This document shows positions 1 to 64,000 of a stretch of DNA of 64,000 bases, piece by piece (position 1 is the first letter of the stretch; every line of letters starts with the position of its first letter). The stretch comes from Aureimonas sp. ME7 (GTDB taxonomy: Bacteria > Pseudomonadota > Alphaproteobacteria > Rhizobiales > Rhizobiaceae). The stretch lies in NCBI RefSeq assembly GCF_903970965.1, contig NZ_CAJCKW010000002.1, positions 372,001 to 436,000 on the forward strand, read 5' to 3'. The notes under the pieces were generated by a model that was not told the DNA's origin, did no database searches, and was given only the letters and a program-made list of their open reading frames with translations. The position numbers and the translations under genes are program-made.

Positions 1-1
1 C

Positions 2-346
2 AACGAGGCTCCCGCACGACAAGCGCCTTCTCCGGCCTACGCACCGCAGGCCGCGCGTCCGGGGTCCGGTGCCGGCCCCTGGGGCGGGGCGGGCGCGGCG
101 GCCCCGCAGGGCGGCATGATGGCTGGGCGCGGCGGCGGGGGCTTCCTCGCCGGTGCAGCGCAGACCGCGATGGGCGTTGCGGGCGGCGTCCTCCTGGGCA
201 ACGCGATCGGGGGCATGTTCGGCAGCGGCGAAGCGCAGGCTGCCGAAACCCCGGCGTCCGAGCCGGAGCAGCACGAGCCGGCCGTCGACGAGACCGCCGA
301 CGAGGGCGGCTTCTTCGACGACGGCGGCGGCTTCGACGAAATCTGA
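2..346 (+). CDS. DUF2076 family protein, C-terminal part (5' end outside window)
   Basis: The reading frame is open from the window edge to the TGA at 344-346, so only the C-terminal ~114 residues are seen. They consist of a Pro/Ala/Gly-rich linker, then a Gly-rich hydrophobic stretch (GGGFLAGAAQTAMGVAGG) typical of the DUF2076 C-terminus, then an acidic tail ending in DDGGGFDEI. DUF2076 proteins are poorly characterised, and no enzymatic function is implied here. The internal ATG at 116 is not the real start, because the same frame continues upstream. A perfect hairpin follows the stop. Confidence 0.75.
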   Translation, partial: NEAPARQAPSPAYAPQAARPGSGAGPWGGAGAAAPQGGMMAGRGGGGFLAGAAQTAMGVAGGVLLGNAIGGMFGSGEAQAAETPASEPEQHEPAVDETADEGGFFDDGGGFDEI

Positions 347-380
347 TCTTTTACCCAAGCCACGCAATCGTTTACCAAAT

Positions 381-412
381 CGAGGCCCGATCCGGTCTAG
401 GATCGGGCCTCG
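381..412 (+). terminator. Hairpin terminator candidate after the DUF2076 gene
   Basis: A perfect 13-bp inverted repeat lies at 381-393 and 400-412 with a 6-nt loop (stem starting CGAGGCCCGATCC). It lies 34 bp past the DUF2076 stop and 75 bp before the DedA start. No T-run follows, so it may be an imperfect intrinsic terminator or an mRNA 3'-end stabiliser. Confidence 0.6.
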
Positions 413-487
413 TCATTCCTTCGTCGCGCTCGGCCCCGATGCTGGGCGCTCCGATCCGGCCATACTTCTTGCGCGGCAGCACTCACG

Positions 488-1138
488 ATGGACGCCTTTC
501 TTGTCGAACTCGGTGAACTGATCCGAGCCAATCCAGGCTGGGCAGCCGTCATCGTGGCGGGAATCTGCCTCGGCGAGTCGCTTGTGCTCGTCGGTCTCGT
601 CATTCCGGCAACCGCCGTGATGCTGCTGATCGGCGGCATGATGGGCTCGGGCGTCATCGATCCCGTGACCACGCTGATCGCCGCCGCCGTCGGTGCCGTG
701 GTCGGCGACGTGATCTCCTACTTTCTCGGACGCTGGCTCGGCCCCGGCATCGTGCATCGCCGCCCCTTGCGCCGGTATCGCCATGCGGTGGCCAAGACCC
801 GGCTGTTCTTCCGCCGCTACGGTTTCTGGGCGGTGTTCCTCGGGCGTTTCCTCGGGCCGATCCGGTCCACCGTGCCGCTCGTCGCCGGCATGATGGCGAT
901 GGACCAGAAGCGGTTTCAGCTCGCCAACGTCCTCTCGGCCGTCGTCTGGGCGCCGGCCATGTTCGCCCCGGGATGGCTCGGCATGAAGGGCGCGCAGGGC
1001 TTGACCGAAATGTCCGGCGGCACCGTCCTCATTCTTCTTCTCGGAATCCTCGCCGTCACCGCGATCGCGACGGTCGTCGGCAGCCGCCATTTCGGCAGGG
1101 ATCGGCGGGCGCGGCGTCCGGTTCGGAGCGCGAGCTGA
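488..1138 (+). CDS. DedA family inner-membrane protein
   Basis: This 216-residue protein is about the usual DedA length. It has a hydrophobic N-terminal re-entrant region (residues ~20-65, containing GESLVLVGLVIPA) and the conserved FLGRFLGPIRSTVPLVAG segment (~118-135) that marks the DedA/SNARE-associated fold. Hydrophobic segments also occur near 150-170 and 175-200, and the C-terminus is basic (RRARRPVRS). DedA proteins are implicated in undecaprenyl-phosphate or phospholipid flipping and membrane homeostasis, which suits the polysaccharide genes downstream. The next gene starts 17 bp later on the same strand, so the two may be co-transcribed. Confidence 0.85.
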   Translation: MDAFLVELGELIRANPGWAAVIVAGICLGESLVLVGLVIPATAVMLLIGGMMGSGVIDPVTTLIAAAVGAVVGDVISYFLGRWLGPGIVHRRPLRRYRHAVAKTRLFFRRYGFWAVFLGRFLGPIRSTVPLVAGMMAMDQKRFQLANVLSAVVWAPAMFAPGWLGMKGAQGLTEMSGGTVLILLLGILAVTAIATVVGSRHFGRDRRARRPVRSAS

Positions 1139-1154
1139 GCGAGGGGCCGCGCCG

Positions 1155-2204
1155 GTGGCGCCCGCCCGCATCGGCTGGGGCATCGTCGGCACCGGCGTGA
1201 TCGCCGAGCGCTTCGGCGGCGACCTCCTCCATTCCGCCAGCGGCCGTGTCGCGGCCGTCGCCTCGCGCGACGCGGACCGCGCCCGTGCGTTGGTAGGGCA
1301 CCTCGCCCCGGGCGCGTTCGGAGGAACGCTCGACGAGGTCCTTTCGCATCCCTCGGTCGACGCCGTCTACATCGCGAGCCCGACGGCCCAACACCGGACA
1401 CATGCGCTGGCCGCGATCGCGGCGGGAAAGCCGGTTCTCGTCGAGAAGCCGTTGGCGGCCGGCGCGAGCGAAGCACGCGAGATTGCCGAGGCGGCTTCGA
1501 GTATCGGTGTTCTGTGCATGGAGGCCATGTGGATGCGCTTCACACCCGGCATTCAGACCGCCAAGCGGATGCTAGACGACGGTTGGATCGGCGAGATCCG
1601 GCAGTTCGAGGCGCAGCTCGGCTACCCCAACGCGTTCGATCCGGGAAGCCGCCTCTTCGACCCCGCGCTCGGCGGCGGCGCCCATCTCGACCTCGGCGTT
1701 TACCCGCTCTCGCTAGCGTTTCACCTGCTGGGACCGCCCGAAGATGTCGCGCACACCGCGATACCTGCGCCGAACGGCGTGCCGATGGCCGGCGGCCTCC
1801 TCCTGCGCTATCCGAACGCGGTGGCGACGCTCGGTTTCTCGTTTCTGGCGGAGGGGCGAAACGATGCTCATCTGTCGGGTACAGGCGGACGGTTGCGCAT
1901 CCAGGCGCCGTTCCTCTGCCCGCCATCCGTATCGCTGCGCCGATCTTCCTCGCCATCGGAGGGGAAACCATTAATGCAACCACTACCCGGCAAGCAGGGC
2001 GGGCGGTCGAAGGCCCTACGCAGCTTCCTGTCGCAGTGGCGCGAGCGTCCGGTGCCGACGCTTTATCGCGGAACCGGGCTTCAATATCAGGCGGATCACT
2101 TCGCCGAACTCATGCATGCCGGCGCGACGGACAGCCCGGTGATGCCGCTGGCGCAGTCGATCGCGGTGCTCGGCATTCTCGACCGCTTCAGCGATCGACC
2201 GTGA
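1155..2204 (+). CDS. Gfo/Idh/MocA family oxidoreductase
   Basis: A 349-residue NAD(P)-dependent sugar dehydrogenase-like protein. The N-terminal Rossmann motif is GWGIVGTGVIAERF (residues ~7-20), the family motif EKPLAAG is near residue 96, and a second domain with a conserved GGGAHLDLGVYPLS segment (~175-188) follows. The start is GTG at 1155. Members oxidise or reduce sugars or cyclitols, or act as trans-dihydrodiol dehydrogenases; the substrate cannot be told from sequence. The last 17 bp overlap the convergent glycosyltransferase gene. The position next to rhamnose genes suggests a role in nucleotide-sugar or glycan metabolism, but this is inference. Confidence 0.85.
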   Translation: MAPARIGWGIVGTGVIAERFGGDLLHSASGRVAAVASRDADRARALVGHLAPGAFGGTLDEVLSHPSVDAVYIASPTAQHRTHALAAIAAGKPVLVEKPLAAGASEAREIAEAASSIGVLCMEAMWMRFTPGIQTAKRMLDDGWIGEIRQFEAQLGYPNAFDPGSRLFDPALGGGAHLDLGVYPLSLAFHLLGPPEDVAHTAIPAPNGVPMAGGLLLRYPNAVATLGFSFLAEGRNDAHLSGTGGRLRIQAPFLCPPSVSLRRSSSPSEGKPLMQPLPGKQGGRSKALRSFLSQWRERPVPTLYRGTGLQYQADHFAELMHAGATDSPVMPLAQSIAVLGILDRFSDRP

Positions 2205-3120
2205 AGCGTTTCAGCATGGCGCGCGCGGTGCGCCAAACGGGCTTGGGCGCATAGGCATAAAGGTAGTGCGCCGCGACAAGCGCCACCGGATAGCGGCGCC
2301 AGAACTGGGCGAGCGGCAGGATGAAAGGGTTGCGGCTGCTCGCGACCGCCCGCTCGGACACGCGCCGCAAGTCGTCCAGCGGCGCCTTCGCCGGATCGAG
2401 ATGCGACAGCGGCTCCAGCGCTTCCGTCGCGGTCGCCAGATATCCGCGCGTTTCCGCTACAGCCGCAAAGAGGCGCTCCGCCGCATGCGCGGCCGTCCCG
2501 TCCAACTGTCCGCGCTCGGCCACGAATAGCCGGTCGAGCGAAGGATCGGCGAAGGGCAGAAGGGCGTCCCGACGAAACCAGAACATCGACCCGGCGGCGA
2601 AGCGTCGGGTTTCCAGCGCGCCGAGGTCGAGATCGAGCGACATGGCGTCGATCATGCGTCGCGTGATGCGCCGGTTGAGAACGATGCGCGAGCGCAGCTC
2701 CAGAAGATGGGCCTCGGGTGCGACGAGGCCGATCCGAGGCTCGCGCTCCATCGCGTCCAAGACAAAGGGATTGCCGCCCCCACCTGCCAGAAGCGAGCGC
2801 GCGAGGAACCGGCGCCAGTCCTCGCCGTCCTCGCGGTGCGTCGAGCGCTTGGTGTGCAGCTTCAGCCCGATCTCGAAACCGGTGGACCGCGCCTGCAGCG
2901 CCTTCATGAAGGGGAGAACGTCCCGCCCCCGGTTTTCGACCGTCACCCGCTCGCAAAAGGCCAGATGCGGGCTGTCGACGGCGGCGAGTTCCATCCCTTC
3001 GTCGCGGCACGTCAGCACCAGCCCGAACGGCCGGGAAAAGGCGGCGCCGATTTCGGCCGCCATCTCCGCCCAAACATCGGGATAATGGACATGGACGAAG
3101 ACGACCGGAACACCCCTCAT
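2188..3120 (-). CDS. RgpF-like rhamnan synthesis glycosyltransferase
   Basis: A 310-residue protein with the hallmarks of the rhamnan synthesis F family: VENRGRDVLPFMKAL (residues ~61-75), LKLHTKRSTHR (~87-97) and FAAGSMFWFRRDALL (~175-189). The family makes rhamnose-containing cell-wall or O-antigen chains. This copy is a single-domain form, shorter than the multi-domain RgpF proteins of streptococci. It starts 3 bp past the rmlD stop on the same strand, so it probably forms the last gene of an rmlC-rmlB-rmlD-rgpF operon that makes dTDP-L-rhamnose and uses it at once. The 3' end overlaps the Gfo/Idh gene convergently. Confidence 0.8.
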   Translation of the reverse strand: MRGVPVVFVHVHYPDVWAEMAAEIGAAFSRPFGLVLTCRDEGMELAAVDSPHLAFCERVTVENRGRDVLPFMKALQARSTGFEIGLKLHTKRSTHREDGEDWRRFLARSLLAGGGGNPFVLDAMEREPRIGLVAPEAHLLELRSRIVLNRRITRRMIDAMSLDLDLGALETRRFAAGSMFWFRRDALLPFADPSLDRLFVAERGQLDGTAAHAAERLFAAVAETRGYLATATEALEPLSHLDPAKAPLDDLRRVSERAVASSRNPFILPLAQFWRRYPVALVAAHYLYAYAPKPVWRTARAMLKRFTVDR

Positions 3121-3123
3121 GCG

Positions 3124-4005
3124 TCAGGCGGCGGCGCGCAAGGCGGCTAGGCAACGCACGACGCCGCTCTGCCAGTCCGGCAGCGCATGATCGAAGGCCG
3201 AGCGAAACTTCGCCGTGTCGAGCCGCGAGTTGGCAGGTCGCGCAGCGGGCGTCGGGTAGTCCGCCGTGCCGATCGCCTCAACCCGCGCGCTCGCGCCGCC
3301 GAGTTCGGCCGAACGCGCCAGAATCTCGGCCGCGAAGCCCGCCCAGGTCGTCTCGCCGTCGGCCACCATGTGGTAGGTGCCGAAGGGCGCATCTTCGCCG
3401 CGATCCACCAACGAGCGGGCAACCGTCAGGATGCCCGCGGCGATGTCGGGCGCATAGGTCGGCGTACCGTGCTGATCGCCGACGACGCGCAGCGTGTCGC
3501 GATCGCTGGCCAACCGCAGCATCGTCTTCAGGAAGTTGTTGCCGTAGGGCCCGTAGACCCAGGCCGTGCGCAGGATGACATGCGACGGGTTGGCACGTGC
3601 GACGGCCTCTTCGCCCACTAGCTTGGAGCGACCGTAGACGCCCTTCGGTCCGGTCGCGTCGGTTTCGACATAGGGCCCCGCCTTGTCGCCGGAAAACACG
3701 TAGTCGGTGGAGATGTGGATCACCGGAAGGCCGGCTTCGGCGGCGGCCGCGGCGACGTTCCCGGCCCCTTGCGCGTTGATCGCGAAGGCGGCGGCTTCGT
3801 CGCCTTCGGCCTTGTCCACCGCCGTATAGGCGGCGGCGTTCACCACCACGTCCGGCCGAACACCGGCGATCGCGGCGTCGATCGAGGCGCGGTCCGTCAG
3901 GTCGAGCGCGGGGCGCCCGATCGCCGAGACTTCGACGCCCTCGCCCGCCGCGCCGAGAAGGGCCTGGGCGACCTGGCCTTCGCGCCCGGTGACCAGAAGC
4001 CTCAT
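3124..4005 (-). CDS. rmlD: dTDP-4-dehydrorhamnose reductase
   Basis: A 293-residue extended SDR that performs the last step of dTDP-L-rhamnose synthesis, the NAD(P)H reduction of dTDP-4-dehydro-L-rhamnose. Visible features are [16 protein letters not shown] (nucleotide-binding loop), [26 protein letters not shown] and the catalytic YGRSK (YxxxK), followed by [13 protein letters not shown]. The ATG at 4005 overlaps the rmlB stop in an ATGA junction, which fixes the start even though the frame is open further upstream. It is the third gene of the minus-strand operon. Confidence 0.95.
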
Positions 4006-5072
4006 GCGGCAGGCGCCTTCGCCGCACCCAGACGCTCGCCGGAATAGCGCTTCTCGCGAATCGGCCGCCACCACTCCGGATTCTCGAGATACCAGGCGAT
4101 GGTTTTTTCGAGACCGGTCTCGAACGTTTCCTCCGCGCGCCAGCCGAGTTCGGTCTCGATGCGCGTCGCGTCGATGGCATAGCGAAGGTCGTGCCCCGGA
4201 CGGTCGGAAACGAAGTCGATCAGCTCGCGGCGCGAGCGCCCGTTTTCCAGCGGCGACAAGCGGTCCAGCGTATCGCAGATCGTCTCCACGACGGCGAGGT
4301 TGGAGCGCTCGTTGCGCCCGCCGATATTGTAGGAGCGGCCCGGCTCGCCCTTGGTCGCGACGAGGGCCAGCGCGCGGGCGTGGTCGTCGACATAGAGCCA
4401 GTCGCGCACGTTCTCGCCCTTGCCGTAGACCGGCAGGCGCTTGCCCTCCAGCCCGTTGAGGATCACGAGCGGGATCAGCTTCTCGGGGAAATGGTAGGGA
4501 CCGTAGTTGTTGGAGCAGTTCGAGAGCACCACCGGCATGTGATACGTGTGGTGCCACGCCATCGCGAGGTGATCGGACGAGGCCTTGGACGCAGAATAGG
4601 GCGAGGACGGCGCGTAGGGCGTTTCCTCCGTGAAGAGGCTGTCGTCCAGCGGAAGATCGCCATACACCTCGTCGGTCGAGATGTGATGGAAGCGGAAACC
4701 CTCCTTCTTCGCGCCGGTCAGCCCGGACCAGTAGGCACGAGCGGCTTCCAGAAGCTCGTAGGTGCCGACGATATTGGTCTGGATGAAGTCGCCCGGACCA
4801 TCGATCGAGCGATCCACATGGCTTTCCGCCGCCAGATGCATGATCGCGTCGATCTCGTGCTCTCGCAGGAGATCGGCCACGAGCGCGCGGTCGAGGATGT
4901 CGCCTTGCACGAAGCGATAGCGCGGGCTGTTCTCGATGGCGTTCAGCGAGGTGAGGTTCGCAGCATAGGTCAGCTTGTCGAGATTGACGACCGAATGCTC
5001 GGTGTCGCGCACGAGATGCCGGCAGACGGCCGAGCCGATGAAGCCGGCGCCGCCGGTGACGAGAATGTTCAC
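4002..5072 (-). CDS. rmlB: dTDP-glucose 4,6-dehydratase
   Basis: A 356-residue extended SDR that converts dTDP-D-glucose to dTDP-4-keto-6-deoxyglucose. Diagnostic motifs are [16 protein letters not shown] at the N-terminus, [12 protein letters not shown] (~81-92), [11 protein letters not shown] with the catalytic DE pair, and [13 protein letters not shown] (YxxxK). [17 protein letters not shown] is also typical of RmlB. The start is GTG at 5072, overlapping the rmlC stop as GTGA. Translation is therefore probably coupled along rmlC-rmlB-rmlD. Confidence 0.96.
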
Positions 5073-5644
5073 GCCGATGCTCCCGAATACACGAAGGGGG
5101 ATTCGATCTCAGCGAGCCGCGGGGCCGCCTTGTCCTTGGCCGAGAGCACGGGATCGCGGCCGTCGAGCGGCCAGGAGATCGCGAAATCCGGGTCGTCGAA
5201 GCGGATGGAGCGGTCGTGCTCGCCGCTATAGGGGGCGGACACCTTGTAGAACACTTCCGTATGCGGCTCGAGCGTCAGGAACCCGTGCGCGAAGCCGACC
5301 GGCACGAGAATCTGGTTGAACGCGTCCGCCGAAAGTTCGAGGGCGACCCATCGCCGATAGGTCGGAGAGCCCTTCCGGATGTCCACCGCCACATCGAGGA
5401 TGCGGCCGCGCAGGACGCGCACCAGCTTGTCCTGAGCGAAGGGCGGCTCCTGATAGTGCAGGCCGCGCAGCGTGAAGACTTCAGCCGAATAGGATTGGTT
5501 GTCCTGCATCCAGTCGATATCGACCCCCTGCCCCTTCAGCCGCTGCCGGTTGAAGGTTTCGGAAAAGAAGCCCCGGTCGTCGCCGAACTTGCGGGGTTTG
5601 AGTTCGAGAACCTCGGGGATATCCAAGGGCCGGATATCGAGCAT
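5069..5644 (-). CDS. rmlC: dTDP-4-dehydrorhamnose 3,5-epimerase
   Basis: A 191-residue cupin that epimerises C3 and C5 of dTDP-4-keto-6-deoxyglucose. It shows [11 protein letters not shown] (~22-32), the catalytic-His region [10 protein letters not shown] (~60-69), [12 protein letters not shown] and the second conserved region [13 protein letters not shown]. The ATG at 5644 gives the normal family length; the longer open frame upstream overlaps rmlA antisense and is not coding. It is the first gene of the minus-strand rhamnose operon, divergent from rmlA across 177 bp. Confidence 0.95.
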
Positions 5645-5821
5645 GGGGCAGCCTTCGTGCTGGTTCGGTCGGAACGCTTTCTGCGTCATCGCGGCCCACG
5701 CTGCAAGGAAAAGCGGCGCGATGGTGGGGCGATCGGCATATCCAACTGGCAAGTTCGGCCGCCAACGGATACACCACCGCCGCAACCTCCCGCACGACGA
5801 CGGACGAAAAGAGGCATCGGC
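5645..5821. promoter_or_regulatory. Divergent rmlC/rmlA promoter region
   Basis: This is the 177-bp gap between the divergent rmlC and rmlA starts, so it should hold both promoters. A good Shine-Dalgarno (AAGAGG) sits about 6 nt before the rmlA ATG. I saw no convincing -35/-10 pair or operator palindrome. Confidence 0.4.
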
Positions 5822-6697
5822 ATGAAGGGCATCATTCTCGCAGGCGGCAGCGGCACGCGTCTCCACCCGATGACGCTGACTGCGTCCAAGCAGCTGCTGC
5901 CGGTTTACGACAAGCCGATGATCTACTATCCGCTGTCGACCCTGCTTCTGTCCGGCATCCGAGAGATCCTGATCATCTCGACGCCGCACGACCTGCCGCG
6001 CTTTCGCGCGCTTCTCGGCACCGGTGAGCGTTGGGGCGTGTCCTTCACCTATGCCGAGCAGCCGAGCCCGGACGGTCTGGCGCAGGCCTACCTGATCGGC
6101 GAGGAGTTCGTGGCGGGCGAGCCTTCGGCGCTGGTTCTGGGCGACAACCTCTTCTACGGCCACGGCCTGCCGGAGCTTCTCCAGGGCGCCGCCGCCAAGC
6201 CGACCGGGGCGAGCGTCTTCGCCTATCACGTCAACGATCCCGAGCGGTACGGCGTCGTGTCCTTCGACAAGGCGGGCAAGGCGACGACGATCGAGGAAAA
6301 GCCTGCCAACCCCGCTTCGAACTGGGCGGTGACGGGGTTGTATTTCTACGACGGGCGCGCTTCGTCGCTGGCGCGCCAGCTGAAACCCTCGCCGCGCGGC
6401 GAGCTGGAGATCACGGATCTCAACCGCCTCTATCTCGAGGAAGGCTCGCTCAGCGTCCAGTGCATGGGACGGGGCTTCGCCTGGCTCGACACGGGGACCC
6501 CCGATTCGCTTCTGGAAGCGTCGGAATTCGTGCGCACGCTGGAGCACCGGCAGGGGTTCAAGATTTCCTGCCCCGAGGAAATCGCCTTCAACCTCGGCTT
6601 CATCGACGCCGACCAGCTCGAGCGCCTCGGCCGCGAGCTCGGCAAGAGCACCTACGGCATCTACCTGCAGAAGATCGCGGCGCAGTCGCGCGGCTGA
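5822..6697 (+). CDS. rmlA: Glucose-1-phosphate thymidylyltransferase
   Basis: A 291-residue nucleotidyltransferase that makes dTDP-glucose from dTTP and glucose-1-phosphate, the entry step of the rhamnose pathway. It has the signature [20 protein letters not shown] at the N-terminus, [25 protein letters not shown] (metal-binding Asp), [20 protein letters not shown], and [17 protein letters not shown]. The ATG at 5822 has a good Shine-Dalgarno, and the open frame upstream is an antisense shadow of rmlC. Length matches the family. The exporter genes follow 90 bp downstream. Confidence 0.96.
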
Positions 6698-6787
6698 ACG
6701 GGCCGCGCTTGTAACGCCGGGCGACATCGGAGTATCAGGTGCCGCTCCGGCGGCAAGACGGGCGGGCCGGAACGGTTCGCTGTCTGG

Positions 6788-7669
6788 GTGCTGACCGGAG
6801 ACGACTTGAAGGACATGGAACGCGTGACAGCAGGCACCACCGCCGCCCGTACGTGGGTCGCCGACGGCCGTCGGGATCGCCCGGCCATGATGCGCGAAAC
6901 GCGCGAGGACTTCTCCGAAGCCATCAAGCTGCACGAGCTCTGGCTGTTTCTGGGCTGGCGCGACGTCAAGAAGCACTACAGCCGCTCGGTGCTAGGGCCC
7001 TTCTGGCTGACGCTGTCGATGGGCGTGATGGTGGCGGGCCTCGGCGTCCTCTACTCGCAGATCTTCAAGCAGGACGTGGCGACCTACCTGCCGTTCCTGG
7101 CAATCGGCTTCATCATGTGGGGCTTGATTGCTGGGCTCATCAACGGCGCCTGCGAGATCTATTCCTCGGCGGCCGCTTCCGTGCGGCAGATCCGAATGCC
7201 GCTCAGCGTCTACATCCTGCAGTTCGTGTGGCGGCAGCTCCTGACCTTCGGGCACAATTTCGTCATCTACATCCTCGTCGCCATCATCTTCGACATCTGG
7301 CCGGGCGTGACGGGTCTTCTGTTCTTTCCGGCGCTGGCGATCCTGCTTCTGAACGGCGTCTTCGCCGCGATGATCCTCGGGCCCCTCTGCGCGCGCTTTC
7401 GCGACATTCCGCTGATCGTCAGCAGCGTCGTTCAGGTCGTCTTCTTCATGACGCCGATCCTTTGGAACGCCACCATGCTGCCCGACCGCGCCGTGTTCCT
7501 GACGCTCAATCCGTTCTACCACCTCATCGAGATCCTGCGCGATCCGCTCCTCGGCAGCCCTGCCCTCCTACAGAACTGGCTCGCCTGCATCGGCATGACG
7601 ATCGTCATGGGCCTCGTCGCCTTCACCTTCTTCTCGCGCTATCGCACGCGCATCGCATATTGGGCCTGA
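6788..7669 (+). CDS. Polysaccharide ABC exporter, membrane subunit (Wzm/ABC-2 type)
   Basis: A 293-residue ABC-2 transporter permease. A cytoplasmic N-terminal stretch holds the amphipathic LWLFLGWRDVKKHYSRSVLGPFW typical of Wzm/KpsM/RfbA proteins, followed by about six hydrophobic helices. It pairs with the ATPase gene 6 bp downstream to export a completed polysaccharide across the inner membrane. The first in-frame start is GTG at 6788; ATG at 6815 or 6887 could be the true start because the N-terminal ~35 residues are not conserved in type. Position next to the rml genes points to a rhamnose-containing O-antigen or capsule as cargo. Confidence 0.88.
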   Translation: MLTGDDLKDMERVTAGTTAARTWVADGRRDRPAMMRETREDFSEAIKLHELWLFLGWRDVKKHYSRSVLGPFWLTLSMGVMVAGLGVLYSQIFKQDVATYLPFLAIGFIMWGLIAGLINGACEIYSSAAASVRQIRMPLSVYILQFVWRQLLTFGHNFVIYILVAIIFDIWPGVTGLLFFPALAILLLNGVFAAMILGPLCARFRDIPLIVSSVVQVVFFMTPILWNATMLPDRAVFLTLNPFYHLIEILRDPLLGSPALLQNWLACIGMTIVMGLVAFTFFSRYRTRIAYWA

Positions 7670-7675
7670 CCCCAA

Positions 7676-8428
7676 ATGGCCTCCGTCACCTTCGAAAACG
7701 TCTCGGTCGACATTCCGGTCTTCAACGCCAGCAACCGCTCGCTGAAGAACAACATCATCTCCGCGGCGACCGGCGGGCAGATCAGCCCGCGCGACACCAA
7801 ACGCCTCAGCGTGCGCGCGATCGACGGCCTGTCCTTGAACCTCGAACACGGCACGCGCCTCGGCCTCGTCGGGCACAACGGCGCCGGCAAATCCACGATC
7901 CTGCGCGTCATGGCGGGCATCTATGCCCCGACGGGAGGCCACGTCCGCGTCGAAGGCGAGACCGCGCCGATGTTCGATCTTGCCTTCGGGATGGATCCGG
8001 ACGCCACGGGCTGGGACAACATCGTCCTGCGCGGACGGCTCCTCGGCTATTCGAAGTCCGAGATCCGTCGCCGGATGGACGAGATCGGCGCCGTCAGCGA
8101 TCTCGGGGCCTTCCTCGACATGCCGCTGCGCACCTATTCCACCGGCATGGCGACGCGCCTCGCCTTTGCCGTCTCGACCTCCATCCGCCCCGATATCCTT
8201 CTGATCGACGAAGGCATCGGCGCCGGCGACGCCGCCTTCATCCAGCAAGCGAAGGAGCGCATGCGCGCCTTCATCGGCGAAGCAGGGCTTCTGGTGATCG
8301 CCTCGCATTCCGACGAGTTGCTGCGCCAATGGTGCACCACCGCGATCTGGATGGAGCACGGGCGCAAGCGCATGGAAGGCGGGATCGACGAGGTGCTGGA
8401 GGCCTATCAGGCCTCTCTCAAGAGCTGA
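7676..8428 (+). CDS. Polysaccharide ABC exporter, ATPase subunit (Wzt-like, short form)
   Basis: A 250-residue ATPase of the polysaccharide exporter family. The Walker A is GHNGAGKST at residues 66-74, the signature is YSTGM at 154-158 and the Walker B is ILLIDE at 174-179, followed by the GIGAGD typical of Wzt/KpsT/TagH. About 50 residues precede the ATP-binding core. It stops right after that core, so it lacks the C-terminal carbohydrate-binding domain of Wzt proteins that read a modified non-reducing end. Export is then probably coupled to synthesis rather than to a terminal cap (inference from studied Wzt classes). Confidence 0.9.
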   Translation: MASVTFENVSVDIPVFNASNRSLKNNIISAATGGQISPRDTKRLSVRAIDGLSLNLEHGTRLGLVGHNGAGKSTILRVMAGIYAPTGGHVRVEGETAPMFDLAFGMDPDATGWDNIVLRGRLLGYSKSEIRRRMDEIGAVSDLGAFLDMPLRTYSTGMATRLAFAVSTSIRPDILLIDEGIGAGDAAFIQQAKERMRAFIGEAGLLVIASHSDELLRQWCTTAIWMEHGRKRMEGGIDEVLEAYQASLKS

Positions 8429-8434
8429 TTCCGC

Positions 8435-9505
8435 TCAGCCTCTGCGTAGCATCAGGTTGCGACCGGTCCGCATGAGCTTGAAAGCCCCGACCCGGCGCAG
8501 GAAGCGCGCGCGCGGGTAGGACCGCATGACAGCCATACGAAGTTTGGCCTTGCGCTTGCTGTGGGCGGGAAGGAAGGGAATGATGCGTTCGATGTCGCGA
8601 ACGGAGTTCTCGTAGAGCGCCTCGTCGCCGAGCAGCGAGGCGCGATGCATCTCGCTGAGCACGATCATATAGAAGCGGTGGACGATGACATCCTTCCACT
8701 GCGTCTGCGCCGGCATGTCGGAATTGTCGAAATCCTCGTAGAGCTTTTCGAAATAGATCATGCGCGAGCGCGCCATGCGCGGCGAGTAGGAGGTCGATCC
8801 GGTATAGATGCACCAGTAGGACAGCGCCTTGTCGATGAAGACGTTGTTCCAGGCGGCGCGGAACAGCCGGACGAACAGATCGTCGTCCTCGTAGCCGCTG
8901 AGGCGCTCGTCGAAGCCCCCGACCGATTCGAACGCTTCACGCAGGATCAGCGAAGCCGAGGGGAGGATGAACATGTCGTCGGCTAGGCACTTCTCGAGCC
9001 GCGTCTTGGGATGCTCCTGGCGCATTAGGCTCAGCATCCGTCGGTTGCGCATTCGCCCGAACCGGTCGCACTCGTCGAGATTGCTGTAGACCCAGCCGAG
9101 CTTGAAGTGATCTTCCTCCTCGAAGGGCTTGGCCAATTCCTCCAAGTGGTCGGGATACCAGCCGTCGTCCTGATCCAGAAGCGCGATCAGACTGCTCGTC
9201 GAATTGGCGATCGCATGGTTGCGAGCCGACGACTGGCCGCCGTTTTCCTTGTGCAGAAGGCGAATGGAGGGAAACTCTACCGCCAGCCGCTCTACGATGG
9301 CGGGGCCGTCGTCGGTGGAGCCGTCATCGACGACGATGAACTCGTCGGGCTGACGCGTCTGCGCCAGAACGGTTCGGATCGATCGTTCGATGAACTCCGC
9401 TCCGTTGTAGAGCGCGATGATGGCGACGACCGTATGGGGACGCGCGCCCTGCTGCTTCATCAGTTCCAAGCGATCGATCTTTCGGTATCCAGTTTCGGAG
9501 CGCAT
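8435..9505 (-). CDS. Family 2 glycosyltransferase
   Basis: A 356-residue GT-A fold enzyme. The nucleotide-sugar-binding core is VVAIIALYNGAEFIERS (~26-42), FIVVDDGSTDDG, ENGGQSSARNHAIAN, and the metal-binding LLDQDDGWYPDHLEEL. FESVGGFDERLSGYEDDDLFVRL is the usual acceptor-side ED region. A basic C-terminal tail may contact the membrane. It converges with the Wzt gene and is probably a sugar-adding enzyme of the same polysaccharide; donor and acceptor are not predictable. An internal ATG at 9460 is an alternative start. Confidence 0.85.
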   Translation of the reverse strand: MRSETGYRKIDRLELMKQQGARPHTVVAIIALYNGAEFIERSIRTVLAQTRQPDEFIVVDDGSTDDGPAIVERLAVEFPSIRLLHKENGGQSSARNHAIANSTSSLIALLDQDDGWYPDHLEELAKPFEEEDHFKLGWVYSNLDECDRFGRMRNRRMLSLMRQEHPKTRLEKCLADDMFILPSASLILREAFESVGGFDERLSGYEDDDLFVRLFRAAWNNVFIDKALSYWCIYTGSTSYSPRMARSRMIYFEKLYEDFDNSDMPAQTQWKDVIVHRFYMIVLSEMHRASLLGDEALYENSVRDIERIIPFLPAHSKRKAKLRMAVMRSYPRARFLRRVGAFKLMRTGRNLMLRRG

Positions 9506-9667
9506 GCCATTGTCACGTTTCCACGCAAAATGGAAACGTTCCGAACAACGCCGGCTGTCGCCGCATGCCGGCGCATGCAGCGGTTCCGAAGCGATGGAAA
9601 CGGCAAGACAACGGCGGAATGATGGGGATCGCCTCCTCGACCCACGAGGATGCCCCCATCACGGGGA

Positions 9668-10669
<1,002 letters not shown>

Positions 10670-10694
10670 GGCTCGGACCTCAGGCGAATGGGCT

Positions 10695-11525
10695 TCATTT
10701 CACGGCGCCGAACGTCAGGCCGCGGACGAGCTGCTTCTGGGAGAACCAGCCGATGATCAGGATGGGTGCGATGGCGAGCGTCGAGGCCGCCGAAAGCTTG
10801 GCGTAGAAATTGCCCTGGGGGCTGGAGAACGACGCGATGAATGCGGTCAGCGGCGCCGCGTTCGTGGTGGTCAGAAGCAGCGTCCAGAACGCCTCGTTCC
10901 AGGCGAGGATGACGTTGAGAAGGATCGTCGAGGCGATGCCCGGCAGCGCCATCGGAGCCAGCACGCGGAACAGTTCCTGGCGCAGGTTCGCCCCGTCCAT
11001 GCGCGCCGCTTCCAGAATCTCGCCAGGGATTTCCTTGAAGTAGGTGTAGAGCATCCACACCACGATCGGCAGGTTGATCAGGAACAGGATGACGATCAAC
11101 CCGATGCGGCTGTCGAGAAGGCCGAAATTGCGGAACAGGATGGTGACCGGCACCAGCGCACCGACCGCCGGCATCATCTTCGTCGACAGCATCCACAGAA
11201 GTACGCCGCGCGTCTTGGGCGTCGGCGAGAAGGCCATCGCCCAGGCGGCGGGAATGGCGAAAACGAGGCCGAGCAGCGTCGATCCGAGCGACAGGTAGAT
11301 CGAGTTCAGAAGGAACGAGAAGTAGTTCCTCTGCTCCTGGATGGCGGCGTAATTCTCCGTCGTCCAGTTGAAGAAGACGAACTTCGGCGGGATCGAGATC
11401 GCGTCGAGCTCGGACTTGAACGAGGTCAGGACCGTCCAGAGGATGGGGAAGAAGATCAAGAGACCGACCGCCCAAGCGAGGACGGTCATCACGATCTTAC
11501 GCTGGGTGGAAACGCGGCGCGCCAC
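10695..11525 (-). CDS. smoG: Sugar-alcohol ABC importer, permease 2 (SmoG-like)
   Basis: A 276-residue CUT1 family permease with six predicted membrane helices and the EAA loop ([28 protein letters not shown]) that docks on the ATPase. The start is GTG at 11525, 3 bp after the smoF stop, with a GGAGG Shine-Dalgarno 8 nt upstream inside the end of smoF. It pairs with SmoF to form the membrane channel for polyols such as sorbitol or mannitol (substrate inferred from the binding protein). Confidence 0.88.
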
Positions 11526-11528
11526 GGA

Positions 11529-12392
11529 TCAGGCCTCCAGGTTCTTGCCGACGAGGCGCACGAGGAAGATCGAGACGATGTTGGCGAGCACCACCGCGAC
11601 GATGCCGCCGGCCGACGCCGTTCCGACGTCGCCTTCCAGCGAGATGATCGAGGCGATCAGGAACGGCAGGTTGGACGAGGACACGCCGCCGCCCGTCGTC
11701 ACGAAAATCTCGGCGTAGATCGACAGGAGGAAGATCGTCTGGATCAGGATCACCACCGTGATCGCGCGCTTCATGTGCGGCAGGGTGATGTAGAAGAAGA
11801 TCGACAACGGCTTGGCGCCGTCCATCTCGGCCGCCTCCTTCTGGTCCTCCGAGAGGGACTGGAGCGAGGTCAGGAAGATCAGGGTGGCGAAGGGCAACCA
11901 CTGCCAGGCGACGATGATGATGATCGAAAGAAGCGGATAGTTCGTCAGCCAGTCCACCGACGGCAGGCCAATCGCGTTCAGCGCCTGCCCGATCACGCCA
12001 TAGACCGGGTTCATCATCATGTTCTTCCAGACCAGCGCGGCGACCGTCGGCATGACGAAGAATGGCGCCAGCACGAGAAGGCGCACCGGCGACTGGCCGA
12101 AGAACTGCTGGTCGAGGAGAAGCGCGATCAGCGTGCCGCCGATCACGGTGATGGCGAGAACGCCGGCAACGAGGATCAGCGTGTTCTGGAACGCGCTGAT
12201 GAAGCGCGGGTCTGTCAGAAAGTAGGTGTAGTTCTCGATCCCGATGAACGGCGTCAGCGGATCGTAGAACGTGTAGCGCAGCGTCGAGAACCACAGCGTC
12301 AGCGCCAGTGGCACGAGCATCCAGATGAAGAGCGCGATCACCGAAGGCGCCATCATCGCCCGCGCCGCGGACCTCGTATGCGTTGTCGCCAT
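11529..12392 (-). CDS. smoF: Sugar-alcohol ABC importer, permease 1 (SmoF-like)
   Basis: A 287-residue CUT1 permease with a first helix near residues 17-38 (SVIALFIWMLVPLALTLWF) and an EAA loop (QKEAAEMDGAKPLSIFFYITLPHM). The ATG at 12392 (MATTHTRSAARAMM) is preferred because it matches the usual SmoF N-terminus; a TTG at 12419 would add nine residues. A 173-bp gap with two strong hairpins separates it from smoE, while smoF, smoG and smoK are tightly packed. Confidence 0.88.
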   Translation of the reverse strand: MATTHTRSAARAMMAPSVIALFIWMLVPLALTLWFSTLRYTFYDPLTPFIGIENYTYFLTDPRFISAFQNTLILVAGVLAITVIGGTLIALLLDQQFFGQSPVRLLVLAPFFVMPTVAALVWKNMMMNPVYGVIGQALNAIGLPSVDWLTNYPLLSIIIIVAWQWLPFATLIFLTSLQSLSEDQKEAAEMDGAKPLSIFFYITLPHMKRAITVVILIQTIFLLSIYAEIFVTTGGGVSSSNLPFLIASIISLEGDVGTASAGGIVAVVLANIVSIFLVRLVGKNLEA

Positions 12393-12487
12393 GGGGATCG
12401 GTCCAGATCGTTCGTCCAACGGAACCTATGGCCCGCTCGCGCGAGGCCAAGACCGTATCGGAGTGGTGCTCGGGGGAAACGATTGCG

Positions 12488-12554
12488 GGCGGGCCGCCGG
12501 AGGGCCCGCCACGTCGATTTCGACCGCGGCCCCCGGCGCATCGCCTGGGGCCGC
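12488..12554 (-). terminator. Two hairpins between smoE and smoF
   Basis: On the transcript of the minus-strand operon, two 8-bp perfect stems follow the smoE stop: 12547-12554 with 12526-12533 (GCGGCCCC/GGGGCCGC) and 12503-12510 with 12488-12495 (GGCGGGCC/GGCCCGCC, 7-nt loop). There is no T-run. They probably act as 3'-end stabilisers or a partial terminator that gives more binding protein than permease. Confidence 0.5.
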
Positions 12555-12565
12555 GCTTCGAGATG

Positions 12566-13885
12566 CTACTTGATGTAGCCGGCGCGCGTCATCTCGCGCG
12601 TCGCCTGGGCCTGCGCCGCGGCCAGCGCCTGATCCACGGTCTGCTGGCCCGACAGAGCGGCTGCCATCACCTGACCGACCGCCGTACCAAGGCCCTGGAA
12701 CTCGGGGATCGCGGCGAACTGGAGGCCGACATAGGGCTTGTCCGGTCCCGAACTCGGATCGGCGCGGTTGATCGCGGCAAGCGTCTGCTCGGCGAAGGGC
12801 GCAGCCTTCTTGTACTCGTCGTTGGCGTAGAGCGAGGTGCGCGTACCCGGAGGCACGTTGGCCCAGCCTTCCTTGGAAGCCACGAGGTCGGCATAGGCCT
12901 TGGACGTCGCCCAGGAGATGAAGGTCTCGGCGGCTTCCTTCTTCTGCGAGGAAGCCGGAATGGCGAGCGACCACGCCCAGAGCCAGTTGGCACCTTCGTT
13001 CGGGCAGCTGTCCGTGCCGCAAGGCGCCGGCGCGAAGCCGACCTGGTCGGCCACCTGGCTTTGCTTCGGATCGGTCACGAAGGACGCGGCCACGGTCGCA
13101 TCCATCCACATGCCGCACTTGCCCTGGCCGAACAAGGACAGGTTCTCGTTGAATCCGTTGGAGGCCGCGCCCGGAGGACCGTACTTGGTCATCAGGTCGA
13201 CGTAGAGCGACACGGCCTTTTTCCAGCCTTCGCTTTCGAACTGCGGCTTCCAGTCGGCGTCGAAGTAGTTCGCGCCGAACTCGCGGGCCATGTTGCCGAG
13301 AAACGCCATGTTCTCGCCCCAGCCCGGCTTGCCGCGCAGGCAGATGCCGTAGACCCCGGCGTTCTTGTCGGTCATCTTCTCGGCCGCTTCCGAGATGAAG
13401 TCCCAGGTCGGCTTCTCGGGCATCTTAAGCCCGGCCTTGTCGAGGAGGTCCTTGCGGTAGAGCGTCATCACGCTTTCGGCGTAGAACGGCGCGGCGAAGA
13501 GTTTGCCATCCGTCGAAAGCGCGGCGCGGATCGGCGGCAGGAGATCGTCGGCGTCGTATTCGGTGCCGAGGTTCTCGAGCGGCGACAGCCACTGCTGCTT
13601 CGACCAGATCGGAACCTCGTAGGTGCCGATCGTCATGATGTCGAACTGGCCGCCCTTGGTCGCGATATCGGTGGTGACGCGCTGGCGAAGGATGTTCTCC
13701 TCAAGCGTGACCCAGTTCACCATGATGTCCGGATGGGCCTTGGTGAACTCCGACGTCAGACCCTGCATGCGGATCATGTCGTTGTTGTTGACGGTGCCGA
13801 TCGTCAACGTCGTCTGCGCCATCGCCGGCATCGCAACCGACGCCGCGAGCGCGATCGCGCAAGCGAACCCAAGCCGTTTCGTCAT
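12566..13885 (-). CDS. smoE: Sugar-alcohol ABC importer, periplasmic binding protein (SmoE-like)
   Basis: A 439-residue family 1 extracellular solute-binding protein. Residues 1-23 form a Sec signal peptide with cleavage likely after AMA. The mature part carries segments I recognise from rhizobial SmoE sorbitol/mannitol-binding proteins: NDMIRMQGLTSEFTKAHPDI, LEENILRQRVTTDIATKGGQ, MTIGTYEVPIW, SNGFNENLSLFGQGKCGMWM and SKEGWANVPPGTRTSLY. The ATG at 13885 has GGGAGG about 9 nt upstream; an in-frame ATG 39 nt earlier would spoil the signal peptide. It is the first gene of the operon, with GGGCAAAT repeats just upstream. Confidence 0.92.
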   Translation of the reverse strand: MTKRLGFACAIALAASVAMPAMAQTTLTIGTVNNNDMIRMQGLTSEFTKAHPDIMVNWVTLEENILRQRVTTDIATKGGQFDIMTIGTYEVPIWSKQQWLSPLENLGTEYDADDLLPPIRAALSTDGKLFAAPFYAESVMTLYRKDLLDKAGLKMPEKPTWDFISEAAEKMTDKNAGVYGICLRGKPGWGENMAFLGNMAREFGANYFDADWKPQFESEGWKKAVSLYVDLMTKYGPPGAASNGFNENLSLFGQGKCGMWMDATVAASFVTDPKQSQVADQVGFAPAPCGTDSCPNEGANWLWAWSLAIPASSQKKEAAETFISWATSKAYADLVASKEGWANVPPGTRTSLYANDEYKKAAPFAEQTLAAINRADPSSGPDKPYVGLQFAAIPEFQGLGTAVGQVMAAALSGQQTVDQALAAAQAQATREMTRAGYIK

Positions 13886-13910
13886 ATGAAGGCCTCCCGA
13901 GCCATTCCAT

Positions 13911-13958
13911 GGGCAAATACCCAATCCTCGGGCAAATTCTCATCCAGTTTCGGGCAAG
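13911..13958 (-). promoter_or_regulatory. Repeated GGGCAAAT motifs upstream of smoE (candidate SorC-family operator)
   Basis: On the plus strand GGGCAAAT occurs at 13911-13918 and 13930-13937, and GGGCAAG at 13952-13958, spaced 19 and 22 bp, about two helical turns. The first is followed by ACCCAAT. The site lies 26-73 bp before the smoE ATG, where an operator would be expected. Related half-sites flank the regulator gene at 15037-15089. Confidence 0.5.
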
Positions 13959-13997
13959 TCAATCGATTCCCGTTTTGCAACGCCGAACGAATTGAAT

Positions 13998-15008
13998 TTA
14001 TCCCGATCCTCGCGTGGCCGCGAACTTCGATACCGGCTGCGCGCTGGACGTTTCGGACGACAAAAGCGCGATGGCGGTCTGTTCATCGGTGATCAGGCTG
14101 TCGACGAGGCCGCCCGACAGGGCCGCCAGAATGCTTTCGCGTTTGGGCTCCCCCATCGCGACGCCGACCACTTCGGCACTCTTTCGCAATGGGAACGGCG
14201 CACTGACGACCCGCTTGTTGAAGGCGCAGTCGAGGATATGCCCGTCGCGATCGTAGACCCAGCCGACGATCTCTCCGATCCCCCCTGTGGCCACGAGTTC
14301 GTCGCGTTCGCTTTCCGAAATGAAGCGGTCCATCAGGAGCTGCGCCTGCGGCCCGACTTCGCCGATCCCTACGAACGCGATGTCGGCCTGACGCGCCAGC
14401 TGCAGCGAGATTTGCACCACCTTCTGCTGATGCAGAAGGCTTCGCTCGCCGGGCGAGGAGGCAACGACGGGCAAGGGCATGGGGTAGTGGGCGGCGTCGA
14501 TCTTGTCGGCGAGCGAGAAGATGACGTTGTAGACGGCGGCCGAGCCGTCCGGCGCGATGTTACCGGTGAGCGATACGAGGCGGTGCTGCGGGCAGCGGAT
14601 GCGCGGAAGGTTCTCCACCGCCGCGCGGAGCGTGCGCCCCGTGCCGATGCCGATGACGAGCGGTTCGGCCTGGAGGAGCGTGCGCTCGATTCGGCTGGCG
14701 CAGGCTTCCGCGATGCCGAGCGTGGTGGACGGGGAGGTTTCGTCGGACGGCACGACCTCCACCGACGTCAGGGCGAACCTGTCCTGGAGCCGGCGGCCAA
14801 GCTCGAGGCAGGCGGCGATTGGGTGATCGATGCGCACCTTCACGAGCCCGGCCGAAACCGAGAGTGAAACGAGTCGCTGCGCGCCCTGTCTCGAAATTCC
14901 GAGCTGGGCGGCGATTTCCTCCTGCGTCTTGCCGGCGATGTAGTAGAGCCAGCCCGCTCTGGCGGCGTCGTCCAGGCGGCCTCCGGCATCCTCCGTTGCC
15001 CTACTCAT
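13998..15008 (-). CDS. SorC/DeoR-type sugar-binding transcriptional regulator
   Basis: A 336-residue regulator from the chosen start. An N-terminal helix-turn-helix (KTQEEIAAQLGISRQGAQRLV, residues ~26-46) is followed by a SorC-type effector-binding domain that resembles sugar-phosphate isomerases (PLVIGIGTGRTLRAAVE, ADIAFVGIGEVGP, GGIGEIVGWVYDRDG). ATG at 15008 is chosen because AGGGAG lies 9 nt upstream; ATG at 15038 would add ten residues. It lies 112 bp upstream of smoE on the same strand and likely controls the importer in response to a polyol or its phosphate. Confidence 0.88.
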   Translation of the reverse strand: MSRATEDAGGRLDDAARAGWLYYIAGKTQEEIAAQLGISRQGAQRLVSLSVSAGLVKVRIDHPIAACLELGRRLQDRFALTSVEVVPSDETSPSTTLGIAEACASRIERTLLQAEPLVIGIGTGRTLRAAVENLPRIRCPQHRLVSLTGNIAPDGSAAVYNVIFSLADKIDAAHYPMPLPVVASSPGERSLLHQQKVVQISLQLARQADIAFVGIGEVGPQAQLLMDRFISESERDELVATGGIGEIVGWVYDRDGHILDCAFNKRVVSAPFPLRKSAEVVGVAMGEPKRESILAALSGGLVDSLITDEQTAIALLSSETSSAQPVSKFAATRGSG

Positions 15009-15036
15009 GTGGACCGTCTCCCTGATCTGCTCATTC

Positions 15037-15089
15037 ATTGGGCATCCGCGCGATGAAGGTCGATGCATCGTCGGCAAGATCTGCCCAAT
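15037..15089. promoter_or_regulatory. Inverted ATTGGGCA/TGCCCAAT half-sites upstream of the SorC-type regulator
   Basis: ATTGGGCA at 15037-15044 and its exact reverse complement TGCCCAAT at 15082-15089 flank the presumed promoter of the regulator gene and lie upstream of the divergent ATP-grasp gene. Within the second copy, GGCAAGATCTGCCCAAT resembles GGCAAATACCCAAT before smoE, so both may be sites of the same regulator. Confidence 0.45.
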
Positions 15090-15183
15090 CCGCTTGAGAA
15101 TATCGCAACCGGTGGGAAAGAGACCTTGGAATCTTGCCGATTTGACGCATTCTGATGTTGCAAGTCAGCGAGGAGCACGGGAT

Positions 15184-16596
15184 TTGACGACATTCGACGA
15201 GATGCTGGTCGATACGAACGGTGTTCGAGCCCCCTATCGTCGTTTCCAGTCCTGGTACGAGAACCAGGTGCCGCAGACGCTGGCTGCCAAGGCCAGCGAA
15301 GCGGAGAGTTTCTTCCGTCGAACGGGCATCACCTTCAACGTCTACGGCCAGGAGGAGGCCGCCGAACGGCTGATCCCATTCGATCTCGTTCCGCGCATCA
15401 TCTCGGGGAGGGAATGGAGCGCGCTGGCCGAAGGCATCGAGCAGCGGGTGCGCGGCCTCAACGCTTTCCTCGACGACATCTATCACGATCAGGAGATCGT
15501 CAAAGCCGGGATCGTCCCCCGACGGCTGATCGATGGGAACGAGGCGTTCATTCCGCAGATGGTCGGGTTTCGTCCCCCTGGCGGAGTCTACACGCACATC
15601 ATCGGCGTCGACATCGTTCGCACTGCCGAGAACCAGTTCTACGTCCTGGAGGACAATGCCCGCACACCGTCGGGCGTGTCCTACATGATCGAGAACCGGG
15701 AAACGATGATGCAGATGTTTCCCGAACTCTTCGCGCAGAACCGGGTTCGCCCGGTCGAGAACTATCCGCGGCACCTGCGCCGCTCGCTGCAGGCGACCGC
15801 GCCGGACGCCACGCGCGGTGTCCCCCGCGTCGCCATCCTGACGCCCGGCATCCACAACTCCGCCTATTACGAACACGCCTTTCTGGCCGACCAGATGGGC
15901 GTCGAGCTCGTCGAGGGTTCCGATCTCAAGCTGATCGACGGGCGCATCGCCATGCGCACGACGGAAGGCTACCTGCCGATCGACGTCCTCTACCGCCGGG
16001 TGGACGACGCCTATCTCGATCCATTGACGTTCAATCCCGAATCGGTGCTCGGCGTGCCCGGCATCATGGACGTCTACCGGTCGGGCGGCATCACCATCGC
16101 CAACGCGCCGGGCACCGGCATCGCCGACGACAAGGCGATTTATTCCTACATGCCGGCGATCGTCGAGTTCTATACCGGGCGCAAGGCGATCCTCGAAAAC
16201 GTGCCGACATGGCGATGCGCCGAGGCTGACAGCCTTGCCCACGTGCTCGACAACCTGCACGAGCTGGTGGTCAAGGAGGTTCACGGCTCGGGTGGCTACG
16301 GCATGCTGGTCGGCCCCGCCGCGTCCAAGGCCGAGCGCGAAACCTTCGCGGCCAAGCTGCGAGAGCGGCCAGGCAACTACATCGCGCAGCCGACGCTCGC
16401 CCTTTCCACCGTCCCGATCCTCACGGAAAAGGGCCTGGCGCCCCGCCACGTCGATCTCCGGCCCTTCGTTCTCGTGTCCGACACGGTGAAGATCATCCCC
16501 GGCGGCCTGACGCGCGTCGCGCTCACCGAGGGCTCGCTCGTGGTCAATTCCAGCCAGGGCGGCGGGACCAAGGATACCTGGGTGCTGGAGGACTAG
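15184..16596 (+). CDS. Circularly permuted ATP-grasp type 2 family protein (DUF404/DUF407)
   Basis: A 470-residue protein of the ATP-grasp family that typically travels with alpha-E and Anbu genes. Characteristic stretches are YGQEEAAERLIPFDLVPRII, LNAFLDDIYHDQEIVKAGIV, NQFYVLEDNARTPSGVSYM, LVKEVHGSGGYGMLVGP and IAQPTLALSTVPI. The start is read as TTG at 15184 with a GAGGAG Shine-Dalgarno 8 nt before it; this gives the family's usual length, whereas the open frame continues upstream without conserved sequence. It probably ligates or modifies a peptide or amino acid. It leads the Anbu operon. Confidence 0.9.
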   Translation: MTTFDEMLVDTNGVRAPYRRFQSWYENQVPQTLAAKASEAESFFRRTGITFNVYGQEEAAERLIPFDLVPRIISGREWSALAEGIEQRVRGLNAFLDDIYHDQEIVKAGIVPRRLIDGNEAFIPQMVGFRPPGGVYTHIIGVDIVRTAENQFYVLEDNARTPSGVSYMIENRETMMQMFPELFAQNRVRPVENYPRHLRRSLQATAPDATRGVPRVAILTPGIHNSAYYEHAFLADQMGVELVEGSDLKLIDGRIAMRTTEGYLPIDVLYRRVDDAYLDPLTFNPESVLGVPGIMDVYRSGGITIANAPGTGIADDKAIYSYMPAIVEFYTGRKAILENVPTWRCAEADSLAHVLDNLHELVVKEVHGSGGYGMLVGPAASKAERETFAAKLRERPGNYIAQPTLALSTVPILTEKGLAPRHVDLRPFVLVSDTVKIIPGGLTRVALTEGSLVVNSSQGGGTKDTWVLED

Positions 16597-16651
16597 CGCT
16601 TCCGCCCGCTCCCGCCCATCGCGTCGACGCCATAGGACACCACCACACCCC

Positions 16652-17593
16652 ATGCCTCTTCTCGGACGCACCGCCAACGGCCTGTTCTGGATGCAACGCT
16701 ACATCGAGCGCGCGGAAAACATGGCACGCCTGCTCGATGCCGGGCTCCGCCTATCCCTGACGAACCTGTCGTCGGAGCCCGACGAGTGGCAGTCGGTGTT
16801 GGTTTCGGCGGGTGTCGAGACCGGATACCTCACGAAATACGCCGAGTTCGACCCCACTCATATCGTCGATTACATGCTTCGCGACCTCGACAATCCGTCG
16901 AGCGTTCTGTCCTCGATCGGTGTCGCGCGCACCAACGGGCGCATGGTGCGCACGGCCCTGACGCGCGAAACCTGGGAGGCGATCAACGAAAGTTGGATCG
17001 TGCTCAAGCGCCAGCTGTCGCGCCCCGTGGACGATCTCCCGGCCGTGCTGGCCATGGTCAAGGCGCAGACGGCGCTGATCCGCGGCTCGTTCTACGGAAC
17101 GATGCTTCGCAACTCGATCTTCGACTTCTGCAATCTCGGCACCTTCGTCGAGCGCGCCGACAACACGGCCCGCATCCTCGACGTGAAATACTGGGTGCTT
17201 CTGCCCGAGCATTCCTCCGTCGGCTCCTCGCTCGACAACTACCAATGGGGCTCGATCCTGCGTTCGGTGTCGGCGCTGCGCTCCTATGCCTGGGAATACG
17301 ATGCGGACTTCCGGGCGGTCGACATCGTCGACTTCTTGCTCTTGAACCGTCGCATGCCGCGATCGCTCGCCTATTCCTATCGCTGCATCAACGACAGTCT
17401 GGAATTTCTCTCCCGCGCCTACGGCGCGGAGCACGAGGCCCACGAAACGGCGCGCTCCATCGCGGCCCGTCTGGAGGCGGGCACGGTGAAGGACATCATC
17501 GACAACGGGCTGCATGAATTCCTGGAGGAAATCATCGTCGCCAACAACCGCTTGTCGAACGAGATCGCCCGCGCCTACAGCTTCTACTCCTGA
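16652..17593 (+). CDS. Alpha-E domain-containing protein (DUF403)
   Basis: A 313-residue, mostly helical protein with the characteristic N-terminus LLGRTANGLFWMQRYIERAENMARLLDA and an internal repeat of the same idea (NLGTFVERADNTARILDVKYW, ~166-186). Biochemical function is not established, but the family is nearly always found beside the circularly permuted ATP-grasp gene. It starts 55 bp downstream of that gene and precedes Anbu by 153 bp. Confidence 0.9.
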   Translation: MPLLGRTANGLFWMQRYIERAENMARLLDAGLRLSLTNLSSEPDEWQSVLVSAGVETGYLTKYAEFDPTHIVDYMLRDLDNPSSVLSSIGVARTNGRMVRTALTRETWEAINESWIVLKRQLSRPVDDLPAVLAMVKAQTALIRGSFYGTMLRNSIFDFCNLGTFVERADNTARILDVKYWVLLPEHSSVGSSLDNYQWGSILRSVSALRSYAWEYDADFRAVDIVDFLLLNRRMPRSLAYSYRCINDSLEFLSRAYGAEHEAHETARSIAARLEAGTVKDIIDNGLHEFLEEIIVANNRLSNEIARAYSFYS

Positions 17594-17746
17594 CCCGACA
17601 GCGCGTTCTGTGCGGCGGGAATGCCGCAGTCGGGACGAAGTTCGCTTCGCCCCCTTGTCGCATGGGCTATCGGTAGGAATACCGCTACCTCCGGCTGCCA
17701 AGCTTTGGCGCTGGGATGGCGATCGAGCGACGGGGAGCGGAAGGCA

Positions 17747-18493
17747 ATGACCTACTGCGTCGGACTTCTTCTGGAACGCGGAATGGTGTTCATGTCGGAC
17801 ACCCGGACGAACGCGGGCATCGACAACATTTCCGTCGTCACCAAGCTTCGCACCTGGGAAGTGCCGGGCGAACGATTCCTCTGCCTTCTGAGCGCGGGCA
17901 ATCTCGCGACGACGCAGTCCACGATCTCCCTTCTGGAGGAGCGCTGCCGGCTCCCCTCGCATCGCAAGTCGTCGCTTCTGGCGCAGCCGTCGATGTTCCA
18001 AACGGCCAAGCTCGTCGGCGAAACGCTGAAGGAGGTCATCTCCTACACGACCGAAGGCGGCCAGGAAGCCTCGAGCCGCTTCATGGGCAGCTTCATTCTG
18101 GGCGGCCAGATCGCCGGCAGCCGCCCTCGCCTCTTCATGATCTACCCCGAAGGCAACTTCATCGAGGCGGGTCCCGACAACCCGTTTTTCCAGATCGGCG
18201 AGCACAAGTACGGTCGCCCGATCCTGGTGCGGACCTACGAGCCGAACATGCCGCTCGAAGAGGCGGTGAAGCTGCTTCTCGTGTCCTTCGATTCGACCAT
18301 CAAGTCGAACCTCTCGGTCGGCCTGCCGATCGACGTGCAGGGCTACGAGACGGACAGTCTCGCAGCGGGCTTTCGCCAGCGCTTCGATCACCGCGATCCC
18401 TATTACCGCGCGATCTCGGACAGCTGGTCGGACGCTCTCAAGTCGGCCTTCGAAAGCTTGCCCTCGTTCGAGCCGAAGGCGCCGTCGGCTTGA
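17747..18493 (+). CDS. Anbu, ancestral proteasome beta-subunit-like peptidase
   Basis: A 248-residue Ntn-hydrolase related to HslV and proteasome beta subunits. Removing Met1 would expose Thr2 as the nucleophile. Asp18 (in MSDTRTNAGI) and Lys33 (VTKLRTW) match the Thr1/Asp17/Lys32-33 catalytic set in mature numbering. ATG at 17747 is set by the conserved TYCVGLLLERG N-terminus and a GGAGCGG Shine-Dalgarno; upstream in-frame codons would block Thr exposure. It is known as a self-compartmentalising ring or helix-forming peptidase of uncertain substrate. The transglutaminase-like gene usually present in this operon is absent here. Confidence 0.9.
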   Translation: MTYCVGLLLERGMVFMSDTRTNAGIDNISVVTKLRTWEVPGERFLCLLSAGNLATTQSTISLLEERCRLPSHRKSSLLAQPSMFQTAKLVGETLKEVISYTTEGGQEASSRFMGSFILGGQIAGSRPRLFMIYPEGNFIEAGPDNPFFQIGEHKYGRPILVRTYEPNMPLEEAVKLLLVSFDSTIKSNLSVGLPIDVQGYETDSLAAGFRQRFDHRDPYYRAISDSWSDALKSAFESLPSFEPKAPSA

Positions 18494-18505
18494 AACCGGC
18501 CGGCG

Positions 18506-18880
18506 TCAGCGGCTGAGCTTCTTCGCCGCGAGATCATTGAGATGCGCCTGCCAGAGCGCATCCTTTTCGGCGCCCAGCCGGAACAGGTAGCTCCAGGTAT
18601 AAAGCCCCGAATCGTGGCCGTCGTCGAAGACGATGCGCACGGCATAGTGACCGATCGGTCGGATATCGCTGATGGCGACGTCGCGCTTGCCGGCGACCGT
18701 CACCTTCTGGTCGGGCGAATGCCCCTGGACCTCGGCCGAAGGCGAGATGACGCGCAGGAACTCGGCGGTCAGTTCCGAGGCCTCCCCGCCGGGATATCGC
18801 AGCGTCAAACGGCGACGATCCTTGGAAACGACGAGTTCGTCGGGCGTCGGGGATTGCGTTCGGCTCATGTCGTGGCTCAC
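18506..18880 (-). CDS. DUF971 domain protein (GBBH-like N-terminal domain)
   Basis: A 124-residue small protein with the DUF971 pattern: [18 protein letters not shown] (~15-32), [46 protein letters not shown]. The fold is shared with the N-terminal domain of gamma-butyrobetaine hydroxylase; stand-alone copies have been linked to iron-sulfur or metal handling. The start is GTG at 18880, or ATG at 18868. It converges with Anbu and diverges from moaA, whose product carries two Fe-S clusters; a link is only suggestive. Confidence 0.82.
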
Positions 18881-18909
18881 CAGTCTTCCCGGCTCAACGG
18901 GTTGATTTC

Positions 18910-20013
18910 ATGACCCAACCTTTCCACATTCGCAAGCATCCCAGCCACGAAAGGGCGGTATCCGCCTCGCGCATGCTCGACATTCCCGCCAACGTCCAGA
19001 CATCACTTCCTGCCCGTTCGGGGCTGACCGATCCGTTCGGACGACGGGTGACGTATCTCCGCGTTTCGGTCACCGACCGATGCGACTTTCGCTGCGTCTA
19101 CTGCATGGCCGAGGACATGCAGTTTCTTCCCAAGCGCGATCTTCTCACGCTGGAGGAACTCGATCGCCTGTCGAGCGCCTTCGTCGAGCGTGGGGTGCGT
19201 CGGCTGCGGCTGACAGGCGGAGAGCCTCTTGTGCGCCGCAACCTGATGCAGCTCGTGCGCCGCTTGTCGCGCCACCTCGAAAGCGGGGCGCTTCAGGAAC
19301 TGACGCTCACCACCAACGGCTCCCAACTCGCCCAGCATGCCGCCGAACTCGCCGATTGCGGCGTGCGCCGGATCAACGTCTCGCTCGACACGATGAACCC
19401 CGAACGCTTCCGCCAGATCACGCGACGAGACCAGTTCGCGCGCGTGATGGACGGCATCCGCGCGGCGCAGGCGTCCGGCATCCGCATCAAGCTGAACGCC
19501 GTCGCCTTGAAAGGCGTCAACGAGTTCGAGCTTTCGGAAATGACCCGCTGGGCGCACGGCGAGAACATGGACCTGACGCTGATCGAGACCATGCCGCTCG
19601 GCGAGATCGACGAGGACCGGACCGATCGCTACCTGCCGCTCAGCACCGTCCGCCATCGATTGGCGCAGGAGTTCACGCTGACCGACCTGCCCGAGCGCAC
19701 CGGCGGTCCGGCGCGCTACGTACAGGTCGAGGAAACGGGCGGCAAGCTCGGCTTCATCACGCCGATGACGCACAACTTCTGCGAAGGATGCAACCGGGTC
19801 CGCCTGACCTGTACCGGCACGCTCTACATGTGCCTCGGCCAGGAGGACGCGGCCGATCTGCGTTCCGTGATGCGCGGCTCGGAAAGCGACGAAACGCTGC
19901 ACCGGGCGATCGACGAGGCGATCTCGCGCAAGCCGAAGGGACACGACTTCGTCATCGATCGCACGACGAAGCGTCCGGCCGTGTCGCGTCACATGAGCGT
20001 GACCGGAGGATAG
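18910..20013 (+). CDS. moaA: GTP 3',8-cyclase, molybdenum cofactor synthesis
   Basis: A 367-residue radical SAM enzyme that rearranges GTP in the first step of molybdopterin synthesis. The N-terminal cluster ligands are Cys58, Cys62 and Cys65 in CDFRCVYC. The C-terminal cluster ligands are Cys291, Cys294 and Cys308 ([13 protein letters not shown]...MC). [12 protein letters not shown] (~101-112) is the SAM-binding GGEP region, and the C-terminus ends in the conserved Gly-Gly. The first ~38 residues before [15 protein letters not shown] are not conserved, and the ATG at 18973 is an alternative start. Confidence 0.95.
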
Positions 20014-20098
20014 GATCGCCCGGTCGATGGCGCGGAACGCTTTGTCCCAACCCGCATTGTACGGGCAGTTCGATGGTAGAAGCGTAAGGGAGCGCGTC

Positions 20099-20329
20099 AT
20101 GACGTCCAATTGGAAAACCGCGGTGGTGCTGGGTGCCTCGCTTCTGACTTTCGCCGGCTGCACCACGACGGAGCGCACCGTGGGTGGTGCGGCCATCGGC
20201 GGCGTCGGCGGAGCCGTGGTCGGCAATGCTGTAGGCGGCTCGAGCGGCGCGGTGATCGGCGGCCTCGCCGGCGGCACGGCGGGCGCCGTGATCGGCAACC
20301 AGTCCGGGCGCAATCGCGGCTACTACTGA
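20099..20329 (+). CDS. Small glycine-zipper lipoprotein
   Basis: A 76-residue predicted lipoprotein. A signal peptide ends in the lipobox LTFAGC with Cys21 as lipidation site. The mature part is a Gly-zipper repeat (VGGAAIGGVGGAVVGNAVGG and similar) seen in many small outer-membrane or periplasmic lipoproteins (YMGG/17-kDa-antigen-like). The ATG has AAGGGAG about 7 nt upstream. A strong terminator follows at 20356. Exact role is unknown. Confidence 0.85.
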   Translation: MTSNWKTAVVLGASLLTFAGCTTTERTVGGAAIGGVGGAVVGNAVGGSSGAVIGGLAGGTAGAVIGNQSGRNRGYY

Positions 20330-20355
20330 TCCGCATCGCACACCGACTTTCATGG

Positions 20356-20384
20356 CGCCCCGGAGTTAGGCTTCGGGGCGTTTT
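20356..20384 (+). terminator. Rho-independent terminator
   Basis: A 10-bp stem (CGCCCCGGAG at 20356-20365 with CTTCGGGGCG at 20371-20380, one G-T pair) with a 5-nt loop, followed directly by TTTT. It lies 26 bp after the lipoprotein stop. Confidence 0.85.
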
Positions 20385-20452
20385 CGCGTGTTAGTCTCGC
20401 TGTCCTCCCGTGCAAGACTGAGATGAAAAGTCATCCCCGAAGGGATCGCCAC

Positions 20453-20496
20453 CACTGGAGGTTTCGGCTACGGGGCTGACAGCCGAAACCACAGTG
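20453..20496 (+). promoter_or_regulatory. Long hairpin directly upstream of the DMT transporter start
   Basis: GGTTTCGGCT (20460-20469) pairs perfectly with AGCCGAAACC (20481-20490), and CACTG/CAGTG (20453-20457 with 20492-20496) extends the stem past a small bulge, 15 bp in all. It ends 8 nt before the GTG start and would cover the Shine-Dalgarno region, so it could be an operator palindrome or a translation-control element. No T-run follows. Confidence 0.45.
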
Positions 20497-20504
20497 CCGC
20501 CATC

Positions 20505-21431
20505 GTGCCGTTTCCCCCCCGACGCATCGCCTCCCTCAGCGGAAACGTCCAAGCCAGCATCTTCATGTGCCTGTCGATGGCGGCGTTCGCCTGCAACGAC
20601 ATGCTGACGAAACTGGCGTCGCAGGCGATCGAGCCGATGCAGATCATGGCGCTTCGCGGCGTCATGGCCTCGGTGTTGCTGATCGCGATCGCGAAGTGGC
20701 GCCGCGTACCCCTGTCGCTCGGCATCCTTCGCGAGCGCACCGTCTTCCTTCGCGCGCTGGCCGACATCTGTACGACGGTGTGCTACATCTCCGCACTCCG
20801 CCATCTTCCGCTTGCCAATGCATCCGCGATCTTCCAGGCGCTGCCGTTCGCGATCACGATCGGCGCCGTGCTGTTTCTCCGCGAGGTCGTGGGATGGAGA
20901 CGATGGGTCGCGATCGGCGCGGGCTTCGTCGGCGTGCTCGTGATCCTCAATCCGGGCGCGGACGGGTTCGGCGCGCCGGCCCTTTGGGTGTTGGCCTCGG
21001 TGGTCTTCGCGGCGGCGCGCGACGTGATCACCCGGCAGATGCCCACGTCGATCTCTTCGCTGGAGATCGCCAGCATCACGTGCTTCGCCGTCATGCTGAC
21101 CGGCTTCGCCTTTCTTCCGGTGGTGGGATGGCGCCCAATGACGGGCGCCTTGTGGCTGACCCTTGCCTGCGCCGCCGTCTTCATCTCGCTCGGCTATGCG
21201 CTGATCGTTTCGGCGGTCCGGATTGGCGACATGAGCTTCGTCGCGCCCTTTCGATATACGATCCTGATCTTTTCGATGATCCTCGGGTTCCTAATGTTTG
21301 CCGAACGTCCGACGGGCAACGAACTGATGGGCTCGCTGATCGTCGTCGGCAGCGGCCTCTACACGATCCATCGGGAACGACGCGTCGCTCGCGCCGCGCG
21401 CCGGGCTGCCCTCCTGGGGGCGGGAGAGTGA
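20505..21431 (+). CDS. DMT (EamA) family transporter
   Basis: A 308-residue membrane protein with about ten helices in two EamA repeats. The first repeat holds ASIFMCLSMAAFACNDMLTKL and the second begins near residue 150 (GAPALWVLASVVFAAARDVI). The family exports amino acids, purines or other small metabolites; the substrate is unknown. The start is GTG at 20505, right after a long hairpin. The stop overlaps the mobA start as GTGA, so transporter and MobA are probably made together. Confidence 0.85.
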   Translation: MPFPPRRIASLSGNVQASIFMCLSMAAFACNDMLTKLASQAIEPMQIMALRGVMASVLLIAIAKWRRVPLSLGILRERTVFLRALADICTTVCYISALRHLPLANASAIFQALPFAITIGAVLFLREVVGWRRWVAIGAGFVGVLVILNPGADGFGAPALWVLASVVFAAARDVITRQMPTSISSLEIASITCFAVMLTGFAFLPVVGWRPMTGALWLTLACAAVFISLGYALIVSAVRIGDMSFVAPFRYTILIFSMILGFLMFAERPTGNELMGSLIVVGSGLYTIHRERRVARAARRAALLGAGE

Positions 21432-22099
21432 GAACCTACGGCCTCGTCCTGGCCGGCGGCCGTTCCTCACGAATGGGTTTGGGCATCCCCAAACCGCTCC
21501 TGGCGGTCGGCGGCATCGCTATGCTGGATCGCGCCATGGCTTGCCTCCGGCCGAATGTCGACGCGCTGTTGATCTCGGCGAACGAGCCCGCGCTCTTCGC
21601 GCGCCCAGAGGCTACGGTTCTGCCCGATCCCGAAACGGGATATCTCGGCCCCATCGGTGGCCTGAAGGCTGCCGCCGCGTTTTGCCGGGCGCTTTCGGAC
21701 GAGCCGTTCCGGCTGGTGACGGTGCCGGGCGATACGCCGTTTCTTCCGATCGACCTCGTCCCCCGGCTCGTTTCGGAGGCTGACTTGGACGAGGTGCAGG
21801 TCGCGGCCTTAAGCGGCCGGCTCCAGCCGACCTGTGCCGCATGGCCCCGCGACGCTCTTTTGAGCATTCTCGACGTCGAACTGGGTGCCGCACGGTCCCC
21901 GCCGCTGCGCTCGATGATCGAGATTCGGCCCCACAGGGTCGTAGCGTTTCCGCATCAGGCGAGCGCACCCTATGGTGACCCGTTCTTCAACGTGAACACG
22001 CCGGAAGATCTGAAATTGGCCCGAGAACGGTCGGTTTCAGGGGATGGCGACGACATCCGAGCACGGAGCGACTTGCCAAACACGCGGAAGGCGCCATGA
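21428..22099 (+). CDS. mobA: Molybdenum cofactor guanylyltransferase
   Basis: A 223-residue nucleotidyltransferase that joins GMP to molybdopterin to give MGD. The N-terminal LVLAGGRSSRMG loop and the GPIGGLKAA segment are diagnostic, as are the metal-binding TVPGDTPFLP and the C-terminal PFFNVNTPEDL. The start is GTG at 21428, translationally coupled to the DMT gene. It lies about 1.4 kb from moaA on the same strand but is separated from it by the terminator at 20356. Confidence 0.92.
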   Translation: MRTYGLVLAGGRSSRMGLGIPKPLLAVGGIAMLDRAMACLRPNVDALLISANEPALFARPEATVLPDPETGYLGPIGGLKAAAAFCRALSDEPFRLVTVPGDTPFLPIDLVPRLVSEADLDEVQVAALSGRLQPTCAAWPRDALLSILDVELGAARSPPLRSMIEIRPHRVVAFPHQASAPYGDPFFNVNTPEDLKLARERSVSGDGDDIRARSDLPNTRKAP

Positions 22100-22169
22100 T
22101 CGCCTTCATTCGGAGCATGCGCATGCCCTGCGCATTTTCAAAGCAGCCATCAACAGGACCCGCGATCCC

Positions 22170-22964
22170 ATGAAACTTGTGCAAAGCGTCACCGCCGCCC
22201 TTCTTGCGACGCTCGCCGTCCTGCCGGCTGCGGCTCAGCAGTCCGATGCCGACAAGACGTGGACCGAAGTGCGCATCGGCACCGAGGGCGCCTACGCTCC
22301 GTTCAACTACACGGACGCGTCCGGCAAGCTCCTGGGCTTCGACATCGACATCGCCAACGCGCTCTGCGACCAGATGAAAGTCAAATGCACGTTCGTCACG
22401 TCGGATTGGGACGGGATCATCCCGGCACTCCAGAACGACCGTTTCGACGCCATCATCGCTTCGATGTCGATCACGCCCGAGCGGTCCGAGCAGGTGCTGT
22501 TCACCAACAAGTACTACAACTCTCCGGGCGCGGTCGCCGTACCCAAGGACTCGACGATCGCCGATACGAGCGCCGCGTCCCTGGCGGGGAAGGCCGTCGG
22601 AGCCCAGGGCTCGACGACCCATGCCCAGGCGGTGCAGACCTTCTTCCCGGAGGCGGACGTCCGCATCTACCCGACGGCCGAAGAGTACAAGCTCGATATC
22701 GAGAACGGTCGCCTGGATGCGGTGAGCGACGACGTGGTGGTGCTGACGGAGTGGCTGGAAAGCCCGGCCGGGGCCTGCTGCAAGCTTCTGGGCACCCTGC
22801 CTGTGGACGAAAAGATCTACGGTCCGGGCGCAGGCATCGCCCTGCGCAAGGGCAACGACAAGCTCAAGGCGATGTTCGACGAGGCCATCGTCGCGATTCG
22901 CGCCAATGGCGTCTACAAGAGCGTCAACGACAAGTACTTCAAGTTTGACGTCTACGGCGAGTGA
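22170..22964 (+). CDS. Polar amino acid ABC importer, periplasmic binding protein
   Basis: A 264-residue family 3 solute-binding protein of the lysine/arginine/ornithine/octopine type. The signal peptide is residues 1-22 (cleavage after PAAA). Mature segments IGTEGAYAPFNYTDASGKLL, GFDIDIANALCDQMKVKC, FVTSDWDGIIPALQNDRFDA and SMSITPERSEQVLFT are the classic family signature. A Cys pair (Cys-Cys in GACCKLLG) occurs in the second lobe. The gene is followed by a strong 18-bp hairpin and then two permease genes. No importer ATPase gene lies nearby. Confidence 0.9.
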   Translation: MKLVQSVTAALLATLAVLPAAAQQSDADKTWTEVRIGTEGAYAPFNYTDASGKLLGFDIDIANALCDQMKVKCTFVTSDWDGIIPALQNDRFDAIIASMSITPERSEQVLFTNKYYNSPGAVAVPKDSTIADTSAASLAGKAVGAQGSTTHAQAVQTFFPEADVRIYPTAEEYKLDIENGRLDAVSDDVVVLTEWLESPAGACCKLLGTLPVDEKIYGPGAGIALRKGNDKLKAMFDEAIVAIRANGVYKSVNDKYFKFDVYGE

Positions 22965-22988
22965 GCCGGCATCTCGAACCGTAAACAT

Positions 22989-23029
22989 AACGGGGAGCCG
23001 GAGCGCGACGAGCGCTCCGGCTCCCCGTT
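22989..23029 (+). terminator. 18-bp perfect hairpin between binding protein and permease genes
   Basis: AACGGGGAGCCGGAGCGC at 22989-23006 is the exact reverse complement of 23012-23029, with a 5-nt loop. No T-run follows, and the permease ATG is 33 bp further on. As in other importer operons, this probably protects the binding-protein message or partly terminates transcription. Confidence 0.7.
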
Positions 23030-23062
23030 CGTCATGACCATGCTGACGGACCGTACCGGTTG

Positions 23063-23770
23063 ATGGATATCATTCAGCTACTCGCCTTCGGATCCGATGG
23101 CTGGGGGGACGAACTGGCTCGAGGGCTGTTCGTGACCGCCTCGCTGGCTCTGGCAACGCTTCCGTTCGGCTTTGTGCTAGGCCTCGGTCTCGCTTTGGCC
23201 AAACGGGGTGAAGATCGGGCGCTTCGACTGTCCGCAGATATCTACACGACGATCTTTCGCGGCCTGCCCGAACTGCTGACGCTGTTTCTCGTCTACTATG
23301 GCGGGCAGAACCTCCTCAACACAGCCACCGCGGCCGCCGGGCTCGCGCCCTGGACCCTATCCAACTTCCTCTCCGGCATGATCGCGCTGGGCCTCGTGTT
23401 CGCGGCCTATTCCAGCGAAGTGTTCCTGTCCGCCTTTCGGGCTATCCCTTCCGGCCAGTGGGAAGCGGGCCGCGCCCTCGGCCTGTCGCGCGCGCGCATC
23501 CAGCTTCTCGTGATCTTCCCGCAGCTTCTGCGCATCAGCCTTCCCGGCCTGTCGAACGTCTGGCTGAACCTCCTGAAGGACACGGCGTTGGTATCGGTCA
23601 TCGGACTCGCCGATATCCTGCGCGAAACGGGGGTCGCGGCTCGCGTCACGCGCGAGCCCTTCCTGTTCTTCGGTCTCGCCTGCGTCCTTTACCTTCTCCT
23701 GACGATCGTCTCCGCCGTGGTCCTCCGGCGGATCGAGGTCTGGACGCAGCGCGGCGAGGCTGTCCGATGA
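23063..23770 (+). CDS. Polar amino acid ABC importer, permease 1 (HisQ-like)
   Basis: A 235-residue His/Glu/Gln/Arg/opine family permease with about five helices. It shows the family segment IFRGLPELLTLFLVYYGGQNLL and an EAA-type loop (GQWEAGRALGLSRARIQLLVIFPQ) for ATPase docking. A TTG directly precedes the ATG and is an alternative start. The stop overlaps the next permease as ATGA. Confidence 0.88.
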   Translation: MDIIQLLAFGSDGWGDELARGLFVTASLALATLPFGFVLGLGLALAKRGEDRALRLSADIYTTIFRGLPELLTLFLVYYGGQNLLNTATAAAGLAPWTLSNFLSGMIALGLVFAAYSSEVFLSAFRAIPSGQWEAGRALGLSRARIQLLVIFPQLLRISLPGLSNVWLNLLKDTALVSVIGLADILRETGVAARVTREPFLFFGLACVLYLLLTIVSAVVLRRIEVWTQRGEAVR

Positions 23771-24564
23771 GCGTTGCCGCCCCTCCCCCCGCACGCCCGC
23801 GCTCCGGCTGGTTCGGCCGGATCACGCTCGGCATCTGGGCACTCGCCGCCGTCGCGCTCGTGGTCTATCTCGTCCGAGCCTGGAACCCTCAACTGGTCGC
23901 AACCTACGGGCCGGCTTACGCCCGGGGCCTGTGGACCACGATCGTGCTCGTCTCGATCTCCTACGGCGTTGGGGCCCTCGTTTCGGTGCCGCTCGCGCTC
24001 GGGCGCATGTCGCCGCGCCGCTGGGCGCAGGCGCTGTCGTTCGGGTATGTCTCGTTCTTTCGCGGCACGCCGCTGATCGCGCAGATTTTCCTCGTCTACT
24101 ACGGACTTGGAAGCTTCCGGGGCGCGTTCGAAGCGGTCGGGCTGTGGTGGTTCTTTCGCGATGCCTGGTATTGCGCGGTGTTCGCGCTGTCGCTGAACAC
24201 GGCGGCCTATCAATGCGAGATTTTGCGCGGCGCGATCCAAAGCGTTTCTAAAGGGCAATGGGAAGGCGCCAAGGCGCTGGCGCTACCTCGTAGGGTGACC
24301 GTGCGGCGCGTCGTGGTCCCGCAAGCGCTGATGGTGGCGCTGCGGCCCTATGCCAACGAGCTGATCCTCATGGTCAAGTCGTCGGCGATCGTCGCTATCA
24401 TCACCGTCTTCGACCTGTTCGGCGAAACGCGGCGTGCCTTCTCGCGCAGTTTCGATTTCCAAACCTATGTCTGGGCGGCGGTCTTCTACCTCGTCATCGT
24501 CGAGATCGTGCGCAACCTGACGAATGCAGCCGAAAGCCGGCTGACGCGCCACCTTCGTCGCTGA
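23767..24564 (+). CDS. Polar amino acid ABC importer, permease 2 (HisM-like)
   Basis: A 265-residue permease of the same family with a Pro-rich N-terminus (APPPARPRSGWFG), the segment SFFRGTPLIAQIFLVYYGLGS and the EAA loop GQWEGAKALALPRRVTVRRVVVPQ (shown in two overlapping parts in the protein). It is translationally coupled to permease 1. Normally an ATPase gene follows; here the convergent tetR-family gene lies 3 bp away instead, so the ATPase must be supplied from elsewhere or be shared. Confidence 0.88.
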   Translation: MSVAAPPPARPRSGWFGRITLGIWALAAVALVVYLVRAWNPQLVATYGPAYARGLWTTIVLVSISYGVGALVSVPLALGRMSPRRWAQALSFGYVSFFRGTPLIAQIFLVYYGLGSFRGAFEAVGLWWFFRDAWYCAVFALSLNTAAYQCEILRGAIQSVSKGQWEGAKALALPRRVTVRRVVVPQALMVALRPYANELILMVKSSAIVAIITVFDLFGETRRAFSRSFDFQTYVWAAVFYLVIVEIVRNLTNAAESRLTRHLRR

Positions 24565-24567
24565 GGT

Positions 24568-25314
24568 CTAGTGCTGTTCAGCGCCCTGCAGGAACAGGCG
24601 AACGGCGCTTCGGATCCGCTCGCGTGATTCTCGGGTTTCGCCGGCGGACGTCTGACCGTAGATACGCCGCCGCATCTCGCGTGCGCAGACCGCTTCCAGA
24701 AACTGCTCCGCCAGAAAGCGGCTATCCGCGTCCGCGATCTCGCCGCGCGCCATTCCGATCTCGAAGATTCGGCCGACCGTCTCGACGATGGGCTTCACCA
24801 CGTTTCGCTCGTAGAACTCCTGCAGTTCGAGATGGCGATGCGCTTCGGCCGCCAGAATGCGAAAAAAGGCGACGTTTCGCATATGGGTCGTGCGTCGGCC
24901 GAGCCAGACGGCGAACTCCTCCAGCGTTGCGGCCACGGATCCCGGACGGTTCTCGAACTTTCGAAGCTCGGCGTGATCCAGCATGGAATGCTGGGTGATC
25001 GCCGCCTCGAAGAGATGCAGCTTGGAAGGAAAGCGCGCGTAGAGCGTGCGCTTCGAGCTTCCGGTTTCGGCTGCGATCGCGTCCATGCTCGTCGCCTGAT
25101 AGCCGGCTTCGAGGAACTGTCGTGCAGCCGCCTCGACGATGCGCCGGGAAAGATCGCCGGCTTCCTTCTTCGAAGGGCGCCCTCGCCTACGGGCGCCTGC
25201 GTTCTGATCCACCTCTTTCAGATCGATCGCGTCGTCTCCGACCTGAGCCTTTGGGTACAAACGACGTTCCTTCGGAGAATCGAACCGCCTGCAGCGAGGC
25301 GACATCGAGATCAT
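24568..25314 (-). CDS. TetR family transcriptional regulator
   Basis: A 248-residue regulator with a non-conserved N-terminal ~45 residues, then the TetR DNA-binding domain (RRIVEAAARQFLEAGYQATSMDAIAAETG, KRTLYARFPSKLHLFEAAI) and a helical ligand domain of AcrR-C type. The first ATG is at 25314; ATG at 25305 is also possible and neither has a clear Shine-Dalgarno. It diverges from the dehydrogenase gene at 25441 and has a palindrome directly upstream, so it likely regulates itself and that neighbour. Confidence 0.85.
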   Translation of the reverse strand: MISMSPRCRRFDSPKERRLYPKAQVGDDAIDLKEVDQNAGARRRGRPSKKEAGDLSRRIVEAAARQFLEAGYQATSMDAIAAETGSSKRTLYARFPSKLHLFEAAITQHSMLDHAELRKFENRPGSVAATLEEFAVWLGRRTTHMRNVAFFRILAAEAHRHLELQEFYERNVVKPIVETVGRIFEIGMARGEIADADSRFLAEQFLEAVCAREMRRRIYGQTSAGETRESRERIRSAVRLFLQGAEQH

Positions 25315-25315
25315 G

Positions 25316-25327
25316 AACGAATTCGTT
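25316..25327. promoter_or_regulatory. Palindrome AACGAATTCGTT, candidate TetR operator
   Basis: A perfect 12-bp palindrome lies 1 bp upstream of the first possible tetR-family ATG and within the 126-bp divergent intergenic region. Its position fits an autoregulatory operator. Confidence 0.4.
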
Positions 25328-25440
25328 GTTTCCACCTTAGGCCGCTTTTGCGAAGGGAAGACGGTCCCTGGAAATTCATGCCATAATGTCGCCCATATCG
25401 ACTGCGGCGCATGCCGCACTGAAAACCTCGAAAGCACAGT

Positions 25441-26307
25441 ATGGTCACTTCCGCATTCATCGGCCTCGGCGTCATGGGATATCCGATGGCCGGGCATCTC
25501 GCCGCCAAGGGTCATTCCGTCACCGTCTACAACCGCTCGGCCACGAAGGCCGAAGCCTGGGTGAAGGAGCATGGCGGACGCGCCGCGCCGACCCCGCGTG
25601 AGGCTGCGGCGAACGCCGACGTCGTGTTCATGTGCGTCGGGAACGACGACGACGTCCGCTCCGTGGCGCTCGGCCCCGATGGCGCGGTGGCGGGCATGAA
25701 GCCGGGCGCGATCCTGGTGGACCACACGACCGCATCGGCCGAACTGGCGCGCGAGCTTGGCGCCACGCTCGAATCGGGCGGCAAGCGCTTTCTCGACGCG
25801 CCCGTGTCCGGCGGGCAGGCAGGCGCGCAGAACGGCGCGTTGACCGTGATGGTCGGCGGCGACGAGGCGACCTTCGCCGACGCCAAGCCTACGATCGAAG
25901 CCTATGCTCGAATGGTCGGACTGATGGGACCGACGGGCGCGGGGCAGCTCGCCAAGATGATGAACCAGATCTGCATCGCCGGCCTCGTCCAAGGGCTTTC
26001 GGAAGCGGTGCATTTCGGCCAGAAGGCCGGGCTCGACATCGCCACCGTGGTCGATGTCATCTCCAAGGGGGCGGCCGGCTCCTGGCAGATGGAAAACCGG
26101 CACAAGACCATGGATGCCGGTCGATACGACTTCGGCTTTGCGGTGGAATGGATGCGCAAGGACCTCGGCATCTGCCTGGCGGAAGCGCGACGCAGCGGCG
26201 CCTCGCTTCCCGTCGCCGCGCTGGTGGACCAGTTCTACGCCGAGGTGGAGGCGATGGGCGGCAAGCGCTGGGACACCTCGTCCCTCCTGGCGCGGCTGAA
26301 CCGCTAG
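25441..26307 (+). CDS. NAD(P)-dependent beta-hydroxyacid dehydrogenase (3-hydroxyisobutyrate dehydrogenase family)
   Basis: A 288-residue enzyme with the N-terminal dinucleotide motif FIGLGVMGYPMAGHLAAKGH, the substrate-binding DAPVSGGQAGAQNGALTVMVGG (~121-142) and the catalytic-Lys region GAGQLAKMMNQI. Family members oxidise 3-hydroxyisobutyrate, reduce tartronate semialdehyde or act on related beta-hydroxyacids. The substrate is unclear. It is divergent from the tetR-family regulator and convergent with the Lrp gene. Confidence 0.88.
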   Translation: MVTSAFIGLGVMGYPMAGHLAAKGHSVTVYNRSATKAEAWVKEHGGRAAPTPREAAANADVVFMCVGNDDDVRSVALGPDGAVAGMKPGAILVDHTTASAELARELGATLESGGKRFLDAPVSGGQAGAQNGALTVMVGGDEATFADAKPTIEAYARMVGLMGPTGAGQLAKMMNQICIAGLVQGLSEAVHFGQKAGLDIATVVDVISKGAAGSWQMENRHKTMDAGRYDFGFAVEWMRKDLGICLAEARRSGASLPVAALVDQFYAEVEAMGGKRWDTSSLLARLNR

Positions 26308-26329
26308 CCAAACCTCGCGGCGGGAGGGC

Positions 26330-26815
26330 TCAGCTCTCCCGCTGCTCCTTTTCCAGGATCATGTAGTCCAGCGGCAGCTCGGTCGTGTACTTGATCTGCT
26401 CCATCGCGAAGGCGGAGGATACGTCGCGGATTTCGATGCGCGCGATCATCCGCTTGTAGAACGCGTCATAGGCCGCGATATCGGGCACCACGACGCGCAG
26501 GAGATAGTCGACGTCGCCGCTCATGCGGTAGAATTCGATCACTTCCGGGAACTCGTGGACGACCTCGGAGAAGCGCTTCAGCCATTCGGTGGAATGCGAG
26601 TTCGTGCGGATCGACACGAACACCGTGACGCTGGCGTTCACCTTGACGGGATCCAGAACCGCCACGCGGCGCACGATCACGCCCTCTTCTTCCAGCTTCT
26701 GGATGCGGCGCCAGCATGGCGTCGTGGAAAGGCCGACGCGCTTGGCGACGTCCGCCACGGCCAGCGTCGAGTTTTCCTGAAGCAGTCGCAGGATCTTCTT
26801 GTCCAATCGGTCCAA
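26330..26815 (-). CDS. Lrp/AsnC family transcriptional regulator
   Basis: A 161-residue leucine-responsive-type regulator. It has an N-terminal winged HTH (DKKILRLLQENSTLAVADVAKRVGLSTTPCWRRI, shown here as the span 5-38) and a C-terminal RAM ligand-binding domain (SGDVDYLLRVVVPD, ~98-111). The start is TTG at 26815, supported by GGAGGG 8 nt upstream. Such regulators usually sense amino acids. The target is not obvious; the histidine kinase gene diverges 185 bp away. Confidence 0.88.
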   Translation of the reverse strand: MDRLDKKILRLLQENSTLAVADVAKRVGLSTTPCWRRIQKLEEEGVIVRRVAVLDPVKVNASVTVFVSIRTNSHSTEWLKRFSEVVHEFPEVIEFYRMSGDVDYLLRVVVPDIAAYDAFYKRMIARIEIRDVSSAFAMEQIKYTTELPLDYMILEKEQRES

Positions 26816-27000
26816 CGAACGAACCCTCCAGTCTTGAAGCGCAGGGCCGGAAGCTGGCTACGCGAATCCCATCCATCACAAACGACCCTGCCTTCCGGCG
26901 GCGTCGCCTTTCGAAGTTTCTTAAGCCAATTCTTTAAGTTTTCCGCAACAAGATATGCCTCGACCGCCTGCGTGTATCAGTTTCCTGGTCAGAGTGCCCG

Positions 27001-28506
27001 ATGTCGCTTGCCCACTCCTCCCACCTGGACAAGGCCGGCTCGCCCCGTGAAGGAGCGGCAAGGCGAATCGAGCTGGCCCGCACGCTGCGACTGACCCGGG
27101 ACCGGCTGACGGCGACGGACGGCACGCCGTCGAGGATCGAGCTCGAGCTTCTCAGCCAGCATGCCCGGAACGTCATCGCGGCGCTCGCGACCTATCTCGT
27201 CCTGGTCCTGGCGACCGGCGCGATGCTCGCCTTCGCCGATCCCAGCACATTGCCCGTGTGGCTCGCGGTGAACGGCGTATTCGCGCTGCCGATCGTGGCG
27301 ACCGTGCGCCAGTTCGGCCATGCGCAGCCTTCCATCGTGCTACCCGCCTTCTGGCTTCGCTTGTTTCGCCTGAGCCATCTCGCGCTCGGCCTGCCTTGGG
27401 CGCTTCTCCTGCTGTGGCCCGTCTGCGAAAGCTGCAGCCTTCCCGGCCTGCAGGCCGTCGGCTTCGCCGGAGCCATGGCGGCCATCGGGGCGACGGCGAT
27501 GATCGGCGCCTGCCTGCGCGGCGTCGTCGTGTGGAGCTTCGCGCCGCTGCTTCTCGCACTGGCGTTTCTGGCGCTTCGCGCCGAAGACCCCTTGAGCTTG
27601 GCCCTGTACGGCGTTCTCTTCGCCGCCGTCCCGTTCTTCTCCATCGTGTCGGAGCGCCTTCGAATGGTGAAGGAGGAGCGCATCCGGCACAGGACGGAGC
27701 GGGAGCAGTTCGCCTTCGAGATCGAGGCCGCCCGCTTGGCGTCCGACGAGGCGCGGCGCCGGGCGGAGGACGCGAGCATGGCGAAGTCGCAGTTCCTGGC
27801 AACCATGAGCCACGAGTTGCGCACGCCGCTGAACGCGATCCTCGGCTTCTCGGAGGTCATCACCAACGAGATCCTCGGCCCTGTCGGCAACGGGACCTAC
27901 CGCGAATATGCCCGCGACATCCACAACTCGGGGCAGCACCTCCTGGATCTGATCAACGAGATCCTCGACCTGTCGCGGGTGGAGGCCGGCAAATATACGC
28001 TCAACGAGGAAGCGCTGAACCTCGTCGCCATCGCTCGGAGCGGCATCGGCTTCGTCCAGATGAAGGCCGATGCCAAGCGCATCGAGGTGATAGGCCAGTT
28101 CGAGGACGGTCTGCCCCAGTTCTGGGGCGATCCCCGCTCGCTCCGGCAGGTCGTTCTCAACCTCCTGTCGAACGCCGTGAAGTTCACGCCCCAGAGCGGA
28201 CGCATCGTGGTGCGCGTCGGCTGGACGGCGGGCGGCGGACAGTATGTCTCGGTGCGCGACGACGGTCCCGGCATCCCGCCCGAGGAAATGTCCGTCGTCC
28301 TTTCGTCCTTCGGACAGGGCTCCAGCGCCATCAAGAGCGCCGAACAGGGCACCGGCCTCGGCCTTCCCATCGTCCAGGCGCTGGTTAGCCTGCACGACGG
28401 CGTATTCGAGTTGAAATCGGAACCAGGACAAGGGACCGAGGCACTTGCCGTGTTTCCGCATTCGCGGGTGCTGGAAGTCATGCCCGCCGTGGCCGGGCTG
28501 CACTGA
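27001..28506 (+). CDS. Membrane sensor histidine kinase (PdhS/DivJ-like kinase core)
   Basis: A 501-residue kinase. Six or more hydrophobic helices lie between residues ~57 and 215 with no separate periplasmic sensor domain, then a coiled-coil-like linker, then the HisKA domain with phosphoacceptor His271 in MSHELRTPLNAILGFSEVI. The ATPase domain has the N box NLLSNAVKFTP, the G1 box DDGPGIPPEE and the G2 box GTGLGLPIV. The segment EYARDIHNSGQHLLDLINEI is typical of alphaproteobacterial PdhS/PleC/DivJ kinases. No response regulator is adjacent. Confidence 0.9.
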   Translation: MSLAHSSHLDKAGSPREGAARRIELARTLRLTRDRLTATDGTPSRIELELLSQHARNVIAALATYLVLVLATGAMLAFADPSTLPVWLAVNGVFALPIVATVRQFGHAQPSIVLPAFWLRLFRLSHLALGLPWALLLLWPVCESCSLPGLQAVGFAGAMAAIGATAMIGACLRGVVVWSFAPLLLALAFLALRAEDPLSLALYGVLFAAVPFFSIVSERLRMVKEERIRHRTEREQFAFEIEAARLASDEARRRAEDASMAKSQFLATMSHELRTPLNAILGFSEVITNEILGPVGNGTYREYARDIHNSGQHLLDLINEILDLSRVEAGKYTLNEEALNLVAIARSGIGFVQMKADAKRIEVIGQFEDGLPQFWGDPRSLRQVVLNLLSNAVKFTPQSGRIVVRVGWTAGGGQYVSVRDDGPGIPPEEMSVVLSSFGQGSSAIKSAEQGTGLGLPIVQALVSLHDGVFELKSEPGQGTEALAVFPHSRVLEVMPAVAGLH

Positions 28507-28560
28507 TCGTTGATCGCCCGCCGCGTTGCGCGCGAAGCCTTCGAGCCTATCTCCCCTGCC

Positions 28561-28776
28561 ATGACCATCGCTCGTCTCCCGACCGTCTCCTCGCCCTGCA
28601 TTTGCGTCTGCGTCATCGACGACGGCACGGGGCTTTGCGAGGGCTGCGGACGCACGCTCGGGGAGATCGTGAACTGGGGCGGAATGAGCGAGGAAGCCCG
28701 GCTCCAGGTGATGGCGGATCTCGGCAGAAGGGGATGGGCCGGGCCTTCGGCGAGCGTTTCGGAGGCTGTGGGCTGA
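28561..28776 (+). CDS. DUF1289 domain protein
   Basis: A 71-residue small protein with four closely spaced Cys residues (SPCICVCVIDDGTGLCEGCGRT) followed by EIVNWGGMSEEAR, the DUF1289 pattern, probably metal-binding. The ATG at 28561 is chosen; a TTG at 28510 would add 17 unconserved residues. It ends 1 bp before the aspartic protease gene, so the two are co-transcribed. Confidence 0.85.
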   Translation: MTIARLPTVSSPCICVCVIDDGTGLCEGCGRTLGEIVNWGGMSEEARLQVMADLGRRGWAGPSASVSEAVG

Positions 28777-28777
28777 C

Positions 28778-29479
28778 ATGCGCTCCAGTCGCGTCCTGAT
28801 CCTCCTCCTTGCCATCATCGCCGGCGCGATCCTGATGCTGACGATGGGCGGGGGCCATGTCCTCGGCCTCGAGGACAACGATTTCGCGTCTCTGGTCTAT
28901 ATCGGGCTGTGGGGAACGCTTGTCGGCTCCGGCCTTCTCCTCTCCGTTCGCGGGCGCTGGGGCGAAGCCTTGCGCAACGCCGTCATCTGGCTCGGCGCGT
29001 TCGCCGCCCTGATCGCCGCCTACGCTTTCGGGCCGGAGCTTCAACTGGCCGGTGACAGGATGATGGCGGTTCTCCTTCCCGGCCGCACCGTCACCTTGAG
29101 CCAGAACGGCGGGCAGGTTCTCGTCGCGCGGGGCGAAGGCAACCACTTCCATCTGAACGCCGAGGTGAACGGGCGCAGCATCCCGTTCCTCGTGGATACC
29201 GGCGCCAGCCTGATCGCCATCGACCGCGACACGGCGGCCGCGATCGGGCTCGATGTCGGAACACTCCGCTACACCGCGCAGATCCGCACCGCCAACGGCG
29301 ACACCGTAGCCGCGCCGGTGACGCTCGACAGCGTCCGCGTCGGAAACATCGAGCGCCGGCGCGTGGCCGCCGTCGTGACGCAGGGCAACGGGATCGGCGT
29401 CAATCTCCTCGGCATGAGCTTTCTCGGCACCCTGTCGTCGCTCGATTTTCGAGGGGACCGGCTGATTCTGACCGACTGA
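28778..29479 (+). CDS. TIGR02281-type retropepsin-like aspartic protease
   Basis: A 233-residue membrane-anchored protein. Three hydrophobic helices (about residues 5-23, 38-56 and 66-84) precede a clan AA aspartic protease domain with catalytic Asp140 in LVDTGASLIAID. A single DTG implies a homodimer, as in retropepsins. The C-terminal half holds NGDTVAAPVTLDSVRVGNI and NLLGMSFLGTLSSLDF, typical of the family. The active site is predicted to face the periplasm. Substrates are unknown. Confidence 0.88.
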   Translation: MRSSRVLILLLAIIAGAILMLTMGGGHVLGLEDNDFASLVYIGLWGTLVGSGLLLSVRGRWGEALRNAVIWLGAFAALIAAYAFGPELQLAGDRMMAVLLPGRTVTLSQNGGQVLVARGEGNHFHLNAEVNGRSIPFLVDTGASLIAIDRDTAAAIGLDVGTLRYTAQIRTANGDTVAAPVTLDSVRVGNIERRRVAAVVTQGNGIGVNLLGMSFLGTLSSLDFRGDRLILTD

Positions 29480-29503
29480 TTCGGCGCCGAGGACGTCCTT
29501 TCC

Positions 29504-30523
29504 TCAGGCCGCCACGGAAGCCGAAGGCTCGAACCGGATCTCGGCGAAGGCTTCGTGAATGAGATCGGGCGTCGCGCCCGGCCGAACCGCTCTCTCGGAC
29601 AGGAGCTGGCGCCAGCGCCGCGCGCCCGGAAGGCCGGCGAACAGACCGGTCATGTGGCGCGTCACCTGCGCGAGCTTTCCCCCGCGCTCGATATGCCGCT
29701 CGGCATAGGCGGCCATCGTCGCCATCAATCGGGGATAGTCGAAAGGCCGGGCCGCCGCGCCATGGATCAGCGGACCGACATGAACGAGATCGGACGGGTT
29801 CTGATAGGCCCCGCGCCCCATCATCACCCCGTCCACCCGACCGAGATGGCGCGCCGCTTGCTCCACCGTCGCGAGCCCGCCGTTCAGCCCGACGAACATA
29901 TCCGGCAGCCGCTCCTTCAGCCGATAGACGCGGTCGTAGTCGAGTGGAGGGATCTCCCGGTTCTCCTTCGGGCTGAGGCCCTGGAGCCACGCCTTTCGCG
30001 CGTGCACCCAGATCGCCGATACACCCGCACCGACGGCATGGTCGGCGAGGAGATCGAGCGCCGGGCCGGGGTCCTGATCGTCGACGCCGATTCGGCACTT
30101 CACCGTGACCGGGATCGAAACGGCCAGCCGCATGGCTTCGAGGCACCGCCCGACAAGGGTGGGATCGCGCATCAGACAGGCACCGAACGCTCCGGACTGG
30201 ACACGGTCGGAGGGACAGCCGACGTTCAGGTTGATCTCGTCGTAGCCGAAGACCTCTCCGGCAGCCGCCGCCTCGGCAAGCTTCCCCGGATCGGAGCCGC
30301 CGATCTGCAGCGCGACCGGATGCTCGGCCGGATCGAAGCCGAGCAGACGATCCTTATCGCCGTGCAGGATCGCATCCGCCACGACCATCTCAGTATAAAG
30401 GAGGGCGTGCGGGGCCAGCTGCCGGTGAAAGTACCGGCAGTGTCGGTCGGTCCAGTCGATCATGGGAGCGACCGCGAAGCGGATCGGCAGGTAGGTTCGC
30501 ATACGCTCTTTCGAGCCCGGCAT
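29504..30523 (-). CDS. dusA: tRNA-dihydrouridine synthase A
   Basis: A 339-residue FMN enzyme that reduces uridines in the tRNA D-loop. Motifs: FAVAPMIDWTDRHCRYFHR (~17-35), LLYTEMVVADAIL, LQIGGSDP, NLNVGCPSDRVQSGAFGACL with the catalytic Cys in FGACLM, VKCRIGVDD, and VHARKAWLQGLSPKENREIP, which is specific to DusA. ATG at 30523 is chosen because AGGTGGAG lies 4-5 nt upstream; a TTG at 30571 would add 16 residues. Confidence 0.94.
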   Translation of the reverse strand: MPGSKERMRTYLPIRFAVAPMIDWTDRHCRYFHRQLAPHALLYTEMVVADAILHGDKDRLLGFDPAEHPVALQIGGSDPGKLAEAAAAGEVFGYDEINLNVGCPSDRVQSGAFGACLMRDPTLVGRCLEAMRLAVSIPVTVKCRIGVDDQDPGPALDLLADHAVGAGVSAIWVHARKAWLQGLSPKENREIPPLDYDRVYRLKERLPDMFVGLNGGLATVEQAARHLGRVDGVMMGRGAYQNPSDLVHVGPLIHGAAARPFDYPRLMATMAAYAERHIERGGKLAQVTRHMTGLFAGLPGARRWRQLLSERAVRPGATPDLIHEAFAEIRFEPSASVAA

Positions 30524-30635
30524 GGGGCTCCACCTTTCGGTTGCGGATGTTGGAACGGCTTCGCTTTGCAAAACGGGGAGGATTGCCTATAGGTTCGCCG
30601 CTTGAACGATCGGACAGATTTACGAGGAAGCTCCC

Positions 30636-30917
30636 TTGTCTTCAACCTTCGACCGGGTAGCGGACATCATCGCTGAAACCAGCGAGATCGACCGCGACCA
30701 GATCACCCCCGAAAGCCACACGATCGACGATCTGGGCATCGATTCCCTCGACTTCCTCGACATCGTGTTCGCGATCGACAAGGAATTCGGCATCAAGATC
30801 CCGCTGGAAAAGTGGACCCAGCGCGTCAACGAGGGCGAGGCCAACACGGAGGAATACTTCGTGATGAAGAACCTGTGCGCCAAGATCGACGAGCTGCGGG
30901 CCGCCAAGGCGGTCTGA
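30636..30917 (+). CDS. acpXL: Acyl carrier protein AcpXL for very-long-chain lipid A acylation
   Basis: A 93-residue specialised ACP that carries the 27-hydroxyoctacosanoate-type chain of rhizobial lipid A. The phosphopantetheine site is Ser37 in [14 protein letters not shown]. The sequence [19 protein letters not shown] is typical of AcpXL and unlike housekeeping AcpP. The start is TTG at 30636 with GAGGAAG 6 nt upstream. It is the first gene of the acpXL-fabF2-fabF1-adh-lpxXL cluster. Confidence 0.95.
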
Positions 30918-30993
30918 GGACGCTCGTCGTCGTTTCGTGATTCCCCGCGGGCGTCCCTGACGCCCGCGTCTTTGATTTCGGCGGGACCCCAAG

Positions 30994-32199
30994 ATGGACC
31001 AGAACGCGCGCGATGTGCTGATCACCGGTGTCGGCCTCGTTTCTTCGCTCGGCGAAGGCGTCGAGGCTCATCTTGCCCGGCTGACCGCGCCGACGGGCCT
31101 TCAGCCGGCGATCGAAGGCTCGGCCTTCGCCCCCTACTTCGTGCATCCGCTGCCGGCGGTGGACTGGAGCCAGCAGATCCCCAAGAAAGGCGATCAGCGG
31201 CAGATGGAAACCTGGCAGAAGCTCGGCGTCTACGCGGCGGGCCTGGCGCTTCAGGACGCCAAGGTCGAACCCGACGAGGCGACGCGGGCCCGGGTCGACA
31301 TGATCGTGGCGGCCGGCGGCGGGGAGCGCGATCCGGACGTCGATGCCCTCGTGATGGCCAGGACGCGCGGCGCGAACGATCCGCAGCCTTTGATGAACGA
31401 GCTTCTGTCGAGCGAGCTTCGCCCGACGCTGTTTCTCGCGCAGCTGTCCAACCTTCTCGCCGGCAACATCTCGATCGTCCATAAGGTGACCGGCTCTTCG
31501 CGCACCTTCATGGGCGAGGAAAGCGCCGGGATTTCGGCCATCCAGGTCGCCTCGGCCCGCATTCGTGCCGGCCAGAGCCGAATCTGCCTCGTCGGCGGTG
31601 CCTTCTCGGCCGAGCGCCGGGATCTTCTCCTGAACTACGAGCTCGGCGGCTTCCTGTCGCGGGACGAATGGCGGCCGGTTCCCGCTCGCGACGGAGCCTC
31701 GGCGGGGTTTGCACCGGGCAGCGTCGGGGCGTTCCTCGTCCTGGAGGATGCGGACCATGCGGCCGAGCGAGGGGCGGTTGCCTATGGTCGGCTCCGCTTC
31801 GTGGCAGGCGATCGAGGCTCTCGTGAGCCGGCACGTTTCGAGGAGCGCTTCGGGCAACTTCTGGACGAAAGCGGCTTGGGCGACGACGACCTCCTGATCC
31901 TATCGGGCGCGACGGGCATCGATCCGATCACCGACGCCGAACTGGGTCTCCTGGCGAAGCGCTTTCCGAACGCAGCACTGCGCACGGTCGGCAGCGCCTT
32001 CGGCCACGGCATGGAGGCGCAGTTTCCGACCGGCGTGGCGGCCGCCGCCATGTTGCTTTCGGCCGGGCGCCTCCCCGCCCCCGCATCCGGCGGCGAGGAG
32101 CGGCCGGCAGGCTTCGCCCCGCGCCGCGCGTTGGTGACCGGTGTCGGCCACGTGCGCGGCGAAGGCGTCTGCGTCGTAGAGGCGATCGAGCCGCGCTGA
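30994..32199 (+). CDS. fabF2XL: Degenerate beta-ketoacyl-ACP synthase (FabF2 XL), chain-length-factor-like
   Basis: A 401-residue thiolase-fold protein homologous to KAS II. Aligning by eye with the FabF1 product next door, the catalytic Cys (TACASG) corresponds to Glu176 in GEESAG, the first His (NAHGTST) to Gly305 in LSGATGID, and the catalytic Lys (NKSMIGH) to Gly333; only the last His (His338 in FGHGMEA) remains. It therefore cannot condense alone and probably forms a heterodimer with FabF1, as KS-beta/chain length factors do in type II polyketide synthases. It lies 76 bp after acpXL; no fabZ-type dehydratase gene is in the gap. Confidence 0.88.
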   Translation: MDQNARDVLITGVGLVSSLGEGVEAHLARLTAPTGLQPAIEGSAFAPYFVHPLPAVDWSQQIPKKGDQRQMETWQKLGVYAAGLALQDAKVEPDEATRARVDMIVAAGGGERDPDVDALVMARTRGANDPQPLMNELLSSELRPTLFLAQLSNLLAGNISIVHKVTGSSRTFMGEESAGISAIQVASARIRAGQSRICLVGGAFSAERRDLLLNYELGGFLSRDEWRPVPARDGASAGFAPGSVGAFLVLEDADHAAERGAVAYGRLRFVAGDRGSREPARFEERFGQLLDESGLGDDDLLILSGATGIDPITDAELGLLAKRFPNAALRTVGSAFGHGMEAQFPTGVAAAAMLLSAGRLPAPASGGEERPAGFAPRRALVTGVGHVRGEGVCVVEAIEPR

Positions 32200-32244
32200 A
32201 CGGCGGCTAAGCATGGGACAGGCCGGATCGCCGGCCGAGTACGG

Positions 32245-33540
<1,296 letters not shown>

Positions 33541-33562
33541 ACCGCCTGACGAAGGAAACCCC

Positions 33563-34606
33563 ATGCGAGCCCTGCAACTTGTCGCCGACCGCGACCTGAG
33601 GCGTGTCGATATCGCGGAGCCGGGCGAGCCGGGTCCGGGCGAGGTCACGGTCCGGATCCAGGTCGTCGCGCTCAATCACATCGACGTCTGGGGTTGGCGC
33701 GGAATGGCGTTCGCCAAGCGCAAGCTGCCGCTGACGATCGGCGCCGAAGCGTCCGGCATCGTCGAAGCGCTGGGCTCGGGCACGTCCGGCCTCGTGCCGG
33801 GGCAGCTCGTCTCGATCTACGGCGCGCGCACTTGCGGGCTTTGCCGGGCCTGCAGCGAGGGTCGCGACAATCTCTGCGAACACGTATCGGGCGTCCACGG
33901 CTTCCATCTCGACGGCTTCGCGCAGGAGCGCATCAATCTTCCCGCCCGCCTTCTCGTGCCCGCCCCTCCCGGCTGCGATGCGGTGGGCGCGGCGCTCGCA
34001 CCCGTCACTTTCGGCACGGTCGAGCACATGCTGTTCGACAACGCCAAGCTGGAGCCGGGCGAGACGATCCTCGTGCATGCCGGCGGCTCGGGCATCGGCA
34101 CGGCGGCGATCCAGCTCGCCAAGCGCCAGGGCGCGACCGTCATCACCACCGTCGGCTCGGACGACAAGATCGAGCCCGCCAAGGCGCTCGGCGCCGATCA
34201 TGTCATCAACTACCGCTCCGACCGGTTCGAAGGTGTCGTGCGCAAGCTGACGAAGAAGCGGGGTGTCGACGTCGTCTTCGAGCATGTGGGCGCCGACACG
34301 TTCGCCGGCTCCATGCTGTGTCTCAAGCGCGGCGGGCGGCTGGTGACATGCGGCTCGACGTCGGGCGTGTCGACGGAGGTCAACCTGATGATGCTGTTCC
34401 AGCAGCAGCTGAAGCTCATCGGCTCCTTCGGCTGCCGCATGGAGAACATGGCCGACGCCATGCAGAAGATGGCGCGCGGGTTGGTCAAGCCGGTGATCGA
34501 CACCGAGGTCGGCTTCGACGACATCGCGATCGCGCTGGAGCGCATGGAAGGCCGCCGCGTCTTCGGCAAGATCATCCTGCACGTGGACGACGCATCAGCG
34601 GCATGA
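33563..34606 (+). CDS. adhXL: Zinc-type alcohol dehydrogenase family protein of the XL cluster
   Basis: A 347-residue MDR superfamily oxidoreductase with a GroES-like N-terminal domain, the structural zinc lobe CGLCRACSEGRDNLC (~residues 91-105) and the nucleotide-binding HAGGSGIGTAAIQLAKRQG. The conserved position between fabF1 and lpxXL suggests it supplies reductase activity in very-long-chain synthesis, possibly as an enoyl-ACP reductase; this is inference. The ATG has GAAGGAAA upstream, and the stop overlaps lpxXL as ATGA. Confidence 0.9.
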   Translation: MRALQLVADRDLRRVDIAEPGEPGPGEVTVRIQVVALNHIDVWGWRGMAFAKRKLPLTIGAEASGIVEALGSGTSGLVPGQLVSIYGARTCGLCRACSEGRDNLCEHVSGVHGFHLDGFAQERINLPARLLVPAPPGCDAVGAALAPVTFGTVEHMLFDNAKLEPGETILVHAGGSGIGTAAIQLAKRQGATVITTVGSDDKIEPAKALGADHVINYRSDRFEGVVRKLTKKRGVDVVFEHVGADTFAGSMLCLKRGGRLVTCGSTSGVSTEVNLMMLFQQQLKLIGSFGCRMENMADAMQKMARGLVKPVIDTEVGFDDIAIALERMEGRRVFGKIILHVDDASAA

Positions 34607-35523
34607 AGCGGGGACTGGCGAAGCTTTGGAAGCAGCAGCGGCAGCTGCGCGATTGGCTGATCGCGCGGGCGCTCTTCACGCTGCTCGGCGTGCTTCGCCG
34701 CTTTCCCGCGCAAACCGGCCTTCGCATCGCCGATCGGCTCGCCCGCTGGATCGGACCGTGGACCTCGCGTCACCAGCTGGCGAAGGACAACCTTCGCCAA
34801 GCCTTTCCCGAGCGGGACGAAGCCTGGATCGAGGATCTTGCCCGGCGCAATTGGGGCCAGATGGGTCGCATCGCGGCCGAATACGTCTTCCTCGACGAGA
34901 TCTTCGACTTCGACCCAGACCGACAGACCGGCGAGGGGCTGATCGAGGTCGAAGGTATGGACACCTTCCTGGCTTTGCGCGACAACCCGAAGCCGATCGT
35001 CTTCTTCACCGCGCATCTCGGCTGTTTCGAGCTCCTGCCGATCTGCGCGGCGACGTTCGACCTGCACTTGACCGCCCTCTTCCGCCAGCCCAACAACCGC
35101 TATATCGCCCGCGAAGTCCTGTCGGCCCGCAAGACCAAGGGCGGCCATCTCGTGCCGTCAAAGGCGGGCGCCGCCTGGGCGCTGGCCGGCACGCTGGAGG
35201 GCGGCGGCAATGTCGGCATGCTGGTGGACCAGAAGTTCAAGCGCGGCGAGCTGACGACCTTCTTCGGGCGTCCCTGCCGGACGAACCCGCTCCTTCCCAA
35301 GCTCGCGCGCCAGTTCGACTGCGACGTCCATCCCGCGCGCTGCATCCGGCTGCCCGATGGGCGCTACCGCCTGTCACTGGAGCCGAAGCTCGAACTGCCT
35401 CGCACGCCGACCGGCGAGATCGACGTTCGGGCGAGTTGCCAGAAGCTCAACGATGTCGTGGAAGCCTGGGTGCGCGAGACACCGGAACAATGGATGTGGT
35501 TCCACCGCCGCTGGCAGATCTAG
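34603..35523 (+). CDS. lpxXL: Lipid A very-long-chain acyltransferase LpxXL
   Basis: A 306-residue inner-membrane acyltransferase of the LpxL/LpxM (LABLAT) family that transfers the C28 chain from AcpXL to lipid A. The HX4E catalytic motif is His138 to Glu143 (FFTAHLGCFELLP), followed by ALFRQPNNRYI and GMLVDQKFKRGELTTFFGRPC. The start overlaps the adh stop. The C-terminal ETPEQWMWFHRRWQ is the usual family ending. It is the last gene of the cluster. Confidence 0.94.
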   Translation: MKRGLAKLWKQQRQLRDWLIARALFTLLGVLRRFPAQTGLRIADRLARWIGPWTSRHQLAKDNLRQAFPERDEAWIEDLARRNWGQMGRIAAEYVFLDEIFDFDPDRQTGEGLIEVEGMDTFLALRDNPKPIVFFTAHLGCFELLPICAATFDLHLTALFRQPNNRYIAREVLSARKTKGGHLVPSKAGAAWALAGTLEGGGNVGMLVDQKFKRGELTTFFGRPCRTNPLLPKLARQFDCDVHPARCIRLPDGRYRLSLEPKLELPRTPTGEIDVRASCQKLNDVVEAWVRETPEQWMWFHRRWQI

Positions 35524-35626
35524 GCTTACCGTCGCGGCTTTCGGACGATCTCGCGCCGACGCTCATGCAGCCATACCTTTCTTAACCTTCGGGTTCTATC
35601 GTGCCACGGCGTAAAGCAGTGGTGCG

Positions 35627-37606
35627 ATGATCCAATTCCTCAAACGATACTCGGCCACCTCGGCCGGAGCCGGGGCTGTGGTTTTGACACTGCTGGCCGC
35701 CGGGCTGCATCTCAGCCAGCTATCGGTCTCGCATCTTCTCTCCGCCACGACCTTGGAGCGTGGCGAGAGCTTCGCGCACTATCTCGTGGAAACCGAGGGG
35801 GCATTGGCGGCGCTGGTCACCGGCCTGTCGCGGAACCCGGATATCGAGAACCAGATCCGGGATGTGGCCGATGCCTCCGGCATCGCCAACTTCTCGATCT
35901 TCGACGCCATGGGCCGCCCCGTCTTCTCGCCGCGCTCGGCGAGCCACGCCTGGCTCCTGCGCGAACGGCCCGGCGGCATCGCGGGGCTTGATCAACTCGC
36001 CGAAGCCGCTGTTTCGCGGCCCGGCACATGGCAGGAGGTCGCCGAGGACGAGAGCGGGCGAGCGACCTTCATCCGGCCTTTCGATCATAATGGAACGCGG
36101 CTGGGGTTCATCGCCGTGACGCCCGACGTCACGTTTCTTCAGTCGCGATACGCCCACATCGTCCGCATGATGATGCTCGGCCTCGTCAGCGTACTGGTTC
36201 TGTCCACCGGCATCCCCCTTCTGATCTACATGCGCAGGAAGCGCCGCATCGAGCAGGCCGACGAGCGCATCCGCTTCCTCGCCAACCACGATACGCTGAC
36301 CAGCCTTCTCAACCGCAAGCGCCTAGAAGAGGAAACCAATCGGATCCTCGCCACCTCTCGCGCCACGCGCGAGCGGCTGGCGCTTTGGGCCTTCGACGTC
36401 GAGGGAATGGCCGACATCAACAACAATATCGGGCAGGCCAATGGTGACGAGGTTCTGCGAACGGTCGCCGCAAGACTTCTGAAGGTGGTGGATCGGAGCG
36501 ACCTTGCCGCACGATTAGGGGCCGACGATTTCGTGGTGATCCAGCGGCGCGCCGAAGAGCGCGATGCGATCGAGGCCTTGGCCAAGCGCATCGTGCATGA
36601 AGTCGAAGCCCCGATCGAGATCGAGGCGCACACGATCACCCCTCGCCTTTGTATCGGCGTCGCCGTGGTGCCCGACCATGGACGCACCTATGGCGACCTT
36701 TATCGCCACGCCGAACTGGCGTTGACGGTGCACAAAAGCTCCAGGCACGGTCAGTTCATCCTGTTCGAACCGTCCATGGACGAGGAAGCCAACGAACGCC
36801 GTCGCATCGAGCGACGGATTCGCGAGGCGCTGGACGGGAACGAGTTCGAACTCTTCTATCAGCCGATCGTCGACGCGCGCGATCGAGGCCTCCTCGGCTT
36901 CGAAAGCCTGCTGCGCCTACCCGACGGCGAAGGCGGCTACATCCCGCCTTCGATGTTCATTCCGATCGCCGAGGCGCGCGGCTACATCAAGGCGATCGGC
37001 ACTTGGGTGCTGTATGAGGCGGCTCGCCAGATCGCGCTGTGGCCGGAGGAGCTGTTCATATCCGTCAACCTGTCGGCGGTGCAGTTCCGGGACGGCGATC
37101 TCGTCGCGATCGTGGGCAAGGCGCTCGCGCAGGCGGGCATCGCAGGATCGCGGCTGGAGCTCGAGGTCGTGGAAAGCCTCCTTCTCGAACGATCGGATGC
37201 GATCATCGACCAGTTGCAGGCGCTCAAGTCGCTCGGCGTATCGATCGCGATGGACGACTTCGGCACCGGTTACTCCTCGCTCGGCTATCTCTGGCGTTTT
37301 CCCTTCGACAAGCTGAAGATCGACCAGTCCTTCATGGTGGCCTTCGACCAGGGCGAGGCCAACGTGCGCCAGATCATCGAGGCCATCGTCAGCCTCGGTC
37401 ACCACATGAAGCTGAAGGTGGTGACGGAAGGCATCGAAACGCCCGCGCAGGCCGATATGCTGCGGGAGATCGGCTGCGACCAGTTGCAGGGCTACTTCTT
37501 CGGCAGGCCGCAGCCGGCCGAGCGCGTTGCGCAAGAGGCGCTGTCGGATTGGATGCGGACACGGCTCGACACCGCTCAATCTGCTCCGGCACGCTACGGG
37601 ACCTGA
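35627..37606 (+). CDS. Membrane GGDEF/EAL protein, likely c-di-GMP phosphodiesterase
   Basis: A 659-residue protein with helices near residues 12-34 and 180-202 enclosing a periplasmic sensor region, a GGDEF domain (~215-380) and an EAL domain (~390-645). The GGDEF signature reads GADDF (298-302), so cyclase activity is doubtful. The EAL signature reads ESLLR with Glu426; NLSAVQF, VVES, MDDFGTGYSSL, KLKIDQSF, TEGIET and QGYFFGRP are retained, so hydrolysis of c-di-GMP is plausible. The degenerate GGDEF domain may act as a GTP sensor (inference). Confidence 0.9.
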   Translation: MIQFLKRYSATSAGAGAVVLTLLAAGLHLSQLSVSHLLSATTLERGESFAHYLVETEGALAALVTGLSRNPDIENQIRDVADASGIANFSIFDAMGRPVFSPRSASHAWLLRERPGGIAGLDQLAEAAVSRPGTWQEVAEDESGRATFIRPFDHNGTRLGFIAVTPDVTFLQSRYAHIVRMMMLGLVSVLVLSTGIPLLIYMRRKRRIEQADERIRFLANHDTLTSLLNRKRLEEETNRILATSRATRERLALWAFDVEGMADINNNIGQANGDEVLRTVAARLLKVVDRSDLAARLGADDFVVIQRRAEERDAIEALAKRIVHEVEAPIEIEAHTITPRLCIGVAVVPDHGRTYGDLYRHAELALTVHKSSRHGQFILFEPSMDEEANERRRIERRIREALDGNEFELFYQPIVDARDRGLLGFESLLRLPDGEGGYIPPSMFIPIAEARGYIKAIGTWVLYEAARQIALWPEELFISVNLSAVQFRDGDLVAIVGKALAQAGIAGSRLELEVVESLLLERSDAIIDQLQALKSLGVSIAMDDFGTGYSSLGYLWRFPFDKLKIDQSFMVAFDQGEANVRQIIEAIVSLGHHMKLKVVTEGIETPAQADMLREIGCDQLQGYFFGRPQPAERVAQEALSDWMRTRLDTAQSAPARYGT

Positions 37607-37693
37607 TGATCCACCGTCGCACGCGCAGAGGATTGCGCTGAACTATGGTGAACGATTTACTAATTTATACTTGATATTTATTTTGGACTAAAC

Positions 37694-37718
37694 CGAACCA
37701 ATACACGAAGCGACCGTT
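37694..37718 (+). promoter_or_regulatory. Weak EcfG-type promoter candidate upstream of the receiver gene
   Basis: CGAAC at 37694-37698, then 16 bp, then CGTT at 37715-37718. The alphaproteobacterial EcfG consensus is GGAAC-N16/17-CGTT, so this has one mismatch in the -35 element. It sits 24 bp before the receiver ATG, inside an AT-rich stretch (37647-37700). Confidence 0.3.
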
Positions 37719-37742
37719 CTTGGTGAAACGGGGGTTTCGGAC

Positions 37743-38072
37743 ATGCGTATCCTGATACTGGAAGACGAGCCGTTGATCGCGATGGATCTGGAGGACATCG
37801 TCACCGATGCGGTGGCGGCGGACTGCGTCTGGGCGAAGGATCTGCGGGACGGGATGCGCAGGGTCACGGAAGGGATCGATTTCGCCCTTCTCGACTTCGA
37901 TCTGGGCGGTGACAACTCGCTACCGGTCGCATCGTATCTACGCGCCCACGACATTCCATTCTGCTTCGTGTCGTCCAGCCTTTCGAAGCTTCCTCCGCAG
38001 TTTCACAACGTGCCCAGCGTTTCGAAGCCTTTCCGCCCGGCCGATATCCTGCGCGCCATTCCGAGCACGTGA
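37743..38072 (+). CDS. Single-domain response regulator (receiver only)
   Basis: A 109-residue CheY-like receiver. The acidic pair is Glu7-Asp8 (ILEDEP), the phosphoacceptor Asp51 (LLDFDLGG), the switch Ser in FVSSS (~77-79) and the conserved Lys95 in SKPFRP. There is no output domain, so it would act by protein contact or phosphate transfer. It is somewhat short. No kinase is adjacent; the membrane kinase at 27001 is 9 kb away. A possible stress promoter precedes it. Confidence 0.87.
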   Translation: MRILILEDEPLIAMDLEDIVTDAVAADCVWAKDLRDGMRRVTEGIDFALLDFDLGGDNSLPVASYLRAHDIPFCFVSSSLSKLPPQFHNVPSVSKPFRPADILRAIPST

Positions 38073-38217
38073 AGACCACGAGGCGACCGCTAGGAGGTCG
38101 CTCGCTCGGACAAATCCGCCGATCTCGATGATGTCCGCAGACAGAAACGACAAACGGGCCGGCATGGCCGACCCGTTGGACAAACTCGTGTACGCCGACC
38201 GTGGCCGGCGATCGCCC

Positions 38218-38364
38218 TCAGCGAGCGACGTCTTTGACGGCCGCGCCGGTCGCATCGACGGTGTTGCCCACGTCGCGTCCAACGCCACGAACGGTATTGG
38301 CACAGCCAGACACCGCCATGACGGCGGCGAGCGTTGCGGCGACGACGGAAATGCGACGGATCAT
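38218..38364 (-). CDS. Entericidin A/B family lipoprotein
   Basis: A 48-residue lipoprotein with a signal peptide, lipobox AVSGC (Cys21), and the entericidin-type mature part NTVRGVGRDVGNTVDATG. Entericidins are small stress-induced lipoproteins linked to a toxin-antidote pair in E. coli; in alphaproteobacteria they are often general-stress genes. The ATG at 38364 has GAGGAG 7 nt upstream and a near-consensus EcfG promoter 36 bp further up. Too short for the usual gene-length cut-offs but well supported. Confidence 0.9.
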   Translation of the reverse strand: MIRRISVVAATLAAVMAVSGCANTVRGVGRDVGNTVDATGAAVKDVAR

Positions 38365-38399
38365 GACCAAACTCCTCAGGGTCCCGATTGCGGCAGGAT

Positions 38400-38424
38400 A
38401 ACGGCAGCGCCACAACTTGGTTCC
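38400..38424 (-). promoter_or_regulatory. EcfG (general stress sigma factor) promoter of the entericidin gene
   Basis: On the minus strand GGAAC (38424-38420), a 16-bp spacer and CGTT (38403-38400) match the published EcfG consensus exactly. The -10 element lies 35 bp before the entericidin ATG. Confidence 0.75.
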
Positions 38425-38628
38425 ATTTTGTCGCGGACGAAATGCGGCTCTGGCGATCTGAAATCGCGCGCGCCCACCTCGGCGGGAGGAATTTTGCCGA
38501 TCACTGCGCATTTGTCGGACTGTTGAAGTTCGATTGCTTCCCCTGATGGGGTCGAAGGCTTATGTCTGGCCAGGGGCGAACCGATGTGCCGGAGGATGCG
38601 GCTTGCGGATCGGACGGAAGGAGACGGA

Positions 38629-39585
38629 ATGAAGTGGAAGGACGCCATCTGGCCCTGCGTTGGTTTGGGCGCCGTCGTTCTCTCCTGCTGGCTGCTCTAC
38701 CATGAGATACGGGGTCTCTCCCTCGACGACGTCTGGGCGAGCTTCCAGAACATCGGCTGGCACCAGTGGCTGCTCTCCGTCTTCTGCGCGCTCTTCGCCT
38801 ATGCGATGCTGGCCTATTACGACAGGCTGGCGCTGCGTCACCTCGGCCGCAAGGTTTCGATGCCCTTCGTGGCCGCCACCTCGTTCACCACCTATGCCCT
38901 GTCCCATAATATCGGCGCTTCGGTCTTCTCCGGCGCGGTGGTGCGGTATCGCGCCTACAGCTCGCAGGGTCTGACACCCTCCGAGATCGCCCTCCTGATC
39001 GCCTTCTGCTCCTTCACGTTCGGGCTCGGCGTCCTGGTTCTGGCCGCCGTGACGCAGTTGATCGACCCGACGATGATCCGGCGATACGTGGATGTCGCGC
39101 CGATGGTGCCGATTTCGATCGGGGTCGTCGTTCTCGGTTTTGTCGGGCTCTACATTTTCGGCAGCCTGAAAGGGTTCCGCCCCCGCAAGATCGGGGGGTT
39201 TCTCCTCCAGTATCCCCGTCGGGACGTCGTTCTCCGCCAACTCGTCGCCGCGCCTTTGGAGATCGTCGCCGCGGCGGGCATCATCTACTTCGCCCTGCCC
39301 CCGGAAAGCCATCCCGGCTTCGTCGTGGTGCTGGCGATCTTCGTCATCTCCTTCTCGCTCGCCCTCGTCTCGCACGCGCCGGGCGGGCTCGGCGTGCTGG
39401 AGGTCACCTTCCTGACCGGCCTTTCGGACGTTCCGGAAACCGACGTCCTCGCCGCGCTCCTCGTCTTCCGGATCCTGTATCTGCTCCTGCCCTTCGCTGT
39501 GGCGATCATCTTCGTGCTCGTGTTCGAGCAGAACGCCATGCGTCAGCGCCGACGCGGTGCGGGCGGGGCGAGATCGCCGGGATGA
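38629..39585 (+). CDS. YbhN/UPF0104-type membrane protein (LPG-synthase-like flippase domain)
   Basis: A 318-residue polytopic membrane protein with about eight helices and the family segments YALSHNIGASVFSGAVVRYRAY (~97-118, containing the conserved Gly and Arg) and SHAPGGLGVLEVTF. Related to the transmembrane flippase part of MprF; stand-alone copies are thought to move lipids or lipid-linked precursors. ATG at 38629 is set by GGAGACGGA just upstream. It converges with the DUF1194 gene. Confidence 0.85.
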   Translation: MKWKDAIWPCVGLGAVVLSCWLLYHEIRGLSLDDVWASFQNIGWHQWLLSVFCALFAYAMLAYYDRLALRHLGRKVSMPFVAATSFTTYALSHNIGASVFSGAVVRYRAYSSQGLTPSEIALLIAFCSFTFGLGVLVLAAVTQLIDPTMIRRYVDVAPMVPISIGVVVLGFVGLYIFGSLKGFRPRKIGGFLLQYPRRDVVLRQLVAAPLEIVAAAGIIYFALPPESHPGFVVVLAIFVISFSLALVSHAPGGLGVLEVTFLTGLSDVPETDVLAALLVFRILYLLLPFAVAIIFVLVFEQNAMRQRRRGAGGARSPG

Positions 39586-39602
39586 GGCCGATGACCGTCC
39601 GG

Positions 39603-40412
39603 TCAGTCCCGGTTGCGCTGCCATAGGGTCTCGCCGATCAGGCAGTTCGCCTCGGCGGGTTCGTAGGTGACCTTCGACACGGCTGGCACCTGTTCCAAGC
39701 GAGGCGCGGCATCGGCCAGTTCCAGAACGAGCTTCCGCCGCACGGCCTCCGGAAACTGCTCCCAGTCGTTGACGGGGATCATGAAGGCGCCCGGCCCACC
39801 AATCACGCAAGTCTCGTAGTATCGATCAAGATCGGGAATCGAACCCCATGATCCATAGCCGTCCCCGGCCCCTTGCGTCATCAACGGGAGGCCGTTGACC
39901 GTGATGCCGCGCGCGGTCGCCGCATCGCGGGCCTGCGTCACCGGGCGTCCCTGATTGTTGGGACCGTCGCCCGAGACATCGATCACCCGGCGCGTGCCCT
40001 CGAACTCGTTGCGATCGAAGAGATCGGCGGCGAAATCGATCGCCGAAGAGATCGAAGTCCGTCGCCTTCGGTCGGGCTCGGCGGCTGCCAAGCGATAGGC
40101 GAAGGCCTCGGCACTCGCCTTGCCGTCGATTAGCGTCCAGGGCAGGACGATCGTCTGCGACGTGTCGCCCGCCCACTCGACATAGGTGATCGCGACGCGT
40201 CCATAGGCGCCATCGGCGATCGCCGCATGAAGCTCGGGGCTTCTGAGCGCCGCGATATAGCCGTTTCGCTGGATTTCCTGTTCGCCCCGATCCATGGACC
40301 AGGACACATCCACCGCCAAAACCAGTTCGACATCCACCGGCTCCGCCCGGACGACGAGCGTACCGGAAGCGAGGAACGACGCCGCACCGAGAAGACGGGC
40401 CAGGGTTCTCAT
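39603..40412 (-). CDS. Secreted DUF1194 protein with von Willebrand A-type fold
   Basis: A 269-residue protein with a signal peptide (residues 1-23) and a VWA-like domain. The MIDAS motif is Asp35-Ser37-Ser39 (VDVSWSMDRGEQEIQR), with RRTSISSAIDFA and VIDVSGDGPNNQG completing the metal site. DUF1194 proteins are periplasmic and of unknown function, presumably for metal-dependent protein binding. A Cys pair (Cys in ETCVIGG and EANCLIG) could form a disulfide. Confidence 0.88.
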   Translation of the reverse strand: MRTLARLLGAASFLASGTLVVRAEPVDVELVLAVDVSWSMDRGEQEIQRNGYIAALRSPELHAAIADGAYGRVAITYVEWAGDTSQTIVLPWTLIDGKASAEAFAYRLAAAEPDRRRRTSISSAIDFAADLFDRNEFEGTRRVIDVSGDGPNNQGRPVTQARDAATARGITVNGLPLMTQGAGDGYGSWGSIPDLDRYYETCVIGGPGAFMIPVNDWEQFPEAVRRKLVLELADAAPRLEQVPAVSKVTYEPAEANCLIGETLWQRNRD

Positions 40413-40528
40413 TCCGGGATGGTCTACCTTATCGCCCTCCGGCGCAAGCGGCTGTCGACCTTCCGTAAGCGGGGCTTAACCACAATCTGCAAGAGTGCCC
40501 CGTCTGGCACGATCTGTAGGAACCCTCG

Positions 40529-42277
40529 ATGTCGCTCCCTCTCGATCCGTCGGTGCGAGCGCCCGTTTCCCTGGCACCGGGGTGGCGGCGAACGGCTCTG
40601 TCTCCCCTAGCGATCGGCCTTTTCGTTCTCGCAGCCTGCGCGATCCTTCTTTCGCTGCCGATCTCCCTGCCGCTCGGGCCCATGTACTGGGACGTCGTCG
40701 TTTACATCGACGGCGGATGGCGCGTTCTCTCCGGCCAGATCCCGGCCGTGGACTTCTTCGCCCCGATCGGCCCGCTCGGCTATTGGCTGTTCGCAGCCGG
40801 AATGAAGCTGTTTCCGCAGGCGCAGCCGGTCCTCTTGGCGCAGTGGATGGTAATGCCGATCACGCTCGGCGCGCTCCTGCCCGTCCTCCAGCGCGTGGAT
40901 CGGGGATCACGCGCCCTGGCGCTGGCGCTGCTCCTACCCTTCCTCGTGTTCCAGCTCCTGCCGACCAATCTCGAGCAGTACTCGACCTATCCTAGCTTCG
41001 ACGGCTACGGCATCTACAACCGCCACGTGGCGCAGCTCCTCTACCCCCTTGCGGTGGCGCTGGTGTTCGAGCGTCGCCAGCGTGTCCTTCTTTGCGTCGT
41101 CGGCGCGATCTGCACGGCCCTGTTCCTGACCAAGATCACGGGTTTCGTCGCCGGCGGAATGCTCTGCGCCTTCGCCTTCGCGGCGGGTCGCGTCCGGCTG
41201 CGGACGGCGCTCGGCGCGCTTCTCGGCTTTGCCGTCGTGCTCGGCCTGCTGCAGCTCGGGTTCGGGCTGACGACGGCCTACCTTTCGGACATAGCCCTTC
41301 TCGTTTCCATGAACGAAGGCGTCCTGCTTTCGCGCTTCCTGCAGGCCTCGTCGCTGCATTTCGGCATCCTCGCGTCCGGCTGCCTTCTCGTGCTCACCCT
41401 TCTTCTGACCGAGCGCCGCAGCGTTCTTGCTGATGCGCAGGCGCTTTCTCGCCATCCCTTGGCCGCGCGCGGCTGGACGACGCTTCTGGACCGCAACGCC
41501 TTCTGGCTGGCGGCCGCCTTGTTCGCCGGCCTGTTCTTCGAAACGCAGAACACAGGCAGCCAAGCCTTTCTCTTCGTCTGGCCGATCCTCCTCTCCATCG
41601 CCTGCAACGCGTCGCGCCACTCGAACCGAGGTACGGTCGCGGTTCTCGTTCTCGTCGCGGCGACCGCCATGCCGCCCTTCGTCAACGTCCTCCATCGCTC
41701 GTCGAGGGCGATCGTCGGGCAACTCGCCTACCCCCGCGTACCAGTCGCCGATCTCAAGATGCTGTTCAGCGTCACCCAGCGGCCCGAGGTTCTCGAACGT
41801 GCGACCGCGATGCTGGACAACTACGCGGGCTTCCCGGACACCTATCGCGATCTGGCGACCCGCGGACAACTCCCGACGTTCGGACTTTATTCGGACCTCG
41901 ACTTCCAGGCCTCCCTGCTCATGACCTTCGAGGAAGCGGTGGAGGCCGTCCGCGCCCTGGAGGCCGAGCGCGGCGTGCGGTTCGAGACGGTCATGAGCCT
42001 CAACTTCGTCAACCCCTTCCCCTACCTTCTGGAGCGCAAGGCGCCCCTTCACATCGCGATCGGGGCAGACCCGTTCCGCGCGGTACCGCCGCTCGACGCA
42101 CAGACGTTGGAAGCGGTGCGCGACGCCGACCTCATCCTGTATCCGACATGCCCGATCACCACGTCCAACGAGGAGCTGAAGGCGATCTACGCCGACGGCC
42201 TGAAGGGACGGACGACCGTGCCGCTCGGCCGGTGCTGGACGGGCTACGTGCGCGCCGGCCTTTCCGGCACGCTCTGA
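40529..42277 (+). CDS. Polytopic membrane protein, GT-C-like glycosyltransferase candidate
   Basis: A 582-residue protein with about ten to eleven helices up to residue ~390 and a soluble C-terminal domain of ~190 residues. Near residues 53-85 it reads YWDVVVYIDGGWRVLSG, then IPAVDFFAPIGPLGYWL, which resembles the first extracytoplasmic loop of GT-C (PMT/ArnT-like) enzymes that use polyprenyl-phosphate sugars and carry a catalytic Asp there. No named family is recognised with certainty. It converges on the DprE1/UbiA gene set and shares its terminator. Function as a pentosyl- or aminopentosyltransferase is inference. Confidence 0.7.
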   Translation: MSLPLDPSVRAPVSLAPGWRRTALSPLAIGLFVLAACAILLSLPISLPLGPMYWDVVVYIDGGWRVLSGQIPAVDFFAPIGPLGYWLFAAGMKLFPQAQPVLLAQWMVMPITLGALLPVLQRVDRGSRALALALLLPFLVFQLLPTNLEQYSTYPSFDGYGIYNRHVAQLLYPLAVALVFERRQRVLLCVVGAICTALFLTKITGFVAGGMLCAFAFAAGRVRLRTALGALLGFAVVLGLLQLGFGLTTAYLSDIALLVSMNEGVLLSRFLQASSLHFGILASGCLLVLTLLLTERRSVLADAQALSRHPLAARGWTTLLDRNAFWLAAALFAGLFFETQNTGSQAFLFVWPILLSIACNASRHSNRGTVAVLVLVAATAMPPFVNVLHRSSRAIVGQLAYPRVPVADLKMLFSVTQRPEVLERATAMLDNYAGFPDTYRDLATRGQLPTFGLYSDLDFQASLLMTFEEAVEAVRALEAERGVRFETVMSLNFVNPFPYLLERKAPLHIAIGADPFRAVPPLDAQTLEAVRDADLILYPTCPITTSNEELKAIYADGLKGRTTVPLGRCWTGYVRAGLSGTL

Positions 42278-42286
42278 GACAAGCGC

Positions 42287-42328
42287 AAACGACAAAGGCC
42301 GGATCCTTCGATCCGGCCTTTGTCGTTT
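42287..42328. terminator. Bidirectional terminator
   Basis: A perfect 18-bp stem (42287-42304 with 42311-42328), loop CCTTCG, with AAA on one side and TTT on the other. It separates the convergent membrane protein and aminotransferase genes and can serve both. Confidence 0.85.
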
Positions 42329-42347
42329 CCATTCGCGTTCGAAGGGC

Positions 42348-43802
42348 TCAGCCCATCTGCGTCTTGGCAAAGCTCGTCACGATCGACACGATGCCGCGCC
42401 CGAGAAGCGCATCCAGCGCGTCGCAGAACTGGTCCACGTTGTCATGGGAGCAGATCAGCGGCGGTTCGAGCCGGATGACGTTGCGGTTGTACTCGGTGAA
42501 CGCGACGAGGCAGTCGTAGTCCTTCAGGAGGAGCGCGCCGATGAAGCCGGACAGCGAACCTTTGAGCTTTTCGTCGAGGAGCGCCACCACGGGGCGCAGC
42601 GCGAAGGGCAGCGTCTGCGAGAAGTCGTGGAACTCGAGGCCCAGCATCAGCCCCCGCCCGCGCACGTCCTTGATGATCGACGGGTACTTGGCCTGGATCG
42701 CCTCCAGACGCTCCTTCAAGTAGGCGCCGACCACCTCGGCATTGCCGATCAGATCCTCGTCGTAGAGCGTGTTGAGCGCTTCGATCGAGGTGGCGCAGCC
42801 CTCGCCGATTCCCCCGAAGGTAGCGTGCGCGTGGATCATCGCGGTCTTCGGCGTACCATAGGCGCGCATGTAAACGTCGCGCCGCGCGACCATGGCAGCC
42901 ATTGCCGCCTTGCCGCCGCCGAAGCTCTTGGCGAGCGCCGTCACGTCCGGCACCACGCCGTGGTGCTCGAAGGCGTAGAAGCGTCCCGTGCGCCCGTATC
43001 CGCACTGCACCTCGTCGGCGACCCAGATCACCTTGTGCTCGTCGCAGAGCGCGCGAACGCCCTGCCAGTATTCGGTCGGCGCCTCGATGATGCCGCCCCC
43101 GCCCTGGACCGTTTCCAGCACGACGACGCCGACATCGGGGTCGGAGCGCACCACGGCGGTGAGCGCTGCCAGATCGCCGAAGGGCACGCGGTAGGTGTTC
43201 TCGACAAGCTTGAACTCGCCCTTGTAGAGCGGCGAATCCGTGATCGACAGGACACCCTTCGTCTTGCCGTGGAACGAGTTCTCGGCGTGGACGATCTTAC
43301 AATTCTTCCGACCGGATGCCCGCTCGGCCACCTTGATCGCGGCTTCCATCGCTTCCGAACCGGAAGAGCCGAGGAACACCATGTCGAGCTCGCCGGGGCT
43401 ACAGCTCGCGACGTTCTTCGCCAGCGCCGCCGCATATTGCGACAGGAAGGCGATGGCGATCTCGTGCCGCTTCTCGTCCTGGAACGTCTTGCGGGCGGCC
43501 AGGATGCGCGGGTGGTTGTGGCCGAAGGCGAGCGAGCCGAACCCGCCGAAGAAATCGAGGATCCGGCGTCCGTTCTGATCGATGTAGAACATGCCCTCGG
43601 CACGTTCCACTTTCACCTTGTGGAAGCCGAGCAGCTTCATGAAGTGGAACTGGCCGGGGTTGATATGCTCCTTGAACAGGTCCGCCATGGTGGCGACGTC
43701 CATCGCCTTGGCCTGGTCGAGGGTCAGCATGTCGGGCTTGGGCGGCCCCTGCCGGTGCGGCGCATCGAGCGAGGGCGCCAGGGTCGTCGGACGGTCCAGC
43801 AT
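42348..43802 (-). CDS. Class III PLP-dependent aminotransferase
   Basis: A 484-residue fold-type I aminotransferase. It shows FFGGFGSLAFGHNHPRI (~84-100), GSSGSEAMEAAIKVAERASG (PLP phosphate site), ENSFHGKTKGVLS, VVVLETVQGGGGII, WVADEVQCGYGRTGRFYAFE (ring-stacking and Asp sites) and the Schiff-base Lys in TALAKSFGGGKAAM. The family transfers amino groups to aldehydes or ketones such as acetylornithine, aminobutyrate or keto-sugars. The start lies 12 bp after the SDR stop, so it is co-transcribed with the DprE1-like set, and an amino-sugar or amino-polyol product is possible. Confidence 0.88.
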   Translation of the reverse strand: MLDRPTTLAPSLDAPHRQGPPKPDMLTLDQAKAMDVATMADLFKEHINPGQFHFMKLLGFHKVKVERAEGMFYIDQNGRRILDFFGGFGSLAFGHNHPRILAARKTFQDEKRHEIAIAFLSQYAAALAKNVASCSPGELDMVFLGSSGSEAMEAAIKVAERASGRKNCKIVHAENSFHGKTKGVLSITDSPLYKGEFKLVENTYRVPFGDLAALTAVVRSDPDVGVVVLETVQGGGGIIEAPTEYWQGVRALCDEHKVIWVADEVQCGYGRTGRFYAFEHHGVVPDVTALAKSFGGGKAAMAAMVARRDVYMRAYGTPKTAMIHAHATFGGIGEGCATSIEALNTLYDEDLIGNAEVVGAYLKERLEAIQAKYPSIIKDVRGRGLMLGLEFHDFSQTLPFALRPVVALLDEKLKGSLSGFIGALLLKDYDCLVAFTEYNRNVIRLEPPLICSHDNVDQFCDALDALLGRGIVSIVTSFAKTQMG

Positions 43803-43814
43803 CGGTTCAGATCC

Positions 43815-44828
43815 TCACTCGGCGGGTTGCGCGAAGGCGCCGGAAGGAACCGGCCGGCCTTCCTTTTTGGCACGATATTCGGAATAGGCGGCGATCAGCA
43901 TGTCCTCGTCGCGGTACTGTGGAACCCAGCCGAGGTCGCGCCGGCCCTTGGACACGTCGAGCACACATTCCTCGTCCGCGATCAGATACTGCTCCGGGTC
44001 CATCAGCGGCCGGTTCATCCAGTCGAGAAGGTCCAGCGTGCGCTTCACCGCAAAGCCCGGCGTTGGCAGGAGGATGGACTTCGAGCCGGCATGCCGGACG
44101 AGATCGCCGAGGAGCTTGCGCACCGGCGGCGGGTTCAGCGAGCCGAGATTGTAGGCCTCGTTCGGCACGTCGGCCTTCCAGGCGAGACGCGCCGCTTCGG
44201 CGCAGTCGAAGACGGAGATGAACTGGTAGGGGTTCTTACCCGAGCCGATCATTGGAACCGGCAGGTTCGCGTCGATCAGCTTGAACAGCTTTTCCAGGAT
44301 GCCGAGGCGCCCCGGCCCGATGATGAGGCGCGGGCGGAACAGCGAGATGCGCATACCGCGCTCCCGCCATTCGGCCGCCAGATGCTCGGTGTCGAGCTTC
44401 GACTGCCCGTATTCGCCGAGCGGAGCGACGGGGTGGTCCTCCGTCATCGGCGTCGTCACCGTATGGCCGTAGATCATGTCGGTGGTGAAGTGGACGAGCC
44501 GATCCGCGCCCGCGCGGCCCATCGCTTCCATGATGTGCTTCGTCCCGTCGTAGTTCACGGGATAGAAGAACTCGCGGCGCTTGGCGCGCACCTGGAGCGG
44601 CGACAGCATCTTGGCCGACAGGTTGTAGATCATGTCGCCCGGCGCGATCGGCACCGCGCCGACGGCGGCCGCGTCGGTCACGTCGACCGTCAGATGCGTC
44701 GAGCGGGCGTAATGGGCAAGATCGCTTCGCGCGATGTCGGCCACCACGACCTCCTCGCCATCGGCGACGAGACGCTGTGCCAGATGGCGGCCGACGAAGC
44801 CGTCGCCGCCGAAGATCACGTGCTTCAT
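43815..44828 (-). CDS. NAD-dependent epimerase/dehydratase (extended SDR)
   Basis: A 337-residue extended SDR with the dinucleotide loop FGGDGFVGRHLAQRL, HFTTDMIYGHT and the catalytic YGQSK (YxxxK), then RPRLIIGPGRLGILEKLF. It acts on a nucleotide- or lipid-linked sugar. In the mycobacterial pathway an SDR (DprE2) reduces the 2-keto intermediate; this protein is longer and of a different SDR class, so it may be an analogue rather than an orthologue. The start overlaps the SMR-like gene as ATGA. Confidence 0.88.
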   Translation of the reverse strand: MKHVIFGGDGFVGRHLAQRLVADGEEVVVADIARSDLAHYARSTHLTVDVTDAAAVGAVPIAPGDMIYNLSAKMLSPLQVRAKRREFFYPVNYDGTKHIMEAMGRAGADRLVHFTTDMIYGHTVTTPMTEDHPVAPLGEYGQSKLDTEHLAAEWRERGMRISLFRPRLIIGPGRLGILEKLFKLIDANLPVPMIGSGKNPYQFISVFDCAEAARLAWKADVPNEAYNLGSLNPPPVRKLLGDLVRHAGSKSILLPTPGFAVKRTLDLLDWMNRPLMDPEQYLIADEECVLDVSKGRRDLGWVPQYRDEDMLIAAYSEYRAKKEGRPVPSGAFAQPAE

Positions 44829-45265
44829 CGAAGGGTTCCTTCCGTGGAATGAATGTCGGCCCGCGCCTCGACCTCGGCGGCCGCCGGCGCCTGGCTGCCG
44901 CCGCGCGCGATGAAGACGGTGCCGAGGCAGATCAGGGCGATGCCCGCGATCGCCGATGCGTTGATCTGTTCGCCGAACAGGGCCCAGGCCGCGAAGGCGA
45001 CCACCACGTAGGCGAGGCTGAGAAACGGGTAGGCGTAGCTGAGATCGACCTTGGACAGGACGAAGAGATGGGAGGCCATCGAGACGACGAAGACGCAAAG
45101 CCCCAGAAACACGAACGGGCTGAAGACGATCGACAGGATCTTCACCACCGGGTTGACGCCCGAAAAGCTCAAGGGGCCGAGCTGCATCATCCCGTATTTC
45201 AGGAGCATCTGCGCCGCTGCGTTGGTCAGCACCGTGAACAGGATGAAGGGGATGTAGCGGCTCAT
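44825..45265 (-). CDS. SMR/EamA-like small membrane transporter (ArnE/F-like)
   Basis: A 146-residue protein with four hydrophobic helices (residues ~5-22, 44-66, 74-97 and 103-121) and the SMR-type segment QMLLKYGMMQLG and LSKVDLSYAYPFLSLAYV. The C-terminal tail is hydrophilic and probably cytoplasmic. ArnE/ArnF proteins of this superfamily flip undecaprenyl-phosphate-aminoarabinose. Its place beside polyprenyl-phosphate-pentose enzymes suggests a similar flippase role. It is coupled to the SDR gene. Confidence 0.82.
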   Translation of the reverse strand: MSRYIPFILFTVLTNAAAQMLLKYGMMQLGPLSFSGVNPVVKILSIVFSPFVFLGLCVFVVSMASHLFVLSKVDLSYAYPFLSLAYVVVAFAAWALFGEQINASAIAGIALICLGTVFIARGGSQAPAAAEVEARADIHSTEGTLR

Positions 45266-45396
45266 GCGCGAAGCCTTCCCGGCTCGTTTCGAATGGGGCG
45301 GATCGTGACGCTTGCCGCCTCCGATCGGGTTAAGCCTTCAGCGAAAAGGCGCTGTATCGGACGATTTCCGTTGGGGAAGGTCACCGAAACCTTGCC

Positions 45397-46746
45397 TCAG
45401 GCCGCGATGCCGACCGGCGCCCGGTGATCGGCCAACCGAAGCGCCGTGCGCGCCCAGAAGTCGGAGCGGATCGCGGGATCGCGCATGGCTTCCAGGCGCC
45501 GCCAGTTCGGGAACGAGGCTTCGAAGGTTTCGGGCGACATGCGCGCGTCCTTGTAGGGGTTCACCGCGCCGCCGGCCTCGATCGTGATACGGTCGAGCTC
45601 GGCCATGAGCTTCAGCGTGCGCTCGCCGCGATGGGGGAAGTCGAGCGTCAGCGTGTAGCCCGGCCGGGGAAAGCTGAAGGTGCCGGGACTGTCGAGGTCG
45701 CCGAAGCGTTTCAAAACGGTAAGGAACGAGCCCTGCCCAGCCGCCACCGCGCACTCCATTAAGGCGCGCACGGTCTCGTAGCCGTTTTCCATCGGCACGG
45801 CGCTCTGGTGCTGGAGCAACCCGTTCGGGCCGTAGAGGCGGTTCCAGTCGCGCACGCGATCGAGAGGGTAGAAGAAGCTGTCGAACGGAACCGACGTGAC
45901 GACCTCGGCCCGGCGCAGCTTGCGGAAGTTGACCTCGTTGAACGCCCGGAGCGCGACCCCTCGCAAGGGACTGATCGGCGGCGTCCAGGGAACGGAGGCG
46001 ACGGGCGGGCGCGCTTCGCCCTGCCGGTCGCCCGATCCGGCATGGTCGCCGCAGATCAGATGACCACGCCCGAAACTGTTCCCACGCGCCAGCTGGTCGA
46101 TCCAGGCGACGGCGTATTCATACGCGTCGTCGGCGTCGCCCGCGCGCGCGAAGTAGTCGGCGAGGTTGGATAGGCGCACCGTCCGCTGACGAATGGTCAG
46201 CGAGGGCACCGCCATCAGCGCGAGGCGGACCCGGGTGACGATGCCCGTCAGCCCCATGCCACCGATCGTGGCGGCGAACATGTCGGCGTTCTCGTCCCGC
46301 GAACAGGTCAGAACGGTTCCGTCCGAGCGCAGAAGCGTGAAGCCCTCGATCCAGCGCCCGATCGTTCCGCGCCGGTGATGGTTCTTGCCGTGGACGTCGT
46401 TGGCCAGCGCGCCGCCGAGCGTGACGAACTGCGTGCCCGGCGTCACCGGCAGGAACCAGCCGTGCGGCGCGACGTGCCGCGTGATCTCGTGCAGCATCAC
46501 ACCGGCGTCGACCTCGATCGCGCCTGTTTCGCGGTCGAACGAATGGATGCGCCGGGGCCCCCGCATGTCGATCAGGGTGCCGGTGTCGTTGAGACAGGTG
46601 TCGCCGTAGGAGCGCCCGTTGCCGCGCGGCAGGAGCCACAAGCCCTTGTGCGGTTCAGGAAAGGTATCCCCCACTCCCATCGCGATCGCGCGGCGACCGC
46701 CGGCAGGCGCCGGCGTCCGGCCCCAGTTGCCGTAGGGGTCAGACAT
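45397..46746 (-). CDS. DprE1-like FAD-dependent polyprenyl-phosphoryl-ribose oxidase
   Basis: A 449-residue flavoprotein very like mycobacterial DprE1, which oxidises the 2'-OH of decaprenyl-phosphoryl-ribose. Matching stretches are RGNGRSYGDTCLN (41-53), VTPGTQFVTLGGALANDVHG with HGKNHH (119-124), LTLDFPHRG and the catalytic-Lys region AVNPYKDAR (Lys399). The residue equal to DprE1 Cys387, the benzothiazinone target, is Thr367. It overlaps the upstream HAD-UbiA gene by 8 bp. Substrate by homology; not proven. Confidence 0.85.
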   Translation of the reverse strand: MSDPYGNWGRTPAPAGGRRAIAMGVGDTFPEPHKGLWLLPRGNGRSYGDTCLNDTGTLIDMRGPRRIHSFDRETGAIEVDAGVMLHEITRHVAPHGWFLPVTPGTQFVTLGGALANDVHGKNHHRRGTIGRWIEGFTLLRSDGTVLTCSRDENADMFAATIGGMGLTGIVTRVRLALMAVPSLTIRQRTVRLSNLADYFARAGDADDAYEYAVAWIDQLARGNSFGRGHLICGDHAGSGDRQGEARPPVASVPWTPPISPLRGVALRAFNEVNFRKLRRAEVVTSVPFDSFFYPLDRVRDWNRLYGPNGLLQHQSAVPMENGYETVRALMECAVAAGQGSFLTVLKRFGDLDSPGTFSFPRPGYTLTLDFPHRGERTLKLMAELDRITIEAGGAVNPYKDARMSPETFEASFPNWRRLEAMRDPAIRSDFWARTALRLADHRAPVGIAA

Positions 46747-48181
46747 AGGCCGCGACCAGGAACATGGCGGCGCCCAGCACCATCATGATCTGCGAGCGCC
46801 AGTCCTGCATGATGAAGACGATCGGATCGTCATACATCTGGCGGCGGCGCGCGAGCACCCAGATCCGCACGATGATGTAGAGAACCAGCGGGCAGAGCGG
46901 CCAGAGAATGTAGGGGTGGCGGTAGAGCTCGCTCACCGCGTCGCTGTCGATATAAAGCGCCAGGACGAGGACGGAGGCGAAGCCCGACGCCATGCCGGCC
47001 TGCCCGACCGTGTCGAGATCCATCTCCACATAGCCGCGCCCGGTGGACGAGCGGTTCGCCCCGGCCTCGAACTCGGAGATCTCGACGAAGCGCTTCACCA
47101 GCGCCAGCGACAGGAAGAAGAAGATCGAAAAGGCCAGAAGCCAGAAGGACTCGGTGGACTGAACCGCCGTCGCGCCCGCGAGAATCCGCAGCGTGTAAAG
47201 GCCCGCCAGCGTCAGGACGTCGATCAGCAGCATCCGTTTCAGCGCGAGGGAATAGGCCGTCGTCGCGACGAGATAGGCGGCAAGGATCGCCGTGAAGCCG
47301 ATCGGAAGCAGGAGCGACAGCGCGACGGAGCCGACCAGCAGTCCGGCCGCCAGTCCGAGCCCGACGGGAATGGGCACGCGCCCGCTGGCGAAGGGCCGGT
47401 TGCGCTTGGTCTTGTGCCGCCGGTCGGCGGCCAGATCCAGAAGATCGTTCAAGATGTAGACCGACGAGGCGGCGAGCGAGAAGCTGAGAAACGCGACGAG
47501 GCCGCTCAGCACCATGAAGACGTCGAGGAACTCGTGGTTGAGCGCGACCGGTACGAAGACGAGGAGGTTCTTCAGCCATTGATGCGGTCGCATGGCCTTC
47601 ACCATGGCGCGCAACGTCGAGCGTCCGTCCTCGATCAGCCGGGCGGGGCGGGCAGCGCTCGCCTGCCAGCGGCGCGCGGAGCGATCGGGCTGCACCACGG
47701 TCGCCGTTTCGGCAGCTTCGAACAGGCAGATATCGTCCTGCGAATTGCCGAAATAGTCGAACGCCCCGCCCTCGCAGCGCGCCTGGATGCGGTCGAGCTT
47801 GGTGCGCGCAGAAAGGTTGGTGGTTCGATCGCTGGCCATCACCTCGTCGAACAGGCCGAGGTGGTCGGCGACGGCCTTGGCAAGGCGCTCGTTGGAAGCG
47901 GTCGCCAGAACGATCCGACGGCCCGCCTCCTGCTCGGCCTGAAGCGCGGCCACGACCTCCTCGCGATAGGGAAGCGTCGCGGCGTCGATGTCGATGCGGG
48001 CGGCGAGTTCGTCCTTGATGACCGCCTTGCCCCGGAACATCCATCCGAACAGGCGCCAGAACGACAGAGGCTCCTGCCGGGCGAAGAGGAAGAGGCTTTC
48101 CCAAAGGAGATCGCCACGGATCAAGGTCCCGTCGAGATCGACGAACAGCGGCCGTTCGGTTCTCGTGACGAAAGTATCCAT
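46739..48181 (-). CDS. HAD phosphatase-UbiA prenyltransferase fusion (DPPR synthase-like)
   Basis: A 480-residue fusion. Residues ~10-185 form a HAD phosphatase (DLDGTL at 15-20, ATASNERL near 93-100, FGNSQDD near 144-150). Residues ~195-480 form a UbiA membrane domain with RPHQWLKN (198-205) and NDLLDLAADRRHKTKRNRPF (245-264), close to mycobacterial Rv3806c, which joins phosphoribosyl-PP to decaprenyl phosphate. The HAD part could remove the 5-phosphate, giving polyprenyl-phosphoryl-ribose in one polypeptide. It is the first gene of the minus-strand set. Confidence 0.87.
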   Translation of the reverse strand: MDTFVTRTERPLFVDLDGTLIRGDLLWESLFLFARQEPLSFWRLFGWMFRGKAVIKDELAARIDIDAATLPYREEVVAALQAEQEAGRRIVLATASNERLAKAVADHLGLFDEVMASDRTTNLSARTKLDRIQARCEGGAFDYFGNSQDDICLFEAAETATVVQPDRSARRWQASAARPARLIEDGRSTLRAMVKAMRPHQWLKNLLVFVPVALNHEFLDVFMVLSGLVAFLSFSLAASSVYILNDLLDLAADRRHKTKRNRPFASGRVPIPVGLGLAAGLLVGSVALSLLLPIGFTAILAAYLVATTAYSLALKRMLLIDVLTLAGLYTLRILAGATAVQSTESFWLLAFSIFFFLSLALVKRFVEISEFEAGANRSSTGRGYVEMDLDTVGQAGMASGFASVLVLALYIDSDAVSELYRHPYILWPLCPLVLYIIVRIWVLARRRQMYDDPIVFIMQDWRSQIMMVLGAAMFLVAAYV

Positions 48182-48710
48182 GGCGATATCCTACCGATGG
48201 GCGATCAGTTACGGCGGACTATCCCCATCGCCATGTTTCCCAAGGGTAAACCGCGGGCCAATACGGCAACTTCCATCGCGCATGCTTAAGACGATCCTCC
48301 GGACCGCCTAAAATTGTCTCGATCTGGGGTGGACCGACTTTCCACTCTCCGAGCCGGAGCTTTCTGATCGCTTCCAAGCGCTCGCAAACATCTGGCCGCT
48401 TTCAAACGTTCGTGAGCGATATTCTGCCGAACATGAGGATTGCGGAGGAGAACGACCTCGTCTTCCCGATATCACCAAACGATAACAGTCACTTGCCAAC
48501 TCTAGGCCTCGATGCGTCGCATGTGCTTGGCTGGCTATGTGAGCGTGTTTCCTATGCCACACCGGAGCGCCAGATGCCCCAGGCATACTTGCTGAGAGCA
48601 GCCGGATCTTATCTGTAGAACGCACGGAAGCGGTACGAACCGTCACCTCCCGATCAAATATAAATCCGCCTCGGCCCCGCCGTGCAGCGGTATGCTGGAG
48701 CCTTGGAACC
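48182..48710. other. 529-bp intergenic region without a convincing gene
   Basis: The stretch between the HAD-UbiA start and the outer-membrane protein start has lower GC than its neighbours and only short unconserved open frames, including one of 68 codons at 48412-48618. It must hold the promoters of both divergent genes; AAATATAAAT at 48656-48665 is AT-rich near the omp start. It could contain a decayed gene or a small RNA, but nothing is recognisable. Confidence 0.5.
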
Positions 48711-49526
48711 ATGAAGCGTCTTGCCCTTCTTTTGGCATCCGCCGCCCTCGTCACGCCGGCTCTGGCCGCCGATGTCGTCTACGAGGAGCCGGCGGCACCG
48801 ATCGCCATCGCCCCGGTCTCCAACTGGACCGGCCTCTACCTCGGCGTTCAGGCCGGCGGCGCCTTCAACCCGGACAACGGCGACAACCTGTCGATCGTCC
48901 CGAACTTCGCGGGCGCCGGCGCCACGTTCCTGACCAACGCCTTCGGCAACAGCTTCTCCTCGGAGTTCGAGTCGAGCTTCATCGGCGGCGCGCATATCGG
49001 TTACGACTACCAGATCGACCGCTTCGTGGTCGGTGCGCTCGTCGACATCAACGCGCTCGACATTGCCCAGCGCTCCAGCGCCTTCTCCAACACGCCGGCC
49101 TTCTACACCGCTGAGCGGAGCCTCGATTACCTCGTGACCGGCCGCCTGCGCGCCGGCTATCTCGTGACCGACAGCGCGCTGGCCTACGCCACCGGCGGCT
49201 TTGCCTACGGCGAGAGCGACTACCGCTTCACGTCCAACAGCCCGGCGATTACCGCGGCCTTCCCGGCCGTCGTCAACTCGGACTCCGACGACTTCGGCTA
49301 TTCCGTCGGCGGCGGCATGGAAGTGAAGGTCACGCAGAACATCTCGTTCGGCGCGGAATACCTCTATACCAACCTCGGCGACAGCGACTCCTCGACGCGC
49401 CTCAACGGCGGTCCGTTCGACGGTTCGGGCACGGCGGTCATCCCCGGCCAGTTCACCGACTTCCGCTCCAACGGCGACTTCGACTTCCACACGGTGACGG
49501 CGAAGCTTTCCTACCGCTTCAACTAA
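48711..49526 (+). CDS. Outer membrane beta-barrel protein (Omp25/31 porin-like family)
   Basis: A 271-residue protein with a signal peptide (residues ~1-19) and an eight-stranded barrel pattern. SNWTGLYLGVQAGGAF starts the barrel, GGAHIGYDYQIDRFVVGALVD and LRAGYLVTDSALAYATGGFAYG are strand pairs typical of alphaproteobacterial Omp25/31 or heat-resistant-agglutinin-like porins, and the protein ends in Phe-Asn (TAKLSYRFN), close to the usual aromatic C-terminal signal. A strong terminator follows. Confidence 0.9.
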   Translation: MKRLALLLASAALVTPALAADVVYEEPAAPIAIAPVSNWTGLYLGVQAGGAFNPDNGDNLSIVPNFAGAGATFLTNAFGNSFSSEFESSFIGGAHIGYDYQIDRFVVGALVDINALDIAQRSSAFSNTPAFYTAERSLDYLVTGRLRAGYLVTDSALAYATGGFAYGESDYRFTSNSPAITAAFPAVVNSDSDDFGYSVGGGMEVKVTQNISFGAEYLYTNLGDSDSSTRLNGGPFDGSGTAVIPGQFTDFRSNGDFDFHTVTAKLSYRFN

Positions 49527-49545
49527 GCGGCCGGACCAAACCAAC

Positions 49546-49584
49546 GAAAAAGCCCGCCGCGCTTCGAGCGCGGCGGGCTTTTTC
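49546..49584. terminator. Bidirectional rho-independent terminator
   Basis: A perfect 17-bp stem (49546-49562 with 49568-49584, loop TTCGA) flanked by A-run and T-run, between the convergent omp and rpiB genes. Confidence 0.92.
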
Positions 49585-49607
49585 ATGTGTCGATCAAAGC
49601 GCTGGTT

Positions 49608-50078
49608 TCAGCAGGCGTTGTACTTGCGGTCGAGCGCGTCGATCGCCTCGACGTTCGGACCGGAGCTGCTGGCCGGGTCGAACTCGGATTCCAGATACTT
49701 GTCGACGATCGCCTTGGCGAGCTCGGGACCGATGACGCGCGAGCCCATGGTGATGATCTGCGCGTTGTTGCTCTTGGCGGCGCGCTCCGCCGAATAGGTG
49801 TCGTGCGTCAGCGCGGCGCGGATGCCGGGCACCTTGTTGGCCGAGATGTTGACGCCGATGCCCGTGCCGCAGCACAGGATGGCGCGGTCGTACTCGCCGT
49901 CCACCACCGCGCGTGCGATGCGCTCGGAGGTCGTGGCGTAGCGCTCGGACGCACCGTCCGGCGCATCGCTGGCGTCCACCACCGTCAGGTCCGAGCGCGA
50001 GCCGAGATGCTCCTTGATGGCTTGAACCAAGGGCTTTCCGGCGCTGTCGCCACCGATCACGATCTTCATGGATGTCAT
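49608..50078 (-). CDS. rpiB: RpiB/LacAB family sugar-phosphate isomerase, EryI-like
   Basis: A 156-residue isomerase. The N-terminus reads [12 protein letters not shown] rather than the common GCDHAG, a form I associate with EryI of the erythritol pathway (D-erythrulose-4-phosphate to D-erythrose-4-phosphate). The catalytic Cys70 is in LCCGTGIG, and His92 in [20 protein letters not shown] is also conserved. ATG at 50078 or 50069 starts it. Ribose-5-phosphate isomerase activity is the alternative. Candidate operators lie 60-90 bp upstream. Confidence 0.88.
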
Positions 50079-50138
50079 CCGTTCTGGAAAAAGGGCGGAA
50101 ACCGCTCCGCCGATGCCGTGGCGCGAGGTCGCGCCTTC

Positions 50139-50168
50139 CGTTCATAATATCAGCCACCCGTTCAAACG
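50139..50168 (-). promoter_or_regulatory. CGTTCAT-type repeats upstream of rpiB
   Basis: CGTTCATAAT at 50139-50148 and CGTTCAAACG at 50159-50168, 20 bp apart, lie between rpiB and the end of the regulator gene. They share the CGTTCA core with the palindromes before the regulator/transketolase genes. Confidence 0.5.
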
Positions 50169-50185
50169 ATCAAGAGTGGATCGAT

Positions 50186-51190
50186 CTACGACCCGGCCCG
50201 TCCCGCCTGATCGAGCGCCAGAATCCCATGCGCGTTGGCGAGCGACGTCGCGATCACATCCACCGCGCCGGTGCGCAGGGCCGCCAGGATCGGCATGGTC
50301 TTCGTCGGCTCGGAAGCGATGGCGATGACGTTGGGGATGGCTCGGATCTCGTCGAGGCGAAGCCCGACGACCCGTCCGCCGATGATCTCGTTTCGCTCCC
50401 GGCCTTCCAGATCGTAGAAGTCGTAGCCCATGAGATCGCCGACGACGCCGGCGGCGCGCGCAGCGAGGATTTCCTCACGCTTGAACCAGCCCATGCGCAC
50501 CATATGGCTTTCCTCGCCGAGATCGCCGATGCCGACTAGAGCGAAGTCGGCGCTGCGGCCGAGATCCAGCGTCTGCTTCACGGTGGGATTGCGCTGAAGC
50601 GCGTCGCGTAAGCCGGCGTCAGGCACATAGGCCGGCGCATAGAGCGTCTCGGGCAGACCGCCGAAACGGCGCGCCAGCTTGCGGCAGATATGGTCGGCAT
50701 TGGCCGGCTCTCCCGCCTGATGCGCGCCGCCCGTGGCCGAAACGAAGGTCGCCGCTTCCAGGAACGCGCGCCCCCGCGTGTCCGCTACCGCCGCCACGTT
50801 GCGTCCCATTCCGACCGCGACCGTCGCCCCTTCGAAAAGGTGGCGCTCCAGATAGTCCGACACCAACAGCGCCACCTCCGCGCGCTGCGTGTCGGCGTCG
50901 CGCCGGTCCACCGCGATCAAGGCGGCCTTGACGCCGAAGCGCTCGCGCAGCCGCCGCTCGAGTTCCGCCTCGACCGCGCGGTGGACGCGAATGCGCACGT
51001 CCACGATGCCGGCGTCGCGCGCCTGCCGAAGGAGGCGGTTGATCTTCATGCGCGACAAGCCGAGTTCGGCCGCAATCTCGGCCTGGGTCGCCTGCCCCTC
51101 GTAGTAGCGGCGAGCGACCTTCATCATCGTGTCGATCTCGGATGGTACTATGTCGTCCAAGAAGCCATCACCGGTCCGGCAGCCGTTCAT
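50186..51190 (-). CDS. SorC/EryD-type sugar-binding transcriptional regulator
   Basis: A 334-residue regulator with an HTH (GQATQAEIAAELGLSRMKINR, from residue ~33) and a SorC effector domain (GATVAVGMGRNVAAVADT, ADFALVGIGDLGEESHMVR, IAIASEPTKTMPILAAL). The first ATG is at 51190; the start MMKVARRYYEG (ATG at 51127 or 51124) is also reasonable. It lies between rpiB (same strand) and transketolase (divergent). Operator-like palindromes lie at both ends, so it probably controls the whole sugar-phosphate module and itself. Confidence 0.88.
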   Translation of the reverse strand: MNGCRTGDGFLDDIVPSEIDTMMKVARRYYEGQATQAEIAAELGLSRMKINRLLRQARDAGIVDVRIRVHRAVEAELERRLRERFGVKAALIAVDRRDADTQRAEVALLVSDYLERHLFEGATVAVGMGRNVAAVADTRGRAFLEAATFVSATGGAHQAGEPANADHICRKLARRFGGLPETLYAPAYVPDAGLRDALQRNPTVKQTLDLGRSADFALVGIGDLGEESHMVRMGWFKREEILAARAAGVVGDLMGYDFYDLEGRERNEIIGGRVVGLRLDEIRAIPNVIAIASEPTKTMPILAALRTGAVDVIATSLANAHGILALDQAGRAGS

Positions 51191-51216
51191 ATGATACGAA
51201 CGCGTTCATATGAACG
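51184..51216. promoter_or_regulatory. Tandem operator palindromes CGTTCATATGAACG
   Basis: A perfect 14-bp palindrome CGTTCATATGAACG at 51203-51216 follows directly on an imperfect partner at 51184-51202 with CGTTC and GAACG arms. The pair sits at the 5' end of the regulator gene and 142 bp before the transketolase start, ideal for shared control. Confidence 0.65.
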
Positions 51217-51357
51217 TTTTTCACGGGGCCACGATTGATTCAAGCGCCCACTCGTGTTTGTGGTGTGCACAACGGTTGGGAGGCCTGTCGCATCGACTTG
51301 GCGATTCCGATCATTCGCTCGCGTTTCGCGCGGGCCAGCGAAGGGAACCTGGACGCC

Positions 51358-53361
51358 GTGGATACCGCACAACTCCCCCATCTCGACCCCCAGGAAATCC
51401 GCGCGATGGCGAGCGGCATCCGCTTCCTGTCGATGGATGCGGTGGAAGCGGCCAATTCGGGCCATCCCGGCATGCCGCTCGGCATGTCCGACGCGGCAAC
51501 CGTCCTGTTCAGCCGCTTCATGAAGTTCGACGCTGCCCGCCCCCATTGGGCGGATCGCGACCGCTTCGTTCTGTCGGCCGGCCACGGCTCGATGCTGCTC
51601 TACAGCCTCCTGCACCTCACGGGTTACCAGGACTTTTCGATCGACGAGCTGAAGCGCTTCCGCCAGCTTCATTCCAAGGCCGCCGGCCATCCCGAGTTCG
51701 GCGAGGGCGCCGGCATCGAGACGACCACCGGTCCGCTCGGCCAGGGCCTTGCCACAGCGGTGGGCCTCGCGCTCGGCGAAAAGATCCTGCGCGAGCGCTT
51801 CGGCGAGGAGCTTTGCTCGCACTACACCTACACGATCGCCGGCGACGGCTGCTTCATGGAAGGCGTCAGCCAGGAGGCGATCTCGATCGCCGGCCACCTG
51901 AAGCTTTCTAAGTTGATCGTCCTTTGGGACGACAACCGCATCACGATCGACGGTGCGACCGACCTTTCGACCTCGGACGATCTGGCCAAGCGCGTCGAGG
52001 CGTCCGGCTGGAACACGGCTGCGGTGGACGGCCATGATCCCCAAGCCGTCGCCGCCGCAATCGAAGCGGCGCGCGGCTCGGACAAGCCGACGCTGATCGC
52101 CTGCCGCACCACGATCGGCTACGGCGCGGGCAAGAAGGCCGGCACGTCCGGCGTCCACGGCTCGCCCATCGGCGCCGAGGGCATCGCCTATGCCCGCGAA
52201 TACTTCACCTGGGCTCATGAGCCGTTCGTTCTCCCGGATGTCGTCACCGATTTCTGGAAGGCGGTCGGCAGCCGGGGCGCGGCGGAAGCCGACGCCTGGG
52301 AAAAGCGCCATGCGGCGTCCGCCCATGCCGCCGACTGGGACCGCGTGATGAAGGATGGCTTCGACGGCGATCCGGCCGCGATCCTTGCCGAGGTCAAGCG
52401 CAAGTTCGCCTCCGAGGCGCCCTCCGTCGCCACGCGCAAGGCGGGCCAGACGGTGATCGAGGCGCTATCGGCCGCATCCGCCAAGCTGATCGGCGGCTCG
52501 GCCGACCTGTCGGGCTCGAACCTGACCAAGGGTGGCGCCGCCAAGCCGATCACCCCGTCGGACGCCACCGGCAACTACATCTACTACGGCGTGCGAGAGC
52601 ACGGCATGGCGGCCGTGATGAACGGCCTGTCGCTCCATGGCGGCTTCACGCCCTTCGGCGGCACATTCCTGTGCTTTGCCGACTATGCCCGGCCCGCGAT
52701 GCGGCTTTCGGCGCTGATGCACCAGCCGGTGGTCTACGTGATGACGCACGATTCGATCGGTCAGGGCGAGGACGGCCCGACGCACCAGCCGATCGAGCAC
52801 CTTGCGTCGCTGCGCGCCATGCCGAACATGCTGGTCATGCGTCCGGCCGACGGCGTCGAAACGGCCGAGTGCTGGGAAGCCGCCCTCCGGGCGACGAAGT
52901 CGCCGACGACGATGGTCCTGTCGCGCCAGAACCTGAAGACGCTGCGCACCGGCGCCACGGACGAGAACCTATCGGCCAAGGGCGGCTACGTCCTCGAGGA
53001 GGCCGAGGGCGGCGCGCGCCAGGTGACGATCCTCGCCACCGGGTCCGAGGTCGAGATCGCGGTCGCCGCGCGCAAGATCCTGGCGGACGCCGGGGTTCGC
53101 GCCGCCGTCGTGTCCCTGCCCTGCTGGGAGCTTTTCGCGCAGCAGCCGAAGAGCTACCGCGACGAGGTTCTCGGATCGGCGCCGCGCATCGCGGTGGAGG
53201 CGGCGAGCCCCTTCGGCTGGACGCGCTTCGTGGCCGACGAGGACGACGTCGTCGGCCTCACCACGTTCGGCGCCTCGGCGCCCGGCGCCGACCTCTACAA
53301 GCATTTCGGGCTGACGCCGGAGAAGGTCGCCGACAAGGCGCGCTCCAAGGTCCAGGGCTGA
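51358..53361 (+). CDS. tkt: Transketolase
   Basis: A 667-residue thiamin-diphosphate enzyme that moves two-carbon units between sugar phosphates. It shows AANSGHPGMPLGMSD (~36-50), GPLGQGLATAVGLALGEK, the ThDP/Mg motif GDGCFMEGVSQEA, GTSGVHGSPIG and the C-terminal GQGEDGPTHQPIEHLASLR. The start is read as GTG at 51358 with AAGGGAA upstream; this gives the family length, whereas the longer open frame from 51235 runs through the promoter region. It heads a plus-strand run with TPI and aldolase. Confidence 0.94.
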   Translation: MDTAQLPHLDPQEIRAMASGIRFLSMDAVEAANSGHPGMPLGMSDAATVLFSRFMKFDAARPHWADRDRFVLSAGHGSMLLYSLLHLTGYQDFSIDELKRFRQLHSKAAGHPEFGEGAGIETTTGPLGQGLATAVGLALGEKILRERFGEELCSHYTYTIAGDGCFMEGVSQEAISIAGHLKLSKLIVLWDDNRITIDGATDLSTSDDLAKRVEASGWNTAAVDGHDPQAVAAAIEAARGSDKPTLIACRTTIGYGAGKKAGTSGVHGSPIGAEGIAYAREYFTWAHEPFVLPDVVTDFWKAVGSRGAAEADAWEKRHAASAHAADWDRVMKDGFDGDPAAILAEVKRKFASEAPSVATRKAGQTVIEALSAASAKLIGGSADLSGSNLTKGGAAKPITPSDATGNYIYYGVREHGMAAVMNGLSLHGGFTPFGGTFLCFADYARPAMRLSALMHQPVVYVMTHDSIGQGEDGPTHQPIEHLASLRAMPNMLVMRPADGVETAECWEAALRATKSPTTMVLSRQNLKTLRTGATDENLSAKGGYVLEEAEGGARQVTILATGSEVEIAVAARKILADAGVRAAVVSLPCWELFAQQPKSYRDEVLGSAPRIAVEAASPFGWTRFVADEDDVVGLTTFGASAPGADLYKHFGLTPEKVADKARSKVQG

Positions 53362-53381
53362 CCTCGGGTCAGGAGACTTCG

Positions 53382-53418
53382 AAAGGGCCGGTCGATCGTC
53401 GTCGACCGGCCCTTTTTT
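53382..53418 (+). terminator. Rho-independent terminator after transketolase
   Basis: A 14-bp stem (53382-53395 with 53402-53415), loop TCGTCG, then a run of six T. It would at least partly separate tkt from tpiA. Confidence 0.9.
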
Positions 53419-53479
53419 CGCAAGCTGCGGCGCAAGGGCCGCGCGAACACACCGCCACCGACGGGAAAGATCGAGCGAG

Positions 53480-54244
53480 ATGACCAAGCGGCCCTGGATC
53501 GGCACCAGCTGGAAGATGAACAAGACGATCGCGGAAGCGGATGCCTTCTGCCAGACGGTGTCGCGCTCGCCGTTCGCCCATGACGACCGGGCGCAGCTTT
53601 TCGTCACCCCTCCCTTCACCGTTCTCCACCGCGTGGCCGAGGCCTTGAACGGGACCGACATCATCGTCGGCGCGCAGAACGCCCATTGGAAGGACGCCGG
53701 CGCCTGGACCGGCGAGGTTTCGCCGCTGCAGGTCCTGGACTGCGGCGGACGCCTCGTCGAGATCGGCCATTCGGAGCGGCGCGAGCATTTCGGCGAAACC
53801 GACGAAACGGTGGCGCTGAAGACCGAAGCCGCCGTGCGCCACGGCCTCGTCGCGCTCGTCTGCATCGGCGACACGCGGGAGGAATACGACGCCGGCCGAA
53901 CGGCCGAGGCGCTCCAGCGCCAGACGGAAGCGCTGATCTCGCGCGTCGAATGGAGCCAGCCCGCCAAGGTCGTCATCGCCTACGAGCCGGTCTGGTCGAT
54001 CGGCGAAGGCGGCACGCCGGCCGAGCCGAGCTTCGCCGAGGAGCAGCATGCCCGCATCAAGGAACTGACGAAGGCGCGATTGGGCTTCGCGTTGCCCGTC
54101 CTCTACGGCGGCAGCGTCAATCCCGGAAACTGCGTCGAGCTCGCCGCGCAGGAGCATATCGACGGTCTCTTCATCGGCCGTTCCGCCTGGAATGCGGACG
54201 GCTATCTTTCCATCGTCTCGGACGTCGTCTCGTCCCTGTCCTGA
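53480..54244 (+). CDS. Triose-phosphate isomerase family protein, EryH-like
   Basis: A 254-residue TIM barrel. Catalytic residues are Lys12 (TSWKMNKT), His97 (EIGHSERREHFGET) and Glu169 (AYEPVWSIG). The N-terminal IGTSWKMN in place of the usual GNWKMN and the loop-6 sequence GEGGTP in place of GTGKTA match the EryH/TpiA2 type, which isomerises L-erythrulose-1-phosphate in erythritol breakdown. It might instead be a second glycolytic TPI. It is followed 21 bp later by the aldolase. Confidence 0.9.
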   Translation: MTKRPWIGTSWKMNKTIAEADAFCQTVSRSPFAHDDRAQLFVTPPFTVLHRVAEALNGTDIIVGAQNAHWKDAGAWTGEVSPLQVLDCGGRLVEIGHSERREHFGETDETVALKTEAAVRHGLVALVCIGDTREEYDAGRTAEALQRQTEALISRVEWSQPAKVVIAYEPVWSIGEGGTPAEPSFAEEQHARIKELTKARLGFALPVLYGGSVNPGNCVELAAQEHIDGLFIGRSAWNADGYLSIVSDVVSSLS

Positions 54245-54265
54245 ACGGACCGCCGGAGTTTCCCC

Positions 54266-55333
54266 TTGGCCCTCATCACCCTTCGCCAGCTCCTCGACCA
54301 CGCCGCCGAGCATAGCTACGGCGTCCCCGCCTTCAACATCAACAACATGGAACAGGGTCTCGCGATTCTCGCCGCGGCCGCCAAGACCTCCTCGCCCGTG
54401 ATTTTGCAGGCGAGCCGGGGGGCGCGCGCCTATGCCAACGACCTGATCCTGGCGCGGCTGATCGAGGGTCTGGCCGAGATGCACCCCGACATCCCGATCT
54501 GCATGCATCTCGACCACGGCAACAACGAAGCCACCTGCATCACCGCGATCCAGCACGGGTTCACCTCGGTGATGATGGACGGCTCGCTTCTGGAAGACGG
54601 CAAGTCGCTCGCCGACTATCGCTACAATGCCGGCGTGACGCGCCGCGTCGCCGACATGGCGCATTGGTGCGGGGCATCGGTGGAAGGCGAGATCGGCGTT
54701 CTCGGCAGCCTGGAGACGGGCGGTGGCGAGCAGGAGGACGGCCACGGCTTCGAAGGCACGCTGGAGCACGACCAGCTCCTGACCGACCCCGAGGAAGCCG
54801 CCCGCTTCGTCGAGGACACCCATGTCGACGCGCTCGCCGTCGCGATGGGCACCAGCCACGGCGCCTACAAGTTCTCCCGCAAGCCGGACGGCGAGGTCCT
54901 GGCGATGAACGTCATCGAGGCGATCCACGCCAAGCTGCCGAACACGCATCTCGTGATGCACGGCTCCTCGTCGGTGCCGCAGGACCTGCAGGACATCGTC
55001 AACCAGTATGGCGGCGACATCAAGCCGACCTGGGGCGTGCCGGTCGAGGAGATCCAGCGCGGCATCCGCCACGGCGTACGCAAGATCAACATCGACACCG
55101 ACTGCCGCTTGGCGCTCACCGGGGCGATCCGCAAGGTGTTCGCGGAGAACCCGGAAGAGTTCGACCCTCGCAAGTATCTCGGCCCCGGCATGGCCGCGAT
55201 CACCAAGCTGGCAAGCCAGCGCTTCGAGGAGTTCGGAACGGCCGGCCATGCGCCGAAGATCAAGCCGATCGCGCTCGCCGACATGGCCAAGCGCTACCGC
55301 GACGGCAGCCTCAAGGTGTCCAACCGGACCTAG
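54266..55333 (+). CDS. fba: Class II fructose-bisphosphate aldolase, Calvin-cycle subtype
   Basis: A 355-residue zinc aldolase: [32 protein letters not shown] (zinc and catalytic Asp region), [42 protein letters not shown] and [17 protein letters not shown]. The Calvin subtype also makes sedoheptulose-1,7-bisphosphate from DHAP and erythrose-4-phosphate, which would link the EryH/EryI products to pentose recycling. The start is TTG at 54266 with GGAG 8 nt upstream. Confidence 0.94.
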
Positions 55334-55340
55334 CGGGAAA

Positions 55341-55368
55341 GCCGGGCGACATGGTCGTGTCGCCCGGC
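55341..55368. terminator. Hairpin between fba and the phosphatase gene
   Basis: GCCGGGCGAC (55341-55350) pairs with GTCGCCCGGC (55359-55368), 8-nt loop, between convergent genes. No clear T-run. Confidence 0.55.
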
Positions 55369-55375
55369 CGGGCGC

Positions 55376-56167
55376 TTATTCGTACCCGGCGAGTTCGGCA
55401 AGCTGGGGATAGAGTTCGGGCGAGCCGGCGATCAGCCAGTTGCCCTTGAAAAGCGCGTCGCCCGCCAGAAAATCGCTGACCTGCCCGCCGGCTCCCTCGA
55501 TCACCCCCATCGCGCCGAGGCAGTCGTAGGAGTTGATGTGCGGCTCGATGTAGCCGATCAGCCGGCCGGCCGCGAGATAGGCGAGCGCGAGCGCGCCGGA
55601 GCCGTCGCGATAGAACATGCCGCCTGCTTCCAGGACGCGTCCGAAGGCCGGCAGGAACTCGACTGGCGGAACGCGCGGCGAATACCCCATCGCGGTCAGC
55701 CCCTCGCGAACGCTTGTCGCCGAGCGCACACGGATCGGGCGCCCGTTCAGCGTCGCCCCGCGACCCGCCCCTCCGGCGAACAGTTCGCCGCGCGCCGGGG
55801 CGTTGACGAAGCCCATCCGGTTGCGCCCGCCTTCCACGAAGGCGATCGAGACGCACCAGCCGCTCATGCCGTTGACGAAGGGCTGCGTTCCGTCGATCGG
55901 GTCCACCACCCAGATGCCCTGGCCCGGCGCGAACTCGCTACGCCCGCTTTCCTCGCCGAAGAACGCATCCTGCGGAAAGGCCTCGTCCAACCGGGCGCGG
56001 ATCAGCTTCTCGACCTCGACATCCGCCTCGCTGACGACGTCCTGCAGCCCCTTGGAGGAAACGGTGAGGGTTTCCACACGGTGGAAGAAACCGAGCGCGA
56101 CCTCCCCCGCTTCGCGAACGAGAGCGGACGCGAATTCGAAACGACGGTCGAGTTCGACGGTTGTCAT
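55376..56167 (-). CDS. Inositol monophosphatase family sugar phosphatase
   Basis: A 263-residue Mg-dependent phosphatase. The metal-binding set is FGEESGRSEF (Glu pair), WVVDPIDGTQPFVNG (DPIDGT) and INSYDCLGAMGVIEGAG. Family members hydrolyse inositol-, histidinol- or sugar-phosphates. Beside aldolase and transketolase it could act on a sugar (bis)phosphate, though this is inference. ATG at 56167 has GAAGG about 8 nt upstream. The ROK kinase stop lies 44 bp upstream, so the two are probably one operon. Confidence 0.88.
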   Translation of the reverse strand: MTTVELDRRFEFASALVREAGEVALGFFHRVETLTVSSKGLQDVVSEADVEVEKLIRARLDEAFPQDAFFGEESGRSEFAPGQGIWVVDPIDGTQPFVNGMSGWCVSIAFVEGGRNRMGFVNAPARGELFAGGAGRGATLNGRPIRVRSATSVREGLTAMGYSPRVPPVEFLPAFGRVLEAGGMFYRDGSGALALAYLAAGRLIGYIEPHINSYDCLGAMGVIEGAGGQVSDFLAGDALFKGNWLIAGSPELYPQLAELAGYE

Positions 56168-56211
56168 GGATGAGCCTTCATGCGGTTGGGACGGATCGGC
56201 AGCCGGCATCC

Positions 56212-57111
56212 TCAAGCGTCCTTCCACAGCCAGGCGGCGCCCCGGACGCCGCTCGAATCGCCGTGCCGGGACTGCACCACCGGCGTATGGAACACGGTGG
56301 AGAACGTATATTTGGCGATTCGCTGCGGCAGGGAATCGTATAGCTCGGGGATGTTCGACATGCCCCCGCCCATCACGAACACGTCCGGGTCCAGCGTGTT
56401 GACGACGACGGAAAGCCCGCGCGCCACCCGATCGAGGTAGCGGTCCCAGATCAGACCGGCCAGCCGGTCGCCCGCGCGCACCTTGTCCATCACGTCGCGC
56501 GCCTTGGTCTCGACGCCGGTGTGAAGCTCATATTCCGCCTCGAAGGCGCGGCCCGACACCCAGGTTTCCAGGCACCCGTGCTTTCCGCAATAGCACGGCC
56601 GGCCGGGCAGTTCGGAGGCATGCGGGAGCGGCAACGGATTGTGGCCCCACTCGCCGGCGGAATTGTTCGGCCCGTGATGGGCCCGGCCGCCGACCGCGAT
56701 CCCGGCCCCCGCCCCGCTTCCCAGGATCACCGCGAAGACGACGTTGTAGCCCGCCCCCGCTCCGTCGACGGCCTCGGAGGCCGCAAGACAGTCGGCATCG
56801 TTCTCCACCCGCAGGGGACGGCGGAGCCGCTCGTGAAGATCGGCTTCCACCGGGCGGCCGAGAAGCCAGGTGGAACTCGCGCCCTTACCAACGCGCGACT
56901 TCGGCTCGAGCGAGCCGGGAATGCCAATGCCGACCGACCCCGTCTGTCCCGTCGCGGCTTCGAGCCGCGCGATGATCGATCCAATCATCGAAATGCAGCC
57001 GTCGTAGTCGTGGCGCGGCGTGTCCTCGCGAAAGCGCGCAAGCTCCTGGCCGTCGGGGCTGAGCGCGACCCCCTCGATCTTCGTTCCGCCCCAGTCGATT
57101 CCGATCAGCAT
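56212..57111 (-). CDS. ROK family sugar kinase (fructokinase-like)
   Basis: A 299-residue kinase with the ATP-binding DWGGTKIEGV (residues 6-15), VENDADCLAASEA (catalytic Asp), GGRAHHGPNNSAGEWGHN and the zinc-binding CYCGKHGCLETW. The family phosphorylates hexoses such as fructose, mannose or N-acetylglucosamine; this form looks like Mak/fructokinase. The ATG at 57111 has AGGGAGGG 6 nt upstream, so a longer open frame is excluded. It heads a two-gene minus-strand operon with the phosphatase. Confidence 0.9.
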   Translation of the reverse strand: MLIGIDWGGTKIEGVALSPDGQELARFREDTPRHDYDGCISMIGSIIARLEAATGQTGSVGIGIPGSLEPKSRVGKGASSTWLLGRPVEADLHERLRRPLRVENDADCLAASEAVDGAGAGYNVVFAVILGSGAGAGIAVGGRAHHGPNNSAGEWGHNPLPLPHASELPGRPCYCGKHGCLETWVSGRAFEAEYELHTGVETKARDVMDKVRAGDRLAGLIWDRYLDRVARGLSVVVNTLDPDVFVMGGGMSNIPELYDSLPQRIAKYTFSTVFHTPVVQSRHGDSSGVRGAAWLWKDA

Positions 57112-57285
57112 TCCGGCCCTCCCTGCCCGTCTCGGCGCCGTTCTGCTGATCCGGCGGCGTGACGGTTCGATGGATACTGATGATACCAGCGCGAGATCAA
57201 GGGCGGCATTCGAGGATCGCGATGGCGTCTCGCCGCTGGGGTGCCCATATGGCACGGTGAATCGAAGAGCATGGAGACCAGCGGC

Positions 57286-58746
57286 ATGGGCGCCCTTATC
57301 CCGTTCGACAACACCTATGCGCGGCTGCCGGCCTCCTTCCACATGGCGATCGCGCCGCAACGCCGCGCAGCCCCGAAGCTTCTGCAGCTCAACCGACCGC
57401 TCGCCGAGGAACTCGGCATCGACACCGAATTTCTCACCTCCGAGGGTGCAGAGATCCTGTCCAACAGCGCCAGAGCGGAAGGCGCCGACCCGATCGCGCT
57501 GGCCTATGCCGGGCACCAGTTCGGCCAGTTCGTACCGCGCCTCGGCGACGGCCGGGCGCTGCTTCTCGGCGAAGTGGTGGATCGCAACGGGCAGCGGCGC
57601 GACATTCAGCTGAAGGGCTCCGGGCCGACACCCTTTTCGCGCCAGGGCGACGGACTGGCGGCCCTCGGGCCCGTCCTGCGGGAGTATCTGGTCAGCGAGG
57701 CGATGCATGCGCTCGGTGTGCCGACGACCCGCTCGCTGGCGATCGTGTCGACCGGCGAAAGCGTCTACCGCGAAACCGAGCTTCCCGGAGCGGTCCTGAC
57801 GCGCATCGCCGCAAGCCACATCCGCGTCGGCACCTTCCAGTACTTCGCCGCGCGAGGCGACGAGGCGGCCTTACGTGAGCTCGCGGACTACAGCATCGCC
57901 CGCCATCAGCCGGACGCGGTGGACGCCCCCGACCGATACCGGCGGCTTCTCGACGGCATCGCGATCCGCCAGGCCGATCTCATCGCCCGCTGGATGCTGC
58001 TCGGCTTCGTCCACGGCGTGATGAACACCGACAACATGGCGATATCGGGCGAGACGATCGACTACGGCCCCTGCGCCTTTCTCGACGCCTACGACCCGTC
58101 GAGCGTCTTCAGCTCGATCGATCGCGGCGGCCGCTATGCCTATGCCAACCAGCCGGCCATCGCCCAGTGGAACCTCGCGCGGCTCGCCGAATGCCTCCTG
58201 CCCCTTCTGTCGACCGACGAGGCGGAAGCGATGGGGCAGGCGACCGGCGCGTTGACCCTTTTCGCGGAACGCTTCAACGCCGCCTACCGCGCCGGGCTCC
58301 TGCGCAAGATCGGCCTTTCGGATGACGCGGAGGAAGCGAACTGGACCCTCGCGCAGGAGCTTCTTCGGCGCATGGGAGAAACGAAAGCCGACTTCACCGC
58401 GACCTTCCGCAACCTCGCATCGGCGGAAGCTTCGGACGACCAAGCCGGCACGCTCATTCAACGCCCCGAGCTTCAAGACTGGCTCGCAACGTGGCGTGAG
58501 CGACTTCCCCACGAGCCCGGATCGGTGGAAGGGCGTGCGGCGGACATGCGGCGCGAGAACCCGGCCTTCATCCCGCGCAACCAGCGCGTCGAGGAGGTCA
58601 TCCGCGCGGCGGTGGACGACGGCGATCTCGAACCGTTCCGGGCGTTCCATGCCGCCCTGTCGCGCCCCTACGATGACCAGCCGGAGGCCCAGCGCTGGGC
58701 CGATCCCGGCCCGGCCGCGCCCTATCGCACCTTCTGCGGCACGTGA
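57286..58746 (+). CDS. selO: Protein adenylyltransferase SelO (YdiU family)
   Basis: A 486-residue pseudokinase-fold enzyme that transfers AMP to Ser/Thr/Tyr of target proteins and is linked to redox stress. It shows YAGHQFGQFVPRLGDGRALL, QLKGSGPTPFSRQGDGLAAL, REYLVSEAMHALGVPTTRSL and GFVHGVMNTDNM, with metal-binding DYGPCAFLD. The C-terminus RTFCGT keeps a Cys at the place of selenocysteine in eukaryotic SelO. ATG at 57286 follows GGAGA by 8 nt; ATG at 57271 or GTG at 57241 are alternatives. Confidence 0.92.
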   Translation: MGALIPFDNTYARLPASFHMAIAPQRRAAPKLLQLNRPLAEELGIDTEFLTSEGAEILSNSARAEGADPIALAYAGHQFGQFVPRLGDGRALLLGEVVDRNGQRRDIQLKGSGPTPFSRQGDGLAALGPVLREYLVSEAMHALGVPTTRSLAIVSTGESVYRETELPGAVLTRIAASHIRVGTFQYFAARGDEAALRELADYSIARHQPDAVDAPDRYRRLLDGIAIRQADLIARWMLLGFVHGVMNTDNMAISGETIDYGPCAFLDAYDPSSVFSSIDRGGRYAYANQPAIAQWNLARLAECLLPLLSTDEAEAMGQATGALTLFAERFNAAYRAGLLRKIGLSDDAEEANWTLAQELLRRMGETKADFTATFRNLASAEASDDQAGTLIQRPELQDWLATWRERLPHEPGSVEGRAADMRRENPAFIPRNQRVEEVIRAAVDDGDLEPFRAFHAALSRPYDDQPEAQRWADPGPAAPYRTFCGT

Positions 58747-58781
58747 AAGCCCGCCGCCACACGTAAGCTTTAGGAGCTGGA

Positions 58782-59540
58782 ATGTCCGAATTCGACTTGT
58801 CCGGGCGCGTCGCCCTGGTCACGGGTGCCAGCCGTGGTCTCGGCGCGGCGATCGCTCCGGCGCTTGCGCGAGCCGGGGCGGACGTCGTGTTGTCCGCCCG
58901 GCGCATCGCCGATCTGGAAGCGACCAGAATCCTTGTCGAAGAAACCGGGCAACGTGCGCTTTGCCTTGCGATGGATGTCACCGACGTTCCCGCCATCCGT
59001 GCGGGGATCGCGGAGGCGGCTCAGGCCTTCGGTCGCCTTGATATCCTCGTCAACAACGCCGGCACGGAGAAGGTCTGCCCGTCCCTCGACGTCGAGGAAG
59101 CGCTGTGGGACCGCATCCTCGACACCAACTTGAAAGGCGCCTTCTTCGCGGCGCAGGCGGCAGCCAGATTGATGCGGGACACCGGCGGCAGCATCGTCAA
59201 CCTTTGCTCGCTGACCTCCTTCGTCGGCGTGCCGACCGCCGTTCCCTACGGCTCGTCGAAGAGCGGCCTCCTCGGCATGACGCGCGCGCTCGCGACCGAA
59301 TGGGGGCCGCTCGGCATCCGCGTCAACGCCATCGCCCCCGGCTATTTCCGAACCGCGATGACGGATGCCTTCTACGAGGACGACGCCTGGCAGGGACGCA
59401 TCGCCAAGCGCCTGCCGCTTGGCCGTTTCGGCCAGGAAACGGACCTCGGCGGCGCGGCGGTGTTCCTCGCCTCCGACGCATCGCGCTACGTCACCGGCCA
59501 GTGCCTCGCGGTGGATGGCGGGTTTCTCGCCTCGATTTAG
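58782..59540 (+). CDS. SDR family NAD(P)-dependent oxidoreductase
   Basis: A 252-residue classical SDR: VTGASRGLGAAIAPAL (cofactor loop), ILVNNAGTEKV (NNAG), the catalytic Ser in LCSLTSF and YGSSKSG (YxxxK), and a C-terminal GQCLAVDGGFLASI. It looks like gluconate-5-dehydrogenase or 3-oxoacyl reductase types; the substrate is a small hydroxy compound. The start has TAGGAG upstream. It precedes an ABC importer and a HisD-family gene and is likely part of the same catabolic unit. Confidence 0.88.
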   Translation: MSEFDLSGRVALVTGASRGLGAAIAPALARAGADVVLSARRIADLEATRILVEETGQRALCLAMDVTDVPAIRAGIAEAAQAFGRLDILVNNAGTEKVCPSLDVEEALWDRILDTNLKGAFFAAQAAARLMRDTGGSIVNLCSLTSFVGVPTAVPYGSSKSGLLGMTRALATEWGPLGIRVNAIAPGYFRTAMTDAFYEDDAWQGRIAKRLPLGRFGQETDLGGAAVFLASDASRYVTGQCLAVDGGFLASI

Positions 59541-59642
59541 CGGGACATGCCCAAAGTTTCCCCAGCGCGGACGATTGCGCTGCCTTGCGCCATCGGGTTA
59601 GCAGGGGGAAACGACATGTCCTGAAACGAACGGCACCCCGGC

Positions 59643-60773
59643 GTGACGCAGACCCAGACCTCGACCAGCGTCCCCGCCACGCCCGCCGTTTCGGTTCGCG
59701 ACGTCTCGATGGTGTATTCGGGCAAGCATGCCGTGCGCGATGCGTCCTTCGATCTGGAAACCGGGCGCTTCCTGACGATCCTCGGGCCGTCGGGTTCCGG
59801 CAAGACGACGCTGCTACGCATGATCGCCGGCTTCCAGTCCCCCACCAGTGGCGAGATCGCTATCAACGGCGAGGCGGTGTCCGCCGTGCCCCCGCACCGC
59901 CGCTCGATCGGCATGGTGTTTCAGAAGCTCGCGCTGTTTCCTCATATGACGGCAGCGGAGAACGTCGCGTTTCCCTTGAAGATGCGCCGCTTCGACGCGC
60001 GGCAGATCCCGGCGCGCGTCGAGCGTTTCCTCGATCTCGTGCGGCTCGGCGGCTTTGCGGATCGTCGCATCCACGAACTGTCCGGTGGCCAGCAGCAGCG
60101 CGTCGCCATCGCCCGCGCGCTCGTGTTCGAGCCGGACCTCCTGCTTCTGGACGAACCCTTGGCCGCGCTCGACCGCAAGCTGCGCGAGGAGATGCAGCTC
60201 GAGTTCCGCCGTATCCAGCGCGAGCTCGGCGTGACCACGATCAACGTGACCCACGACCAGCGCGAGGCGCTCGTCGTGTCGGACGAGATCGTCGTCATGG
60301 ACGGCGGCACCATCCTCCAGAAGGCGGACCCGACCAGCACCTATCGCCGCCCGGCCGATGCCTTCGTCGCCGGTTTCATCGGCGTGACCAACAAGCTTCC
60401 CGCCGCGGTGCTTCGCACCGACGCCGGCGGGGCGACCGCTCGAACGGGCGAGCTCGAGATTTCCGGGACGCTCCCCGTGGGTTGCGAGCCGACGGCCGTC
60501 GGTCGTGCTGTGCTCGGCGCGCTGCGCGCCGAGCAGATCCGCCTGAGCGCAAGCGCCGAGCCGCTTTCGAATCTCGAGACCGTGACGTCCGGTACGGTCG
60601 TCGACGTGATCTTCGAGGGCGAGCGCGTGGTCTACGAGATCCGCGTTCCGGCCCTTGAGGACCGGACCCTGCGCGTCTTCGACCACGATCCCGCCGAGCA
60701 TGCCGTCCACGCCGTCGGCGCCTCCGTTTCGCTCGGCTGGAACCGGCGCGACGTTCTGTTCTATCCGGCCTGA
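59643..60773 (+). CDS. Spermidine/putrescine-type ABC importer, ATPase
   Basis: A 376-residue PotA-like ATPase. Walker A GPSGSGKTT at 48-56, Q-loop FQKLALFPHMTAAEN, signature LSGGQQQRVAIARAL, Walker B LLLDEPLAALDRK and a C-terminal TOBE domain. The start is GTG at 59643 without a strong Shine-Dalgarno. It is followed 33 bp later by the binding protein and forms an operon with two permeases. Confidence 0.9.
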   Translation: MTQTQTSTSVPATPAVSVRDVSMVYSGKHAVRDASFDLETGRFLTILGPSGSGKTTLLRMIAGFQSPTSGEIAINGEAVSAVPPHRRSIGMVFQKLALFPHMTAAENVAFPLKMRRFDARQIPARVERFLDLVRLGGFADRRIHELSGGQQQRVAIARALVFEPDLLLLDEPLAALDRKLREEMQLEFRRIQRELGVTTINVTHDQREALVVSDEIVVMDGGTILQKADPTSTYRRPADAFVAGFIGVTNKLPAAVLRTDAGGATARTGELEISGTLPVGCEPTAVGRAVLGALRAEQIRLSASAEPLSNLETVTSGTVVDVIFEGERVVYEIRVPALEDRTLRVFDHDPAEHAVHAVGASVSLGWNRRDVLFYPA

Positions 60774-60806
60774 TCCCTTTTCCCGTTCCCGACAGGAGCA
60801 ACTTGC

Positions 60807-61922
60807 ATGACCGATGCCAAGCCGTCCCGCTTCGAACTCGATCGTCGTCGCTTCCTGCACGGCGCGGCCGCGCTCGGCACCGTGGCCGGCGCTTCGGCGC
60901 TCGGCCTGCGCGGCGCCTTCGCGCAGGAGCCCGAAAAGCCGGGCGAGATCATCGTGCGCGCCTGGGGCGGGTCCTGGGTGGACGCGCTGAAGGCCGGCGT
61001 GTCAGACCCGTTCACCGCCGCCACCGGCATCTCCGTGCGCCACGATCTGACCGAGGACAACGAGATCCAGCCCAAGGTCTGGGCCGCCGTCGCGCAAAAG
61101 CGCGTGCCCCCGATCCACGTCAACTGGGACACGACGGTGAACGCCACCAAGTCGGCGCTACGCGGCGTGACCGAGGACCTGTCGGACCTTTCCAACCTGT
61201 CGAAGGTCACCGAGCTCGCTAGGCCCGTCGGCCTCGACGGCTTCCCCATCGTCAACACCTACGGCTACGTCTACGTCCTCGCCTATCGTCCGGGCGCCTT
61301 CCCGGACGGGCCGCCGACCTCGTGGAAGGTGCTGCTCGACCCGAAGTTCAAGGGCCGCGTCGCGCTCTACAACGACGGCATCGGCCTCCACTTCCCGGCG
61401 CAGGTGGCGGGCGGCGGCAAGCTGGAGGACATCCCCACCAACATGCAGCCGGCCTGGGATTTCATCACGCAGGTGAAGGCGCAGTCCCCCCTGCTCGGCG
61501 AGGACCCGGACTTCACGACCTGGTTCCAGAACAACGAGATCGACGTCGCCTGTACCATCTCGACCAACGCGCGCGAGGCCAAGAAGAACGGCATCGACGT
61601 CGCCTGGGTGGTGCCGGAGGAAGGCGCCAAGTTCGACACGGACGGGCTCTGGATCCCCAAGGGTCTGCCGGAGAACGAGCTCTACTGGGCGAAGCGCTAC
61701 ATCGACTTCGCCATCACCAAGGACGCCCAGCAGGTCTGGCTCGACGGTCTCGGCCTGCCCGGCGTCGTGGAAGGCCTGACCCCGCCGAGCGATCTGACGA
61801 ACGATCCCTCCTATCCGACGAAGCCGGCCGACTTCGACCATCTCATCCGCGTTTCGTCCAAGGTGCAGGTCGAGAACCAGAGCGAATGGTTCGCCAAGTT
61901 CAAGGCGATCATGCAGAGCTGA
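60807..61922 (+). CDS. Spermidine/putrescine-type ABC importer, binding protein
   Basis: A 371-residue periplasmic binding protein. The N-terminus carries a twin-arginine signal (DRRRFLHGAAALG, cleavage near AFA-QE). The mature part (IIVRAWGGSWVDALKAGV, LAYRPGAFPDGPPTSWKVL, VALYNDGIGLHFPAQV) is of the PotD/family 1-like class that binds polyamines and other small ligands including hydroxylated or sulfonated acids. GACAGGAGCAAC lies before the ATG. Two hairpins follow the gene. Confidence 0.9.
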   Translation: MTDAKPSRFELDRRRFLHGAAALGTVAGASALGLRGAFAQEPEKPGEIIVRAWGGSWVDALKAGVSDPFTAATGISVRHDLTEDNEIQPKVWAAVAQKRVPPIHVNWDTTVNATKSALRGVTEDLSDLSNLSKVTELARPVGLDGFPIVNTYGYVYVLAYRPGAFPDGPPTSWKVLLDPKFKGRVALYNDGIGLHFPAQVAGGGKLEDIPTNMQPAWDFITQVKAQSPLLGEDPDFTTWFQNNEIDVACTISTNAREAKKNGIDVAWVVPEEGAKFDTDGLWIPKGLPENELYWAKRYIDFAITKDAQQVWLDGLGLPGVVEGLTPPSDLTNDPSYPTKPADFDHLIRVSSKVQVENQSEWFAKFKAIMQS

Positions 61923-61936
61923 TACCGAAGTTCCCA

Positions 61937-61987
61937 TGCGCTCGGCCCCGGGCGCATAGGGCGGCGGGCTCTTCGCGGCCCGCCGCA
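61937..61987 (+). terminator. Hairpins between binding protein and permease genes
   Basis: ATGCGC/GCGCAT (61937-61942 with 61953-61958) and GCGGCGGGC/GCCCGCCGC (61962-61970 with 61979-61987, 8-nt loop). No T-run; the permease ATG lies 22 bp on. Same layout as in the two other importers of this window. Confidence 0.55.
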
Positions 61988-62008
61988 TGAGACGTTCGAA
62001 GGACGACG

Positions 62009-62959
62009 ATGCCGCTTCGCCCCTCCCGCAACGCCTATCCCCTGTCGTGGCGCCTTCTCGACGGGGCGGAGCGAATCGCCGCCTTCCTTTGGCCGCGCCG
62101 TTTCGCCAAGGGGCTGCCCTATCTTATGCTCCTGCCGGCGCTTCTCCTCGTCGGGCTGCTCGTCCTCGGCCTCGCGGCCATCGGCGACTCCAGCCTGCGC
62201 ACGCTGGACACGGCGACCTTCCTTCCCTCCGAAAGCTGGTCGCTTGCCAACTACGCCCGCGCCTTCACCGAACCCCTGTTCCTGAACGTCGCGCTGCGCA
62301 GTCTCGGCGGTGCGGCGCTTGTCACGCTCGCGACGCTCGTCCTTGCCTTCCCCTATGCCTACGTCATGGTGCGCACCGGCTCCGCGGCGTGGCGCAAGTT
62401 CCTGCTGATCGCGCTGTTCCTGCCCTTCTTCATCGGGCAGGTCGTGCGCGCCTATGGCTGGCTGATCATTTTGGGCAACCAGGGTCTCGCCAACGAGGCG
62501 CTGGCGCTTCTCGGCCTCGGGACGCAGCGCCTTCTCTTCAACTACTGGGCCGTCCTGTTCGGCCTCGTCCAGTACATGCTGCCCTTCGCCGTCCTCATGC
62601 TGGCCCCGGCCCTCACCGCTATTCCCGACGAGATCGAGGCGGCCGCGGGCTCGCTCGGAGCCGACTGGGTGCGCACCTTCACCCATGTCGTGCTGCCGAT
62701 GGCGAAACCCGGCCTCGTCGGCGCCGGGCTCGTCGTCTTCACCCTGTCGCTGACCGATTTCGCCGTTCCCGCGATTTTGGGCGGCGGCGGCCAGGACTTC
62801 ATCGCCAACGCGATCTACGACCAGTTCTTCCGCACCTCCGACCAAGGGCTCGGCTCGACGCTGACGCTGCTTCTCGTTCTCCTCGGCTCGACGATCGTCG
62901 GCGCGGTCTTCGCGCTGTTCGGGGCGGGCACCCTATCGATGCGCGGAAGCCGCCGATGA
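62009..62959 (+). CDS. Spermidine/putrescine-type ABC importer, permease 1
   Basis: A 316-residue PotB-like permease with six helices and the EAA loop region IPDEIEAAAGSLGADWVRTF. The N-terminal ~40 residues are cytoplasmic. It is coupled to permease 2 through an ATGA overlap. Confidence 0.9.
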   Translation: MPLRPSRNAYPLSWRLLDGAERIAAFLWPRRFAKGLPYLMLLPALLLVGLLVLGLAAIGDSSLRTLDTATFLPSESWSLANYARAFTEPLFLNVALRSLGGAALVTLATLVLAFPYAYVMVRTGSAAWRKFLLIALFLPFFIGQVVRAYGWLIILGNQGLANEALALLGLGTQRLLFNYWAVLFGLVQYMLPFAVLMLAPALTAIPDEIEAAAGSLGADWVRTFTHVVLPMAKPGLVGAGLVVFTLSLTDFAVPAILGGGGQDFIANAIYDQFFRTSDQGLGSTLTLLLVLLGSTIVGAVFALFGAGTLSMRGSRR

Positions 62960-63756
62960 CCGGCACGCGGGGCAAATCGCTGACGCTCGGCGCGCTCGTC
63001 GCGTTTTCGCTCCTGATCCTGTCAGCGCCGACCCTCGTCGTGCTCGGCGCTTCGTTCACGGGCGGCAACATCATCGCCTTCCCACCGGACGGGTTCTCGC
63101 TCCAATGGTATGCCAAGGTCGCGGGCGCCTCGGATCTGCGCCGCGCCTTCGGGCGCTCGCTCTGGGTCGCCTTCGTGTGCACGCTCATTGCGATTCCCGC
63201 CGGCACGCTCGCCGGGCTGGCGCTCGCCAAGTACCGGGTGCGCTTCGCCAACCTGTTCCAGGTCTACCTGCTCCTGCCCTTCACCATTCCGCTGATCGGA
63301 TCGGGGATCGGGCTCATGCTGGTGTTCGGCGAGGCCGGCGTTCTCGGCTCGCTTTGGCCGGTCGGGCTCGCGGCCTGCGTCATCAACCTGCCCTTCATGA
63401 TCTGGGCGGTCACGGCGAGCGCGGGCGCGCTCGACCCGGACCTGGAACTCGCCGCCGCCAACTGCGGCGCGCCCCCCCTCCAGACGTTCCTCCTCGTGAC
63501 GCTGCCGGCCGTCCTGCCCGGCGTCATCACCGGCTCGCTCCTGATGTTCATCCTGGCGCTCAACGAGTTCCTCGTCAGCCTTCTCCTGGTGGACGCGCGG
63601 ATCGTCACCCTTCCCGTTCAGATCTACAATTCGATCCGCTCCATCATCACGCCCGATCTTGCCGCCGTGTCGGTGATCTTCATCGCCTGCGCGGCCGCCG
63701 CCATTCTCCTGCTCGACCGGCTGGTCGGGCTCGACATCTTCCTGAAATCGAAGTGA
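62956..63756 (+). CDS. Spermidine/putrescine-type ABC importer, permease 2
   Basis: A 266-residue PotC-like permease. It has about six helices, ILSAPTLVVLGASFTGG near the N-terminus, the EAA-type loop DPDLELAAANCGAPPLQTF and FILALNEFLVSLLLVD. The ATG is fixed by the overlap with permease 1. The HisD-family gene starts 4 bp after its stop, so the two are co-transcribed. Confidence 0.9.
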   Translation: MTGTRGKSLTLGALVAFSLLILSAPTLVVLGASFTGGNIIAFPPDGFSLQWYAKVAGASDLRRAFGRSLWVAFVCTLIAIPAGTLAGLALAKYRVRFANLFQVYLLLPFTIPLIGSGIGLMLVFGEAGVLGSLWPVGLAACVINLPFMIWAVTASAGALDPDLELAAANCGAPPLQTFLLVTLPAVLPGVITGSLLMFILALNEFLVSLLLVDARIVTLPVQIYNSIRSIITPDLAAVSVIFIACAAAAILLLDRLVGLDIFLKSK

Positions 63757-63760
63757 CGCC

Positions 63761-64000
63761 ATGACCGCGATCTGCTCCTTCCACGACCTCGCCACACTTT
63801 CGACCGACGCGCGCGCGGCGCTCCTGAAGCGCTCCGAGACCGACCTTTCGGGCTTCCAGGACCGCGTGAAGCCGATCATCGAGGCCGTCCGCACAGAGGG
63901 CGACGCCGCGCTCGTCCGCTTCGCGCGCGAGTTCGACAAGGCCGACGTGAGCGAGGGCGCGCTCCAGGCGAGCGAGGCGGAGTTCGACGCGGCGTTCCGT
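63761..64000 (+). CDS. Histidinol dehydrogenase family protein, N-terminal part (3' end outside window)
   Basis: The first 80 residues of a HisD-family enzyme: an N-terminal helical part with VKPIIEAVRTEGDAALVRFAREFD, typical of the family. It lies in an importer operon rather than among his genes, so it may be a paralogue such as a sulfopropanediol dehydrogenase (HpsN type) or another polyol-acid dehydrogenase, but the visible part cannot decide. The rest of the gene is off the window. Confidence 0.85.
   Translation, partial: MTAICSFHDLATLSTDARAALLKRSETDLSGFQDRVKPIIEAVRTEGDAALVRFAREFDKADVSEGALQASEAEFDAAFR

What the first reader, a model, noticed from the sequence alone, without database searches (positions are those of the whole stretch)
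40529..48181. A DprE1/UbiA-based pentose-lipid gene set with flippase, aminotransferase and GT-C candidates
The minus-strand genes encode a HAD-UbiA fusion like Rv3806c, a DprE1-like oxidase, an SMR/ArnE-like small transporter, an extended SDR and a class III aminotransferase, all close or overlapping. A GT-C-like membrane protein converges on them. Together they could make polyprenyl-phosphoryl-ribose, epimerise or aminate it, flip it, and transfer the pentose to a surface glycan. DprE1/DprE2/UbiA homologues are known from mycobacteria and from Azorhizobium Nod-factor arabinosylation, but a version with aminotransferase and flippase in one set is not one I know. A product such as an amino-pentose on LPS is inference.
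Basis: partly seen in the sequence, partly recalled or inferred. Interest (0 to 1): 0.75.

Follow-up and report, generated by a model that had tools for sequence, protein, structure and literature searches.

The report
Lipid-linked aminopentose operon in Aureimonas
A conserved block of genes in plant- and sea-associated bacteria looks like a factory that builds a five-carbon sugar on a membrane lipid, swaps one hydroxyl for an amine, flips it outside and attaches it to the cell surface; the amine-adding enzyme seems to take the place of the usual finishing enzyme of the arabinose route known from tuberculosis bacteria.

Summary
Observation confirmed. On the minus strand: HAD-UbiA, DprE1-like oxidase, ArnE/F-like small transporter, GalE-like SDR, class III aminotransferase (AT3); a GT-C converges. 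AT3-led searches found 15 orthologues (own included), 15 of 15 clustered with UbiA and DprE1. The basic plan is known: Kelly 2024 three-component pentofuranose systems. The aminotransferase is new as far as my searches show. Each of 38 AT3 genomes checked has exactly one DprE1; six lost the operon copy but carry another, non-orthologous DprE1 elsewhere. DprE2 exceeds its cut-off in 0 of 21 AT3 genomes; G043, an AT3-less member of the same DprE1 clade, has DprE2. Two AT3+DprE1 genomes lack the SDR. Best reading: AT3 replaces DprE2 and aminates the C2 ketone made by DprE1, giving polyprenyl-P-2-amino-2-deoxypentofuranose. The GT-C fold's best match is ArnT. No chemistry was tested; two genomes keep a DprE1/DprE2-like pair, which weakens the case. 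New variant of a known kind.

The parts
46739..48181 (-). HAD-UbiA fusion: predicted polyprenyl-phosphate 5-phosphoribosyltransferase plus phosphoribose phosphatase
   Evidence: PRK08238 627.5 bits over cut-off 351; PDB 8j8j E 1.2e-27; DLDGT at 15, NDLLDLAAD at 245, KRFVE at 363
45397..46746 (-). DprE1-like FAD oxidase, predicted C2 oxidation of the lipid-linked ribose
   Evidence: NCBIfam DprE1 335.3 bits, below its cut-off of 500; PDB DprE1 chains E about 2e-64; HGKNHH and YKDAR
44825..45265 (-). small multidrug-resistance-size transporter like ArnE/ArnF, predicted flippase
   Evidence: EamA 28.7 bits (cut-off 28.2); ArnF 54.9 bits and ArnE 39.6 bits, below cut-offs; EmrE E 0.001
43815..44828 (-). 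extended SDR, GalE-like, predicted accessory epimerase or reductase
   Evidence: Epimerase 5.3e-33; GalE chains best in PDB; GGDGFVG at 7, TTD at 115, YGQSK at 140
42348..43802 (-). class III PLP aminotransferase (AT3), predicted to aminate the DprE1 ketone
   Evidence: Aminotran_3 5.2e-84; chain 4ppm (aminotransferase; PigE by the NCBIfam hit) E 2.1e-75 and putrescine aminotransferase; DEVQ 263, LAKS 290; no NCBIfam cut-off reached among the 25 families shown of 69
40529..42277 (+). GT-C glycosyltransferase candidate, convergent with the operon

Best explanation
It is a variant of the three-component pentofuranose glycosylation system in which a class III aminotransferase (AT3) takes the place of DprE2. 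Step 1: HAD-UbiA transfers ribose 5-phosphate from PRPP to polyprenyl phosphate and dephosphorylates it. Step 2: the DprE1-like oxidase oxidises the C2 hydroxyl to a ketone. Step 3: AT3 transaminates that ketone, giving polyprenyl-phosphoryl-2-amino-2-deoxy-pentofuranose. Step 4 (optional): the GalE-like SDR adjusts another centre, most simply C3, as Citrobacter ORF13 does. Step 5: the ArnE/F-like transporter flips the lipid. Step 6: a GT-C moves the aminopentose to an envelope acceptor. Steps 1, 2, 5 and 6 rest on homology, motifs and fold; step 3 on genetic dependence and DprE2 exclusion; the exact carbon, the stereochemistry, step 4 and the acceptor are inferred.
For: AT3-led searches: 15 orthologues (own included), 15 of 15 clustered with UbiA and DprE1. 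All 38 AT3 genomes checked have exactly one DprE1 match: 31 of the 32 genomes (E <= 1e-25; the 32nd, G043, lacks AT3 and also has one) and 7 of 7 (E <= 1e-10). In the 6 genomes whose operon lacks DprE1 it lies elsewhere and is not of the operon's clade. AT3 is paired with UbiA of other lineages in G158, G182 and G401 and with a DprE1 of another lineage in G401, where DprE1 and AT3 overlap by 4 bases. DprE2 is above its cut-off in 0 of 21 AT3 genomes, and in G043, whose DprE1 nests in the AT3 clade but which lacks AT3. G161 and G183 have UbiA, DprE1 and AT3 without any SDR orthologue and without DprE2, so the ketone has no other dedicated partner there. AT3 and SDR are the best conserved members (mean pairwise identity 0.84 and 0.83, against 0.68 UbiA and 0.66 DprE1, in the 36 UbiA-fetched AT3 loci plus the window).
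Against: No enzyme was assayed. In G579 and G580 the only DprE1 sits in a separate set with its own UbiA and a DprE2-like SDR (240 and 246 bits, under the 267 cut-off), so AT3 there must share its ketone or use another. Three of the four AT3-less genomes were picked because their loci hold DprE2, so the contrast is not an unbiased test; G043 is one case only. Genomes hold other classical SDRs (weak DprE2-model matches in G064, G095, G119, G582) that could reduce the ketone. AT3's nearest solved relatives are PigE-type and putrescine aminotransferases, not sugar enzymes. The window DprE1 scores below the DprE1 equivalog cut-off, so its C2 regiochemistry is inferred.
Confidence: 0.55

Rival explanations
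1. The SDR does DprE2's job, so DprE1 + SDR make polyprenyl-P-arabinofuranose (or an epimer), and AT3 aminates another position (C3 or C5) after an oxidation by the SDR or an unknown enzyme.
For: SDR is present in 49 of the 51 AT3 loci read here and is as conserved as AT3; G043 keeps UbiA-DprE1-transporter-SDR without AT3; class III enzymes often act on terminal aldehydes, which would suit C5 (recalled).
Against: G161 and G183 have DprE1 and AT3 with no SDR orthologue at E <= 1e-15 and no DprE2-model match at E <= 1e-25; G043, the genome with SDR but no AT3, does have a DprE2, which would be superfluous.
Confidence: 0.22
2. AT3 makes an amine outside the sugar pathway (amino acid, polyamine or lipid headgroup) and is only co-inherited with the block.
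For: Its best relatives are PigE and putrescine or acetylornithine aminotransferases.
Against: AT3 stays linked through four gene orders plus deletion variants and through exchange of UbiA and DprE1 lineages; no orthologue was found away from UbiA in the 385 class, 198 order and 299 phylum genomes sampled (partly overlapping samples; the 35% match in G572 has no UbiA in 20 kb and I do not count it as an orthologue).
Confidence: 0.12
3. Ordinary arabinofuranose or xylofuranose decoration in which AT3 does not change the transferred sugar.
For: The rest of the block equals published systems (PMC11127046).
Against: DprE2 is missing above cut-off in 21 of 21 AT3 genomes, though two have a DprE2-like gene just below it; AT3 is among the two most conserved genes.
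Confidence: 0.08
4. AT3 is a hopanoid aminotransferase (HpnO-like) aminating ribosylhopane.
For: HpnO is a class III enzyme that aminates a ribose-derived aldehyde (recalled; no HpnO sequence was compared). Three of 23 AT3 genomes (G183, G401, G584) do have squalene-hopene cyclase.
Against: The cyclase is missing from the other 20 of 23, the window's own among them.
Confidence: 0.02

Closest known systems
Three-component pentofuranose glycosylation system (Citrobacter youngae O1/O2; Kelly et al. 2024, PMC11127046; abstract, passages and sections 7, 9, 11, 12 read)
   Same: HAD-UbiA fusion, small flippase with similarity to ArnE (the authors call it MATE family), GT-C, and an SDR epimerase or DprE1/E2 as sugar-changing auxiliaries.
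   Different: Here an aminotransferase is added, DprE2 is gone, DprE1 and a GalE-like SDR occur together. The word aminotransferase does not occur in that paper's main text (supplements not searched).
Mycobacterial decaprenyl-P-arabinose pathway (Rv3806c UbiA, DprE1, DprE2, Rv3789, Emb/Aft)
   Same: UbiA domain and DprE1 homologues; GT-C of the AftA/ArnT fold type.
   Different: HAD fused, DprE2 absent, aminotransferase present, ArnE/F-like transporter.
Azorhizobium / Rhizobium sp. IRBG74 noeC(N)HOP Nod-factor arabinosylation (PMC5080398, passages seen)
   Same: Rhizobial route to lipid-linked D-Araf with orthologues of the mycobacterial steps; separate phosphatase gene proposed (noeN).
   Different: No aminotransferase is named for that operon in the passages seen.
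Arn pathway (undecaprenyl-P-4-amino-arabinose to lipid A; pathway details recalled)
   Same: Works like it: a lipid-linked aminopentose, an ArnE/F-like flippase and a GT-C whose best structural match is ArnT.
   Different: Amination would happen on the lipid-linked furanose made from PRPP, by a class III enzyme, not on UDP-4-keto-pentose by ArnB.

Membership tests
Three-component pentofuranose system | UbiA-family polyprenyl phosphoribosyltransferase with the NDxxDxxxD loop | tested here: met
   motif at 245 and in 46 of 46 UbiA sequences of AT3 loci examined
Three-component pentofuranose system | HAD phosphoribose phosphatase domain with catalytic Asp | tested here: met
   HAD 3.1e-13, DLDGT at 15; 38 of 46 relatives have the literal D[LVM]DGT (the 8 misses are altered motifs or, in L115 and L118, probably late start calls); G401 has no HAD half
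Three-component pentofuranose system | small ArnE-like flippase | tested here: met
   EamA just above cut-off, ArnF/ArnE below cut-off; transport itself not testable
Three-component pentofuranose system | GT-C fold transferase | tested here: met
GT136 | sequence membership of CAZy GT136 and C-terminal CBM | not tested
   no GT136 sequence was on hand
Three-component pentofuranose system | pentofuranose side chains on a glycan | not testable with these tools
   needs chemistry
Decaprenyl-P-arabinose pathway | DprE1 | tested here: inconclusive
   clear homologue with conserved motifs, but 335.3 bits against an equivalog cut-off of 500
Decaprenyl-P-arabinose pathway | DprE2 | tested here: not met
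   no match at E <= 1e-25 in the window's genome; 0 of 21 AT3 genomes over the cut-off
Arn (Ara4N) pathway | ArnB-type sugar aminotransferase | tested here: not met
   AT3 matches only Aminotran_3 (class III) in Pfam at E <= 0.001
Hopanoid HpnO | squalene-hopene cyclase in the genome | tested here: not met
   absent from G000 and from 20 of 23 AT3 genomes in all

The most novel reading that the evidence does not exclude
A new biosynthetic branch: bacteria aminate the DprE1 ketone directly on the lipid carrier to make polyprenyl-phosphoryl-2-amino-2-deoxy-pentofuranose, a furanose counterpart of undecaprenyl-P-Ara4N, which evolved by swapping DprE2 for a class III aminotransferase; it would put a positively charged pentofuranose on the envelope of many Hyphomicrobiales.
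Probability: 0.5. Interest if true: 0.78.

Novelty: new variant of a known kind. Interest (0 to 1): 0.6.

Why it matters
If right, it adds amination to the known fates of lipid-linked ribofuranose (ribose, xylose, arabinose) and gives a second, independent route to an envelope aminopentose besides the Arn pathway. It predicts a sugar class that no listing in my ten paper searches describes as a bacterial lipid-linked donor, in plant- and sea-associated genera. It makes a clean test possible: what DprE1's ketone becomes when DprE2 is absent. DprE1 is also a tuberculosis drug target, so a natural relative that hands its ketone to a transaminase is of interest for its mechanism.

Tried and rejected

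My gene caller was trained on ten window genes and fails on low-G+C loci: UbiA was not called in L071, L090, L108, L111, L116 and L124, and L084, L086 and L102 gave no rows. L116 (G043) was read by tblastn and a plain ORF list instead.
Full report
WHAT IS THERE. The window lies in a genome close to Aureimonas (Aurantimonadaceae): its HAD-UbiA is 81% identical to those of Aureimonas sp. AU22 and A. phyllosphaerae; the genome is G000, 4.38 Mb. UbiA and DprE1 overlap by 8 bases, transporter and SDR by 4. Motifs expected for activity (which motifs matter is recalled, or for UbiA and HAD taken from PMC11127046) are present: DLDGT, NDxxDxxxD and KRxxE in HAD-UbiA, HGKNHH and YKDAR in DprE1, DEVQ and LAKS in the aminotransferase, GGDGFVG and YGQSK in the SDR.

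WHAT IS ALREADY KNOWN. Kelly et al. 2024 (PMC11127046; abstract, passages and sections 7, 9, 11, 12 read) show that Citrobacter ORF15, a HAD-UbiA fusion, makes polyprenyl-P-ribofuranose from PRPP; ORF14, a small protein with similarity to ArnE, is the proposed flippase; ORF12 is a GT-C (GT136); ORF13, a GalE-like SDR, turns ribose to xylose; arabinose systems carry DprE1/E2 homologues instead. So a gene set with HAD-UbiA, flippase, epimerase and GT-C is not new. 'Aminotransferase' does not occur in that paper's main text. The noeC(N)HOP Nod-factor operon was seen in passages of PMC5080398. Ten paper searches, limited to open-licence PMC papers, showed no listing that describes an aminotransferase in a DprE1/UbiA pathway or a lipid-linked aminopentofuranose; I read listings only, apart from the two papers named, and three of the listings were cut (15 of 79, 15 of 441 and 10 of 325 papers).

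CONSERVATION. A UbiA-led scan of named genomes returned 80 loci (the best of 157 relatives); 36 hold AT3 (35 Aurantimonadaceae, one Roseibium) and in 36 of 36 the order UbiA-(DprE1)-transporter-SDR-AT3 is kept on one strand, with DprE1 in 30. Because that scan started from UbiA, I searched from AT3 as well. In the order, 10 of 198 genomes have an AT3 orthologue (67-73% identity besides the own), all 10 among the 46 of 199 with a UbiA match at E <= 1e-60. The phylum search (5 of 299 genomes matched, own and G105 among them) added G678, G718 and G814; the class search (3 of 385 matched: own, G401, and G572 at 35% identity) added G401; the plasmid collection (1 record matched) added a Neorhizobium sp. 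SOG26 replicon. In all 15 of these orthologues (own included, G572 not counted) UbiA and DprE1 lie in the same cluster. The arrangement differs: collinear in 9 of 15 (own, G105, G064, G095, G119, G678, G718, G814, Neorhizobium); UbiA-DprE1-transporter-AT3 in G183; UbiA-DprE1-AT3 in G161; divergent halves in G038; UbiA-(membrane protein c70)-transporter-SDR-AT3 with DprE1 at the far end in G158 and G182; transporter-SDR-UbiA-DprE1-AT3 in G401, with a HAD-less UbiA. Rearrangement without loss argues for a functional unit. Over the 36 UbiA-fetched loci plus the window, AT3 and SDR are the best conserved proteins (mean pairwise identity 0.84 and 0.83; transporter 0.72, UbiA 0.68, DprE1 0.66 over 31 sequences, GT-C 0.54 over 19).

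AT3 DEPENDS ON DPRE1. Six AT3 operons lack DprE1 (L045, L047, L050, L053, L062, L065). Each of these six genomes has exactly one DprE1 elsewhere. As control, 31 AT3 genomes with DprE1 in the cluster have exactly one copy each, so a second copy is not a background habit (32 genomes, the other being AT3-less G043; one search adds G585, also one). In a tree of 71 DprE1 proteins, 43 of the 44 AT3-linked ones form one clade (99/93) that also holds G043; the 44th (G401) and the relocated copies lie outside it: four relocated copies group with G401's, two lie nearer to the AT3 clade but outside it. The UbiA tree shows that the UbiA partners of G158, G182 and G401 also come from other lineages (the G401 branch is very long). 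So AT3 follows the activity, not one particular gene. If regain is excluded, the operon losses are at least four separate events on the UbiA tree (L045+L047, L050, L053, L065; L062 was not in that tree).

AT3 AND DPRE2 NEARLY EXCLUDE EACH OTHER. The alphaproteobacterial DprE2 model (NF005489, cut-off 267 bits) is exceeded in 0 of 21 AT3 genomes and in 4 of 4 AT3-less genomes. Three of those four (G058, G077, G093) were chosen because their loci carry canonical sets, so only G043 is an unprompted case; the Fisher value computed should therefore not be leaned on. G043 is telling: its DprE1 nests inside the AT3 clade, it has UbiA-DprE1-transporter-SDR and the GT-C, no AT3 match, and a DprE2 elsewhere. 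Against this, G579 and G580 carry AT3 and also a separate set of UbiA, an 8-TM protein, DprE1 and a DprE2-like SDR (240 and 246 bits) that holds their only DprE1.

THE SDR IS NOT WHAT AT3 NEEDS. G161 and G183 have DprE1 and AT3 but no SDR orthologue at E <= 1e-15 and no DprE2-model match at E <= 1e-25. There the ketone that DprE1 is expected to make has only AT3 as a dedicated partner. This is the main reason for placing the amine at C2. It assumes that these DprE1 proteins oxidise C2 as the mycobacterial enzyme does; the window protein keeps the aligned motifs but lies below the curated DprE1 cut-off.

MODEL AND LIMITS. I take the set as a three-component pentofuranose system in which AT3 replaces DprE2 and makes polyprenyl-P-2-amino-2-deoxypentofuranose. 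Shown: gene content, dependence of AT3 on DprE1 in the genomes sampled, near-exclusion of DprE2, dispensability of the SDR in two genomes, GT-C fold of the model. Inferred: the reaction of AT3, the position and configuration of the amine, the role of the SDR, the acceptor. The ArnT-like fold and the neighbouring lipid A acylation cluster (window 30636-35523) hint at lipid A, but that neighbourhood was not tested for conservation and is weak evidence.

Noticed in passing
window 30636-35523 (+): Acyl carrier protein, two ketoacyl synthases, zinc dehydrogenase and a lipid A acyltransferase: looks like the AcpXL/LpxXL very-long-chain lipid A cluster (name recalled), about 5 kb from the GT-C gene.
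   Followed up: partly
window 49608-53361: RpiB, a sugar-binding-domain regulator and a transketolase just upstream of UbiA; in near relatives L034-L037 RpiB and the regulator keep this place. They could affect ribose 5-phosphate supply.
   Followed up: partly
window 38584-39585 (+): MprF-like flippase domain protein (LPG_synthase_TM; MprF 197.9 bits, below cut-off) close to the GT-C gene, kept there in eight Aureimonas loci (L033-L035, L037-L040, L064).
   Followed up: no
L041, L072, L113, L156-L158: An FkbM-type methyltransferase follows the c18 GT-C behind AT3, perhaps a further decoration of the sugar (Pfam scan for L113 only; L041 and L072 by clustering; L156-L158 by similar start).
   Followed up: no
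L162, L163 (G579, G580): Separate UbiA, 8-TM protein, DprE1, DprE2-like set in the same genome as an AT3 operon: two pentose-lipid routes in one cell.
   Followed up: partly
L077, L089, L091, L099, L105: HAD-UbiA followed by an SMR-type transporter with a GT-C-like protein (c28; the one scanned, from L105, hits PMT just under its cut-off) on the other side: perhaps a minimal ribose-type three-component set in Roseobacter relatives.
   Followed up: no
L155 (G572): A 33-35% identical aminotransferase in a 20-kb stretch that looks like exopolysaccharide genes, without UbiA.
   Followed up: no
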